Source: Coniochaeta sp. PMI_546 (taxonomy: Eukaryota > Ascomycota > Sordariomycetes > Coniochaetales > Coniochaetaceae). From it: a stretch of 64,000 bases of DNA. The translations under genes and the position numbers were made by a program. This document shows positions 1 to 64,000 of this stretch, in pieces. The DNA is taken from NCBI GenBank assembly GCA_021432605.1, contig MU271159.1, positions 310,001 through 374,000 on the forward strand, written 5' to 3'. Numbering within the stretch: position 1 is the stretch's first letter; the number at the start of each line of letters is the position of its first letter. Under the pieces are notes generated by a model. It was not told the DNA's origin and searched no databases. It saw only the letters and a program-made list of their open reading frames with translations.

Positions 1-1863
1 CGGGAAAGACGAGCCATGCAGAATGCAGACTGTGTCGCCAGGTATGGTGTTCAGAGGACAGCGTCCGACCAGTCCGCTTTCAGTTTCGAAGAAGCGCCAC
101 CTCTTGCGGACCAGGGTCATGTCAAAGATGACCGCCGCGCTCTCAGGGCGCTCTTGGAAAGCTCCATTGAGAAAGCTGTCGCGCCATCCATGGCTTGGAC
201 CGCTGTAGCCTGGAAAGAAGGCTTCGATGAAGGACCTCTCCCACGTGTCGCTGTCGCTGTCGCTGTCGGAGCCCAGAGGCTCCAGCCCAAGAGCGACAAG
301 GTGTTGATCAATGTGCTCTGGATCCGCGCTCATGAGGAACTCCAGCAGGTGGAAAGCGAAGAAGACGTATGACTCGTCCATGACATCTGTGGGGTCCAGG
401 CGAACTGTGCGTAAAATCCTCTGCAACGGAGGCATGGCTGCCTCGTCTGCACGGGCCTTGTCGCGTGCCACGATGTCTTCGAAGTACTTTAGCATGGAGC
501 CGTCAAACCAGGTGTCTTCGTGCGGTGCTCTCTCGGTTCTAGTAACTGTCTCTAGCTTAAGGCCTGTAACTACGAGATTTGCGCCAGATACAAAGGCCAT
601 AGGGGTACCGGGATTGAAGACATCACGATCAGCCTCGGCGCCCTCGGGCATCGCACCGGCAATCGACTTGGACGACTCCTCGGGATAGTTTGGAGCCCAG
701 GAAGGGAAGCCGTCGGCATTGTCGTAGACTCCCTGGCCTGCGTAGAATAGAAAGAACAACGCTGGGAGCCTTACTTCGGTGGCACAGGCCGGGTACGTTG
801 CGAGCAGAGCCGAGACGTAGTCGCGATACACATCCGCAACGGACTTTGATTTGGAATAGTCCGGAGTAACGTGCATTCGAGACAAGCTCATCAGGCCGTA
901 AACGTGGTCCTTTCTGTCCGTTGCTCGGAGCCCACGGCCCATGAGCGACATCACCAGCCCATCACTTGCCGTCTGATCTCCGGATGCTATTCGGTCAGCT
1001 CTCAGCCGTCCGGCATGAATCTTCTGGAGGATCGTCCAATCCATAAAGGTCGAGCACAGCAGGTTCCAAATCGTCGTCCCCAGGAGAAAATCCGGACATG
1101 AAATTGCCTTTTCTCGAATACTCTCCTTCAAGAGCTGGAGGCATGTCCACGCCGTCTCAATCGTAGACCAATGGATTGCTGCGCTCTCGGTGCAGATGAC
1201 CAAGTTTCTCGCCAGGGCCGTCTCCTGGAAGATCCAGACCCGCGACCAATACTCAAGATCCAGAAATTTGTACGTGGCATGCCACCTCTCATTGTAGGGG
1301 TAGACATCAGGATCATCTCTTGCCCACGTGTCGTCACAGAGGGAGGCGTTCTTCTCGATCCAGTGCATGCTGAGAAGCTCATCCATCGATAGGTGCGAGG
1401 CCTCTTTGGCGATGAGCTCGTATGTATCGAGAGCCAGATTCGTCAGACTGTCGTCGACGCCTAGATACGACAACACAAGCTCCGCCGATTGATATATCTT
1501 GGCCATGAACTCTATTTGATGATTCCTCTCGTGGACGTCATCCTGATTGATGCAGATGGCGTCTGCCCAGAGCTCGAACGACGCTCTATCCCTCCCAGGA
1601 CAGTGGGCTTCCCAGTGTTTGGTGACATGCCGCAGCGCGTTTGCTAAGTTCACTGTGATCGCCAGAGGCTCCCCGTCCAGGGTGATGGTCTCCGTGAAAG
1701 CGGGATCACCACATACGTAGGAGAGGGCGGTAAATGGGGATGTTGTTTGCGACAAGGCTACGGTCCGCACTGTTGCGGTGATGTTGCCGTCTACATCTAT
1801 GCTAAACTTCAGCAGTCTGATTTCGGACTTCAGAGCATCTAAAGGCTTGTAGCTCGGGTGCAT
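1..1863 (-). CDS. HET-domain (heterokaryon incompatibility) protein, 3' end cut by window
   Basis: One open frame without stops runs from an ATG at 1863 to base 1, giving at least 621 codons with no intron needed. The N-terminus (MHPSYKPLDALKSEIRLL) is followed by the HET-domain signatures FELWADAICINQDD, FMAKIYQSAELVLSYLG and, further on, LEYWSRVWIFQETALARN. A later block (DRKDHVYGLMSL) is also typical of this family. The last visible residues (GDTVCILHGSSFP) match the usual C-terminal end of HET proteins, so perhaps only a few tens of residues are missing. HET proteins act in non-self recognition and can trigger programmed cell death after fusion of incompatible hyphae; many family members have no proven incompatibility role. 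No NACHT, ankyrin or WD repeats are visible in the part present. Confidence 0.9.
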   Translation of the reverse strand, partial: MHPSYKPLDALKSEIRLLKFSIDVDGNITATVRTVALSQTTSPFTALSYVCGDPAFTETITLDGEPLAITVNLANALRHVTKHWEAHCPGRDRASFELWADAICINQDDVHERNHQIEFMAKIYQSAELVLSYLGVDDSLTNLALDTYELIAKEASHLSMDELLSMHWIEKNASLCDDTWARDDPDVYPYNERWHATYKFLDLEYWSRVWIFQETALARNLVICTESAAIHWSTIETAWTCLQLLKESIREKAISCPDFLLGTTIWNLLCSTFMDWTILQKIHAGRLRADRIASGDQTASDGLVMSLMGRGLRATDRKDHVYGLMSLSRMHVTPDYSKSKSVADVYRDYVSALLATYPACATEVRLPALFFLFYAGQGVYDNADGFPSWAPNYPEESSKSIAGAMPEGAEADRDVFNPGTPMAFVSGANLVVTGLKLETVTRTERAPHEDTWFDGSMLKYFEDIVARDKARADEAAMPPLQRILRTVRLDPTDVMDESYVFFAFHLLEFLMSADPEHIDQHLVALGLEPLGSDSDSDSDTWERSFIEAFFPGYSGPSHGWRDSFLNGAFQERPESAAVIFDMTLVRKRWRFFETESGLVGRCPLNTIPGDTVCILHGSSFP

Positions 1864-3202
1864 GACAGCGCATATCCCGATTAAACTTTCGGTAATCAAA
1901 TCGATGTCGGCTTATAATGGTGGAGATACATGTGTGCACTGTGTATGGTATTCCTGGCAGTTCCGCTACGTACTGTGGTAGTTGCATTGATGGACAAACA
2001 CGTGCAAACCTGAAACGGCGCCAAAGTTGGACAACTGCGAGAGTGACTTGGTTACAGACAATGCCGTTTGGTTTCGGCGAGATGAAAACTGGATGCCGTG
2101 CTCTGGTCAGGACGAATGAGGCACCGTCAAAGGATATTTGTGGTTGTGTGGACTGTGTGGACATGAAGCTGAGAATCATTATCATTGGCAGTGGCCAACT
2201 TGAGCCAAGAGCGACATGTGGCAGTGCAAGAATTCCAAGAAATCCAGGGCCTTTTCTCCCTCAGACAGACTGAACACCAGAGTGAACGACGTCGCATTTA
2301 ATTTTGGGAAGATGGGCGCGTCTACCACAGTAAGGGGGCAAGAATGAAAATCACTGAACATCACCACTTGTACAGCAGGTTCCGTGGATCGCTATCTGTT
2401 TCGAATCAAGGCTCTGTACTCCACGTAACCGGACCTTATTCCGCTGATCTCCCTGTCAATGACATGTTCGTGTTGAGCAATTGTGGAGCGAATGATCGTA
2501 TTTCAGCGGACAATTCAATCAATGTCGGGAAGTCAGGAACACACAGTGAAGACAACCTGCAAGAAATCTCGAAATAAACGTTTGGCTGGTTGGCTACTGC
2601 ACAGTAATGACGGCGGGTCACTAGGACGGGAAGGAAGGAGGGACCGGGGGCGTCTCAGGGTGACAGCCCACTCACTCCTAATGTACCTTACACTTAAGTA
2701 CTGTGGAAGTATACTTCTGCCACTGTCACAGTGCCACTTCCCGTATTTTGTAGCGCCCCACTTATACATGAATACTTTGGCCCATCCAAGATCCAATCCA
2801 TGATCCATCCCAGCCCGCCAGGGGCACGGAGTTGTCGATTCAAAGATGCCAATGCCCGTCCTGTCGCCCTTTCCTTGAATTCTCCATTTCACAACCACTT
2901 GTCATTGCCCAATGCCAACTTAATTCCTACACTCGTTCACGGAATCTTTTTTGACGGACGTTTCGCATTGAATTGTCCTGTTCTTCTCTCTCCCTTTGCC
3001 AACTCACTCGTTTCTGTTGGCTGCCCTTTCTACTCATTCTTGTAATCCCTTTTCTTGCTTCGTATCCGCTCGCTCTGTCCGGATCCTTTGGTTCGACAGC
3101 TGAACTTTACTTGGACTTGACGTGCCTTTTCCATACCACGACAGTCGCTTTTTTGGAACCTCAGACGCGTCTTTTCGTGATCAGCAGCTTAAATCCAGCA
3201 AA
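1864..3202. other. Divergent intergenic region, no gene seen
   Basis: This lies between the HET gene (leftward) and the GH72 gene (rightward). Only short ORFs lacking family features are present. The last 250 bases before the GH72 start are pyrimidine-rich (TTCTCTCTCCCTTTG near 2980), as is usual for strongly expressed fungal promoters. Confidence 0.6.
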
Positions 3203-4766
3203 ATGAAGACCGTTGCACTCGTGTCCGCCCTGGCGGCCGTCAGTGGCCTTGTCAACGCTACGCCCACCAAGACTGAGCAGCAGAAGCCCAACAAGCGTGC
3301 CTCGCTCCCAACCGTCACAGCCTCCGGCAATGGTACGCTTCGACGCTCGACAATCTGCTCTGTCGTCTAGCTGACATGATCCCCTCCATAGCTTTCTTCG
3401 CCGGCAGCACCCGCTTCTACGTCCGCGGCATCGACTACCAGCCCGGTGGCTCCTCCGGCAACTCCGATCCCCTGGCCGATGAGACCACCTGCAAGCGCGA
3501 CATCGCCGAGTTCGTCAAGCTGGGCGTCAACACCATCCGCGTGTACATGACGGACAACTCCCTGAATCACGACACGTGCATGAACGCCCTGGCGGATGCC
3601 GGCATCTACGTCATCCTCGACGCCAACAACCCGCTCTACAGCATCAACCGGTACAACCCGGCTCCTTCGTACAACGACAAGTACCTCCAGAGCGTCTTCG
3701 CCACCGTCGATGAGTTCGCCAAGTACGACAACACGCTCGCCTTCTTCTCCGGCAACGAGGTCATCAACGAGTTCGCCAACAGCACCCTCTCGGCCCGCTA
3801 TGTCAAGGCTACCACCCGCGACATGCGCCAGTACATCAAGGACCGCAAGTATCGCGCGATTCCCGTCGGCTACTCGGCCGCCGACGTCTCGCAGAACCGC
3901 ATGCAGATGGCTCACTACATGAACTGCGGCACTGACGACGAGCGGTCCGACTTCTTCGCTTTCGTATGTGCCACCCGGGCGAAGATGACACCTCTGCGAA
4001 GACAACATGTGCTAACCGTGTCTAGAACGACTACTCGTGGTGCAACACCGACTTTGTGACTTCGGGCTGGGACCAGAAGGTCAAGAACTTCACCGGCTAT
4101 GGCCTCCCCATCTTCCTCTCGGAGTACGGCTGCACCACCATCGGCCGCGATTTCAACGAGGTCGGCGCTCTCATGTCGGACAAGATGACAGGCGTCTACT
4201 CGGGAGGTCTCTTGTACGAGTACTCTCTGGAGGCGAACGGCTTCGGCATCGTCAAGATCACGGACGGCAAGGCGGTCGAGCAGCCCGAGTTCGCCAAGTT
4301 CCAGTCAGCGCTCAAGAAGTACCCGGCGCCCACCGGCAACGGCGGTTTCGTGTCGACCACCACCTCGCAGCCGTGCCCTACTAAGGATGCTGATTGGCTC
4401 GTTGATACGACTCTGCTGCCGGCTCTCCCTGATGCTGCCCGCACTGTAAGCCTTCCCATTCGCAGCCCTTGCCAAATTCACTTGATCTCAAAACAGCCAA
4501 TCTAACTTGATTGATAGTTCTTCACCAACGGCGCCGGAAAGGGACCGGGCCTCACCGGAGATGGCTCCCAGAACGCCGGCACTGGTAATGGCGCCACTAG
4601 CTCTGGCGACGCCACCCCCGGCTCGGGCTCGTCGACCGCCACCGCCTCGCCCAGCAGCAGCAAGAACGCGGCCGGCGTCACCTTCTCTGGTCCCGTCGAC
4701 AAGGCTCCCTTCATCGTTACCGCCATTGCCTGCTTCTTTGCTTTGGCTGGTACCCTGCTCTTGTAA
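3203..4766 (+). CDS. gel: GH72 beta-1,3-glucanosyltransferase, GPI-anchored (Gel/Gas type without X8 module)
   Basis: Four exons are supported: 3203-3332, 3392-3963, 4026-4445 and 4518-4766, joined by GT-AG introns, giving 456 aa. Residues 1-20 form a signal peptide (MKTVALVSALAAVSGLVNA). The GH72 domain follows, with acid/base Glu166 in FFSGNEVINEF and nucleophile Glu267 in FLSEYGCT, close to the positions known for Aspergillus Gel1. A Ser/Thr/Gly-rich stretch precedes a hydrophobic tail (APFIVTAIACFFALAGTLLL), the pattern of a GPI-attachment signal. No Cys-rich X8/CBM43 module is present, so it belongs to the shorter subfamily. Enzymes of this type cut and re-ligate beta-1,3-glucan chains at the plasma membrane and wall during growth. 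The precise paralog cannot be decided without a tree. Confidence 0.95.
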
Positions 4767-5420
4767 AGGGGTTGATATTGTAAGAGGCGGTCGTAGGAGG
4801 AGTGCGGAAAGCCAGCCCCCCCCTTACGGTGTATAAAGTAATATCTTGGAAAAGTCATCGATATCTGGGGCGCTATACATGGGGTATAGCTTCGGGCGTT
4901 TCTAAATATATTCTATCGCGCTCTGTGGATGAATGGGGCAAGGTTAATTGGAACAGAAGGGATACCATTTCTTTAGCAGGAATTCAGAAATTTCAGTTTT
5001 TGTTCACGGAGCTTTGTGCCACGGTGCTGGCTGGCAGGAAGCCGTCGGGACTGGGGTATTATTTTGACCACAACTTAGAAGATTGAGATTGAGAGGTAAC
5101 ACGTGTTTCGTTTGTATTCATTGCTGGCGGATCGTCGACGTAACAGAACTGTAGAACCCTGATGATGACCGGTCAAATTAAGGTGAATGTCGTGATCGCG
5201 AGCTCTAAGGGCGGCCCCACACCGAAATCTCCATCTGCTTAGCAACTTAGGACTGCTGAAGAATTCTTACGCCTCGCTGGCAGTGCAATATACAGAAACA
5301 TAGAATCTACTTTTCCTCGATTGTTGCTAGAAAGGAAGAGAGATAAACTGCATTCATCCATTCATACCCAGTCTAAACACACCTCACCGCCAAGTCGAGA
5401 GCAACAGCAAACCGGCAATC
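4767..5420. other. Intergenic, no gene seen
   Basis: This holds the 3' region of the GH72 gene and the promoter of the methionine sulfoxide reductase gene. I see no ORF with coding character. Confidence 0.6.
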
Positions 5421-6255
5421 ATGGTTCGTCCAAAGATACTCATATGCATCCGGAAGGGGTTTCTGCTGACCGACCTACCCAGGTTCACGCCGACGCATCA
5501 AACTTTGCTTCGGACCTCAGCAAAGAAGAAGTCTACAAGCAAGTGCTAGAGCAAGCCGAGGGGCTGCTGACAGATCAGAGGAATTGGGTATGTCTGCTCC
5601 TTTTCCAGCTCCAGTCTTCACACGTGACAAGTTCCAGACTAACCTACCCTCGATAGGTTTGGTATGTCCTCTCATTGTCCTGGGTGATTGCCATGGCGAG
5701 ATTTTAGTCTTTGCCGTGGCCAGAAGGCGTATACGGGACAAATAAGTTCTAACTGCTCTCACAGCAACCTATCAAACACAGCCTCCCTCCTATGGCACGC
5801 CTACCACTCCCTGCCTTCGCCAAGTAACAAGGTGAACTGGGCCGGTACGTCTCATTCCCCTTCCCCTCCCCCAACCTTCTCCCTCAATACCACCGTACTG
5901 ACCGATCCAAAAAGGCTTCTACACCCTCGACCCCCTCTCCCCCACCAACCAGCTGATCCTCGGCCCCTTCCAGGGAAAAGTAGCCTGCCAGACCATCGCC
6001 TTCGGCCGGGGCGTGTGCGGCGCCGCCGCCGCCACCGGCGAGACCCAGCTGGTGCCGGACGTGGAGCTCTTCCCGGGCCACATCGCCTGCGACGGCGACA
6101 GCCGGAGCGAGGTGGTGGTCCCCATCGTGGCGGCGGGGGGAAAAGTGGTGGCCATCATCGACGTCGACTGTGCCGAGGTGAACGGGTTCGACGACACGGA
6201 TAAGGTTTGGCTGGAGAGGTTGGCGAGGCTGCTGGCGGAGGGGTGTGATTGGTAA
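5421..6255 (+). CDS. Free methionine-(R)-sulfoxide reductase (GAF-domain fRMsr)
   Basis: The best model has five exons: 5421-5423 (ATG only), 5483-5587, a 5-nt microexon 5657-5661, 5765-5844 and 5915-6255, giving 177 aa. The protein is a single GAF domain of the yeast YKL069W / E. coli fRMsr family, which reduces free Met-R-sulfoxide and so protects against oxidative damage. Blocks RNWVCNLSNTASLLWHAY, GPFQGKVAC, FGRGVCG and PGHIACDGDSRSEVVVPI are all present. The three redox cysteines (in KVAC, GVCG and HIAC) are spaced 10 and 24 residues apart, exactly as in the characterised enzymes. The microexon GTTTG is needed to encode Val-Cys and restore the frame. An alternative start at 5443 (MHPEGVSADRP) would avoid the ATG-only exon. 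Confidence 0.93.
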
Positions 6256-6465
6256 TGTAGGTGGGGATAGATGAGACAAATCCAAGGAAGAAGAAGGGCT
6301 ACATAGACAAATGTAAAGACGGAACTTCTAGGCTGACGATGTATTATGTATATGTGTATGTGGATGTACATATATATATAATATAAACATATACCTATCC
6401 AAAAAAATGCCTATTAAACCCCCCCTATAATGGCAACCATGTAAATCAACCCAAATACACAAAAA

Positions 6466-8393
6466 TCAAAGCCTCTGCCTCCCCCTAGTCTCGATAGGAA
6501 CCAGACACATCCCCCCAAAAGCCGCCAATATCAGCGCCCCACTCAGCCAGATAGGCCCCGTACTCCCGTCCCCCGGGAAAGTAGCCGCGATGATCGGCGC
6601 CGCCAAACCCGTGACCCTATTCAGGAAGCTGGCAACCCCGGTTCCCGCCCCTCGGACCGGGGCGGGGAAGATCTCGGGGGTGAAGGCGTAGAGGACGCCG
6701 TACATGATGTTCTGGGAGAAGGCCTCGACGCAGGAGAAGAAGAGGCGGGAGGAGGGGGAGTGGCCGAACTGGGCGAAGAGGAAGAGGAAGACGGCCGAGA
6801 CCAGGGTGGAGGTCGCTAGGGTGCCGCGGCGGCCGAGGAAGGGGGACTTGAGGTCCACTGTGTAGGCGGCTAGGAGGGAGCCCGGGACGCCGGCTAGGCT
6901 GGTTATGGCGTAGTTGCGGTAGGTGTCGGAGGATATCTCCGAGGCGAGGGCTGGGGAGGGGTCGGAGGGTGGGGAGGGGGCGGCGCCGTGGGAGAGGTAT
7001 TGGGGTAGGAAGGCGTTGAACAGCGGGTAGCCCATGCCTATGGTCGCCCAGCAGAACCAGATTATGGCGGTGGCGAGACCGAGCTTGCGGTTGCTGAACA
7101 GCGGCCGGAGGCGGTCGCCCGAGAAGGTGGCGAGCTTGGACTTGATGATGCCGGTGGTGGAGAGGCGGCGGGATGGTTGGGCGGGTAGGTCGTCGACCAC
7201 CGCGTCGAGGATGTCGGTCGTGAGCCAGGTCTTTGCATTGTTGCGGTAGGCTATGCCGTGCACGACGGCGACGGATTCGGCTTGCCGGCCGCGGGAGAGG
7301 AGGTATTTGGGCGACTCGAAGAGGTTGAAGATGAAGAAGCGGACGATGAACATGACGAAGGTGACGATGCCGATGGTGAAGACGAAGTACCGCCAGCCTT
7401 GCTCCGGGGGCCAGTGGGCGATGAAGAACCAGGCGAAGAGGGAGGATACCAGCTGGCCGATGGGCCACCAGACGGAGAGGAGGGTCAGGAGGGAGCTGGA
7501 CGCGTCGGGGAGGAATTCGAGGAAGAGGGCGCCGTCGACGGGCAGGTTGCCGCCGACGCCGAAACCCAGGGCGCCGTACAGCACGCAGACGCCGCCCCAG
7601 CTGGACGCGTATGAGGATGCGATGCCGAAGACGGCCGTGATGAGCAGTGTGACGTTGAATGCGATGCGCCGGCCCATGATGTCGGAGCCGATGCCCCAGA
7701 AGAAGCTGCCGAAGCAGAGACCGACGAACAGTGAGCTTGTTGTGTATCTCACCGTCTTTTCCGACACGCCGAACTCGGCAGAGAGAGACGGCAGTGTCAA
7801 TGAGACGCCCTGTGCAGAGTTAGCGGCTTTGAGCAAGGCTGTGTGCCAGAGCGAGAGGATAGCATACCTGTAACCATAGGCTTCGCGAGGAGGGTAGTCA
7901 GTCAGCATCGAGGTTAGACGTATTACAATCAAGGATGGGACTCACTTATCGGCGAACCAGCCGAACCCGCACAAGACAAACAGTTGCCAATTATATCTCC
8001 CCATGCCGATATCTTGGATGGCCTTATTTATCAGTTTCGATTTCACTGACGGGAGCCGTTAGTACACCACAGCCAAGCACGTCATGGTTCGGCGGATGCC
8101 ATCTCACATTCATAGTCCGTCCAAGTCCTCCCCTTGCCTCCTCTCCTGACCTCTCTCCGCAGGCCCTCGATGCTATACTCGGCGGCGCTCATCAACAGCA
8201 TGCCAGAGCCGTCATCCTGGCCTTTCGCGGCATCATCTTGGCCAGCGTCGGATGCCTCGTCGGGGACCTCTTCGTACTCGCAATGGCCGGACCTGGCGGA
8301 ATGGCTGTGGAGGTGTGCCTCGTCCAGGGGTATGAGGACGCCGGCATAGTCTTCTACGGACTCTGTCCGTCTGCCGGTCCATAGGCGTGGCAT
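6466..8393 (-). CDS. MFS transporter (SVOP / sugar-transporter-like), 12 TM
   Basis: Four exons on the minus strand: 8393-8108, 8045-7946, a 13-nt microexon 7880-7868, and 7809-6466, giving 580 aa. The first 95 residues are acidic, soluble and probably cytoplasmic. The membrane part opens with IQDIGMGRYNWQLFVLCGFG, then FADN-LWLQ-GVSLTLPSLSAEFG, where LWLQ comes from the microexon. MFS motif A appears as GIGSDIMGRR, and a long central loop separates the two six-helix halves. This family is common in fungi, located in membranes, and moves sugars, organic anions or other small solutes by proton symport; the substrate here is unknown. Reading straight through the microexon region would replace the conserved FADNLWLQGV by an unrelated segment, which argues for the spliced form. 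The start at 8393 is the first ATG of the frame; a later Met would shorten only the soluble N-terminus. Confidence 0.88.
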
Positions 8394-10300
8394 TTGAGAG
8401 AGAATAGGGAGCCAGTATATTGAACTTCAGTCTTTCCAAGTTGGCGCGCCGAACGGACCTTAAGCGTGCGGGTTCCACCGTAGCTGTAACGATGAGACCA
8501 GTCTCAAGTCCAGCTTGTCGTACTGATAGTCCTTCAGGGTCTGGAGTATGGAAATCTTGAACAATAAAACACCGGCCAATAACGTGTTTGGATGATGCCG
8601 GCTTGTGTTCCCAGTCGAGCGATGACGGTGTGAAACACACCAAGCGCCAAGTTTCCACTGGGCGACTATGTCTAGTGAGGAAGGCACTGAACCGGCCAGA
8701 TCGCAGCGTGTCTGTGAGAAACCAAGTGTAAAAAAAACTCCACCTCCTCACGGTTACTACATGTCGTTCACCTGGTGCGCAAGGTATAACGAGGAGACTC
8801 TGTCCAGGTACTAGACGTCTAGATCGGAGGCATGAAGTTGAAGAAAGGAGGTTGAAAGCTGTCTCCAATTTTTAGTGGGAAATGGTAGGCGTCGACGCCC
8901 TGTCGTCAAATGAGATGTTTCGCTCTGGACCAGCAGAGCCCCAAAAGTAAGTCTAAATGAGGTGCTTACTGTTCATTTTCCTTACCTTATTGCTTACTTA
9001 CTTACGTTACCGCGGCAAATGGCGAATAATGATATAACACGTTGTATCAAGCACGAAGGTTCCAGGTCTTTAGCGACCACCTCACGCATTGGACGGATGC
9101 AAGCGATGCAAGACACCTCAGTATCTGAGAAGGTCATGGGAATCTTTACCGCTGCATCTGGTTTGAAATGTCGCAGAGAGCGCCCCACCCCCACACTTTT
9201 GACACACCTGATCGAGTCTGGGTCGAGTCTGGGGAAGCTCTGCATTGCTTCCCCCGGTTGCGGAAAGGTTAACACCTATGAAGTTCCTCCGAGACCACCG
9301 TATTAGCAGCCTGGATTGGGGATTCAGTGTAACTGAAGCGTGGTGCTTTTCTTGGAAGTCTGATAAGATAGTCTGAACTCGGGGTTGCATGAGCGACAAC
9401 ATCGTTCACACCGGGATCGTCTACATCGACACACAGTGTCATGGTCTTCTTATAAGAGCTCGTTAGGTATTCCCTCCGTGCCTTAAGGGAGGCCTTGTCG
9501 CTACGATAGCTACTTCCGGCCATGGGCGCTATAATGCAATGATGCATGTTAGAAGGCTATCTTATCGATGAGCCTGCCTTTGACATTGATTGGCATTTGA
9601 TGGGTGTGTGCGCCGGCTCGGGCCACGACCTTCACTAGCACGAAGCGCGCAAGGCTGCCCTACGTAGTATGTCTAAATCCCCTGGCCATGCCCATTTACA
9701 AATAGTATAGACAAGGCGAACTATTCCCATGTAGACGACGAAGACGTCGAGGACGACGGAAGGTATATAGTACGACCTTCTTTCCGTCGGGATAATCGAG
9801 GGCTGGGTGCACTGTTGTTACATAGTACAGCTTCGGCACTGGAGCTGAACTTGGTTCTCCTCAACGCAGTGCGCTGTCAACTCTTGCAGAACTGCCGATC
9901 TCTTCAATAATCCGAACCAAACCCATGATGGCATCGATCCGTACTTGTTCACCAGCGGTGGCCGTAGACTTGTTGGTGTTTGAGCAGGGATGCTACCTTC
10001 CAAGTTGTCTTAGGTAAGGTAGGTAGTAGGTATATTACTGTGCAATACTGTGGAGTTCGTGCACATGGGCTCCCGTTTTGGAAAGCGCCGAGGTTCGTTC
10101 ACATGTGCAACTGGAGCAGCGTCATTGCCGGGTCGCTGTCGCATTTTAAAGCACCCCCAGATCCTCCACGTCTTACCCCGTCCTCCATGCTCCTCTTGGA
10201 CTGCCCTTTAAAAAGATCAATTGCTTCTCGAGACTTGCGCTTCTAATCACCGTCTACTTCTTGCCATTTAGAATCCTCGCCATCGTGCCCTCCGCTCACA
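8394..10300. other. Intergenic, 1.9 kb without recognisable gene
   Basis: Several short ORFs exist on both strands but none shows family motifs or plausible splicing. There are small runs of CTTACTTACTTACG (about 8990) and TAGGTAAGGTAGGTAGTAGGT-like sequence (about 10010), common in fungal spacers. No tRNA fold was found. Confidence 0.55.
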
Positions 10301-10841
10301 ATGTCTCTCAAGAACGGTAAAGACACTCCGCGCAGCTCCTGCGCGCCCAGGGCTGACCTTGACTAACACCTGTCTCGCTCGTCCAGACAAGTTCCCCTCC
10401 TCGGCGGCTTTTGACGCCATCAACGAGGCGCTCTCTGCAAGCGAAGCCGACAAGAAGGACGCCATCAAGCAAGGAAACGCCGTCTTCGCATTCACGCTGA
10501 AGAACGCTGCCGGCGAGACCGAGAGCTGGCACATCGACTTAAAGAACACGGGCACTGTTGGCAAGGGTCTCGGCGAGAAGCCAACCGGTAAACATACCCA
10601 TATAACCAGTTCCAGCTGAGTCGGAGACTGCTTCCGAACGAGGTTTGGTCAAAAATGCTGACTTGTGATGATCGTAGTTACCCTCTCGCTCTCGGATGCC
10701 GACTTTGCCAACCTCGTCTCAGGCAAGGGCAACGCCCAACGTCTATTCATGTCTGGAAAGCTGAAGATCAAGGGCGACATCATGAAGGCGACCAAGCTGG
10801 ATCCGATTCTCAAGAAGGCTCAGACCAAGGCCAAGCTCTAA
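10301..10841 (+). CDS. SCP2 sterol-carrier / lipid-transfer protein, peroxisomal
   Basis: Three exons, 10301-10316, 10387-10587 and 10678-10841, encode 126 aa consisting almost entirely of one SCP2 domain. The features seen are SSAAFDAINEALSASEADK, FTLKNAAGETESWHIDLKN, VTLSLSDADFANLVSGKGN and a C-terminal FMSGKLKIKGDIMKATKLDPIL region. The C-terminus is Ala-Lys-Leu, a peroxisomal targeting signal type 1. SCP2 proteins bind fatty acyl-CoAs and sterols in a hydrophobic tunnel and assist peroxisomal beta-oxidation; stand-alone fungal forms resemble yeast Pox18. The length fits the family. Confidence 0.93.
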
Positions 10842-12196
10842 ATCACGAGATGGAAGTGGCGGGCGTTTGGGGGAAGGTGTGGTGTGTTTGATAATGACTT
10901 GTTTTGTATATATATATATCGGGACTCGGGAGCATATATCTGCGCTCTCCAAAATGCAGATGTCGAGATACCATGATGCAGGACCTATCAACCTACAAGG
11001 AGGTTTCCAATACTCGTGAATTGGATCTGAAAGTGGAAATACTTCCCAACATTGCAGACATTTCAATGCTCCGGCGACTGTACAGCAGCGATGTGCGGAA
11101 AGTACCTTCCTGCAGTCACGTTCATCAAATACAATGGAAGGTGTATCTGCATTCCCAACGAATACCTACCCCCTACCTCTAGGAAAGGTGAGATAACCTA
11201 TAATCAACCTTTACTATGTACAAGTGCCTCAGAACAGGTAAAGGTGGTTAAGTAAAGTAGGTGCCAGAGAATGCGCGTGTCCCTTCTGTTAGCCGCAAAC
11301 GTCCAGCTTGAAACAACAATCCTGCTGGTGCTCGAGGGCTCAAAGAGCTTCAAGCCAAGTGAGTCTCCGATCTGGTGGTCTCTGATGATTGGATGATGAT
11401 GATCAGCCACGGTGGCCCACACAAGCAAGCATGGACCACTTAACAGCCAGTGAATGGATCAAGGATGCAGAGCGAGACTGTCCTTCAGTCAGTTCCGCGC
11501 TCTGGAAAAAATTTGGCCAGAGAGAAGCAAGCATTGCCAAGCAATCACCACGGTACGGTATTCATAGCGACTGACTGGGCAGGAGAGCGTTGTCGCCCAA
11601 ATCAGAGAGAAGCTCCAACACTTCCATCGTCGTCGAACCTCTTGTCGAACCTCTTGAATCACTCCCTTTCCCCTTTGACCTCGACAAAAGGGACAATGCT
11701 CGTTGGATGCATGTCATTTCAACACAAATAATTACCTGCATCACTGAGTCGATTCTCGACCATTTCTACCCCATTCCTCGCGTGGTTTTGTTGCATCTCG
11801 ACTGGCCTTGCAGATTCCCGTGGCTCGATCGAGGCCATCGAAATTTGTGCACAGTCCATCTGGCGCGCCTCTTGAATCGCTCCCTGCAGTCCTGACTCCT
11901 GCCTGCACAGACTACACACACACCAACAACCGCCAAACTTGAATCTCCATCTCGTGCCATTCGAACCCAAAAAAAAAACCATCACAAACAATTCATTCCA
12001 CCTTCCATCTTCGTCGAATAAACGCGGCCTTCACCCCTTGCCGGGTCACGTAAATCGATGAACGCGACAACAACCGCCCGCACGAGTCTTTCCTTGTGAT
12101 TTCATTTTAATATCACATTTTAATCCCGACCGGGCTGCTCCTTCTTTTCCCTTCACTCTGGCGCGTTACAGTCAGCCGTGACAAGCGCATTTCGTC
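10842..12196. other. Intergenic and long 5' region of the nucleoporin gene
   Basis: No coding region is supported. A 9-base A run lies near 11969 and the sequence TTTTAATATCACATTTTAATCC near 12105; the final 250 bases look like an untranslated leader. Confidence 0.5.
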
Positions 12197-15100
12197 ATGG
12201 ATCCTCCCCAGAAGAAGCGAGGCCTGTTCGGCGGCATAACGTCCAGCCTTTTCGGTCGGAGCTACGCCTCAGAGCAAAACGGCCCGACAAAGTCAGAGTC
12301 GGACACCACATCATCACATTCTTACCGCAGGGTCGATATGCCCGGCGCGACTCCTCCAGTATCTCGTGCAGGTTACAACGCGTCGCCCGAGTCTCCTGTG
12401 AAGCGCGCCTCCGATGCTCAACTATCATCACGCAAGATCATTGATCGACCTGCCAGACCATCGAGCAAGCTCTCCTATTCCGTCAACGCCTCCGACATGC
12501 AGCCGTCGAGCACCCCCAAGAGAACAAACTTCTCCTCTCTCTCCTCCAGCACCAGCGCCTCGAAGCCGTCAAGTGCCCTGGTCAGGATGCCCGGCGATAA
12601 TCCCAACAAGTTCAATACCATCTCCGGCTCGACCTTTTCAGCCTCTACTACCCGTCCGACGACAGACTTTTCCGGCATCGCTACCACGCCGCGCAACCTC
12701 TTCCGCGGCTCGACCCTCAATGCCCGCCCTGGTCTCTCTTCTTTCTCTCCCAGAGTGCCCTACAACACTATGAAGGAGAGCTTCCCTCCCTCTACGCCTG
12801 GTCGGCCCCCAAGAGGTGCTACTGCAGAAGTCAACGGGCGCTCGTTAGCACACACAAATACCTCGTCTCTTTTTGAGATGCGGATTCCGTCGCCGCCTCG
12901 TGATCTGACCGGCGAGCGTCTCGCGAAAGAAGTCCCCGAGGACAGCAACAGGGTCGGTTCCGTGTACGCCGACGAGTTCCTCGCCCACTACTGCCCGCCC
13001 GACTTCGACGACCTGCAACGCCGCCAGTTCTTCTGCGTGCTCGACCTTCGGCGACTGAAGTACGCAGCCAACGAGATCTTCGCGAAGAAGGATTGGAAGA
13101 TCAATATCCTCAACTTCGCCAAGGAATACGAGAAGAGTCGAAGTCTGATCATGCTGCGGTACGGGCTGTACGAGTTCAAGACGGTCAAGGCGTCCGAAGC
13201 CGTGAAGAAGCAGTGGCAGAAGGAACATGGCATTGCGAGCTCAGATGATGAGAACGACGTGCAGGCCTACAAGTCTACTAGTGGTCAGAGCACATTGAGC
13301 CGCGGAAAGCGAAAGGCAGATGAAGAGCTGGTTCCAAAAGATACCCCCCTCACAGCTTCGTCTTCGAACTTGAATAAGCGTCGTGTTACAGAACCAGAGC
13401 CCCGCGCCGAAACGACTACACCTTCTACTACGACGAAGAACAAGCGAAAGGCCGACGCCGAGCCTGACGAGAACCAGCCAAGCAAGCTCCAAAAAGCTGC
13501 ACCCGCGAGTCAGAAACCCTCTGCAACCAAGTCGATCTTTGAAAGGATCGCCAATGGCACCTCGAATGACGCCTCTCCTTCGCTCAAGCCGAAACCGTCT
13601 CCTTCGCCCCTCTTTGGTGCGACGAAGCCGGTCACCACAAATGGCGGCCGATCGGTTCTGGACCAACCCTCGCCTGCACCTAGCAGCAACATCTTCGGCC
13701 ACCTGTCTGATGCCAGCAAGGCGAGCAATGAGGACGAGAGCGGCGGCGAGAGCGGTGATGAAACAGCCTCCGACGCCGATGGCGAAGCCGAGGAGTCGGA
13801 AGTCCAAGACGCGAGCCAGAGCGACGAGCCTTCCGTCGTCGCTAGTGGAGGCGTTGGCACCCCCCAGTTCGGCGCTGGCGGTCTCTTTGCAAAGAAACCT
13901 GCCCAGGTCCCGTCAAACACATCGTCCGAGGCCGGGGACAGCACCAAGGGACGGAGCCTGTTCGACCGCATAACTTATGGGAACGACGGCCAGCCTGTCC
14001 GGGCTTTTGGCGATGTCACTCCGCAGCCCTCGTCGCCCGACAAGGACAGGTCAGCGAGCCCCTCAAAAGACCAGAGCACTGCTCCGGCCAACAAGACCTG
14101 GAGCACCGATTCGCCTATCAAATTTGCGCCCACATCCTCGCAGCCGAGCGCGATCTTTGGCTCTGCTGCGCCCAAGACCGCAGGTTCACTTTTTGCCCAG
14201 AAGCCGGCCGCTTCGTCGTCGGCACCAGCCATCACCCTTGAGCCTCCAACTCCCGCCAAAGAAGCCGAGCCGTCGAAAGAGGCGGACAAGACTGCTGCTC
14301 CAGCAGAACAGCCGAAACCATCATCCTCCCCACTGTTTGGCGGTGCATCGTCCGCTCCGGCCTCTGGCACCTCTGTCTTCGGTTCTGGAGCGTCGTCGCC
14401 CTTCGGCGGCTTCGGTTCGAAGCCGTCTGGCGCCGCGTCTGTCTTTGACCAGGCCAAGCCCGCAGAGGAGAAGCCTGCAGCTACCCCTGCTGCCTCGTTG
14501 TTTGGCGCAAAGCCGGCAGCAACCGAGGCGGAGGCCCCGAAACCTGCCACGTCCGAGCCCGAGAAGGCAACGCCATCATCTACACTTTTTGGTGCCAAGC
14601 CTCCAGCGTCCGACGCGGAGACGGCCAAGCCGGCAGCGAGCCCATTATTCGGCGCGAAGCCCGCCACTTCTGACGAGACAGCGAAGTCCACGTCCATGCT
14701 GTTTGGTGCAGCGCCCACGGCATCAGCTCCGGAGACGTCGAAGCCGGCATCCGTTTTCCAATCAAGTAGCTTATTCGGAAATGCTGCCAAGACGGACGAG
14801 GCCAAAGCGGCACCGTCGCCAGCAGGCAGCCTGTTCGGTGCAGCGCCCAAACCCGCGGATGCTCCCGCAGCTCCCGCTGTCGGCTTCACCTTTGGTGCTA
14901 CGCCAACGCCATCGTCTACTGCAGCCGCACCTGCGAAGCCTTTGTTCGGCGCAACCGCTGGCCAGCCATCTACGGGTCTTTTCTCGGGCCTCAGTTCCTC
15001 GAAACCATCTGAAGACAAGCCCGCAACTCCCTTGTTTGGCGGTACACCTGCTGCAAGTGGAGCCTCGACGCCGAAGCCCCTCTTCGGTGCTGCTCCCGCG

Positions 15101-16375
15101 ACGCAAGAGGAGCCCAAGCAGCAGGGCAGCATCTTTGCGAACCCCTTCGGAGGGAGCACAGCGGCTGCTGCGGAGACGACGCCCTTTAAGTTTGGACAGT
15201 CTCAGAGCACAGCGGCTGCGCCTTCGTTCGGCCAGTCTCAGACCACGGCACCTGCGATATCATTTGGCTCGCAACAGAACAACACACAGTCGACGGCGCC
15301 GATATTTGGCGCAAGCGCCACTTCCTCATTTACGTTCGCTACGGGCGGAGGCGGAGGGGAGCAGTCGTCGTTCAATAACCCGTTTGCTAACGGTGCTAGT
15401 TCGACGCCCTCGTCCTTCAACTTCGGCGCCAGCACGGAGAACAACGCCGGCCAGTCGGCCGCGACGCCATTCTCGTTCGGCGGCGGCAATGCAGCTCCCA
15501 GCATCAGCTTCGGAGCCGGCTCTGGCTCGGGCGCGAGCACACCGAACTCGCAATCCGGCAACATATTTGGGGGTGGCGCCAACGGCGGAAACTCTTTTGG
15601 ATCGAACTTTGCCTTCAGCGGCAGCCAGTCGCAGCCCAACGCCGGGAACATTTTCGCGCCCCAGCCTCCCGCGGCCGGCGGCTCTATCTTCGCCGGTGGA
15701 CTAGCTCCCATGGGAGGAACATCAACAGGTACAAGTAAGTCATCTTTCCTGGGATACATACACACACACCCCCCTTTCAATATCTGGCAAGCGTATTGAC
15801 CAAAGTTGTTTTCCCCCTTAGACTCCCCCTTCACCTTTGGCGGAGCGTCCAGCTTGGCGACGACGCCAGCAACGGGGACACCCGAGCCGGGCGCCGAGCA
15901 GGAAGATCAAGGAACCAAGGCTGACGGAGACGACGCACCACAGGAGCAAATTTCGCTAACCGAAGGCGGGCCGGGCGAGGAGGACGAGTCCGTCGTACAT
16001 GAGGTGCGGGCCAAGGCCCTCAAGCTCGTGGTCGGGGGCGACTCGGAGGGCGAATCGGGCGGCGACAAGAAGGCGGCAGACAAGAAGAACCCGTGGAAGA
16101 CGCAGGGGGTCGGACCGCTCCGGCTCATGAAGCACAAGACCACTGGGGCGGTGCGGATGCTGCTGCGGGCGGAGCCGAGGGGCCACGTGGCGCTGAACAA
16201 GCGGATACTGCCGGACTTCAACTACAGGGCGGAGAACAAGTACGTCAAGGTCACGACGTCGAACGATGCTGGCAACGGGTTGGAGACGTGGATGGTCCAG
16301 GTCAAGACCAAGGAGCTCGCTGGTGCGCTGGCCGAGGCCCTGGAGACGCATAAGGTGGCGAATAAGAAGAAGTGA
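12197..16375 (+). CDS. FG-repeat nucleoporin with C-terminal Ran-binding domain (Nup2 / Nup152-like)
   Basis: Two exons, 12197-15734 and 15822-16375, give 1363 aa. The basic N-terminus (MDPPQKKRGLFGGITSSLFG) resembles the membrane- or NLS-like start of Nup1/Nup60-type proteins. Residues about 255-345 form a compact conserved helical block (YADEFLAHYCPPDFDDLQRR). From about residue 470 the protein is low in complexity and rich in Ser, Ala, Pro and Lys with many LFG, FGA and FG repeats (for example SLFGAKPAATEAE, PLFGAKPAT), typical of the permeability barrier. The last 110 residues form a RanBP1-type domain (NPWKTQGVGPLRLMKHK, then LNKRILPDFNYRAENKYVKV). The combination fits a nuclear-basket FG nucleoporin that binds Ran-GTP and importins; the Chaetomium counterpart is called Nup152. 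The exact orthology is an inference from architecture and size. Confidence 0.88.
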
Positions 16376-17912
16376 AGCAAAAAGAAAGGCGGGAAATATG
16401 GGAAGATGGATGGGAAGATGGGTTTGGGTTTTGCTGCGGCGAGGGTTTTATCGATTTGGGGCAGGGAGGGAGGGCCTTTTTCTCGACTGTTAGAGGGCAT
16501 TATAAAAAAAGGTAAGGTATTATATCTTATTTTTGGAAGGAGGATTTTCTTCCTCTGCTGCATTAGATAGCTTCTGTCTTTTTTTTCCCGCCCTGGCCCT
16601 TGTTAATCATGGCAAACTGCGTGCATCTTTTTTTACTTTCTGCTGGTATGGGTCTGGGGAGTCTTCTTTATTTGGTATTGAGCATGGGAGTGTTTTCTTT
16701 TGCATTCTGGAAGGGGATCTGGTTTGTTTTGTTCCGATTGCAAAAGGACACAGACCGGATGTGGAATATATACATCCTTTGAGTTGTGTGGAAAGGTGGG
16801 AGACGACAAGCAGCTTACAGCTATTAGCAAGGGGAGACCCATGGGGATGGTGGTACATTGGTCTTCTCTGTGTGGTGGTATATGCATTTGTCTGGAGTAT
16901 GAAGTTCGCCCCTATCACTGTGTTTGCTCGAGGGGAGAGGCGGCATGCGTCTTGATCGATGGTTACCACAGAGATTGTGAAATGGCTTCGAGGAGACAGG
17001 CAGGCAGGCATAGCAGACAATGAAATGGTCGGGTGTGCAACTCAGTCTGTGGGCTGTTATGACATGTGTGAATATTAGCGTATACGCGCAGCAATGACAT
17101 CAAGGGATTGCTTGGATGTCTATTCTACTCTGTAAGTATAGAACTCGCGTCGACCCGACGGGAGAATCGGACCTCGAGCAGCGCTTCCCCCGGGCCTTGA
17201 CGCCAGCGAGACCCGCGCGCTAGCAGCGGAAGTCGGCCAGATGGTTCCGGGCCGGAGCACCTCTCGCAGTAGGTGTCGAATCCATTGGCCTGGACAAACT
17301 GCGGTAGATGTTCGGCCCCTGGAGTATCTTCGGGGCACCACGGCTGAGCTTGCATCATGCGAGACAGCAGACCAAGCAAATGCACAATTGCGGAGCATGG
17401 AGGACGGGGGGTATCCTGGCATCTGCATTCTCCAACACATCTTGCATCGCCTTGTTGCGCCCAAGTGCGACTGGAATATCTGGAGGAGGAGGAGGAGGAG
17501 GAGTCAAGCTCAGAGTTCGTGGAAACTCCGGTTGAACCTGTCTGGCGATCTGCGAGACTAGTCGCTGCGCATGGCCATCATGTCCTCCCCTGTAAGACCG
17601 GCCAGGGCGGGTAGTGACAGCTAGGCACGGATGCATACCGACGTCTGCAGCTCGTAGCTAAGTAAGGTACTATGTAACACCTTGTATCCCCGGGACGTGA
17701 CAAGCAGCGGTCATCGGCCGTGTGAGATGGCCATGTGAGATAAATACCTGCCTTTGCTCCACGAGCAATGCTTCCCTCCTTTATTCTCACCTCTCTGTCT
17801 AATATAAACCTGGCTGGGTATTAGTACATACTCATACCTTGGGTTCTCTTTGCTCAATTCACTTAAACAACCATCACCACCACCCCCTCGTCTGTATCTC
17901 ATAATCTCAACC
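16376..17912. other. Intergenic, no gene seen
   Basis: This contains the nucleoporin 3' region and the beta-glucosidase promoter. A (GGA)7-like run lies at about 17481-17502 and a CAGG repeat near 16997. The short ORFs have no recognisable features. Confidence 0.55.
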
Positions 17913-20494
17913 ATGGCAGACATAGACGTAGAGGCCGTGCTCTCGCAGCTCTCCCTGCAAGACAAAGTCCTGCTACTCTCAGGTAAAAATCACCGACATA
18001 CCAGCTCCCTCTCCCTCCACACTCTATCTCTAACCCAACTAACACAAAATCCACAACATTAGGAATCGACTTCTGGCACACCCACCCCATCCCAGCCCAC
18101 AACATCCCCTCCCTCCGCCTCTCAGACGGCCCCAACGGCGTCCGCGGCACGCGCTTCTTCAACGGCGTCCGCGCCGCCTGTTTCCCCTGCGGCACCGCCC
18201 TGGCCAGCACCTTCGACCTGCCCCTCCTCCGCCGCGCCGGGGCCGCCATGGCCCGCGAGGCCGTCGCGAAGGGCGCCCACTGCATCCTGGGTCCGACGGT
18301 CAATACCCAGCGGTCCCCGCTCGGCGGGCGGGGGTTCGAGTCACTCAGCGAGGATCCCGTCTTGGCGGGGTTGGCGGCCGGGGAGATGATTGCGGGCATC
18401 CAAGGAGGTGGGGTGCAGGCGTGTATCAAGCATTTTGTGTGTAATGACCAGGAGCACAGGAGGAATGCCGTCCAGGCCGTGGTGAGCCAGCGGGCGCTGA
18501 GGGAGGTTTATGCCTTGCCTTTCCAGCTGGCGATTAAGGTTGGTGATCCCGGGGCGGTGATGACGGGGTATAACGGGGTGAATGGGACGTATTGCTCGGA
18601 GAATAGAGACTTGCTGGAGGGGTTGTTGAGAGGGGAGTGGGGGTGGAGGGGCCTGGTGGTGAGTGATTGGTTTGGGACTTATTCTACCACGGAGGCGGTC
18701 AAGGCCGGGTTGGACCTGGAGATGCCTGGTCCGCCGAGGTTTAGGGGCGAGGGGCTCAGGTTCAATGTGCAGACTGATAAGGTGAGGGAGTTTGAGCTTG
18801 ATGAGAGGGTTAGGGCCATGCTGCGGTTTGTGAAGAGGTGTGCTGCTAGTGGGATTCCCGAGGGGGCGGAGGAGGGCACGGCTGATACGCCGGAGACGAG
18901 GGAGTTGTTGAGGGAGATTGGAGGGAGGGGGCTGGTGTTGTTGAAGAATGAGGGCGGGGTGCTGCCGTTGAAGAAGGAGAGGAAGACGGTGGTGGTTGGG
19001 CCGAATGCGAGGGTGGCTACGTACCATGGCGGGGGGTCGGCGAGCCTGGCGGCGTACTATGCCGTGACGCCCATGGAGGGCATTGAGCAGAAGGTCGCCG
19101 GGGAGGTGGGGTATAGTGTGGGCTGCTACAGCCACAAGATGCTGCCGCTGATCGGGGCGCAGCTGACGAGCCCGTCTGGGGAGAAGGGGATGAGGATGAG
19201 GGTCTATAACGAGAACCCTGAGGTCGAGGGCAGGGAGAAGACGGACGAGATTGTGCTGGAGAAGACCGAGTTGCTGCTGGTGGACTATAAGAATCCCAAG
19301 CTGAAGTCGGACCTGTGGTATGCGGACTTCGAGGGCAGTTTTGTAGCGGACGAGGACGCGACGTGGGAGTTTGGCGTTGTGGTGTGCGGGACGGCGCGGC
19401 TGTTTGTCAACGGGGAGTTGGTGGTTGATAACGCGACGACCCAGAGGCAGGGGGATGCGTTCTTCGGGAGCTCGACGGTGGAAGAGAAGGGGTTCGTGCA
19501 GGTCAAGAAAGGGGAGAGGTATGATCTCCGGGTGGAGTTTGCCAGTGCCGTTACGTCGAAGCTGGCGGGGAATAACGTCCTTTTTGGCGGTGGCACGCTG
19601 CGTGTTGGAGGGTGCAAGGTCATCGATCCGCAGAAGGAGATTGCGAAGGCCGCTGAGCTGGCCAAGGGGGCAGACCAGGTGATCATCTGCGCCGGCCTCA
19701 ACGCGGACTGGGAGACGGAGGGCTCGGACCGCGAGAACATGGACCTGCCGGCGCCGATGGACGACATGATTGCTGCCGTCGCGGCGGCGAACCCGAACAC
19801 GGTAGTGGTCATGCAGTCCGGCACGCCCGTGCGCATGCCGTGGATCGACGACGTGGCGGCCGTCGTGCAGGCGTGGTACGGCGGCAACGAGACGGGCAAT
19901 GTCATCGCCGACGTCCTCTTTGGCGACGTCAATCCGTCCGGGAAGCTGAGTCTCACTTTCCCGAAACGGGTCCAGGACAATCCTGCTTTCCTCAACTTCC
20001 GCGCCGAGGGTGGACGCACTGTGTACGGGGAGGATGTCTATGTGGGGTATCGATACTACGAGTTTGCGGAGAGAGAGGTACTTTTCCCCTTTGGACACGG
20101 GCTGAGCTACACGACCTTTGACTTTGATGAGTTGGAGGTGTCTGAGAAAGATGGCAAGATCGAGGTTAGCGTGACGGTCAAGAACACGGGTGGCGTCAAG
20201 GGTGCCGAGGTTGTCCAGGTCTATGTGGCGCCTAAGCAAGGTGCCAGGGTGAACAGGCCGAGGAAGGAGCTGAAGGGGTTTGCCAAGGTTGACCTTGCGC
20301 CTGGCGAGAGCAAGAGGGTGACTGTTGACGTGGAGACAAAGTATGCGGCCAGCTACTGGGACGAGGAGCGGAGCAAGTGGTGCGCTGAGAAGGGGGAGTA
20401 CGAGGTACTTGTGGCCAACACTAGCGATGTTCGGGCGACGGCTCTGAGAGGGTCGTTTGCCATTTCAGAAACGTTCTGGTGGACTGGCTTGTAG
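17913..20494 (+). CDS. GH3 beta-glucosidase with PA14 insert
   Basis: Two exons, 17913-17982 and 18063-20494, give 833 aa. The order of domains is GH3 N-terminal barrel (RLSDGPNGVRGTRFF, then KHFVCNDQEHRRNAV), the nucleophile Asp in GLVVSDWFGTYST, a PA14 module inserted in the second domain (about residues 395-560, DLWYADFEGSFVADEDATWEF), the remaining GH3 C-terminal sandwich (TEGSDRENMDLP), and a fibronectin-III-like end (VTVKNTGGVKGAEVVQVYVAP). The protein has no signal peptide, so it probably works in the cytosol on cellobiose or imported aryl-glucosides, like other PA14-type fungal GH3 enzymes. The long opposite-strand ORF in this gene is a composition shadow. Confidence 0.95.
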
Positions 20495-21777
20495 TCGAGG
20501 AGCTGAGAAAGGGGTCGATAGATAGGAAGCAGAGAATTCAGGTTCGCCATTTATTTTCAAGGTATTACGCGTGGTGAAATGTTTCAAAAGCAAATTTCTT
20601 CCATCACTTATATTGCAACCGCAGAACGTATTATGTCGTGGTCAGCGCATATCAGACATCTCCACAGGCCTTTGTTGGACAGCTCGTAACGATCGCAGGG
20701 ACAGACCCTAACCGGGCATGCTAGGTTCTTACTTTACTCATAGTCACTCTGGGGACACTGGCATTATATTGAGCTCAGGCCCTGGTTTCGAGCCAGCAAT
20801 AACGAAAAAGCACGATATAAATATTTTTTGCCTCGACATACTCATAACTCCATGGGCTGGTGTCTCACTCAAGAGTTTATCACCGGCCGCCTCTGACATC
20901 TAGATAGTCGCATCGTATACATGCCGGCGTTTGGGCCAGGGACGAAGCAGGAAGAGAATCATACGGTGTTATTGTACGCTGTGAAAAATGCCTATCTTGA
21001 CTGCCAAATGTATTACGTTTCATACCTTATAGTTAACAGTTTTATCAACGCGCTGCTCAAGAAGGGCCCTGCATGTAAGTGCCCGACTTGTCATAACTGA
21101 CTTGGTCCCGATATCAATGGACGATTGGTCTTAAGCGACGGTAATGACCAAAGCTTAAAGTCATCAGCATCTGGCAGAATATGAGGGATGGCCTTGTCAG
21201 CCCTCGTTACCATGTCTGTAAGCATTGGTCCATTCGTATGAGTTGAGTCAGGAGCCAAGAAATCTTGGTCTCACTCTCACCATCACATTGAGAGATGAGT
21301 TTCGAGGGAGGACTGGATCGTCATGAGACCGGAAAGTCTCAGGGCCCCATATGAAGCCCTTCACATTCGCACACGCTTGGTCGATGCGATTATGATGAAA
21401 GACCTGATATCCCGCATGATGCAAGGTATTCGAGAAATCGAGGAGGAATGTCATCATTCTTCGGTTTATCATACTAAATTGTGTGTTATCATCATTCTTC
21501 TCTCATCATACTAAATTGTGTGTGGGTGAGAAGGGAAGGAAGGTCTGCTCAGGTGCTGTGAGTTCCTTCCTTGTGGGGTCACTGAACAGAAACAATTAAG
21601 CTTTCGGCCTGTGCCGTGGTTTCTTCTGCAACATGATTCGTCAGGCCAATAAATATGGGGCTTGCACCCCTTCGAACCTTCCCAAGTCGAAAATTTCACA
21701 GCACACCCAAACTCTCAAAATACCATCCAACCCATCTCATCTCTCCACCACAACCCGCCACAACAAAAAACAAAAAA
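20495..21777. other. Intergenic, no gene seen
   Basis: No coding evidence. It contains an imperfect tandem repeat (21451-21524). A short TTTCGAG loop near 20783 looks superficially like a tRNA T-arm but no cloverleaf can be built around it. Confidence 0.55.
21451..21524. repeat. Imperfect tandem repeat, about 37-bp unit, two copies
   Basis: Both copies contain CATCATTCTTC and then ATCATACTAAATTGTGTGT, separated by slightly different short spacers. It lies in the spacer upstream of the DUF2462 gene. Confidence 0.75.
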
Positions 21778-22035
21778 ATGCCTCAGGGAACATTCAAGGC
21801 CAAGGAGAAGGCGCCGCCCACCAAGAACGCGACACGGAAAGCCGCAGTCGCCAAGCCAAAGAGCAAGACCTCCGCCGCCAGGCTGCAAAAGAAGATCACG
21901 GCCGGCATGGCCGCCAAGACGGAGAAGCTCCTGGGCCAGAGGGTCGGCCATCTCGAGCTCCTCGGCCACGGCAAGCGGGCCAAGAAGATTGAGGGGGAGA
22001 AGAAGCAGCAGGGCGGGACCAAGAAGTTTGGTTGA
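21778..22035 (+). CDS. Small basic DUF2462 / L10K-family protein
   Basis: A single exon of 85 aa. The start MPQGTFKAKEKAPPTK, the Lys/Arg-rich body and the C-terminal KKFG are typical of the UPF0390/DUF2462 family (human C19orf53, called Leydig cell tumour 10 kDa protein homolog). Family members are small, strongly basic and reported or predicted to be nuclear or nucleolar; the biochemical role is not settled. The start is fixed by an A-rich leader (AAAAAAATG) directly before the ATG. Confidence 0.85.
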   Translation: MPQGTFKAKEKAPPTKNATRKAAVAKPKSKTSAARLQKKITAGMAAKTEKLLGQRVGHLELLGHGKRAKKIEGEKKQQGGTKKFG

Positions 22036-22347
22036 GCTGGACAGACGGGAGGTAGAGGAGGGGAGTTGAATTAAGAGCACGGCCATTTTGAAACTTGTGG
22101 GCCGTCGATGCCAAAGGTGGAAGGCATGCCTTGGTTGCCAGAATGTAACATCTGGAGCTGATGAGTCTCTGGTTTTGGTCATGGAATGGGTTATAACCTG
22201 TGCTGGTATTACAGGGCATGGTGGAGTAGAGACTTTCTAACGAGGAGTTTACGGGTTGCATTGTCTTGCGGCGTTTAGAATTGGTCATGGGGTCCGGTGT
22301 TCTGGCGTTTTACTGGAATTCATCTCTTCCGCCGTCAGTCTCTATGT
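22036..22347. other. Convergent 3' spacer
   Basis: This lies between the converging DUF2462 and PLP-decarboxylase genes. Nothing else is seen. Confidence 0.5.
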
Positions 22348-23980
22348 CTACGACCTGACTACGGATTCCAACACACTCTTCACCTCGGCAAAGTCCCTCT
22401 CGACATCCACCCTCCAGTTCGACACCGCCAGCCGGATCGCCCTCTCGCCATTCCACGCCGTACCGCTGACGTACATCTTCCCGGACGCGTTGATCCTCTT
22501 CACCAGTTCCTCATTGACGGCCTTGTCCTTGGCCCGGAACAGCACGATGATGAACGTGCTCTCCAGCGAAGCAGACTCGTCCGGCAGCCAGTCATAATCC
22601 GGCGAGTCCCTCACGAACTCGGCAATGCGCCGCGCCAATCCGACCATGCGGGCAACCATCTGCGCCACCCCGGTTCGGCCCTCGCTCACCAAGGCGGCGT
22701 AGACGGGCAGGGCCCGGAAGCGGCGGGAGTTCTCCAGTCCGATGTTGAGGGGGCTCTGGATCTGCGCCACCCTGTCTGTGGCGAGGTAGGCGGCGTTGGG
22801 GTTGCCGAAGGCCTGGGCGTTTATGGTTGGGTGGCGGCTGAAGAAGATGCCGGTGTCGTACGGCTGTAATGCAGATTAGGGGAAATGAAGCGCAATTTTG
22901 CGACAAGAAAGCTGCTACTTACCACGTTCAGGATCTTGTGACCGTCCACGGTGATACTGTCCGCCAGCTCCAGTCCGGCCGTCTGAGCTCGCAGGGTCAG
23001 GAACTCGTCTGTGTCCTGGGGCAGCACTCTCGCGAATATCCCAAAAGCTAGATATCGAGTCAGCGATGCCTTGCGCCCATCTAGCACTTTCTTCCAAAAG
23101 CCCCGTAGCCAAACTTACCACCATCAACATGAATCCAAGCCCCGTACTTGTCCGCCAAGCTCCTCAGCTTGGGCATATCGAGCGCATTCGTCGCAAACCG
23201 GCCCGTATTGACCTCTCCCGCGCTCACAGAGATGATACTTGCCACCCCCTCTCCACTCAGCTTCAACTCCCTCTCCACAGCATCAAGATCCAGCCTCCAC
23301 GGCTCGTCCGCACTAAGCGGCAGCTCCTTGACCTCATCATGCCCAATACCCACAATACTCGCCGCCTTGACCAGCGAACTATGGCCCCCACTAGTCAAGA
23401 CCTGGATCCTCCTCACCCCAGCCGCGAGACAGGCACCCAGCAACCCGGCCCTGGCAACAGTGACTCCCGTCCCAGCCAGCCGGGCGCCGACCACCGCCTC
23501 CCGGCCGCAGGTCAGGCCGAGGATGTTGCTCCCCGTGGCGCCGGTGGTGAAGACCCTGCTGGGCCAGTGGTCGGCGGGGCCCAAGCCGAGGAGATCTACC
23601 AGCAGGCGCAGGGCGGCGTCCTCGACGTCCGTGCAGATGGTGTCGTCTGGCAAGTGGACGTGCACGTTCTGGTCCAGCGCCGAGACGATGTTGTCCGCCG
23701 CCTCGGCGACGGGCAGGACGCCGCCGATGACGAAGCCGAAGTACCGGCTGGACAGGGAGGCGTTGTTGAGCGCGGGAACGATGTCTGTGAGGAGATGCTT
23801 GACCGTGTCATCCTTGCCGCGACCGACCTCCTGGAGGCGGGTGGCGAGCGAGTCGCGGCCGGCTTGTAGGGCGGAGGCGGAGGGGAGAGGGGTGCCGGTG
23901 TCTCGGGCTGAGACGGCTTGGCGGAGGGATTGGTAGGAGGTCTGGAGGAAGTTGGTGTCCTCTGCCTTGATGTTGGCCAT
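22348..23980 (-). CDS. Group II PLP-dependent decarboxylase (aromatic amino acid / glutamate decarboxylase family)
   Basis: Three exons on the minus strand, 23980-23119, 23047-22923 and 22863-22348, give 500 aa. The PLP-binding Lys is in SITVDGHKILNVPYDTGIFF. Upstream are TTGATGSNILGLTCGRE and the AWIHVDGGA-type motif that carries the PLP-contacting Asp; introns interrupt both regions at conserved places. The C-terminal part (IQSPLNIGLENSRRFRALPV) matches the small domain of this fold-type I family. The enzyme should remove the carboxyl group from an amino acid such as an aromatic L-amino acid or 2,4-diaminobutyrate; the substrate cannot be read from sequence. An in-frame ATG at 24070 would add 30 residues rich in Arg, Ser and Thr without acidic residues, which could be a mitochondrial presequence; the ATG at 23980 has the better initiation context. 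Confidence 0.9.
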
Positions 23981-25230
23981 GTTGCTGGCTTGGCGGTTTC
24001 TAGCGTGCAGCCACAGGGAAGCTGTGTGAGTGAACGACTTGCGGAGGCGGCGGTGAAGCGTCAATGGCATTGGGGGAGAGGTGTGACTAATACGAGGATA
24101 CCTGCCAATCGCGCCATGGCCGGGTTTGACGTTGCTTTAAGGGCTGGCCGCTAGCGACACCGGTGAGGGGCGCTAGCTGGGAGGCACCCTAGTTTCTAGT
24201 TAGCAGGGTTCTTTAGGTGCCTTTTGCGGTAAGCAAGACAATCTTGCAAGACATGTTGATTCCTAGCTCAGACTCTAGCTTAGACACAGGTCTATTCTTG
24301 GATATGATGCATTTCCTCTCGACAGCATTTCTGGCATCGTACTTCATCAGGGTATCTTGTGGTTATGCTTACTGATACAGCGTTAATCGCTACAAGCTGC
24401 CAGACCTTGCGCTTGGTTGTCAGGTCGCATATGGGAGTGAATGCAGGACGATGATGTGCATTGACGGAGACAGATCGCCATTCCGGGGGAGGTGTCCATT
24501 GGTCTCAGCTGTTGGTTGCCAACATTGACCGACATGAAACGAGATGTCCAAGGGCCTTTCAGCTACTCTCTCTGAACCTTCTAACATCCCATGCTCCGCA
24601 CATGCCACATGGATCACGCACACGGCCGCCGCGACCTCGCTGGCCAGTTGACGTTCTCTAGGTCAGCTACGCGTAAGCTTGCCGGCCGGTAGGGCTTAGG
24701 ACAGCCACTATATTCGCATCATCGTTCATATCTCACTTCCAATCAATATCGTGGCTTCATGTCTTATCAAACAGCTTCCCAAAGTTCAAAAGTTGCATGA
24801 AGCGGGGTGCTTCAGGGAGGGTGCCATAGTGTCCAAGTTCAGGTGACAACATAACTTGTAAGCCAAGCCGCAGGTCCAGGCGTTGTTCCCAACCAGCCGG
24901 TTCTGCCTCTGCTTCCCCGCTATCTTTTCCCGTCCCAGAGATCGCCCAGGGTCTGAGCTAAGAGGCCATGAGTCCCAAGCTGCCGGGTCAAGGTGCAGGG
25001 CGCTAACGAGTGTGGTCCGCCATCCCAGCGTCGCCAAGGGCCTGCTACCAGTTCAGCTGAGGAAATATTGTGGTGTGCACTATTGTTATTTTGCTCTAGC
25101 TTTGACAGATAAATGTTCCCTTTCCTGCCCTCCTGCCTTGCCGCAGGACAGGTTTGCTTACTGACGTCCGTCTTTCTGTTTCTCTCGGTGAACGCTTCGA
25201 TCCTTTCTATTCTCGCCCACACTCCTTTCT
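23981..25230. other. Divergent intergenic region
   Basis: This lies between the PLP decarboxylase and the LaeA-like gene, with no coding region supported. One CCCCGC site is at 24915-24920, about 310 bp before the LaeA-like start. Confidence 0.55.
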
Positions 25231-26620
25231 ATGCTCGCAATGAATCCGTTCGGGTCGCATGGCGGCTCCAGTACAAGTCTAGATAATTATGAATTCACAT
25301 TCGAAGCCTTCCTCCAGGACTCGGCGCGGATAGAACCCGATGTGAGTGGTCACCACATGGCTCCTTGTCTTCTCTCACTAACGTATCAGCACAGCCCAAT
25401 CCGTCATGTGCAGTCTTGTATGTGCATCTACCATAGCTCAGCTCAGACACGAGAACTAACACCCAGTTATCTCGTAGCGACTCCCAGTCGCTGTCCGAGA
25501 GCATAACCAGGTGCGAGGAAGAGAATGGACGGACGTACCACTCATACCATTCCGGATGTGCGTCTCTGGTACATGAACGGTGCAACACTGCTGCTGCAGC
25601 CCCCTTACTGATGATGCCGGCGCGCTCCTACAGCATACCACTACCCCAACGACCCCACCGAGAAAGAGCGCCTGGACGAGCAGCACGACATACTCCGCCT
25701 AGTACTAGACGGCAGGAACCACCTGGCGCCATTCTCGCGCAGCAACCCCCCGCGCCGCGTCCTCGACATCGCCACCGGCACGGGCACCTGGGCGATCGAG
25801 ATGGGCGACGAGTACCCCGAGTCTCAGATCGTGGGGACGGACCTGTCGCCCATCCAGCCGAGCTACGTGCCGCCGAATGTCAGGTTCTTTGTCGAAGATT
25901 CGTAAGTTCTACCGTCTTCCTACCTTACTTACCACCGTCCTCCCTCAACGGCTTGCAGGAATCTAAGCCTCTAACACCCCAGAAAAGAGGCGAAGACTGG
26001 AACTACACCCAACAATTCGACTACATCCACACCCGCATGACGCTAGGATGCTGGTCCGACATGAAGACCCAAATCATCCAGAGGGCCTTCGACCACCTCT
26101 CCCCGGGCGGCTACTTCGAGGCCCAAGAAGTCCTCTGCATCCCCGAATCCGACGACGACAGCCTGCCCCCCGACAGCGCCTTCACGATGTGGGTGAACGA
26201 GATCAAGGACGCATCGGAGGAGGCGGACAGGGTCCTGTGCGTCGGCCCGCAGATCAAGGGCTGGCTGCGGGAGGTGGGGTTTGAGGACGTGCAGGAGAGC
26301 GTTTTTAAGATTCCGGTCAATGGGTGGCCGAGGGGAAGGGGGCTGAAGCATATCGGGCAGCTGTGGCAGAGGAATCTGCTGAATGGGTTGAGTGGGTTTA
26401 GTTTGGGGCTGTTGCATCGGGTTCGGGGGAGGACAGTGGAGGATATTGAGGTGAGGTTGTGCTGCTCCCTAGGTCTTTTCCTGGTGTGAGATTGTTTTTC
26501 GCTGACTGGTGGTGATTTGACCAGCTGCAACTGGTGGATGTGAGGAGGGAGTTGTTCGACCAGCAGATTCATGCGTACCAGAAGTTCTACGTGGTTTGGG
26601 GCCGGAAACCGGGGGGATGA
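25231..26620 (+). CDS. LaeA-like SAM-dependent methyltransferase
   Basis: Six exons restore a continuous 346-aa protein: 25231-25341, 25395-25417 (23 nt), 25478-25557, 25634-25901, 25988-26450 and 26525-26620. The N-terminal part ends with ENGRTYHSYHSGSYHYPND and LDEQHDILRLVLDG, the usual lead-in of LaeA-type enzymes. SAM motif I is VLDIATGTGTWAIEMGDEYP, followed by VGTDLSPIQPSYVPPNVRFF. The DYIHTRM and HLSPGGYFEAQE blocks are also present. Related proteins include the secondary-metabolism regulator LaeA and TdiE-like enzymes, but most homologs have no known target. No secondary-metabolite synthase lies in this window, so a cluster role is not supported. Acceptor choice at 25395 and 25988 was decided by frame and family match. 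Confidence 0.88.
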
Positions 26621-28412
26621 GCGTATAGGGGATGTGGTGACCTTTCGGTGTCCCGTCATATAGTCTTGGCGAGCAAGGTGAACAAGAGGCGGCGGTATTT
26701 CGTTGCTTTGCCGTCGAGTAGACATGCGGTCCCGCTCTGGAGTTCAGCACACTTGATACCCAATATTTGATGCTATTTGAATGAAGTTTCCCCTTCGCCA
26801 TATTGCATAGCCAGCTCCCACCGTGGATGGCACAGCAGGAGTTGTTAAGACAACATGGCTCCTCGAAAGCGACCTCTGAGGTTCACACACAAAACAAGTG
26901 CGGACCACCCTCCCATCCAACGCCGATCTCAAGGTATGAGTGAGTCCCTTACTCAACTTTGGCAAGGTGGCTCAGTGACATCCGATGTTGATGGATATTC
27001 TCGGCTCCCCTCGCAACTCCAGCAAGCATCATCAAACCTTGAGTTCTCTAGGGAGTGGCGAGTGAGTCACTGGCCCTTGGCTCCTTCCCAGAAGAACATT
27101 CAAAAAACCATAAATTGGCCAGCACCGCGCCGTGGATTTCGTTCTTCTTCTTCTTCTTCTTTCTTCCCCGCGTGCAGTCAGTGATGGCCAAACGACATCT
27201 GTTCTTTAAAACCATGGACCTGTGATGTTTTCCGGTGCGATACTACATACTCACTACCACCTGCTGAGGTCCTCGAGAATGTCCTAAGGTCTCCAAGCTG
27301 CTAGATATCGAAGAGTCGCTCAAGAGGGTCGAGGCGATCCATTTGACCTGTGATTTTCTCCACCGGATGGCTGTACAGGGTATATGACAGTGAAGTAATG
27401 GAAAGGTCATGGTATCCTGTACTCCTGTCTCACTTTCTTCTCCGTCTTGCCAAGTGGCCGGGAGTTACGATAGCATCCTTTCTGGCATAGCAAGAATGCC
27501 AACGTGCGCGGACGGGTGCCCGTATCCCTAGTCTGAGACCTTTAAGAGATATTCGGAACTGGTATTCCATACTATTGTTTGTCGTGACTTGTTGCCATAA
27601 TCTTCGATCCCCTTTGCAGCCTTGACATCTTTGGCCTCTACACTCAACTTGACTACTTGTCGTCTTTGTGAATTTCGATGTTTGATGCCATGCACCAGAC
27701 TGTCATGTCGTTGGCAGGCAAGCGGAGGGTTACGTCTAGACTAGTGCACCTGGACAGTCCAAGGGTCTGTGAGGTGCCCAGGTGCCCATGTGGTCTGGGC
27801 GGCAGCGGAACCCCACAGTCTCCTTTTCCTTAGCGAACTTTTTCGTCAGCGTTGACTCGAGTGCCCCCCCGCCGCCTCTCCCGTGGATTCCGTCCTGTCT
27901 TCTTCGATCTGACCCAGATTGACTTTCAGATGGTTCATTATCTTGTGCATTGGTACATGTCATCTGCTGCCACGTTTCTGCATAGTTCCTACGCATCTGA
28001 TTGCACGTAATCCGCTGTTGAACGACGGTCTTCACTCGCGCTTGGCATGGTCTCTGCTTCGATCGTGATATCATTTGTCGAGAGATTGCATTGATTGGCT
28101 TCCCATCCCAAACCCCCGGAGCTACTGTACTATACCGTAGTAGACTAGTAGTTACCCTCCCCTGTCTCCGCAACCAGCCCCTCCTCGTTGCAGGGTCTGG
28201 GTGGTCTGGGCAATCTGCGTCCCGTCGTCCAGGCCCCGAAGACCAGACCCGAACCAGGAAAAAGCCACCACTGCCACACAGGTGCCAACCAGAGGGACTG
28301 GATGATCTAGAGACCTTTTCGTGTGTTGAAACTTTAATTGACCTTGCCGTTGCGTTGCGTTGCGCCGCTTCCATCGTCACCCACACGTGCTCTGCCTCGT
28401 CAAACGTCCAAC
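26621..28412. other. Intergenic, 1.8 kb without recognisable gene
   Basis: The longest ORF here (27736-28386, minus, 216 codons) has no family features and looks spurious. A (TTC)n microsatellite lies at about 27142-27165. CCCCGC occurs at 27166-27171 and 27867-27872. Confidence 0.5.
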
Positions 28413-30702
28413 ATGACCGGTCCCCTCAGCAAACGCCAGCAGGCGCGCAACGAGAAGGTCCTCCAAGATCTGGTGCAGACTGTCCCCGGAAACAATCTCT
28501 GTGCCGATTGCGGTGCGAGGAATCCAGGTGAGCTTCGACTGTGCCGTGCTCGAATTCTAGCTCAGTACTGACGCGTCGTTGATTCTCTGCTAGCTTGGGC
28601 ATCATGGAGTGTACGTCGTCCGCACAACCCAATCCGACACACTTCGGCTGTGTGATCGTTCGACAACCGCCTGCCAACTCGGGATACACAATACGCGCGG
28701 ACAACGGCTAACGAGCGATGTGCAATAGTTGGGCATATTTCTGTGCATGCGGTGCGCCACCATCCACCGCAAACTGGGCACCCATATATCCAAAGTCAAA
28801 TCCTTGAGTATGGATAGCTGGTCAAACGAACAAGTAGAGGTATGCGCCTCTCGAGAGTTTCTTGCTCTTTCTTCCTTGACCACCTGCTAACGTTGCGCCT
28901 CCCAGAACATGAAGAAAGTCGGCAATATCTCCTCGAACAAGACCTACAACCCGCAGAACAAGAGGCCACCCGTGCCTATCGACGCAGACGAGGCTGATAC
29001 GGCCATGGAGCGGTTTATCCGGGCGAAGTACATGAACAATCCCTTAGCCTCCACACGACGGCCCAACACAGGGAGCACCGAGTCCGACGAGACGCCGCCT
29101 CCCCTACCACCCAAGACGTTCAGCAGGTTCGGCTCCAGTTTGAGGTCCGCGTCTTCTATCTTCCCCTTAGGGTCAAAGGCCAAGAGAGAAAGGGACGCGG
29201 CGCGGAATACGCCTCCTGCGAGTCCACGTGACCACTCCAGCCACCGAAATAAGCCTTCACAGGTCTTTGGCGTCAGCGTCGGTCATGAAGAACCTGGGGA
29301 CGATCAAGAGAAGAAGCTATCTCAGCTCCGTGATATGGGATTTGCCGATGACCATCGGAACGCAATGGTGCTCAAGGGCGTCAATGGAAACCTCGAGAAG
29401 GCGATTGAGGCTTTGGTGCGGCTGGGAGAGGGCGACGGACGCACGATACCGTCTCTGACATCGCCTCGGGATAGTTCTCTGGGAGCTACACGGTCTCTGA
29501 CACCAGCGAAAAGCTCGTCAATGGGCACGACGCGGCCGCCAGCTGCCTCGACGAATCCGTTTGACATGCTCGACATGCCGCCGCCGGCACAACCTCAGTC
29601 GTCTCAGTCAACCGGAACCCTCCAAAATAAGAATCCCTACCTGTCCAGCAACCCCTTTGGGATGCCCGCGCAGCAGACCTCGGTGGCTCTGGACCAAGCT
29701 TTCCAGAACATGTCTCTTGCACCGTCACAGCCCCTATTTCCGCACCATACAGGAGGCGTACCACAGCAAGGGAACGTCCAGCAGGCATTGTACCAACAGC
29801 AGTCGATACCCCCACCCATTCCGGCAATGCAGCAGAGCTACGGCTCCGAAATGTTTAGTAGTAATCAGATGAGCCCACTGCCGGCTCAGCAGACGGGCTA
29901 CAATCCGTTCTTCGCAAACCAGCAACCGCAGCAGAGTCTGACGGTGAACACAGCGAGCCTGCCAGGAGGCTACGGGAACAACCCGTTCACCCGGTCCCCG
30001 ACGCGGATCCAGTCGCCCACGCTGACCCAGATCCCGGAGCAGGTACAGCAGAACTTTTACAACCCTGTACCGCAGCCAGCACAACAGCCGGAATGGTACG
30101 CTCAACCGCGGCAGCAAATCTACCAGCAGCAAGTATATCAGCAGCCGCAGTCACCGCCACAGCAGCAACAAGGTTTCCAGCAGCAGAGCTACCAGCAGCC
30201 GCAGCCGCTTCAGCAGCAGAATACCAACAATCCCTTTGCCAGTCCGGTGCAGTATCCGCAGCCCACCGGCCAGCCTCGGCCGGACAAGGCATCGATCATG
30301 GCGCTGTACAACTATCCGCAGTCGACTCCCCAGAGCCAGCAGCAGCAGCAGCAACCTCAGGATCAGCAACAGCAGCAACAATACCAACAGCAATCCCAGC
30401 CACAGCTGCAGCAACAGCAACAAGCCCCGCCGCAGGCACTAAGTGCCTTCGACCAGATGTTCGGCCAGTCATACACGACACAAACCAGCCAGCAGCAACA
30501 AGCCGCCGCCACCACCCCGGCTGCTGCTGCCCCCGCCAGCTCGGTGCCGGCGAGCAACAACCCTTTCCTCGCCAGTCCGAGCGCATCGAACGTCGGCAAG
30601 TCGAGTAAGAGCAGGGACAGCATGATGGCCTTCGGGATGGAGTGGTCGAACGGGCGCCACAGCCCGGATGCGTTTGCTAGCCTGAGCGCCAGGCACGGGT
30701 GA
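28413..30702 (+). CDS. ArfGAP with UBA domain and Gln-rich tail (Gts1-like)
   Basis: Four exons, 28413-28527, 28594-28610 (17 nt), 28729-28839 and 28906-30702, give 679 aa. The ArfGAP zinc finger is C-x2-C-x16-C-x2-C (Cys30, Cys33, Cys50, Cys53), followed by the arginine-finger region [21 protein letters not shown] domain lies near residues 215-260 ([20 protein letters not shown]). The rest is rich in Gln, Pro and Asn-Pro-Phe motifs (NPF near [14 protein letters not shown]), with Gln runs coded by CAG/CAA repeats at about 30340-30430. Such proteins stimulate GTP hydrolysis on Arf in Golgi and endocytic trafficking; NPF motifs bind EH-domain proteins. Yeast Gts1 has the same ArfGAP-UBA-polyQ order. 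Confidence 0.93.
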
Positions 30703-31393
30703 TTTGACGGTTGTGTTTCTTGTACGAAAGTTTTGTTGTTGTATCGAGTCACGAAAAACATATGAGGGGGGGGAAGGGGGAGAGGGTGATTAATCTTGTA
30801 TATTTATTGGTATGTTAGCGAGGGGCATTTGGGTTAATAACATTGGACGGGTTATATCTATGAATCGGCCAGGCGAGTCTTTGCCCTGTAATGTGGCTCT
30901 ATGCTACTAAGTCTATGTAGACTCGGGTCTAGACGCTCTGCCGTTTCAAGAGGCACTAAACCAGTACTCACTGTGTACAATGGGTCATAGCACTTAGATG
31001 ATAGGTATCCTACTGACACCTAGTTACTTTAGTAGTATATTTCACTCTGTATCATCGGGTAAGTTTCAAGTCTAGACTCTAGACGTAGGTCAGGCGTATG
31101 TACTCTTTCAACCTCTTCATCATAGGAGCTGCCCCAGACAATGTTATCTAACAAACCTGATCCTAGACTACCTAACGCGAGTTCCAGTCTGTGTATTGTT
31201 CGTCGAAATTATCTACTCTGTGCACTATTCCGAGGTTGAGTATGTACAGAAGAATATAGCCACACATATGGAGAAATATAGTCAAGCTGGACAACCATTT
31301 GTCAAATTAATGGTTTCATTTTTTGCTCAACTTGGACTCTACATACAAAGATCGCCTGTGTGCCACCTTGTTCCTCCCTCCCCTCGAGCATCA
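30703..31393. other. Convergent 3' spacer at the left border of the catabolic cluster
   Basis: No gene is seen. It contains the 11-bp palindrome CTAGACTCTAG at 31072-31082 and a related TCTAGAC at 30928-30934. Confidence 0.5.
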
Positions 31394-32580
31394 TCACTTC
31401 GGCTCACTCTCATTCAGCCACTTATACACCACCCTCGCGTCCTTACCCCTGTACCGGCCGTCCGCAATCGCCTCCCCAAAGGCCCCCAGCGTCGGCTCCG
31501 CCAGCACCGTCCTGGCGCCCACCGCCTCGGCCAACCTCTTTCCCATGCCCAGCACCTTGGCGCAAAGCTCGATGCGGAACCCGCCCTCGTACCCGCGGCT
31601 GCTGGGCACGTTCTCCTGCACGCCCGGGACGGGATTGCTCTTGCTGGTCACCCAGCACTGCCCGCCGCTGGCATTGATGACGTCCGTCAGCAAGGCCGGG
31701 TCCAGCCCGGCCTTGACGCCGATGTTGAGCGCCTCCGACGCCGCCAGGGAGGTGATGGCGCTCAGGTAGTTGTTGATGATCTTGAAGGCGGTTCCGGCCC
31801 CCACGTCGCCGCAGAGGAAGACGCCCTGGGGCGAGCCCATGTGGTCCAGGTAGGACTTTACGGTGGGGAAGAGGCGGTCGGATGCCGCGGGCGGGCAGCC
31901 CACCATGAAGGTCAGGGTGCCGGCCTGGGCGCCCATGGGACCGCCCGAGACGGGGGCGTCGACGAAGGTGAGCTTGTCGGCGGCGGACAGCGGGGTCGAC
32001 TGCGTTGCCTTGGCTACCGAGAGGATGGTGTCGGTCTCGATGGTGCCGCACTCCATTATGAGCTTGTGCTCTGTGTTGCCGTCTTTGGCTGCCGCCTCTG
32101 CGCCGGCGAGGATGCCCGTTTCTGGGTCCAGGTAGACGGACTTTACGACTTCGGAGCCGGGGAGCATGGTGATTACTGTGTTCTAGGTTGGTTGGGAAGA
32201 TACAGTCATCAGCTTCTTCATTCTCGTTGTATGCCCTTGTGTGTGTGAGAGAGAGATTGCACTGGGGAGCTGTTACTTACCGCTGCCTTGGCCGCCTCGA
32301 AGCCATTGCTGACAATCTTAACCGGTCCCTGGCCTTCTGTCTCCCTTACGAAACGACCTAGTGCCTCCTTGCTCACGTCGCAGACGAGCAGCGTCTTTTC
32401 CTTGCCAAGGCCGGCGCGGAGGTTCTTTGCCATGGGGTAGCCCATGACTCCGATGCCTGAAGAGAAAAACGAGGTATCAGCTCATCTTGTCCTGATGTTC
32501 TGCGCTTCTGTCGCTCCTGTCGACCCCTTGGTCTCTTGCATACCTATGAAGGCGACAGTGTCTGCTGGTGAGGACGACAT
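31394..32580 (-). CDS. Beta-hydroxyacid dehydrogenase (3-hydroxyisobutyrate dehydrogenase family), copy A
   Basis: Three exons on the minus strand, 32580-32544, 32456-32281 and 32182-31394, give 333 aa. The N-terminal Rossmann motif is FIGIGVMGYPMAKNL; the substrate-binding signature is DAPVSGGPMGAQAGTLTFMV; the catalytic Lys lies in GTAFKIINNYLSA. This family oxidises beta-hydroxyacids with NAD(P), for example 3-hydroxyisobutyrate, tartronate semialdehyde or 2-(hydroxymethyl)glutarate. No clear mitochondrial presequence is present, unlike the valine-pathway enzyme, so a cytosolic cluster-specific role is plausible. Its second intron lies directly before NTVITMLPGSEVVKSVYLD, the same place and phase as the intron in copy B (45782-46852). 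Its promoter has three CCCCGC sites. Confidence 0.92.
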
Positions 32581-33179
32581 TATGTCGGTGGTCGGGTACT
32601 GGACTGAGAGGCCTTCTACCCTTTGGGAGTCTTCCTCTTTTCTGTCAAATGCCCCTGACACAGGTGGGTATAAGTGACCTCACGATTCAAAGTTGATTAC
32701 AGACAGATACCGGATCTTGGTTCTGAATCTCTTCTTTAGCATGGTATTCATGTAAGTCTTCCTCTCCCCTCTCCGGGGTTGTATATATTTTCCCCGCAGC
32801 GTGCCATGTTCCGTGTAAGCCGTTGCCTGACCTTAATTGTGAGTGCATCCACGGCGATCACCCCGCGTTTTGGGGGTGGGGGAGGGGATGTCTAGATGAT
32901 CTTTAACCATGCGGGGGAGAGACACGGTGCGGGCCGGGTGTATAGTCCTTCGGAATAGGAGCCTGAAGTGTGATTCAGATGCAATAATGTCCTCCCTGCC
33001 TATGGTGAGAGTTCAACACATTCGAGAGGGACTATAGACATGATGAGAGACTTAAAGCCCATGAACGATATCTGCTTGGTCACGGTAGGCACAGATATGC
33101 AGGGCTCAGCAAGACGGTGTATTTACGTAGACATCAACAATAAGAGACCTTCACTTCGTTCCGCACCATCGTAGCAGCC
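32581..33179 (-). promoter_or_regulatory. Promoter of dehydrogenase A with three CCCCGC sites
   Basis: CCCCGC occurs at 32792-32797 (TTTTCCCCGCAG), 32861-32866 (ATCACCCCGCGT) and, on the other strand, 32911-32916 (CATGCGGGGGA). These lie about 212, 281 and 331 bp before the ATG. The region also contains the 3' flank of lactonase A. Confidence 0.6.
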
Positions 33180-34268
33180 CTACAGTGTCCCCGGCCAGAA
33201 CCGATGCCTGTTCTTCGCCCTCCACTCCCCGTCATGCGCAACCACAACCTCGACCTCAACCTCGTCTCCGCCCTCGCCGCCCTCCTCCAACCTCTTCTGT
33301 CTCGCAAACTCCCCGATGCGATCCAGCGTCTGCCGCGCCACGCCAGTGTGCACATGCACGCTCCGCGTCCCGCCCCTTCCGTCATCATACATAGCAAAGC
33401 CCTTCTCGCCCCGCAAGATACGCGGATCGTGACAGCAGTCTCCACCCAGGTAAACGTACCTCTTCGGCCCCACGCGCGCCAGCACGTTGACGTGGCCGTA
33501 CAGATGGCCCGGGCTGTCAATCACATACAAGCTCCCATCACCAAACAGATCCAGCGCCGCCGGAAACCCCCCAAGAGGCTTCCAGACCCACCCCGACGCC
33601 GCAGGCGGCAGCAGCCCTCGCGCCTCCGACGGCGCGGGAGTGTGTCGGGGCTCCCGGTACGTGCCGTCGCCTCCTCCTCCTCCTCCCTCAGGTCTGGCCA
33701 CGGGGGGCAGCTCGACGGCGCGCGAGGCCGGGATCTCGTCGTCGTTGAAGATGTCGGCCGGGTAGAGGGGTCCGGCCCCGTGGCGCAGCATGTCGAGCGT
33801 GCCCGACCCCACGACGAAGGCGGCCGAGGCGAAGTCGGAGGGGGTCCCGACGTGGTCCCAGTGGACGTGGCTGAGGATGACCATGTCTACGTCCGTGGAC
33901 GGCTCGAGGAGAGGTTGGGACTTCCTGGTGGTATCGCTGGTTTCTTTGGCGCCCTGGCGGAGGCTGGCGGCGCAGTCGGGATCGGTGATGATGGGCTGGC
34001 GGTCTGCGATGTGCGCTTCCTGAGCTGGCGCGTAGCCCGAGAGGTCACGTTTGACGCCCAGGTCGAAGACGATGTTTGTCACGTTGCTGTGCGGACGTGC
34101 GGGTGGTGACGATGGGTGCTGGATGAGGAAGGCGAGCGAGGGCACTGTTGCGCGCTTCTCTGGGTCGGCATCGGTGACGAATAGGCTCTCGGGGAGGGTG
34201 AGATGGCCGGCGTCGAGGGCCGACATCGTCACGTAGACGGGCGTCCTGCTGTTTGTTGCGGATGCCAT
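33180..34268 (-). CDS. Metallo-beta-lactamase-fold lactonase (AHL-lactonase-like), copy A
   Basis: A single exon of 362 aa. The zinc motif HxHxDH is present as SHVHWDHVG (His134, His136, Asp138, His139). Later metal ligands are supplied by DSPGHLYGHVN, GGDCCHDPRIL and AHDGEW. The N-terminal VTMSALDAGHLTLPESLF and VPSLAFLIQHP are shared with copy B at 44215-45331. A Gly- and Pro-rich insertion (near residues 195-225, containing GGGGGGDG) is absent from copy B. The closest described enzymes of this fold hydrolyse lactones, including N-acyl homoserine lactones, and fungal relatives open benzoxazolinone rings. The substrate here is unknown. No signal peptide is seen, so it is probably cytosolic. 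Confidence 0.9.
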   Translation of the reverse strand: MASATNSRTPVYVTMSALDAGHLTLPESLFVTDADPEKRATVPSLAFLIQHPSSPPARPHSNVTNIVFDLGVKRDLSGYAPAQEAHIADRQPIITDPDCAASLRQGAKETSDTTRKSQPLLEPSTDVDMVILSHVHWDHVGTPSDFASAAFVVGSGTLDMLRHGAGPLYPADIFNDDEIPASRAVELPPVARPEGGGGGGDGTYREPRHTPAPSEARGLLPPAASGWVWKPLGGFPAALDLFGDGSLYVIDSPGHLYGHVNVLARVGPKRYVYLGGDCCHDPRILRGEKGFAMYDDGRGGTRSVHVHTGVARQTLDRIGEFARQKRLEEGGEGGDEVEVEVVVAHDGEWRAKNRHRFWPGTL

Positions 34269-34727
34269 TGCGCTGTTGTAGATCTGAAGTCAAAGAGATG
34301 TTACCTTGACAAGTGGTAGGAAAGAATGCTTCAGCTGGCCTGGGTGTATGTCTGATGTTCGACTATACCACAGAGAATTGTAATTACTGCTCTGGATTGC
34401 CATCCCTGTGCCATCCCGTCTTTCTATTCTTCGAGATCCCAACAAACTCAACTACCGTGAATTATGTGAGGGGGTGTCAAATCGACATATAGTTGTGTGC
34501 GGGGGAATGAGGAGACATTGAGGGGAGATGCTTACAGCCAAGGATGGGGAGAAGTGAGTCTCGAAGGCGACAGACTTGGTGTAGATTTGGAGAAAACGAG
34601 CAGCCACGCAGGCGACCCTTGATATGAAAGAAACTTGGTCATTGACTTGAAGACTCCCGTCCAACTGAGTAACAGATGGTCTGTGATCGAGAATAGCAGT
34701 TCAGTCATACAAGATCGACAGACATTG
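34269..34727. promoter_or_regulatory. Divergent promoter of lactonase A and alcohol dehydrogenase
   Basis: One site, GTGCGGGGGAATG, places GCGGGG at 34499-34504, about 230 bp from each start codon. Its position midway between two divergent genes suits joint control. Confidence 0.55.
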
Positions 34728-35882
34728 ATGATGACGACACCCACAACCGCCAGGGATCTCCCTCCCCAAATGAAGGCCCAATTCCTCGAAGCATTCAACA
34801 AGCCCTACGCCCTCCGCACCGTCCCCCTGCCCACCCCATCAGATCCCAACGACGTGCTCATCAAGGTCGACGCCGCCTCCTACTGCCACACCGACGCCGT
34901 CCTAGCCGCGGGCGCCATGCCGCCCAACCCCCCGAGCTTCCCGCACGTAGGCTGCCACGAGTTCGCCGGCACCGTCGTGGCCCTCGCCCCAAGCTCGTCC
35001 TCTTCCTGGCGCGTGGGCGACCGCGTGGGCGTGCCGGGCCGCTCCTTCCACCCCTGCGGATCCTGCTTCGAGTGCGCCGGGGAACCCTCGCCCGAGGACC
35101 CCGATGCAGATCCCCCGGGCTACTCGGTCTACTGCCCGCGCTCGCTGAACAACGGCATCAGCGGGCCCGGGGGGTTCAGGGAGTACGCCGTCGTGGACGC
35201 GCGGCAGCTGGCGCCCATCCCGGACGGGATGTCGGCCGTCGACACGGCGGTGCTGATGTGTGCGGGTGTCACGGTCTATGCCGCGCTGAAGCGGTGCCGC
35301 CTGCAACCCGGGCGGCGGGTTGGTATCATGGGGTGTGGGGGTGGTCTCGGCCATCTGGGGCTGCAGTTCGCGGTCAAGATGGGGTTTAAGGTGGTTGGTG
35401 TGGATGCCGTGGATGCGCCTCTCCGGCTTGCGAGGGATGTTGCCGATGCATCTGTGAGGATAGTAGATGCGAGGGCTGAGCAGGCTAAGGACGTGGTGGC
35501 CCAAATCGGTGAGGAGGACGGCAAGACGGATGCCGGGGACAAGGGCCTTGACGCTGTCATTATCCTGCCCGAGAGCCAGAAGGCTTTCGATTATGGTGTA
35601 GGCTTGTTGAGGAATCATGGCAAATGTGTCGTGGTGTCGTTCCCAGCCGAGGGGTTTCACATATCTGCGCGGGACGTGGTATTCCGGGACATCTCGATAG
35701 TGGGCAGTCTCGTGGGGAGCAACAAGCTCTTGAGAGAGATGTTACAGTTTGCTGCACAGCACGATGTCAAGGCCAAGATCAAGACATTCCCGTTATCAGG
35801 GCTGAATGACCTGGTAAGGGAGTACAACAAGGGAGAAGGCGGGAAACTTGTCATAGACATGTCCCTTCCTGATAGTGTCTAG
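34728..35882 (+). CDS. Zinc-dependent alcohol dehydrogenase (MDR family, ADH1-like)
   Basis: A single exon. The ATG at 34728 (MMTTPTTARDLPPQMKAQ) gives 384 aa; an in-frame ATG at 34635 would add 31 residues of non-conserved sequence. Catalytic-zinc residues are in AASYCHTDAV and HVGCHEFAGTV. The structural-zinc Cys group is CGSCFEC plus a later YC, but its loop is enlarged by a Pro/Asp-rich insertion (SPEDPDADPPGYS). The NAD-binding turn is MGCGGGLGHLGLQFAVKMG. It should oxidise an alcohol to an aldehyde or ketone, or the reverse. It is divergent from lactonase A and ends only 33 bp from the end of the converging regulator gene. Confidence 0.92.
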   Translation: MMTTPTTARDLPPQMKAQFLEAFNKPYALRTVPLPTPSDPNDVLIKVDAASYCHTDAVLAAGAMPPNPPSFPHVGCHEFAGTVVALAPSSSSSWRVGDRVGVPGRSFHPCGSCFECAGEPSPEDPDADPPGYSVYCPRSLNNGISGPGGFREYAVVDARQLAPIPDGMSAVDTAVLMCAGVTVYAALKRCRLQPGRRVGIMGCGGGLGHLGLQFAVKMGFKVVGVDAVDAPLRLARDVADASVRIVDARAEQAKDVVAQIGEEDGKTDAGDKGLDAVIILPESQKAFDYGVGLLRNHGKCVVVSFPAEGFHISARDVVFRDISIVGSLVGSNKLLREMLQFAAQHDVKAKIKTFPLSGLNDLVREYNKGEGGKLVIDMSLPDSV

Positions 35883-35915
35883 AGGCACGACAGCGCCAAT
35901 GCTACATACAGCACG

Positions 35916-38826
35916 CTAGCTAGCTTCCAACATGTCTGCATAGATGTTCAACGAGCTTCCAATCACGTCTACGATAGCCCACGTCTGCGCGCCCCTGAAG
36001 ATGGTGGCCCACACCCTCAGCACCCCTGCACTAAGATGTTTTGCTGTCTCTGGCGACTCGAGCGACTTGCCCGGTGGCACAGCGAACTCAGTCTCGTCCA
36101 GCATCGTCATGACCAGGGACAGAATCTTTCGTTCATCTTCGCTGATGGGTGGCTCGATGTGCAGCGGCTCAGACTTGGACACCGTCTCCAGCCACTTGCT
36201 GAGCAGAAGAGCGCACTCAAGAGAACATAGAGAGTGTTGTATTGACCAGATGAACGCCTGGGTTTTCGATACAAGCCGAACTCCGATCTTGATAGGAATG
36301 CTCAATGCGTGTGCCGAATGGAGGAGCGCTCGCACGAGCTTTGGCGTCCGCTTGATAGCGGGCATCTCGCGTAGCGCGTGAGCAATCTGTAGAGGGTCTC
36401 TTGTGCCGAGCGCGCGTCCCGGGCCCGTGTCCATGTTGAGCCGGATGTAGGCTAGGCGCAGGAGAGCGGTAGCGTTGAAGGCCACTGGGCCATTTGGATC
36501 CGAGGGATCGATCGAGGACTCTGGGCTCCGGTTCCAGCCCATCTGCCACCTGCGGAGGGCTTGCTCGAGTGGCGCGGCGTCTTCGTCTGTCAAGTCATCC
36601 CCGTCGACTCGGCACCGGATCGTCTGCCGGACGAGAAAGATGTGCTGTATGATTGCATGTATCAAGACATAGTTCCCCAAGGCTGAATGACAAGCCGGTG
36701 TTGTCTCACTGTCATTGGAAAACAGCCAGCGCAGGGCATCTTGGAATCGAGAGGGTGGTTCGGCTCTTGCCCTTGCCTCACGCCATCTGGCCTCCGAGTC
36801 GGCCTTGAACTCGGCAGTGCTACACGGAAGTGGCATGTGAATCTCCGAGTTGAGCAGGAGTGGCGGGATGTCGTAGACGATGGAGTGCAGGTTAAAGAAG
36901 CAGAGGACGATGTACTTCGTCCTCATCACCGACTCATACCGTATCCAGTCTTCCCACGTCGCTGTCTCTCCCTGCCAAGCCCCCATGCGCAGACCATCGT
37001 CTCGGACAATGCTTGCGAGGATGCTCTGGATGGCCAGGGCCTCCCGAAGAATCGCCTTATGCTTCGCCCACGTCGCCATCGCCATGAGAATAAGCAAGGC
37101 CTGCGCGGACTGCATCAAGTCCTCTTTCGGCTGGACACTTGCCATCGCGCCGCCGCTTCCGGGGTCAGATGGCAACCCAAGCGGCCCGTTGACTGTATGC
37201 CCAAGATTCGAGCCCCGCCGGTCCTGCACAGCCGGACTGCTCACGGCGGATATCACCGACAGAGTCGAATAGTCGGGCTCGGCGTCACGCTGCTGTAGGG
37301 CGACCCTCGCATCCCTTCTCCTTATCCGCTCGGTGGCAATTGCCCTGGCAGCATGAAACAGCTCCACGCCCTTTTCGGCCTCGAAACAGTATTGGGCACC
37401 AACAGCGGCCATGGCCAGGAGGAGCTCAACGGATGAGTCCTCGACAGTCATTGATTGAACGTGCAGGAACGGCAGGTGCTCCTGGAAGCCATCGACATAA
37501 GCACGAATGTACCGGGCAAGCGACATTCTGGTGGGGAGCTGGAAGTGCTCTAGCAGAACGTTATCGAACTTTGCAATCTCGCGAATGATGAATTGCCTGT
37601 CTTCAGATGATACGTGCCATACCCTTCTGGTCTGAATCGGTCGCCGGGATGGCTCGCTGTCGTGATGCTGGGATTCGGTGGGCTCGTGTTCGTCCGGGTG
37701 AAGAGATGGCAACCTTGAGCCGAATCGCGAAAATGAGGTCTGCTCTTCGACCACGTTCTGTGCTTGCGCAAGTCCGGGCAGACGCGAAGCGCTCGGATTG
37801 TAGACACCCTCACCGGGGTTGGTAAACGCATTGAACGGAAAGAATGACATGGGCTGCTCAGCGGGCATGAACGACGCAAACTGATGAGTTGATAACGGCT
37901 CCGACTCGAGGAACGCGGCGAAGCTATCGAAAGAGACGTCCAAGTAGCCAAGATGTGAAGACATGCCAGAATCCATGACGCCCATGGACGGGTTCACGGT
38001 TGAGGACATAGCCTGTGTGTGAGTAAGATCAGCCAGAGGCTGTGGAGGAGCTTCATTCGCTGCAGCATAAGCCGGCGTAGTCGGCGCGGGGGCCGCGTTC
38101 TGAAAAGCCGACTGCTCAGCAGCCAGAGACAAAGCTTCCAAGGGTGTACGGTAGCCCTGATTCGGATGGGCACGATCAGTGAAGTGTTGGTTTTCAACTG
38201 AAGGCTGCGGCCTGAAGGCAACACTGGGTGATACGGACAAGCCGTACTGTGAAAGAGGGCCGGTCTGAGCAGGGACAGGAGAGGAGATCACTCCATGGTT
38301 CTCTGTATCATCACCGTTCGCAGACGATGCTCTCGTCCGCTTCGCCGCCCTTTCCGACCGCCTGGAGGGGCCCGTGTCCGAGAGACGCGGTGTAGGCAAC
38401 TGAGACTGAACCTCGCCTCTCTCCTTGTTGTGCGAAAGGCGTTCATGTCTGATCAACAGATCGCTATGATGGAGCGCAGGTCCATGATCAGCACAATGTC
38501 TACTCAGGTTCTATGGAGAGTGCTCGGTACCTTCTGGTGAATCTAGACTGGCACTGTTGACAGGAGAACGGCCTCTCCTGTGTGTCTGTAAGAAGTAGAT
38601 TGGTATGTCAGATCTGCTCCAGCGATAGAATATATACGAAGGGAGAGGGGAGCGATGCTAGGCAGGGTTGGGGTAACATGAAGACGATCAACCACGTACG
38701 AGTGCGGTCGTGCCGCTGCAGATGTTCGAGACGGGAAAACTGCCTCTGACAGCGAGGACATTCGAAGCGCCTGGGCTTCTTGAGCGGCCTGACGACAACT
38801 TCATTGGAGACCTCACTGGACGGCAT
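35916..38826 (-). CDS. C2H2 zinc-finger transcription factor with fungal-specific (MHR) domain
   Basis: Three exons on the minus strand, 38826-38700, 38585-38531 and 38463-35916, give 909 aa. Two adjacent fingers lie at about residues 20-75. Finger 1 is C-x2-C-x12-H-x3-H with helix SRLEHLQRH; finger 2 is C-x2-C-x12-H-x4-H with helix TRSDLLIRH. Splicing of the 55-nt second exon is required to complete finger 2. A Ser/Pro/Gln-rich linker follows, then a fungal transcription-factor homology region from about residue 300 (EHFQLPTRMSLARYIRAYVD). The finger helices resemble those of Mig1/CreA, which read GCGGGG, and that hexamer recurs in every cluster promoter including its own. Its position inside the cluster suggests it is the pathway regulator; this is inference. 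Confidence 0.9.
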
Positions 38827-39144
38827 GATCGGGGGCGGGGATATCAAAAAGGGCAGTCGACATGTCTGGGTTAGGACAACCTGGATGTTACTTTGCCAAA
38901 AGAGGGGGATGCACGGCAACATGGAACAAAATGCGGGGATAAAGCACGTTCCACTACTGTGGTACAGGTGCATGACAGGGGTCCCTCAGAGTTTAACAAA
39001 TTAACAGGAGCTCGAGAGATGGTAGAGCATCGACTGCATTGTGCTGTAAAATACAGAAGAGAGGTCTAATCGCTAGACTCTAGGCCGCCTCTAGCCTTGT
39101 CCACCCTAATTTTCCTTCTTTCTCATACCCATCGTGCTGTCCGC
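38827..39144 (-). promoter_or_regulatory. Promoter of the C2H2 regulator with two GCGGGG sites
   Basis: GCGGGG is at 38835-38840 (GGGGGCGGGGAT, just before the ATG) and 38933-38938 (AATGCGGGGATA). The spacer also holds the 3' flank of the CMD gene and the palindrome CTAGACTCTAG at 39073-39083. Confidence 0.55.
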
Positions 39145-39603
39145 TTATGCCTTCGCCGACTTGTTACCCAGCTCCCTCGGCTTCTCGCCCTTCTCAGCCA
39201 TCTCGTTCAGCACCTTCTCGGCCACCTTCATGGCGTCAACACCAGCAGGAACGCCGCAGTAGGTGGTGCAGTGCAGAATCGCCTCCCGGATCTCCAACTC
39301 GGTGAGGCCGTTGTTGCGGGCCCCTCGGATGTGCACGGCCAGCTCGGGTGCACGGTTGAGGGCCATGAGCATGCCGATGTTGAGCAGACTGCGCTGCTTC
39401 CTCTCCAGACCCGGCCGCGTCCACGCGTAGCCCCAGCACCACTCCGTCACGAGCTCCTGGCCAGGGCGCGCGAACTCGGACGACCCGTTGGCGAGTGCCC
39501 GGTCGACGTATTCGTCGCCCACTACGCTGCGGCGCACGGCAAGACCTGCCTCAAAGAGACCCTTGTGCAACTCGTCGAACTGGGGGTCTGTGCTGCTGGC
39601 CAT
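39145..39603 (-). CDS. Carboxymuconolactone decarboxylase-family protein, single domain (CMD-A)
   Basis: A single exon of 152 aa starting [17 protein letters not shown] at 39603. The CMD/AhpD fold is shown by [55 protein letters not shown] and [15 protein letters not shown]. This matches the gamma-carboxymuconolactone decarboxylase branch, whose best-known member removes CO2 in the beta-ketoadipate pathway; related proteins act as alkylhydroperoxidases. The longer ORF reaching 39690 adds only a non-conserved N-terminus. It is divergent from the MFS gene. Confidence 0.9.
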
Positions 39604-40735
39604 CTTGGGCGAGATAGGATGAAAGTTGCCGGGCAAGGTCTGGACGAGATGTGACTTTGTGATAACGTGGTCGAGATAGTAGGCGGGCAAGTAAGTCTTG
39701 GAAGTATTTTGAGGGAAGATACGGATATTCTAAAAGATATTCAGCAATGAGAAGTTATAGAAAAGCCATCCCCAGCCTCGTTTAATATTCTAGAGACGTT
39801 ATTTACAGACAGACAAAGCGAAAATTGTATAGAAGTAACCGTTCCAAGGGCGCGGGGGGGAAATAACCATAGCGTTGTCTGATTCTTCAGAGACAAACCT
39901 TTCCCCTCATCAAGAGGGGGCACGATGGGATGGTGATCGACAGCCATCTCCCCACCCCCTCAGTGAATCCTTTGGGACAATCTGATATGTCTTACTATGT
40001 ACTATGGTGCTAGGTGGCACACTGGCTCGTCGCGGACTGCTTCTAGAATCTGAGTGACCAAGACCACATCGAAGATAATCAGTTGTTGCGGTGCATGTAC
40101 AAGATACGAAAGCATCGACTTCGTTCACCATGGAGTCCTTCGACTTGGTTCAGATGGATGATTAGGTGAACAAAGAACACATACCCTAGTCTAGACGGTG
40201 AGCAGATTCAGGTTCCTTTTGCTCCCCAGATCCACTTTTCCCCGGATTTGCTTTCCCCGCTGACGACCCGCTTCCCCAGGTTCTGCTCAAGGGCAATATG
40301 CGCAGCGATGGGAATTGGACGGCATAGTCTACCTGGTCTTGAGACTATTTGTCGTAAGGTCTGACACAGCCATCTACCTAAAGATTCAACATGGGCTCCT
40401 TGTCTCGAACCACTCCGAGGTGAGCCCGAATCGTGACGAACACGGTGAGCACACACTAACCCCCACAACCTCATTCCCCCGCATTGCGGGGATGGCACGG
40501 GACTCCATGCTTACACTACTCTACCCTACCCTGCTAGACGTATGAACCACTCAGCACAGCGCAAATACGGCTCCATTCGACATAGACAGATCCTTTCTAT
40601 CCCAAGTATATCACAGGTCTGACCCTAGCAGCATGCTGGGCACAACTCATATTTCCGTTCTCCTCTTCCCTATATCCATCCTCCTCGTCCCCAATCCATC
40701 AACTATCTAGGCCAGACACATTCGACCATAACAAC
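39604..40735. promoter_or_regulatory. Divergent CMD-A / MFS promoter with four GCGGGG-type sites
   Basis: Sites are at 39852-39857 (GCGCGGGGGGG), 40255-40260 (CTTTCCCCGCTG) and a perfect inverted pair at 40477-40491. The 1.1-kb length is large for this cluster and no gene is seen inside it. Confidence 0.55.
40477..40491. promoter_or_regulatory. 15-bp perfect palindrome of the cluster motif
   Basis: The sequence is CCCCGCATTGCGGGG, two CCCCGCA half-sites in inverted orientation around one central T. It lies about 245 bp before the MFS start codon and could bind two regulator molecules. Confidence 0.7.
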
Positions 40736-42550
40736 ATGTCTTCCGAAGTCTCGGCAGAGAAAGTCGGCGCCGACTTCCACGAGTATGCCCCGTCGGAAAG
40801 CGGCATTGTCGAGGATGCAGAACGCCGTGCCAGGGAGAAGGCTCTAGTCCGCAAGCTGGACCTCTACATTGCACCCGTCATGATGCTCCTCCAGCTCATC
40901 AGCTACCTGGATCGTGGAAACATCGGCTTCGCGGCCACTCAGGGCATGACCACGGATATTCATCTCAAGGGGACCAATCTCAACGTATGCCTCTCCTTTT
41001 CCAGTCCCCCTTTGACCTCTACCATTCTGGCCATATGCTCATGTCGAACCGCAGACTGCCGTTTCCGTCTTCTACATCTTTTACATTCTCGCAGAGTTTC
41101 CCAGCGCCATCTTCGTCAAACGCATTCAGTTCAACAGGTTCCTCCCAGCCATCACCTTCTGCTGGGGTGTCGTCTGTCTCGGCACTGGTTTCATCCATAA
41201 CTTTGGCGCGCTCGTTGCTACTCGCGTCTTGCTTGGGTTCTTCGAAGGCTGCTTATTTGCTGCCATGACCATATTCTTGTGCAACTGGTACAAGCGAGAG
41301 GAGCTGGCGGTTCGTGTAGCCTTCTTGTTTGGTGAGTATTTTGATCATAAAAGGCATCTCTTCTACTAAGTATCGGATATCTGACGCTCTTATAGTCGCT
41401 TCTGCACTTTCCGGTGCATTCGGAGGTCTCTTAGCTTGGGCTATGCTAAATATGGACGGCGTAGCAGGTTATGCTGGATGGAGATGGTGAGTGCAGACAC
41501 TTTTTGAACTCAGAACTTTGAAACTGAACAAAGATAATTTGATGCCTAACATGACCTCTAGGCTCTACATCATCGAAGGTATCATCACCGTCGTCTGGGC
41601 CGCGTGCTGCGTCATTCTCGTCCCCAAGAACTACGAGACGGCATACTTCCTCAACGACGAAGACAAGGCCCTCATGCGGATCCGCGCCGAGGAGATGGAG
41701 GCCTACAGCGGCGGAAGCGGCCACTACACAAAGAAAGAAATCAAAGACGCCGCAAAGGATGTCAAGACCTGGGCCCATTCCGTCATACAAATCGCTGTCG
41801 TGACTATTCTCTACGGTCAGTTTCCTAAGTATAACCCCACCGCCCGAGTTGATGACAATACTGATGCCCAAAGCTCAGGTTTCGGTACATTCTTGCCAAT
41901 CATCATCAAGGACGGCTTCCACTTCTCCCTCGTCCAGTCCCAGTACCTCGTCATCCCCGTCAACCTGTGGGGGGCCATCGTCTATACCGTGGGCGCGCTC
42001 TTGTCCGACAAGTACCAGAAGCGCTTCCTGCCGCTGGTCGTCTGCGCCCCGTTCGGGATCGCCGGTTACGCGATACTGCTCTGCGACGTGTCACCGGGAG
42101 TGCGGTACTTTGCGACCTATTTGATCGCTACGGCTTGCTACCTTTGCACCGGTGGTAATATGTGAGTTTTGCCTCATTTCACCCTGTAGACTACTGCAAA
42201 CTATGTTGACGAGTACTAATGTCTGATTTTTCCTCTCTAACAGTGCTTGGCTCTCTGGGAACTGTGCACCCGACGGCAAGCGGGCCGGAAGTGTCGGTAT
42301 TCTCCTGACAATGACCAACATCGGCGGCGTGGTCTCGGGCCAGATCTACCAGGGCACACAGGCTCCCAAGTTTACCCTCGGTCATGCCTGGTCTCTAGGC
42401 TGTCTTGCGTTTGCCTGGATTGGATGGTGGATCGTGAGGTCGCTGTATATTCGCCGCAATGCTGAGAAGGAGAAGGCGCTGGTTGAGGGGGTCGTTGTGC
42501 CTCGGGAGGAGTATACCGATCGCGCTCCGGACTTCAAGTACCATATTTAA
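40736..42550 (+). CDS. MFS carboxylate transporter of the DAL5 / TNA1 (anion:cation symporter) family
   Basis: Six exons, 40736-40984, 41055-41331, 41396-41486, 41562-41815, 41879-42161 and 42244-42550, give 486 aa. The N-terminus carries ALVRKLDLYIAPVMMLLQL and ISYLDRGNIGFAATQGM, diagnostic of this family. Further family blocks are FYILAEFPSAIFVKR, ATRVLLGFFEGCLF, WRWLYIIEGIITVVWA and AWLSGNCAPDGKRAGSVG. Yeast members carry allantoate, nicotinate, pantothenate and biotin, so an organic anion is the likely substrate. Central position between two CMD genes suggests it imports the compound that the cluster degrades. Splice sites were all frame-checked. Confidence 0.93.
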
Positions 42551-42650
42551 GCCGAGATTTATGTAATTTATAGTAAATCATTTGAGTTAATTGATTTTGT
42601 GATAGGACTTCTTGGTTCCTACTGCCGAGTTCTTTATCTACAGTGACTTT

Positions 42651-42685
42651 TCTAGACTCTACTAACTTGAATACTGGAGTCTAGA
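42651..42685. repeat. Inverted repeat TCTAGACTC / GAGTCTAGA in convergent spacer
   Basis: Nine-base perfect arms (42651-42659 and 42677-42685) flank a 17-nt loop, between the ends of the MFS and CMD-B genes. It could act as a 3'-end element; the same TCTAGACTC core recurs near 31071 and, with one difference, near 39072. Confidence 0.65.
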
Positions 42686-42757
42686 TGATTGAACAAATGT
42701 GTTTGTTGCTTTTTGAAGGATATATAATCGCTGATAGTGGCTAAGGAGTATTTATCA

Positions 42758-43623
42758 CTAGGAGGTCGAAGCCCCAATCATCAACTCTTCTATGATAGGC
42801 GCCGAAACATGAGCCGTGTGTATGCTCAGAAGTGTGGCAATCTCCAGCACTTCGAGTATTTCTTGCGGAGTGGCCCCATAGCCAAGAGCATTCTTCATAT
42901 GCAGTTTCAAACCTGGGACATATAGGTGCGTAGCAGCGCAGTCGAATGCACAATATACCAACTCTTTCATCTGTCCAGGTTGTTAGCCTCTTCATACCTA
43001 CAAAACGGTGGATTTCCTCGTCCTGAATATACCTTTGGCTCTAGGGCTCCTTTGCCTGGATTCTTGCTTCCCTTGACGTCCTTCGCCCAAGGGAGGCCAG
43101 AAAACTCGAGGTAAGCCTCGAAGAACTCGGGATCGAGCCTGAGAAAGTCTTCCCAGAAAGTATGCCAGTAGCCCCGCCTCTCGGTGAACTCTTTCTTGAG
43201 CCTCTCCTGGTTGTCATCAAAAGGCTTGGTGATCTCGTCTGTGTACCTGCCTTCTTCCCTGAGCACCTCGACGAGCAGAGGCACCCCGATGTTGCATGCG
43301 TGTATGCCCAAGGTGCTAGACAGCTCAATGACCTCGAGAACCTCGTCTACAGTGGCGCCCTCCTTTGCCGCGGCGGTGACGTGGGTGCGAATGCCCGGTG
43401 GGTAGAGGTGCGTGGCCGCGCAATCTACTGCGAGACCGATGAGGGCCTGGTCCTTCCGGGACAGGTGCGATTTCTGGCGTGGCACCGCGGCTAGTGACAG
43501 GCTTGCGGAGAAGAAGGCAGGGTCTGTCCGGAGGAGGGCAGCCCAGCCCTCGTGGAGAGCGTCGGCCCCTAGTTGGGCGGCGAAGCGCTGCTTGAGTTGT
43601 GTTTGGTCTTGCTCTGAAGCCAT
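42758..43623 (-). CDS. Tandem carboxymuconolactone decarboxylase-family protein (CMD-B, two domains)
   Basis: Two exons on the minus strand, 43623-43033 and 42970-42758, give 267 aa starting MASEQDQTQLKQRF. Domain 1 contains LIGLAVDCAATHLYPPGIRT and VDEVLEVIELSSTLGIHACN; domain 2 contains YCAFDCAATHLYVPGLKLH and PQEILEVLEIATLLSIHTAH. The two halves clearly repeat each other, showing an internal duplication of the AhpD/CMD fold. The usual redox CxxC of AhpD is absent; each half keeps a lone Cys in DCAATHLY. The function could be decarboxylase, hydrolase or peroxidase-like. It is not a close copy of CMD-A. The 62-nt intron has GTATAT donor and CAG acceptor. A short in-frame extension to 43644 is possible. 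Confidence 0.88.
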
Positions 43624-44214
43624 GATTAGAGCGCGTTTTGTCAATGTGGTTAGCCTTTACTGTCGGAGAGACTGCTGAATTAGAAGTCCACGAGACTGTA
43701 ATCCTGTAACTGAAAATAATAAAATTGTTAACATCAATCGAACACATATCACGGGCTTCACATTGCCGAGATGGCTTCCCCGCACGGGGACTAGGTGACC
43801 CCCACACTGCATGAGCTCGCATACTGTACGTGTAAACCTAAGTCTGTAATTTCTCACCCCTTCCCCGCATCGGATGATGTGAGAAACGACTGGGACACAT
43901 CAGGTGGGGAAGTTGGAAAAGACTCGAGAGGGGGTCCCCGGAATGGGCTGTTGGGAGGTTCTAAGGCCTTCAGAGGTCTGCCCCGTCCCCAGATCCATGT
44001 AGAGAATGATGTCGGAGAGTCGGTAACCGAGAGCAAGGAGTAGATTTGACCTGGATACAGATCCGGGTGCAAAGAGAGGCTAGATCACATACCAGGGCAA
44101 CAGAGACTTGGCAAGGAAACAAAGTTATACCAGAGTCTAAGACGTGGTCAAATAAACCACTACTTGTCGCACTCTATTCGTATCTAACAGAAAAACACGT
44201 AACTCAACACATCT
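43624..44214 (-). promoter_or_regulatory. CMD-B promoter with two CCCCGC sites
   Basis: CCCCGC is at 43778-43783 (CTTCCCCGCACGGGG, with an inverted CGGGG next to it) and 43863-43868 (CCTTCCCCGCATCGG), about 155 and 240 bp before the start. No gene is seen in the spacer. Confidence 0.6.
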
Positions 44215-45331
44215 CTAGGACGATGCTCCAAAGAAGCGGTGCTTGTTCCTTGGGTCGTTCTCCCACTCCACGTCATGAGCGAAGATAACTTCGACTCCCT
44301 GCCTCTCCAGGCCCCGGATGCGCTCGATTGTCTCCTCTGCTCCAGCACGGTCGGCATGGATGCAGCATACGTGGCCATGAACGTCGTGCCACTCGCCGAT
44401 CTCCCTCTCCCTGCGAAGGATTCGCCGGTCGTGGCACGCATCGCCCGCAAGGTAGATCCATTTCCTCCCACTACTCCCACTATCCTCATCCACATTGTCC
44501 ACATGCGCGAGAAGGTTGATATGACCAGGGAGATGGCCTGGTGCATTGACAATGTAAAGACTGCCATCCTGAAAAATGTCCAACACAGAAGGCAGATCGC
44601 CGAGTGACTGCCACTGGCTGGAGAAGTGGCCAGAAGACGGCAGCCCGGGAGCAGCATTGCCGTGTGTTGCAAAGACTTTATTGGCTTTGCTGTCAGAAAG
44701 CTCAATAGTTCTAGAAATGTCAAGTAAATCCGCCTCAAAATGTGAGTGATTGCCTCGGAGCTCGGCGGACTTGCCCTCGAGCACGTCGAGGGAGCCGTGG
44801 CCGACCACGAAGGTGCTGCGAGCGAAGTCTCGCGGCTCGCCAACATGATCCCAATGCACCTGCAAATGGATGTCAAAAATAGGCGATAGACTACGAAGCA
44901 TCAAAATTACGTACATGTGAGTAGATGACATAGTCGATATCGTCCGGTGTCAGGCCCCCAGCTCTGAGGCTTTTGACCACATCTGGATCCGTGTTATAAG
45001 GCTCACGCGTGGTGAGGTGTTTTTGTATGGGCACTGGATAGCGCTTGACATCTCTGCGCAAGCCCAGATCGAAGACTATGCGTGTGATGCGGCCTGTGAC
45101 AGGGCAGGCGTGCTGAACCAAGAAGCATAGCGATGGCACAGCGTTCCGCGCGCCCGGCGATGAAGGGCTCACGAACTGCTCCTCGGGAAGGGAGAAGTGA
45201 CCAGCTGAGAGAGCATGGACAGTGACTGTGGCCGGCGATGTCTTAGACAAGCTCTCTCCTGCGATAAAGGAGGTGGTGCCAGGCCGCCGTGTCGGTGTCG
45301 AAGTCGGAGGCTGCGAGTATAGGGTCGCCAT
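44215..45331 (-). CDS. Metallo-beta-lactamase-fold lactonase, copy B
   Basis: Two exons on the minus strand. The first ends at 44915 and the second is 44859-44215; with the ATG at 45331 the protein has 354 aa. The intron splits the zinc motif, giving SHVHWDHVG (His139, His141, Asp143, His144) only after splicing. Other ligands are NAPGHLPGHINLLAHV, LAGDACHDRRIL and AHDVEWEND. It resembles copy A (33180-34268) throughout (AVPSLCFLVQHA, IVFDLGLRRDVKRY) but lacks the glycine-rich insertion. Upstream in-frame ATGs at 45400 and 45502 would lengthen the N-terminus by 23 or 57 residues. Likely activity is hydrolysis of a lactone or related cyclic ester or amide. Confidence 0.88.
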
Positions 45332-45781
45332 AGATCTATGTACTCTACCTTCTCCTCGATCAAGTGTTGAATCGGCACCCAACACCGGCTTACCTGCCAT
45401 TGAACAGAAGTAAAGAGTAAAATAATTGCCCTCATTAGCACCCCTTTGGCGTCTCTCCCCACTTGTCGAAGAGTAGTAGATGTTCTCCGCATGAGAGACC
45501 AACCCCCACGATTGACCTAAGCTACCTCTTTCCCCGCATGACCATCACCCCCAACGACTTGACAACGACCTGATGGCTATAGCATCTGCATAGAAGTCAA
45601 AGGCTAACCTATGTCAATTTTATCTCAATGGTTCAAACGAGCATACAGTTATACCCTGTACATACTTATTCCAAGAACGGAGCCTTAACACGACCGTATC
45701 AGCCCATAGCTGTCTCCTTACCTCACCCTAGACAGACAACAAGTCGCACCTAGGAGTTGGTTAACGCGACGGGTCTGCATC
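45332..45781. promoter_or_regulatory. Divergent promoter of lactonase B and dehydrogenase B
   Basis: One site, CTCTTTCCCCGCATGACC, has CCCCGC at 45532-45537, about 200 and 245 bp from the two start codons, and mirrors the single shared site between lactonase A and the alcohol dehydrogenase. Confidence 0.58.
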
Positions 45782-46852
45782 ATGACACAGACCGACACCA
45801 GAGCTCAGCCTGTGTCAGTGGGCTTTATTGGCCTAGGGCTCATGGGGAAGCCTATGGTCGTCAACCTCGCCGAGAAACTGCCGGCTGGATCGCGCATACA
45901 CGTTCATGACGTGGTAACTGCCGCTGTGGACGATCTCTGCACCTCGTACCCGGACAGCATTGTTGGGTGCGGCAGCGCCAAAGAAGTGACTGAGAAATCG
46001 GTACGTGTGTCAAGACAGGAGGAAAACGGGAGATATGGTCGAACAGGGCCAGAGTGTAGACAATCTGTCTAACGTTTCCCACAGGATGTCATCCTCACCA
46101 TGCTGCCCGAAGGCAGACACGTCAAGTCGGTGTACCTCGATCCAGATACCGGAATCCTCCCCGGTCTCTTATCACCATCACCCAGGACCGGCAAGCTCGT
46201 GATCGACTCGTCAACAATAGACACAGCCACCAGCCTCCACGTCAAAGACCAACTCGCCGCCTCGTCACCAGATACCGCCTTCTACGACGCCCCAGTGAGC
46301 GGCGGCGTCCTCGGCGCCGTCAAGGGCACCATCGCCTTCTTCCTCGGCGCCAGCCAGCACGACGCTAACCTACCACGCCTTCTGCCGCTCCTGCAGATGA
46401 TGGGCGGCAAGGTGATCCCCTGCGGGGGGCCCAGCCTCGGCCTGGCGGCCAAGCTCTCCAACAACTACCTCTCCGGCATCATCACCATCGCCTGCTCCGA
46501 GGCCATGGACATGGGCATGCGGGCCGGCATCGACGCCGACGTGCTGGCCAGCGTGTTCGCGGCCGGCACGGCCCAGAACGCCATCTGCGACACCTTCAAC
46601 CCCGTGCCGCGCGTCTGCCCGGCCGCGCCGTCCTCCAACGGCTATCAGGGTGGGTTCCGGGTGCAGTTGATGCGCAAGGACATGGGCCTGGCTATCGACA
46701 TGGCGCGGCGCGTCGGGTCGCGCAACGTCCTGGGCGCGAGCGGGTTTGGGGTCTACTCGGCTGCGAGCGAGGCTTCGGACTGCCGGGATCTGGACTCGCG
46801 GGTCGTGTTTCGGTATATTGGAGGTAATGAGGACTGGAAGAAACGGGAGTAG
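45782..46852 (+). CDS. Beta-hydroxyacid dehydrogenase (3-hydroxyisobutyrate dehydrogenase family), copy B
   Basis: Two exons, 45782-46000 and 46085-46852, give 328 aa. Motifs are GFIGLGLMGKPMVVNLAEKL (NAD-binding), DAPVSGGVLGAVKGTIAFFL (substrate signature) and the catalytic Lys in GLAAKLSNNYLSG. After the intron the protein reads DVILTMLPEGRHVKSVYLD, closely matching the corresponding segment of copy A, and the intron is in the same place and phase. It is divergent from lactonase B and marks the right edge of the cluster. The two copies differ enough that they may act on different hydroxyacids. Confidence 0.92.
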
Positions 46853-48099
46853 ATAGACCTGAATTGAATATGTGTTGATATACATGAATGGATAATGTGT
46901 CAGCAAGCGAGTTTCAATGCATTATTTGCACAAGCAATTCCAACAGCACAACCCCTGCACACCCCGTGCACAGCTTGAAATGCGGGCAACAGCGCCAGGC
47001 CAGTCACGAATATAGAAGAGAGGGTTATACCTCTTGCATAGTAACAAGAGTGATATTCAGCAAGTTGACCTAATGTACCTTGCTACAGTCTGTTCTTGCT
47101 GCGTTAAGAAGGTACCTCTACCTACAAAGCTCATATTGGCGCATCTGCCCTTGACCCTTGCTTTTGCCTCTGTTGTATATCTTGACGTTCTCTTGGGGGC
47201 CACAACGTTACAGGACCTAATTGTTTATTGTATCACCAGCATCAACATGCTTACGGGCTACTGTGCCTAACATTCGCCCGTCAAACACCTAGGTAGACAT
47301 AATGTGATTACTCCGATTCAACCCCCTCTCCGATCCCGAGACAGGCGCAGCAATACGGCCAGCGCATCCAATAGCCACCCCCAATAACCACCCTCCCCGA
47401 CGTGCCACGTTCTACAAACCCAATAGAGCTCGTCAGCCCTACATGAGCAAATGGCGCATGAGTTCAGCTCCCCCGCTCCCTGATTGATTCGCAGCCGACA
47501 CCGACACCTTGCATCCCCTCCATCGCACATGTCTGTCTGGCTGTGGCCACCAATTGCACCCGCGATGCCCAGCTCGGGTCGGCTCTTCTCATCTAGCGCC
47601 ATCTAACACCGCAGAATACGGTGCCTTTTCTTTGGGTGGCGGGCTAAGGTAGTGTCGCGTTGCAGAAAATGGTGATGGGCGAACCACGAAAACACAACCC
47701 CCCCTTCAACAAGAGCAGGCTGCCGCGGGCGGTGGCCTGAGTCTGCCTTGTCTTGAGACTCTCTGTCTTGTCTTTCAATGTTCTGCGTTGTTCCTGTCGC
47801 TTGATCTTTCACTGCACCTTCTATTTGTTTTGCTTTTTCGGCATCTTTTGTTTTCTCCTGTATAGCTAAGCCACTTAGCTATGATAGCCTCGTCTCAAGC
47901 ACTTGCGGTGTAGTCAATGTGATTCACAATCAAAGAGCTCGATCGCGACTTTCTTCCACACCTGAACCGTGATCAGTTTACCTTGCCACCCAGCCTCGTC
48001 GCATGCTTCATCGCAAGGTAGGGTAGACCTCTGCCAGCACCAGGAAGAAGAAAAGCACCACATACCATAGCTCCCACCTTCTCTTACACACGCCGGCGC
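46853..48099. other. Intergenic, right border of the cluster
   Basis: No gene is supported. No CCCCGC sites were noticed here, in contrast to the cluster promoters. Confidence 0.5.
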
Positions 48100-51000
48100 A
48101 TGTCGTCGCGATCCATATCGCCCGCCGCCAGCATGTCCGTCCTCTCCGCCCTCGGCGGCCGCGACGGGCCAGCTAAGACAGTGATGGCCGAGATGCCCGT
48201 AGTCCTGCAGCCGCCCAACCGGCCGGGGAAGCAGAAGAGCCCGCAGGACAAGCTGGACCGCTTCTGGAAGAAGTTTACTACCGAGGCGCCAGGAAAGGGT
48301 TTGTCAACTTCTCCCTCTCTCTCCCTCTCTCTCCCTCTCTCTCTCTTCTATTCACAACTGCTTTTACCTTATATCTGTCTGCTATAACATGTCCGTGCTT
48401 GAGTAAATTTGGTGCGAATGGGTAGCTGATAGTGCCTCTGCTTGTGTGTGTGAAGCGACCGCCGTGATACCCCAGAACAAGACCACCGCAAAAACAGCCA
48501 AGGGTCGCACAAACGTCGTATCCAGCAGCGGCACGACCACGACCAAGAGCTACGAGGAAGCCGCCGCCATATGCCGCGCGAAGGTGGAGAAGATCGTCAA
48601 GGAGTGCCGGCGCATCAACCAGAAGTACCGCGATCCGCACTTCGACCTCGAGTTCGACCTCAAGATGAACCGGCGGGACTGTCTCGACCCGCTGGATAAC
48701 ACGGTCAGGGAGGTCGACAGCAGCAGCGACGAGAGCGTGGGCAGGAGGCGCCGGCATCGGCACCAGCGGAGCCGGAGCCAGAGTCGGCGGCGGAGGAGGA
48801 GGAGGGGCCATACCGGCCCGTTGGTCGACATGTACGATGCGGAGGCGGAGGGCAAGGCGGGGAAGGTGAAGGATGAGCGGGAAAAGAAGAGGGCTGCCAT
48901 GCCGAGAGACAGCGATCAGCGATTTCTCTTCTCCCCGAAGGCGGTCAAGCGCGTGGGCGAGATCTTCGACGACCCGACGTTCTACATCGACGGCCCGACG
49001 GCGAACGACGTCCGCCAGGGCCGCGACGGCGACTGCTGGCTTATGGCTGCCTTGTGCACGCTGTCCAACAAGCCGGGGCTGATAGAGAAGATCTGCGTGG
49101 CGCGCGACGAGGCGGTGGGCGTGTACGGCTTTGTGTTCCACAGGGACGGGGAGTGGATTAGCGAGATTATCGACGATAAACTGTATCTCACGAAGCCGGA
49201 CTACGACGAAGTCAATCTGGAGCGGATCATGTGGGAGGACAGAGATAGGGTCAACTCCGAGGAGACGTATAGGAAGACGTACCAGGCGAACAGCGGGGCG
49301 CTGTATTTCGCGCAGTGTGAGCATCCTAATGAGACGTGGTTGCCGCTGCTCGAGAAAGCTTATGCTAAGGCGCATGGGGACTATGCTGCTATCGAGGGCG
49401 GATTCACGGGGGAGGGGATCGAGGATTTGACGGGTGGTGTTACTAGCGAGCTGTTTACCACTGATATACTTGATAAGGTAAGCCTTTCCTTTAAAGCAGT
49501 ATGGGAGCCAAGGGCGATGATGCTGACATTGGACAGGAATATTTCTGGAAGGAAGAGCTCATGAAAGTCAACGAGCAGTTCCTCTTCGGCTGCTCCACGG
49601 GCGTCTGGGGACGCGGCTGGGGAGAGAGGAAGGGCATCATGGAACTGCACGCCTACTCCGTCATGCGAGCCGTCGAGATGGACGGGGAGCGACTCGTCCT
49701 GCTCAAGAACCCCTGGGGTAAAGGCGAGTGGAGCGGCGCTTGGAGCGACGGCTCCAAGGAATGGACGCCCGAGTGGCTCAAGAAACTGAACCATCGATTC
49801 GGCGACGACGGCGCCTTCTGGATCTCGTACGACGATCTGCTGCGCAAGTACCAGGCATTCGATCGCACGCGGTTGTTCGGACCGGACTGGAAGGTGACCT
49901 CTATCTGGACCACGCTATCTGTTCCGTGGACGCTGGAGTACCACGACACCAAGTTCGCTTTTACTCTTGCCAAGCCCGGGCCGGTGGTTCTCGTGCTTTC
50001 GCAGTTGGACGACCGGTACTTCCGCGGATTGGAAGGGCAGTACCGCTTCGAGCTCAGCTTCCGGCTGCACAAGGCCGGCGAAGAGGACTACGTCGTGCGC
50101 AGCCAGACGACGTACCGCATGAATCGCTCGGTGAACGTCGAGCTCGAGCTCGAGAGCGGGGAGTACCACGTCCTCGTCAAGATCGATGCGACAAGGGACA
50201 ACAGCGTCATGCCGGCCGAGAACGTGGTGCGCGCCAACGCCAAAGAGAAGCGTGAGAAGCTGATACGTATCGGACTGGCCTACGATGTGGCTCACAGTAA
50301 AGGCAAGATTGTCGAGTCGGCGGAGGAGAAAGCTGCTAGGGAGGCGTACGAGAAGTGGAAGCGAGACAAGGAGAAGAAGGAATTAAAGGAGCGCATTATG
50401 AAGGATCGGGTGAGAAGTCATTATATACAGGTTAAGAGGTTGGCGAAGAATAGGAAGGCGATGGAGAAGAGGAAGGCAAAACAGAAGGCTAGGGAGGAGA
50501 AGGCGAGGGCCGAGGAGGAGAGGCTGTTGGCCGAACGGGGACCTCCTCCACCTGGGATGGGGATGGGTATGGGTCGGCCGACTGTTGTTGATATTAGGGT
50601 ACCCGGGGAGCGGCGTGATGGGAAAGGTAAGAAGGAGAAGGGAGTCAAGCCCGAGGATGGAAAACCGGAAGATAAGAAGGTCGATGCTCAGGTGCAGACT
50701 GAGGAGCAACCTGCAACGGACACATTGCCAAAAGAAGCCGTGACAGCCGCTCAAGACGAGGCTTCAAAGGCAACACAGGCCGAAGTGGTGTCAAAAGCTG
50801 AGGATGCAAAGGAGGAGAGCATCAAGGACGGTGATTCAAGTGTCGGGCAGGGCGAGAATACACCGACCAGCACAGTTTCTGAGAAGTCAGCGGATATCGA
50901 CCCCAGGAAGGACACTACTGAGACTGGTTCGACGGTTCGAGATCAGACAAAAACGACTTCGTCCGCGTCTACGGCTAGAGAGGATTTTGCCAAGGGTGCT

Positions 51001-52191
51001 CCGGCGGAAGAGGCCGAGAACAAGGGGAAGCAACCTGAGGTTAAGACGGAAATCGGCTCGGAGTCCAAGTCAGAGTCCAAGCCAGGGTTGCAAGGCGAGA
51101 CGAAGTTACCAGAGTCAGAGACCGTCCCCAAGCAAGAAGACAAGGGAGTGCCCACCGACCCCCTCAAACCAGGCGATTTATCCCAAGAAGAAACCTTCCA
51201 CAGCGCGAACCAAGATCCAACAAGCAGCACATCCTCAAGCACCTACACCTCCGACTCCGAATTATCGGACACGATAAATAATCCAAATCGCAATCCCAAC
51301 AGCAATGCTCAGCACACAATGCCCCCTCCACGTGGCCGCCACTATCCTTCTCACCACCGCCCCGGCCCTCCCGGGATGCCTCCCTCAGGCTTCCGCCCTC
51401 CGCCCGGCTACCAACCGCCTCCAAATACCTTCGTCCCCCGCCGCGTGCCCATGCGCGGTCAACCACCTCCCCCAACTCCCGGGGGTTTCGTATCGGACGA
51501 GTCCCTGTCCAGCATATCCTCGCCCTCCGACCTCTCGGACCGCGAACTGGAATACCACCTCGAAGATCAAAAATCACGAACTGTGCGGGTTCCGCTTCCG
51601 CCTCCGCCAGGGAGGGGATCGGTGACTGACAGCGAAGACGACGAGTTTGAGAGGGATCCGTGGAATGCGGTTGCTGTGGTTGGTTTTAGGGTTTACTACA
51701 AGGTTGATGAGGATGAAGGAAAGGAGAAGACGGGAGAGAAGGAGGAGGCGGTTCAGATTAGGGTTATCAGACCGGTTTGGTTTCCGGTGGATAAAGATGG
51801 GGAGGCGGGGAAGAAGAAGGTGGTGTTGGAGGGAACGGTGAAGGAAACGGGGATGGATGAGAGCATGGTTCTCGATTTGGACGATAGTGCGAAGGATGCT
51901 ACCTTGCAAGGAGGTGAGAAGCTGGAGATTCTTGAGGAGGGTAAGGAGGCCGTGAAAGAGGACGGTGAGAAGAAGAGTGAAGTCAAGGACGGTACGGTTG
52001 TCAAGAACGAGGACGGTGAGAAGAAAGAAGATCCGAAGAAGGATGACGAGGCGAAGGGAGTGAGTAAGGAGGAGGACAAGAAGATTGAGGATGCGAAGGC
52101 CGAAGCGAATGATACGGAAGATGGTGAGATCAAGAATGACGTTGTGAAAGAAGAGGGCGTAAGAAGCGAGGACTCCCGGGATCAGACATGA
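48100..52191 (+). CDS. Calpain-family cysteine protease
   Basis: Three exons, 48100-48298, 48456-49477 and 49537-52191, give 1291 aa. The protease domain (about residues 205-500) has the catalytic triad Cys260 in GRDGDCWLMAAL, His445 in ELHAYSVMRAV and Asn465 in LLKNPWGKGEW. A beta-sandwich-like domain follows (WTTLSVPWTLEYHDTKFAF). After about residue 650 the protein becomes coiled-coil-like and very rich in Lys and Glu, with a Pro-rich stretch (MPPPRGRHYPSHHRPGPPG), probably disordered. An Arg/Ser-rich block (RRRRHRHQRSRSQSRRRR) precedes the protease domain. No EF-hands are seen, so this is a non-classical calpain like those of other filamentous fungi. The donor GTTTGT of intron 1 is atypical. 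Confidence 0.9.
48311..48346 (+). repeat. CTCCCTCTCT decamer repeat in calpain intron 1
   Basis: Three exact copies of the decamer plus CTCTCT make a pure pyrimidine run directly after the 5' splice site. Confidence 0.85.
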
Positions 52192-52547
52192 AGCCTGGCC
52201 GGTATGAATGTGGGTGCCGGAGCTCCGATACGATTCTCGCTTTGTGATTTGGTATTTATGCACGACACCACTCTGCAGCAATTGGAGAAGAGCAATATCT
52301 TGGCTTGGAAATTTAGGAGTTGTTGGGATACCCGGAGCTAATGGAATGGCAACAAATTGCAATGTACAGACCAGGAATATAGAAGCATGGCTAAGAAGGG
52401 GTATCATTAGTGTAGCAGCGAACTACGCTGTCCAAAAAAGTATCAGTCTCATCTCGGCATCCTCGCTCCATATTCGTGAATGCCTCGTTCCGCCAGACGC
52501 CGTCCCTTATAGACACTTAATGAGCCGGTTATTCCAAGAGATCCATC
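52192..52547. other. Convergent 3' spacer
   Basis: This lies between the calpain and Fta4 genes; nothing further is seen. Confidence 0.5.
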
Positions 52548-53348
52548 TCAGAATCGCCCTAGTAAATCATTGACTTTCCTCGTTTCCTCAACTTCCACAT
52601 CAACCAACATCACAGCGGTGCTGTGCTCACCACTCGGCTCAGAGTGACCTCGGATGCCACCACTCTGCTCCAGCAGATGTCCAACCCGGCCACCTACCCT
52701 GGCAAGCAGCATCCTCATCCGCTCCAGCTCCTTCTCCACTTCTCCATCTCGAGTGACCAAGTTCTCCTGCACTCCACGACCATTTTCATCTGCCTGGAAT
52801 GGCTCGAGCAGGTCCTTCATCTGCCGTAGCCTTGCCACAGTACTCTCAGCCTGCCTCTTGCGCTCATTGAGTTCCTGTAGTCTGGATACAAGCTCAGAAT
52901 ACCGCCTCGCCTCCATCGGGTACGCATTAATGTCCTGCTCAGATTCCCAGGTCGGCGGTAGCGACTCAATTGCTTCAGACTCGACTATTTCATGATCAGT
53001 AGATGTTTTCAAAGACGCTCCAAGGCGAGACCTACCTATATCATCGAAATGCAAGCCAAACTTGTCATTTTCCTTCTCGACGCTCCTCTCAGCAGCATCC
53101 CAGTAAAGCCGGTCGATCTGCTCCGCGACATGACGCGTGGCCTGCGGTGCGTGGACACGACGAGAGTGTTGTTGGAGCAGGTGGTTGAGACGGAACAACG
53201 CGTCATCTAGGACTTTCTCTGATATGCCGTCCTCGGCTTCTGCATTTGCATTCCGCCAGGAGCGTGATGGCGCGATTGGCTGTGCGAGGAGGCGCGTCTG
53301 AGCGGAGAGGAAGGATGTCTTCAAGGTGAGTACAGTGGGCGGTGCCAT
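52548..53348 (-). CDS. fta4: Kinetochore Sim4-complex subunit Fta4 (CENP-family)
   Basis: The start is the ATG at 53348 (MAPPTVLTLKTSFLSAQTRL). A 51-nt intron (53035-52985; donor GTAGGT, acceptor TAG, branch CTGAT) is probable. Because its length is a multiple of three, the unspliced frame also stays open, so 249 aa (spliced) or 266 aa are both possible. The conserved N-terminal blocks TRLLAQPIAPSRSW, LDDALFRLNHLLQQHSRRV and ATRHVAEQIDRLYW match my recollection of the FTA4 family, a subunit of the constitutive inner kinetochore in fission yeast and other fungi. The middle and C-terminal parts are helical and coiled-coil-like (LQELNERKRQAESTVARLRQ). The assignment rests on family memory, without a search. 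Confidence 0.75.
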   Translation of the reverse strand: MAPPTVLTLKTSFLSAQTRLLAQPIAPSRSWRNANAEAEDGISEKVLDDALFRLNHLLQQHSRRVHAPQATRHVAEQIDRLYWDAAERSVEKENDKFGLHFDDIGRSRLGASLKTSTDHEIVESEAIESLPPTWESEQDINAYPMEARRYSELVSRLQELNERKRQAESTVARLRQMKDLLEPFQADENGRGVQENLVTRDGEVEKELERMRMLLARVGGRVGHLLEQSGGIRGHSEPSGEHSTAVMLVDVEVEETRKVNDLLGRF

Positions 53349-53734
53349 GGTGGAAATACTGGCCAGGACCTCCACTAAAAGGTGTAAGAGTATATCGGAT
53401 CAGTCCTCTAAAGAATCACAAAGCTGTTTATTGACCCCTTGGTGGTTAAGGCGCGCTCATGAGTGAAGGGTGATTGATGAACAGGGACCCTAACCCTGGA
53501 CTTAAGTCTCGATAAGTCCGGATGAACCTCGGGCGAGTCGACCCTGACGTTCCGCCATTGAGATCATGGACCCAAAATTTAGAGCTTCGAGCTGTCGGTG
53601 GAGAGCTCAGTATTCCTCGCTATCAGCCGCTCCAAAATGCACAGGTACGCTCGCTACACCTCCTACGAGCTCCTTGCGGATGTAACTAACTATGTCGGCC
53701 CCCAGAAGTGCTCCTACGTAACTGAACCATCACC
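53349..53734. promoter_or_regulatory. Divergent promoter, fta4 / PPR-like gene
   Basis: A 386-bp spacer between two genes reading outward. No specific element could be identified. Confidence 0.4.
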
Positions 53735-56199
53735 ATGCGGTCGCATCTGACGCGCAATGTGTGCCGCCGACTGCTCGCCCACCAGGCGCCCCTCTCCTGT
53801 CCCGCCATTGCCGTCTCCTCAGTAGTCCGACCTCAACTACGACAGCCTCGATCGCTAGTCAGGCGACCGTCCAGGCGCACCTTCTTTGGGCTGTTCCAGA
53901 AACCGCCGAGGGAACTGAAGGAGGTCACACCCGAGCCGGGCTATGAAACGCTCATCAACTTTCGCGCATGCGAGGCCCAGGGTCACCGGCTACCGCCACG
54001 AGATGACTTACTACAGGGGTTCCGGATATTCTTCCAACATAAGCTCAGATACCACAAGGCGGTAAACTCGACGCAGGCTCTGCTTGCTTCTGGACTGTTC
54101 CGGCACCTGGCGAGAACGGATGGGGAGCAATTATCCCTGCAGGATTTGAGGATAGCGAGGGACACACTGCTCAGGCCGCCGAAGCAAATATCGGAAGGAC
54201 ATCTGGAGCTGGCGAAGGCCCTGTACGAGCAAATAAAGACACTCAGCCTTGCCACCGGGGCAGCCGAACCGGTGAAAGAGACGGACGGCCAGACTGTCGG
54301 AGGAGAAGCTAGCGCAGAAGACTTCAAAGCTTATATCACCTCTCTAACGCTATACGGCGGCTCGGTGGATGCCGCGGCCAGTTTAGAGGAGTACTGGAGA
54401 GATCTACAAGCGAGCAAATCCTTATACAAAGGTGCCAAGTTCCTATGGGTGCTGGTCCTCCGCGGCTTAGCAAAAGAAGGACGAGAACAGGAGCTCGTGC
54501 AGCTGTACGAGAGGGCCGAGAAACTGGGCGTGGAGTTCATGCCTGCCATCCACGAAGTCATGGTGACCTTCTTCGCCACCCGCGACAGGATCGATGAGAC
54601 GAAACGCTGGTTTGAGAAGCCAATATACGGCAACTGGCTGCCGCTACCAGAAACATACCGCGAGATCCTGCAGTTCGCCGTGCGCAACGCACAACAAGAC
54701 TGGGTGAACCCCATCTTCACACAACTGCGCGCCACGAAACCAACAAAGCCGTTATGGGACGTAATCTTCCAATGGGCCGTCCTGTGTCAAAATGCCGGAC
54801 CGGAAGACCTCAGACCCATTATACAATCCGCAACCTTCGACAACAAAGTGAAGAAGGTTGAAAGCCCCATAACCCCCGACATAGCGACCCTAAACGACCT
54901 CGTCGCCGCGGCGATCGAAAAGAAAGACCCCTACCTTGCCGAGCGTCTCATCTCCTTCGGCGCCAGCCTCAACATCCCCCCTAATTCGCGCACCTTCCTC
55001 CTCCAGATGGACTACCGCATCTCCGCCTCCGACCTGTCCGGGGCGTCGGCCGCCTACCAAAGCCTCGAGACGCAGTACATCACCGACGACGAGGATCTCC
55101 CAGTGGTCAACAAATACATCCGCGCCCTGTGCGCCGCCCCCGTCCCCAACACCGACCTCATCCTGGACGTCACCCGACAGGTAGAACACCGCGGCGCGAC
55201 CCTCGAGCCGGAGACCGTCGTCTCCCTCTGCCTGGTCTTCCTCAAGCTCGACCAGGAATTCGAAGTCATCGACACGCTGACAGTGCACACCACCAACTAC
55301 AGCCTCGAGGAGCGCGCCCAGGTCGAAAAGGCCTTTGTGGCGTACTGCCTCGACAGGAAGAACAGCACCGCCCGGGTCTGGGACGGGTACACGCTGCTCC
55401 GGCAGTTCTTCCCGGAGTCGCCGCCCGAGGACCGCGTGGCGCTGATGGACGCCTTCTTCGCCCGCAAGCGGCCGGACATGGCGGCCTACGTCTTCGGACA
55501 CATGCGCGCGGCGGTCAACCCGGCGCAGCGGCCCACCTCGGACACCTATGTCCGGGTGTTTGAGGGGTTGGGTAGGCACCCGGACTACGACAGTCTGAAG
55601 ATGGTGCACAACATGCTCAAGATGGACACGACGGTGACGCCGGACACGAGGCTCTACAACGCCCTGATGATCGCGTACCTCGGCTGCGGGGAGGCGGGGA
55701 AGGCGTTTGAGTTCTGGAACGAGATCACGGCCAGCCGCGAGGGGCCGACGTACAAGAGCCTCGAGATTGTGTTCCGGGTGTGCGAGGCTATGCCGTGGGG
55801 GGATCGGAAGGCGAGGGATATCTGGGGCAAGATGGCGAGGATGGACCTCGATGTTCCTGGGTCTGTGTTCTCGGCGTACTGCGGGGCTATTGCTGGGCAG
55901 GGACGGGTTGAGGAGGTGCGGAAGCTGATTCGGGGGATGGGGGAGGCGGATGTTTTGACGTGAGTTGCTTTCTTTGACCCTTCCTGATTGTGATATGATG
56001 GATGATAGATGACTGACCGTAATCCAGACTGGGCGTTGCATATAATGCCTTGCCGGGCTCACAGCTGCAGGAGGAGTTTGAGGAGTGGGCTCAAAGGGAG
56101 TACCCGGATCTATGGGCTCGACTGCTGAAGAAAGGGCGGAAGAAGAGCCGGATTGACAATGTCAGCAAATTTAACATTGCCAGGGAGTTGAAGGCATGA
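53735..56199 (+). CDS. Mitochondrial PPR-like protein, probable complex I assembly factor CIA84 homolog
   Basis: Two exons, 53735-55959 and 56028-56199, give 798 aa. The N-terminus (MRSHLTRNVCRRLLAHQA, then RRPSRRTFFGLFQKPPREL) is Arg-rich without acidic residues and looks like a mitochondrial presequence. The rest is helical with degenerate pentatricopeptide-type repeats (for example TYVRVFEGLGRHPDYDSLKM, TRLYNALMIAYLGCGEAGKA). This layout and the EPGYETLINFRA segment resemble CIA84, a Neurospora factor needed to assemble the membrane arm of respiratory complex I. I am confident of the mitochondrial helical-repeat class and less sure of the specific ortholog. The last 57 residues come from the second exon (SRIDNVSKFNIARELKA end). 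Confidence 0.7.
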
Positions 56200-56309
56200 G
56201 CTGTTGCATATGTTGTACAAAAAGAAATTGTATATAAAGTCTTTGGTCTACATTGCCACGATTGCATGACAAGATATTGTACAAATTCACAAGGGCTACC
56301 CAAAGCCTA

Positions 56310-57075
56310 TCAACCCAACCTTCCCTTCTGGTTCTGCGACTCCCTGAGCAGGAGCATCGGATGCCGGTACACACTTGGGTGGATGCCTAATCCAATCGCT
56401 CTCCTGATGGTCTTGGCCATCTTCCTCTGGTTCACCGGCCTCAGGCCCGTGTCTTTGCTGTGCTTGATCCGGCCGAAGGACGTGATGAAGTCTGAAATGA
56501 CCGAGAAGTTCTGGTTCACACTGTTAGCAACTCTCCCCTACACCAATACCATCCCAAGGAGGAAAGGACAAACCTTATACATATCTAAGGGATTGACCCC
56601 TAGCAGGTCCATAACGTCCTTCTTGGGCGGTTGCCGGGACCTCCACTTGCGCATCTCGGCGGGAGACAGATCGTGGGGCGCGTAGACGTCGCCGGCCTTC
56701 CAGTGGCGCGGCATCTGCCGAGCGTAGTTGTCGGACGTGGTGCGGGCGCGCAGGCCCTCGAGCGTCTTCTCCTTCTTCTGCTCGGCGTTGGCGGCTCGCC
56801 GGCCTGAGGTGCTACGGATGATTGACGAGAGGGCATCGTGGCTGCCTGATGAAGAGCGGGAGGGGGTGTCGAGGTTTAGGAGGGAGGATTGGTTGTTGGA
56901 GGGACTGCCGAAGGATTTTACTAGATATGTTAGACATGGTGGAAGGTTGGTGGTTGGTGGCTAGCTTACGCGCTGCTGCTCGAGAAGTCGACGATATCTC
57001 GGCCGACTGTGTTTGCGGAAGCCTGAAGAGGCATTGGCGCAGGCCGCCAAGGGCGGATGGTATCCGTGGAGGCAT
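56310..57075 (-). CDS. rsm18: Mitochondrial small-subunit ribosomal protein bS18m
   Basis: Three exons on the minus strand, 57075-56970, 56920-56574 and 56510-56310, give 217 aa. The N-terminus (MPPRIPSALGGLRQCLFRLP) is a likely mitochondrial targeting sequence. The C-terminal S18 domain reads NPLDMYK-NFSVISDFITSFGRIK and GLRPVNQRKMAKTIRRAIGL, characteristic of Rsm18/bS18m. The last acceptor was set at 56511-56513 because only that site joins LDMYK to NFSV in frame. It is divergent from the Imp3 gene across 336 bp. Confidence 0.92.
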
Positions 57076-57411
57076 CGTGGCTGTGGAGAGTGGGCGATAC
57101 ACTCTGGGTGAAGGTATCGCGAAGCAGATCGACAGCTCCAAGTGCTTAGGCCAATGGACGGTCGTCAACTTTTGAGCGGAAGAACCACGGCCGACGTGCC
57201 CGGCAACAATGCGCTAACGGGGATAGGCTAGTCTACCTAGTGCTCTTCTATCAAAGTGCACACGGCGGGGTGCTAGCGTCCTCCCGATAAGCCTTGCCCC
57301 ACTCAAATTTTCCTCGAGACAGGGACCAGAGTTGGACGGCGATATCGAACAGAGCACTGCGATATCAAGTCTTTCCATCGACACCCTTCAAGCAGCACAC
57401 AAGTCGTCAGG
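57076..57411. promoter_or_regulatory. Divergent promoter, bS18m / Imp3
   Basis: This 336-bp spacer separates two outward-reading ribosome-related genes. GCGGGG occurs at 57265-57270 without the A/T flanks of the cluster motif. Confidence 0.5.
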
Positions 57412-58032
57412 ATGGTGCGCAAACTCAAGTATCATGAGGAGAAACTCCTCAAAAAGGGTACGTCACCAGATGCATTGTAGTCTCGAGCTCGACGTTTCTG
57501 ATGCCCTGTACTAACAAACTGGCCAGTCGACTTCGTCAACTACAAGTCCGACAACAACCATCGCGACGCCGATGTCCGGCGGAGGTACATGATCCAGAAG
57601 CCCGAAGACTACCACAAGTACAACCGCCTCTGCGGATCTCTCCGGCAACTAGCGCACCGCCTCTCCCTCCTGCCGCCAGACAACGCCGTCCGTCGGAAAC
57701 ACGAAGACCTCCTCCTAGCCAAGCTCTACGACATGGGCGTCCTCTCCACCACCTCCAAGCTATCGGCCGTCGAGAACAGCGTCACAGTCTCCGCCTTTGC
57801 GCGGAGGAGGTTACCGGTCGTCATGACGAGGTTGAGGATGGCCGAGACGGTCCAGGCTGCTACCAAGATGATTGAGCAGGGCCATGTCAGGGTCGGTACG
57901 GAGACGGTAACGGATCCGGCTTTCTTGGTGACGCGAGGCATGGAGGATTTCGTCACTTGGACGGTGGGGAGCAAGATCAAGAGGAATATCATGAAATATC
58001 GGGATAAGTTGGACGATTTCGAGCTGCTTTGA
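57412..58032 (+). CDS. imp3: U3 small nucleolar ribonucleoprotein Imp3
   Basis: Two exons, 57412-57457 and 57527-58032, give 183 aa, the normal family length. The N-terminal [20 protein letters not shown] is nearly invariant in Imp3. The S4 RNA-binding domain lies at about residues 108-170 ([20 protein letters not shown], then [20 protein letters not shown]). Imp3 pairs U3 snoRNA with the 18S pre-rRNA in the small-subunit processome of the nucleolus. Confidence 0.96.
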
Positions 58033-58742
58033 ACCATGCTGCAATAATAAGATTTTTTCGGGATAAGGCAGTCGGGCTACTGGTTGGGTTTGCGACTCCG
58101 AGGCTGGCTTTGCGAACTGCGATGGACTTGCGACGACGATGGCAGACTTGAAGGTTTGCCTTGGCTTAATGGCAGTCGCGATGGCTACTCGAGACACCGG
58201 TCTAAACCGAAGCTATTACGGTCATGCACTGGGCAGGCTTGGCTATTGTGTTCCAAGGCACAGCGCTATGTGTTTTTAGGGAGACAATATGCGGGCCTTG
58301 GGATGGGAAGGGCTAAAATCATGGCGTCCGGCGATAGGACTATATGGACCGTCTCAGGGAGACGAGTGACGAGGATTGGAGGCTGGAAGCTTCACGAGTA
58401 GTGCGACAGGCTGGAAGGTGCTTGGCCGCTGGCAAGTCTTCGCAGGACGGGTGTGGCTGTGCATGTCCAAGAATGATTGCACCTCTAATTGATATGGATT
58501 CATGTGAGCCACGGCAGGCCATCATGAACGGAAGTAGATATCAGTTACATATCCAACGTGTTGAGCCATTGCTCAAATTGTCCAATCTTTCGGACTTGCT
58601 CTTAGACGAACTCTCAGGTGTGAGCACTCGTATCTGCATTCCAAGCAATGCACTGCCGCAGACACGCCGGGAAACAGCCTCAGCAGATACATGAGAAGCC
58701 AAGCATAGACAGAGTTGGCGACACGAAGACTTCATCCCACGC
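58033..58742. other. Convergent spacer, no gene seen
   Basis: This lies between Imp3 and the methyltransferase. The ORFs of about 105 and 116 codons on the plus strand have no recognised features. Confidence 0.45.
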
Positions 58743-59890
58743 TCACTTCTTGAAGGCAATCACGGCGTATCGGAAGTGGCCGTTTGCGTAGCCCCGTCTC
58801 ATGGCTCGGAAAGACTGCAGAAATGCGATACCGTCTCGTCCTTGGCTGAGCGCAAAGGCCCATAATGACGGACTCTGGACGAGTGACCAGGAGATGTCCC
58901 TGTCGGCGTCAGACAGAGTGTTGTTTTATCTCTTAGAAACAGTACTTACCATGTCTGGGCCACGTCCTTGCTAATGTCTTTGGGTCCGCCATGCACCTGG
59001 AGCCCAGCGTCCGTGGCAAGCTTGACATACTCATTTTGCGTGCAGAGCGGAGGGAGCAACATGCCGTCTGTGTACGTGTAAGCATCGGATGAACGGCTTC
59101 CCAGGAGCGAGATACAGTACCTTCAATTGGTTTAATATCGTCCGCAAACTCCTTCTCGCTCAATCCCTCAGCCTTAAACCAGTCCGCCAGCGCCAACCTC
59201 CCACCTGGCTTCAACACCTTGAACGTGTTCTGGAAGAACAAAGCCTTGTTCGGGAAATGGCTCAACGCCTCACTGATCCAAACACCATCAAACGCCCCCT
59301 CGTCAGCAGCAAAGAAATCACCCATCTTCTCTGCATCCAACTCGATGAACTTGACCTTTCCCTTGCCCAGCTTGAAGAAACCCTCGGCATCCTCCTCGGC
59401 GTCAGGTGTCTCCTTGCTGGCCTCTGCTTTAGTGAGACGCTTGGCGATCTCGACCTGCTTGGTGGAGATGGTGATGCCTGTGACCGTGCAGCCTAGCTGG
59501 GAGGCGAGGTAGCGCGACGTGCCGCCTATGCCGCAGCCGACGTCGAGGACGCGGTTTCCCTCGCTGACGCCCGAAATGTCGAGGAGTAGGCGGATGAGTG
59601 CGATTTGGGCTTCTTCCTTTGGGAGGGTTTTCTTGGCTTCCTCTGTTGCCCAGTAGCCGTGGTGGATGTGCTCGCCCCTTTTTGGTGTCAAATTCATAAT
59701 TCGGGGCAGAGGATGTGACATTTTACACATACCACAGGCTCAGGTAGTAGTCACTCGCTAGATCATAGTGCTGCTTTATGCGGTCCTTGAGCGCCTGCAT
59801 AGTTGTATGAGCGAGGCCCAATGGAGTGTCATATTGCTTGCTGAGCTCTGTTATCTCCTCAGGAGTCGACGAAGGAGCGACGTCAGTCAT
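58743..59890 (-). CDS. SAM-dependent methyltransferase, gamma-tocopherol-methyltransferase-like
   Basis: Four exons on the minus strand, 59890-59733, 59677-59121, 59067-58950 and 58899-58743, give 329 aa. The start region (LKDRIKQHYDLASDYYLSLW) leads into GEHIHHGYW, then SAM motif I in RVLDVGCGIGGTSRYLASQL and post-I GCTVTGITISTKQVEIAKRL. Motifs FDGVWISEALSHFPNKALFF and LKPGGRLALADWF follow. This order is that of the plant and cyanobacterial tocopherol/MPBQ methyltransferases and sterol C24-methyltransferases, yet fungi are not known to make tocopherol, so the substrate is open. No transmembrane segment is seen. Confidence 0.85.
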
Positions 59891-61976
59891 TGTCACGATA
59901 CTTAGCCAAGATCGCAAATATTTTGGAATAGTGAATGTGTGTTCCGACGGAGAAGTTTGTTTACTCGATCTCGAAGTCTTGAAGCTATACAGGTCCTGTG
60001 TGTAAGAGGTCAAGATGTCATCATCATTGGGCAGGCCAGATAACTGTGGAGTCCTGATGCCGAGGCCCTGCAAGGGACGCTGCGGTCGCTCCGACGTTCT
60101 GCGACTTGCATCTTTCACCGCCTTCTCAACCTACGTCAAGCTCAATCCCAACAAAACCCGCCGTGTCATCAGAAGCTCTGCACTGCATATTTCGATGTCC
60201 TCGGGCGCAGAAACGAGACACACACTCTATGCTTGCGTAGGAGTGTGTCTCGTGTAGTTGTAAGACAAGAGCTGTGGGCCGCGACCTCGACTCGGATGTT
60301 TCAACGAAGGGAGCACAGTCAGGTGTGACCAGGCTTCTTGCCAGCGACCAGTGTGAGCGGTAACAGTACCAGGCGCAGACCAAGCGCGGCCTCTGACATA
60401 GGCCGGGCGGCCACAGATGTCAGGGCCACCCAACCTTGTTATCTTCCGACAGTCTCGCAAGCACCAGGATGACTCGGATGTATGTAGTGTACACGAACAC
60501 GCTGACCACCGAGACTGGCCGCAGAATCGCATCTCGCAGGCGCCGCGCAAGAGAGCCAATTGCGTCATGAGTAATAAATGCTCACAGCATCAAGGCTCGC
60601 TTGCGGTGCAGAGAAATCAAGGTCAAGGAATCGTGAATCAAGTCGGCACAAGCGGGATCGTCGGCACCGACCACTGTTAATGCCGGACGACGCTGATCCG
60701 TTCAATTGGGGCAACTTGGCCAGTGGCCAACAACGTGAAGCTTGGACGCGTGTCTCGAAGAGTCTCGAGGTCACGACACCACGCCAAGCCATCAAGCTAA
60801 AGTTTCAAAGTCGACTTGATTCCGGTGTGTTTCCGCAGTTGCCACTACCAAGGCATGGCGGTTGCCTCTCCCGCAACCAAGCGTTGACTCCACGATGCGT
60901 CCGCAGCAAAGTCCCTGCGAATCAGTATCTTGCAGTAGTGTAGTGTGTAGTGTCTCTTGCCGCCGTCTTGTCAGCAATTCAGGCTGCGGGAAGCATGCAC
61001 GACAAAGCACGCTACATGCTGCACTGGAAGTAACGCACCGGAAGCGATCCAGTGATCCGATTCTAAAGACACCGAATCCCCTCTTCTCGACTGATTCCCG
61101 TGCATGACGCCGCCGGCAGGCTATTCCTCTTGCGTCTCTCGATCTCACCTGCTGCCTTCTCTTTAAAGGACCTCCACCCCACGATCCATACCTACCCTCA
61201 CCTCACCGCATTCTACACCTACTGCCAAACCATTATTTTAGCATTCAACACGATTACACGATCAAGGTGCCATTACTAGGTGCTCCATAGCAGACCGAAA
61301 CTCGACCGCGAACGAAACAAACCGACCATAAGCCGCCAAGCCTGTACCTTGCTTGCAACCGGTCGTCATCTTGTGGCCTGCCGCGCGCTTGACCAATCTC
61401 CTCAAACGCCGTCCTACTCTCCCTAGTCGCGGATTCCACCGGCCCACCAGCTTTCAAAAGGTAAGCCCTACATTCACCGACGACCATTCAACCCCAGACG
61501 GCACATGGCACCAGAGACAGGTCCACCATTGAACCATGGGTCCTCAGAGTTGAAGGACGTCCAAAGGGCCTAGATCGGCTCCTGTCGCACGTTATGCCGC
61601 GCTCAAAGATGGCTTAGGCGGAGCATCATGGCTGCGTTTCTTTGTCGATATTATTAGCAGCAAGCGAGTGCTTGAAGGTCTTGAAAGATTTATAGTCGGG
61701 GACGTAGTGTATCGGACCAGCTTTTTGTTCTCCAAGTGTCTTTTCTGTATTCCATTTCTCTTGACAGTTAATAAGTTCCTGACAGTCGGATATCACTCGG
61801 TTTCCGTATTTCATTCTATTCCTTACTCATAGCAGTGTTACCGCTGTCTTAATCTTAATTCCAATCTGGACTCTCCTTAATATTTGCTGCTTTCCTTGCG
61901 AAACCCTTCAGCCGGCTATCTGGAGCTTCTTATTGCCAGAGCCAAGCACCTTCGTCTGAACGCCAACTAAATCACA
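59891..61976. other. Intergenic, 2.1 kb without recognisable gene
   Basis: Both flanking genes read outward. Small ORFs occur on both strands with no coding features. The stretch from about 61140 is C/T-rich and could hold the leader of the next gene. Confidence 0.5.
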
Positions 61977-62590
61977 ATGCGCAGGCCACGCAGAACACGC
62001 TACTCGAGCTGGTCCAGCTGCGAAACCATGGGTTCGCTTCCACCACCAAGTCCGAGCAAGCTCCGGCCGCGGAGCAGGGACACTGGCTTTCCCTCATCCT
62101 TTGATGGCCGTAAGTCTTACAGCCCCCATAGCCCCTACCAAACCCTGTCGCTGACCAGGCTCCAGAACGCAACACAACCCTCCCTCACCCAGACGCAGAC
62201 CTGTCCCCCAATGCCTCCATATCAGCGGACGACATCGCCATCGGCCGCGTCCTCTCCCGCCAGCGACGGTCGTTCATGGCAAAGCACAGGCGCACCGTCA
62301 GCCACGGCATGATCACCCCGGAGATGGAGCGGACGCACAGCGGCAACCTCGTCCTGCTCCGGGAGGAGAACGAACCTCTGTCGACCGTCAACACCAAGCA
62401 CAGCCAGCAGTCGCGATCCTCGAACCACGACGGCGCTAGTTTCGCCTCGTCGAACGAGTCGGGCGTGCACGTGCAGGCGACGTCGGATATGAGCCCCACG
62501 TCGGATCGGAGTTTCGAGGCTCCCCACGACCCCAGCTCGGGCGGTCATAAGAGGAGGAGAAGCCTGTTGAAGAGGTTGATGCATCGGTAG
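61977..62590 (+). CDS. Uncharacterised small basic protein, Ser/Arg-rich
   Basis: Two exons, 61977-62109 and 62166-62590, give 185 aa. I do not recognise the family. The N-terminus is Arg/Ser/Pro-rich (MRRPRRTRYSSWSSCETMGS) and the C-terminus is strongly basic (GGHKRRRSLLKRLMHR). In between is a more ordered-looking segment, SISADDIAIGRVLSRQRRSF, followed by VSHGMITPEMERTHSGNLVL. No signal peptide or membrane span is seen. The junction at 62109/62166 (GCC|GTAAGT, CCAG|AAC) keeps the frame. The C-terminal basic patch could bind nucleic acid or acidic membranes; this is speculation. Confidence 0.65.
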
Positions 62591-63179
62591 TGCCGTATTC
62601 GGTAGCGCCGGGCTCAGGGTCGTGTGCGAGACGAGAAGAATATGTGACCCCGACGGACCGCGCTCGCCGGTTGCAACGGCGTGATGGCCGAAAAACGCAT
62701 TTCTAACGACGACAACGTTACTTTTCCCTTTGTCTATTGTGGAGTTTGGATCATGGTAGTCAAAACTTGATGGCGGAACTATTTGTTTGCCAAGACCGGC
62801 GTTGGAATTGGGAGTGATATGGAAAGGAGGAAAGCCAAAACAAACCTGGTCAGCAAGATGAGTTGACCGGGTTGTCCTGCCGGACGGGACGTCCAACACC
62901 AAGACTTTATGAGTATCACGACCAATCGCCTCTAGAAAACAAGGGCAGCCTCTAACTGTAGCCTTGACTACAATCGTTAATGAATGAAAATCTCAACATT
63001 ATCATGACTGATCGATGTCGCTTTGCGCGCTAAGTTCCATGCATTGCCTACGAAAACCCACCTCCAACTCCAATGATCTGCCCACGTCCCATGTCGACGA
63101 ACTGCGTAACCTGCCCACCCGACGACCTGCGCGCTCCGCCATATAGCCTCTGTCACCTTCCTTCACATACCCACTGCTT
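62591..63179. other. Convergent spacer, no gene seen
   Basis: This lies between the small basic protein gene and the hydroxyisourate hydrolase gene; it holds their 3' flanks only. Confidence 0.45.
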
Positions 63180-63617
63180 CTAGCTTCCCCGATAAGTCGA
63201 ATAGCTATAAGGCGCCAACAACAACGGCACATGGTAATGCTGCCCCTCCTCCACCCGAAAGACAACCGTGACCTCGGGGAAGAAAGTGTTCTCCTCGCCA
63301 TAGTAGCCCGCGGTATCGAACCTCAGCGTCCACCGGCTGGGACCCTTGATGTCGCCCAGCACATCCTCGAGGGTGTACACGGGGACCTCGCCCGAGCTGG
63401 TGGCGGAGGAGTAAGGGAGCCACGTCTTGATGCGCCCGTCCTCGTCCGTCTGGGACTCGAAGACGCGGGGCGGGCCGGGGAGGGACGGTTGGCCGTGGTG
63501 GAGCGGGGAGGTGGACGGGGTGGGCTCGAGGGAGAGGCGGACGCGCACGCCGCGCGCGGGGCGGCCGAGGGAGGTGTCGAGGATGTGGCAGGTTATGCGG
63601 TCTTTTGCTTGCGCCAT
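63180..63617 (-). CDS. 5-hydroxyisourate hydrolase (transthyretin-like)
   Basis: A single exon of 145 aa starting MAQAKDRITCHILDTSLGRP. The family hallmarks are the N-terminal CHILDTSLGRPARGV, containing the active-site His, and the C-terminal YHVPLLLAPYSYSTYRGS, which ends in the diagnostic tetrapeptide YRGS. It converts 5-hydroxyisourate made by urate oxidase into OHCU on the way to allantoin, in purine catabolism. No C-terminal PTS1 is present. A Pro/Ser-rich insertion (STSPLHHGQPSLPGPPRV) makes it longer than the bacterial enzyme. Confidence 0.95.
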   Translation of the reverse strand: MAQAKDRITCHILDTSLGRPARGVRVRLSLEPTPSTSPLHHGQPSLPGPPRVFESQTDEDGRIKTWLPYSSATSSGEVPVYTLEDVLGDIKGPSRWTLRFDTAGYYGEENTFFPEVTVVFRVEEGQHYHVPLLLAPYSYSTYRGS

Positions 63618-64000
63618 CGCGACTTATTCGGGGGACGTGTTCGGCCGCGCTTCTAGGGGTTTCTGATGGCTTGTTCTTTCTGTCTTGTTGAAACCGGTTG
63701 GGCTGAGATGGGCTGAGCTCAGACGGGGGCTGTGGGAGGAAGCTCCGGAGGCGGGGCAGTTGGAGATGCGGGACGTTGGTGTTGCGGGGTAGATCTAGAT
63801 GATGGGAAGAGATCAGACGCGGCTGACGAACAGGTTGAGTTGTATGTCTTGAAATATCTATATGTAGTGTACAGGTATAGAAGTGTGAACGAGTAGATGC
63901 AGGCAAACGCGCAACGTCAAGTGCCCGGCTCCTGGGCTCCAAAACACCGCATAGCACAGCCTCCCTCCACGGCGGCCACGGTTCCTCGGAGCTCGCCGCC
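63618..64000 (-). promoter_or_regulatory. Upstream region of 5-hydroxyisourate hydrolase
   Basis: GCGGGG occurs at 63755-63760 and 63784-63789. No gene is seen before the window ends. Confidence 0.4.

What the first reader, a model, noticed from the sequence alone, without database searches (positions are those of the whole stretch)
31394..46852. Nine-gene putative lactone/organic-acid catabolic cluster with mirror-image gene order
The order of enzyme classes is dehydrogenase A, lactonase A, (ADH, regulator), CMD-A, carboxylate transporter, CMD-B, lactonase B, dehydrogenase B: three enzyme classes occur twice, mirrored about the transporter. Seen directly: family motifs of all nine genes. Known: MBL-fold enzymes open lactones, HIBDH-family enzymes oxidise hydroxyacids, CMD proteins decarboxylate or act as hydroperoxidases, DAL5-type transporters carry organic anions. 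Inferred: a dedicated pathway that imports and breaks down a lactone or its acid, using paired enzymes for two isomers or two successive lactone steps. No biosynthetic core enzyme and no ring-cleaving oxygenase is present. I know of no described fungal cluster with this exact content; Fusarium benzoxazolinone clusters share only the MBL theme.
Basis: partly seen in the sequence, partly recalled or inferred. Interest (0 to 1): 0.85.

Follow-up and report, generated by a model that had tools for sequence, protein, structure and literature searches.

The report
Fungal acid-breakdown cluster mirrored in bacteria
Nine neighbouring fungal genes share one promoter signal and look like a self-regulated pathway for breaking down an unknown organic acid or lactone, built from nearly the same kinds of enzyme as a rare bacterial operon.

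Summary
All nine genes are intact at the stated coordinates. The mirrored order is real but superficial: MBL and CMD copies keep the same strand, CMD-A and CMD-B are different kinds of protein, and the two dehydrogenases are no closer to each other than to a third genomic copy.

Two findings support one dedicated pathway. First, TGCGGGG lies in all six gaps that hold promoters, covering all nine genes, and in neither convergent gap: 9 copies against a shuffle mean of 0.33, 0 of 1000 shuffles as high. The cluster's regulator has the layout of HxnR, whose predicted site is GHGGGG. Second, 5 of 18 bacterial loci examined carry the same kit: two HIBDH-family dehydrogenases, PcaC-like CMD, tandem CMD, lactonase-like MBL and acid-type transporter. 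The fungal tandem CMD is 46-57% identical to theirs and joins them with 100/100 support.

Best reading: a self-regulated catabolic cluster that imports an organic acid or lactone, then opens, oxidises and decarboxylates it. Substrate, expression and binding are untested; fungal relatives could not be searched. Ten paper searches listed no description of it.

The parts
31394..32580 (-). HIBDH-A, 333 aa, 3 exons (31394-32182, 32281-32456, 32544-32580)
   Evidence: gene model; NAD_binding_2/11; HIBADH model 219 bits, under cut-off 291.6
33180..34268 (-). MBL-A, 362 aa, 1 exon, HVHWDH
   Evidence: weak AttM/4-pyridoxolactonase similarity
34728..35882 (+). Zn-dependent alcohol dehydrogenase, 384 aa
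   Evidence: best NCBIfam AdhP 166 bits, under cut-off
35916..38826 (-). Regulator, 909 aa, two C2H2 fingers + PF04082, 3 exons (35916-38463, 38531-38585, 38700-38826)
39145..39603 (-). CMD-A, PcaC-like, 152 aa, 1 exon
   Evidence: TIGR02425 136.7 bits, under cut-off
40736..42550 (+). MFS transporter, 486 aa, 6 exons
   Evidence: MFS_1 139.6 bits; D-galactonate transporter family 182.7 bits; PDB 6e9n
42758..43623 (-). CMD-B, tandem CMD, 267 aa, 2 exons (42758-42970, 43033-43623)
   Evidence: PDB 2q0t E 2.3e-75
44215..45331 (-). MBL-B, 353 aa, 2 exons (44215-44859, 44915-45331), HVHWDH
   Evidence: PDB N-acyl homoserine lactonases
45782..46852 (+). HIBDH-B, 328 aa, 2 exons (45782-46000, 46085-46852)
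   Evidence: PDB 2i9p
32792..32798 (-). TGCGGGG site, HIBDH-A promoter
32910..32916 (+). TGCGGGG site, HIBDH-A promoter
34498..34504 (+). TGCGGGG site, shared MBL-A / ADH promoter gap
38932..38938 (+). TGCGGGG site, promoter of the regulator itself
40477..40491 (.). Palindrome CCCCGCATTGCGGGG (two TGCGGGG sites), shared CMD-A / MFS promoter gap
   Evidence: CCCCGCA-N0-4-TGCGGGG at two places in 33.5 Mb
43778..43784 (-). TGCGGGG site, CMD-B promoter
43863..43869 (-). TGCGGGG site, CMD-B promoter
45532..45538 (-). TGCGGGG site, shared MBL-B / HIBDH-B promoter gap

Best explanation
A self-regulated fungal catabolic gene cluster. Its C2H2 + PF04082 regulator binds (A)TGCGGGG(A) in its own promoter and in those of the eight other genes and switches them on together (site enrichment shown; binding and induction inferred). 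The MFS protein imports an organic anion; MBL enzymes hydrolyse a lactone or similar ring ester; HIBDH-family enzymes oxidise the hydroxy acids formed; the two different CMD proteins decarboxylate or rearrange oxo or unsaturated-lactone acids, as PcaC does; the Zn-ADH adjusts an alcohol or aldehyde; a small acid is left for central metabolism (all inferred from families). It works like a rare proteobacterial operon with the same kit, but was assembled mostly from other branches of the same families, around one enzyme, the tandem CMD, whose ancestry is shared with that operon.
For: Nine intact enzymes or regulators with motifs kept. TGCGGGG in 6 of 6 promoter gaps and 0 of 2 convergent gaps; 9 copies vs shuffle mean 0.33, 0 of 1000; TCCCCGCA 6 seen vs 0.10 expected from 901 genome copies; no TGCGGGG in the two outer flanks. 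GHGGGG, the predicted site of HxnR, which has the same domain layout, is the enriched form: GCGGGG 13 vs 2.3, GAGGGG 9 vs 3.6, GTGGGG 7 vs 2.2, GGGGGG 2 vs 1.8. Same kit in 5 of 18 loci, annotated so in Acidiphilium and Sodalis. CMD-B groups with the operon proteins 100/100. Transporter slot filled by unrelated acid-type carriers.
Against: No expression, binding or substrate data. The fungal HIBDHs form their own group (100/99, with long-branch warning); the fungal MBLs find no operon MBL at E 1e-3 in L023-L026; CMD-A groups with the fungus's own C21 paralogue (94/82): so apart from CMD-B the kit matches at family level only. No cupin, NIPSNAP or ALDH is in the fungal cluster. 12 of 18 loci with tandem-CMD-related genes lack the kit and 1 has part of it. 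GCGGGG is also a CreA-type site (recalled). After correction for scanning the genome in windows, the whole-interval count of TCCCCGCA has p about 0.005, weaker than the gap-only figure.
Confidence: 0.6

Rival explanations
1. The promoter element is a carbon-catabolite repressor (CreA/Mig1-type) site: the genes are co-repressed by sugar like many catabolic genes, and the local regulator binds something else. The cluster is still catabolic.
For: GCGGGG fits the CreA consensus SYGGRG (recalled); GCGGGG and GTGGGG are enriched.
Against: Other SYGGRG forms are not enriched: CCGGGG 3 vs 2.5, CTGGGG 4 vs 2.4, and the four R=A forms total 2 against about 12.6 expected. GAGGGG, not a CreA form, is enriched (p 0.012). 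A palindromic pair and a site before the regulator itself suit a pathway regulator.
Confidence: 0.2
2. A detoxification cluster that opens a toxic plant or bacterial lactone or lactam (as FDB1 does with benzoxazolinone, or BxdA in bacteria), rather than a growth pathway.
For: Two MBLs of lactonase type. FDB1 MBL1 and BxdA are MBL-type enzymes in inducible clusters (passages).
Against: FDB1 content (amidases, dienelactone hydrolase, salicylate hydroxylase, Zn2Cys6) differs. Two dehydrogenases, two CMDs and an acid-type carrier point to full breakdown.
Confidence: 0.15
3. The nine genes are neighbours by chance and do not form one pathway.
For: The families are common in fungi (recalled); function is untested.
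Against: One element in 6 of 6 promoter gaps and the same kit in five bacterial loci. By these scans, which give lower bounds, 2 of 4 CMD-family genes and 2 of 3 HIBDH matches in the genome lie here.
Confidence: 0.04
4. An inverted duplication produced the mirror and the pairs.
For: Order of classes is palindromic.
Against: Strands do not mirror for MBL and CMD; CMDs not alike; HIBDH-A/B no closer than either is to the C1 copy.
Confidence: 0.01

Closest known systems
Proteobacterial operon with tandem CMD (Acidiphilium cryptum pACRY02, Sodalis praecaptivus pHS1, Paraburkholderia sp. PGU19, Salipiger pallidus, Billgrantia zhangzhouensis); no description found in the paper searches
   Same: Two HIBDHs, PcaC-like CMD, tandem CMD, lactonase-like MBL (two in Sodalis), one more dehydrogenase, acid-type transporter; CMD-B 46-57% identical
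   Different: Operon has cupin, NIPSNAP, GntR regulator and ALDH or SDR; fungus has Zn-ADH, a C2H2 regulator and two MBLs; HIBDH, MBL and CMD-A come from other branches
hxn nicotinate regulon of Aspergillus nidulans (PMC5746545, PMC8478523, PMC9304392; passages only)
   Same: Catabolic cluster with MFS proteins under a two-finger C2H2 + PF04082 regulator, predicted site GHGGGG in nearly all its promoters, divergent gene pairs
   Different: No nicotinate hydroxylase, flavin monooxygenases, cyclic imidase or amidase among the nine genes here
FDB1 benzoxazolinone cluster of Fusarium (PMC4726666, passages including its Table 2)
   Same: Inducible fungal cluster with an HxHxDH MBL, an MFS protein and a PF04082 regulator
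   Different: FDB1 has amidases, dienelactone hydrolase, salicylate hydroxylase, NmrA, Zn2Cys6 regulator; no CMD or HIBDH in its table
Beta-ketoadipate pathway enzymes PcaC / PcaD
   Same: CMD-A resembles PcaC; a decarboxylase beside a lactonase recalls PcaC + PcaD (pathway chemistry recalled)
   Different: CMD-A is under the PcaC cut-off; no ring-cleaving dioxygenase, cycloisomerase or alpha/beta enol-lactonase matched in the cluster

Membership tests
Co-regulated fungal catabolic gene cluster | Contiguous enzymes, transporter and pathway regulator | tested here: met
   families
Co-regulated fungal catabolic gene cluster | Shared promoter element in all member genes | tested here: met
   6 of 6 promoter gaps, 0 of 2 convergent gaps; 0 of 1000 shuffles
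Co-regulated fungal catabolic gene cluster | Co-expression and growth on the substrate | not testable with these tools
   no expression data
Proteobacterial tandem-CMD operon (as the same pathway) | HIBDH x2 + PcaC-like CMD + tandem CMD + MBL + transporter | tested here: met
Proteobacterial tandem-CMD operon (as the same pathway) | Cupin, NIPSNAP and ALDH/SDR members | tested here: not met
   none among the nine fungal genes
Proteobacterial tandem-CMD operon (as common descent) | CMD-B groups with operon CMD-Bs | tested here: met
   100/100; nested or sister unresolved, p-AU 0.073
Proteobacterial tandem-CMD operon (as common descent) | HIBDH, CMD-A and MBL group with operon members | tested here: not met
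MBL-fold lactonase | HxHxDH plus later His/Asp/His metal ligands | tested here: met
   ligand set recalled
MBL-fold lactonase | Scores over a characterised lactonase model | tested here: not met
   all NCBIfam lactonase models far under cut-off
PcaC (CMD-A) | Over the PcaC equivalog cut-off | tested here: not met
   136.7 vs 155.7 bits
3-hydroxyisobutyrate dehydrogenase | Over the HIBADH equivalog cut-off | tested here: not met
   219 and 228.1 vs 291.6 bits; family folds and catalytic lysine present
hxn nicotinate cluster | Nicotinate hydroxylase and hxn enzymes present | tested here: not met
   no such families among the nine (hxn content)
HxnR regulator family | Two C2H2 fingers + PF04082 | tested here: met
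HxnR regulator family | Orthology to HxnR | not tested
   no fungal sequences held; the NLS string quoted in the paper is absent
FDB1 cluster | Amidase, dienelactone hydrolase, salicylate hydroxylase, Zn2Cys6 | tested here: not met

The most novel reading that the evidence does not exclude
An undescribed catabolic route shared across kingdoms: the same multi-enzyme kit, marked by a tandem-CMD enzyme of unknown reaction, exists as a rare, often plasmid-borne operon in bacteria and was rebuilt in a fungus from other dehydrogenases and lactonases around a laterally shared tandem CMD, under a C2H2 regulator whose site stands before every gene.
Probability: 0.45. Interest if true: 0.75.

Novelty: new variant of a known kind. 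Interest (0 to 1): 0.6.

Why it matters
It turns a nine-gene guess into a testable regulon with a named regulator, a named DNA site and a bacterial counterpart. The tandem CMD has a solved relative (2q0t) that is labelled only as a putative decarboxylase subunit; the conserved kit gives such proteins a pathway context, and the fungus or the bacteria, whichever is easier to grow, can be used to find the substrate. It would also be a clear case of one catabolic route assembled separately in fungi and bacteria.

Tried and rejected
Inverted duplication: rejected on strands and identities. CMD as hydroperoxidase: disfavoured, no CxxC. FDB1 and hxn membership: not met. Capture of the whole operon by the fungus: not supported, since HIBDH, MBL and CMD-A have other relations. 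Recent transfer of CMD-B: no GC3 signal (0.668 against 0.675-0.699 in two flanking genes). A substrate from the literature: ten paper searches; three returned nothing and the titles and abstract starts listed by the rest described neither this cluster nor the operon; most listed papers were not opened. More operons in the two host families: operon-type HIBDH2 at E <= 1e-70 in 1 of 394 and 1 of 275 genomes, each the centre itself (only the best 5 or so, and 8, candidates were scored per genome). A structure of MBL-A was accepted but not finished at any poll, so no fold search was done.

Rows dropped: three long-branch tandem CMDs (L030, L031, L060; 41, 35 and 31% identical to the fungal protein) from the second CMD-B tree; with them in the fungal protein and the five operon proteins grouped at 97/92. 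L061 (partial match) was in neither tree. Six short rows were skipped in the CMD-A tree. The Paraburkholderia HIBDH1 and HIBDH2 were not put in the HIBDH tree. The Salipiger 'TctA/TctC' seeds were named by eye; TctC had no NCBIfam match at 1e-10.

The statement that TGCGGGG lies in all gaps was narrowed to the six promoter gaps after a recount.


Full report
WHAT WAS CHECKED. The window lies in a 33.5 Mb genome of 24 contigs, at C17:310001-374000; spliceosomal introns and the Fungal_trans domain mark it as fungal. Hand-built gene models give nine complete proteins from 31394 to 46852, all introns GT...AG, no internal stop. To the right lies a calpain gene (PF00648); to the left a long open frame without a Pfam match at 1e-5.

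THE MIRROR. The order of classes is palindromic, but 6 of 630 random orders of such a set are. Strands are mirrored only for HIBDH. CMD-A and CMD-B do not match by blastp (E 0.73); CMD-B is itself a tandem of two repeats 36% identical. HIBDH-A/B share 38%, and each shares 41-43% with a fragment of a third copy on C1. MBL-A/B are each other's best match in the genome. The pairs are old and of differing origin; no single duplication made them.

THE PROMOTER ELEMENT. Eight gaps separate the nine genes; six hold promoters and two are convergent. TGCGGGG stands in 6 of 6 promoter gaps and 0 of 2 convergent gaps, so each gene has a site in the gap before it. Of 2,675 7-mers seen in the six gaps, it is the most over-represented: 9 copies in 3,549 bp against 5 in the rest of the window. 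In 1000 dinucleotide-preserving shuffles of the gaps the mean was 0.33 and none reached 9 copies or 6 gaps; the best count of any 7-mer in 200 shuffles was 7. The longer TCCCCGCA is in 5 of the 6 gaps (6 copies). It occurs 901 times in the genome (reversed control 731), so 0.10 is expected in the gaps; over the whole 13.2 kb interval 0.36 is expected, and the scan-corrected p is about 0.005. The two outer flanks have no TGCGGGG, one has one GCGGGG. Between CMD-A and the transporter stands CCCCGCATTGCGGGG; palindromes of this kind occur at two places in the genome.

WHO BINDS IT. The in-cluster regulator has two C2H2 fingers and PF04082. HxnR, the regulator of the A. nidulans nicotinate cluster, has the same layout (PMC5746545, abstract and passages), and its predicted, not measured, site is GHGGGG (PMC8478523, passages). 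Here GCGGGG (13 vs 2.3 expected), GAGGGG (9 vs 3.6) and GTGGGG (7 vs 2.2) are enriched, and GGGGGG is not (2 vs 1.8). CreA sites (SYGGRG, recalled) include GCGGGG and GTGGGG, but the other CreA forms are not enriched. I therefore favour the cluster's own regulator, acting on itself too; CreA stays a live rival. Expectations come from the rest of the window, which is partly coding.

THE BACTERIAL COUNTERPART. A scan of bacterial and archaeal genomes with CMD-B confirmed four loci, and a plasmid search gave 33 records. Eighteen loci were examined with seed proteins at E 1e-8. Five hold the whole kit: Salipiger pallidus, Billgrantia zhangzhouensis, and plasmids of Acidiphilium cryptum, Sodalis praecaptivus and Paraburkholderia sp. 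PGU19. One (L056) holds part of it; twelve do not, some being short or cut by contig ends. [quoted passage not shown] Sodalis has two lactonase-family proteins. All 10 plasmid records with the operon's second HIBDH at E <= 1e-60 also hold the tandem CMD and the cupin within about 2.5 kb; 8 of the 10 are Paraburkholderia, so they are few independent cases, and 23 of the 33 records with a tandem-CMD match lack that HIBDH. The operon is rare: that HIBDH at E <= 1e-70 is in 1 of 394 and 1 of 275 genomes of the two chromosomal hosts' families, each the centre itself. At class level, CMD-B matches at E <= 1e-20 are in 10 of 385 genomes around Salipiger, and Acidiphilium-CMD-B matches at E <= 1e-25 in 3 of 369 around Billgrantia, two of them covering one repeat only.

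KINSHIP. Fungal CMD-B is 46-57% identical to the five operon proteins, 42-45% to nine other tandem CMDs and 31-41% to three long-branch ones. In the tree without those three, the fungal protein and the five operon proteins form one side of a 100/100 branch; with them, 97/92. Whether the fungal protein is nested among the five or sister to them is open (p-AU 0.073). CMD-A groups with the fungus's own C21 paralogue (94/82); its best matches are the locus with the partial kit (56%) and the Acidiphilium operon (53%). The HIBDHs group with the fungus's third copy (100/99, long-branch warning), and the fungal MBLs find no operon MBL at E 1e-3 in L023-L026. So the kit is the same but only one part shows close shared descent with the operon. 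The picture is of separate assembly around a laterally shared enzyme, not of operon capture. Direction and age of the sharing are unknown; CMD-B has an intron and native GC3.

HOW IT LIKELY WORKS. Shown: intact enzymes with catalytic motifs, one common promoter element, the same kit in bacteria, and carriers of acid-transporting families in the transporter slot, at family level only. Inferred: uptake of an organic anion; opening of a lactone by MBL; oxidation of hydroxy acids by two HIBDHs with different substrates; decarboxylation by CMD-A (PcaC acts on an unsaturated lactone acid; recalled) and a second, unknown CMD-B step; a redox step by ADH where bacteria have ALDH or SDR. The best PDB match of the operon's second HIBDH is 2-hydroxymethylglutarate dehydrogenase (3cky): a hint, no more, that hydroxymethyl acids are oxidised.

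LIMITS. No structure was obtained. The substrate is unknown. None of the ten paper searches listed a description of this cluster or of the operon; the library misses most subscription papers.

VERDICT. A real, co-regulated catabolic cluster, well beyond chance; the mirror is a red herring; the promoter element and the bacterial counterpart are the parts worth following.

Noticed in passing
G000 C7:469761-469774: The only other CCCCGCA/TGCGGGG palindrome in the genome; it could mark a distant member of the same regulon.
   Followed up: no
G000 C21:47249-60656: A PcaC-like CMD (C21:60417) lies about 10 kb from two MBL-type matches (C21:47249 and C21:51068); it is CMD-A's nearest relative in the tree. 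Possibly a second cluster.
   Followed up: partly
L029 543-16573 (Paraburkholderia sp. PGU19 plasmid): The operon here is longer: a second MFS, an MmgE/PrpD protein and a third HIBDH before it, and a PQQ-type dehydrogenase with a cytochrome-c-like frame after it. These may hint at the substrate.
   Followed up: partly
L056 12506-19902: Partial kit (CMD 56% to fungal CMD-A, HIBDHs, GntR, ALDH) beside ABC-transporter-like frames (by eye) and a tandem CMD about 5 kb away.
   Followed up: partly
L030 and L031: Other tandem CMDs sit near MmgE/PrpD genes as well (annotation), as in L029.
   Followed up: no
window 48121-52191: Calpain family protease gene with a long low-complexity tail, next to the cluster and without the promoter element upstream.
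   Followed up: no
window 28909-30702: Long open frame rich in Gln/Pro with no Pfam match at 1e-5.
   Followed up: no
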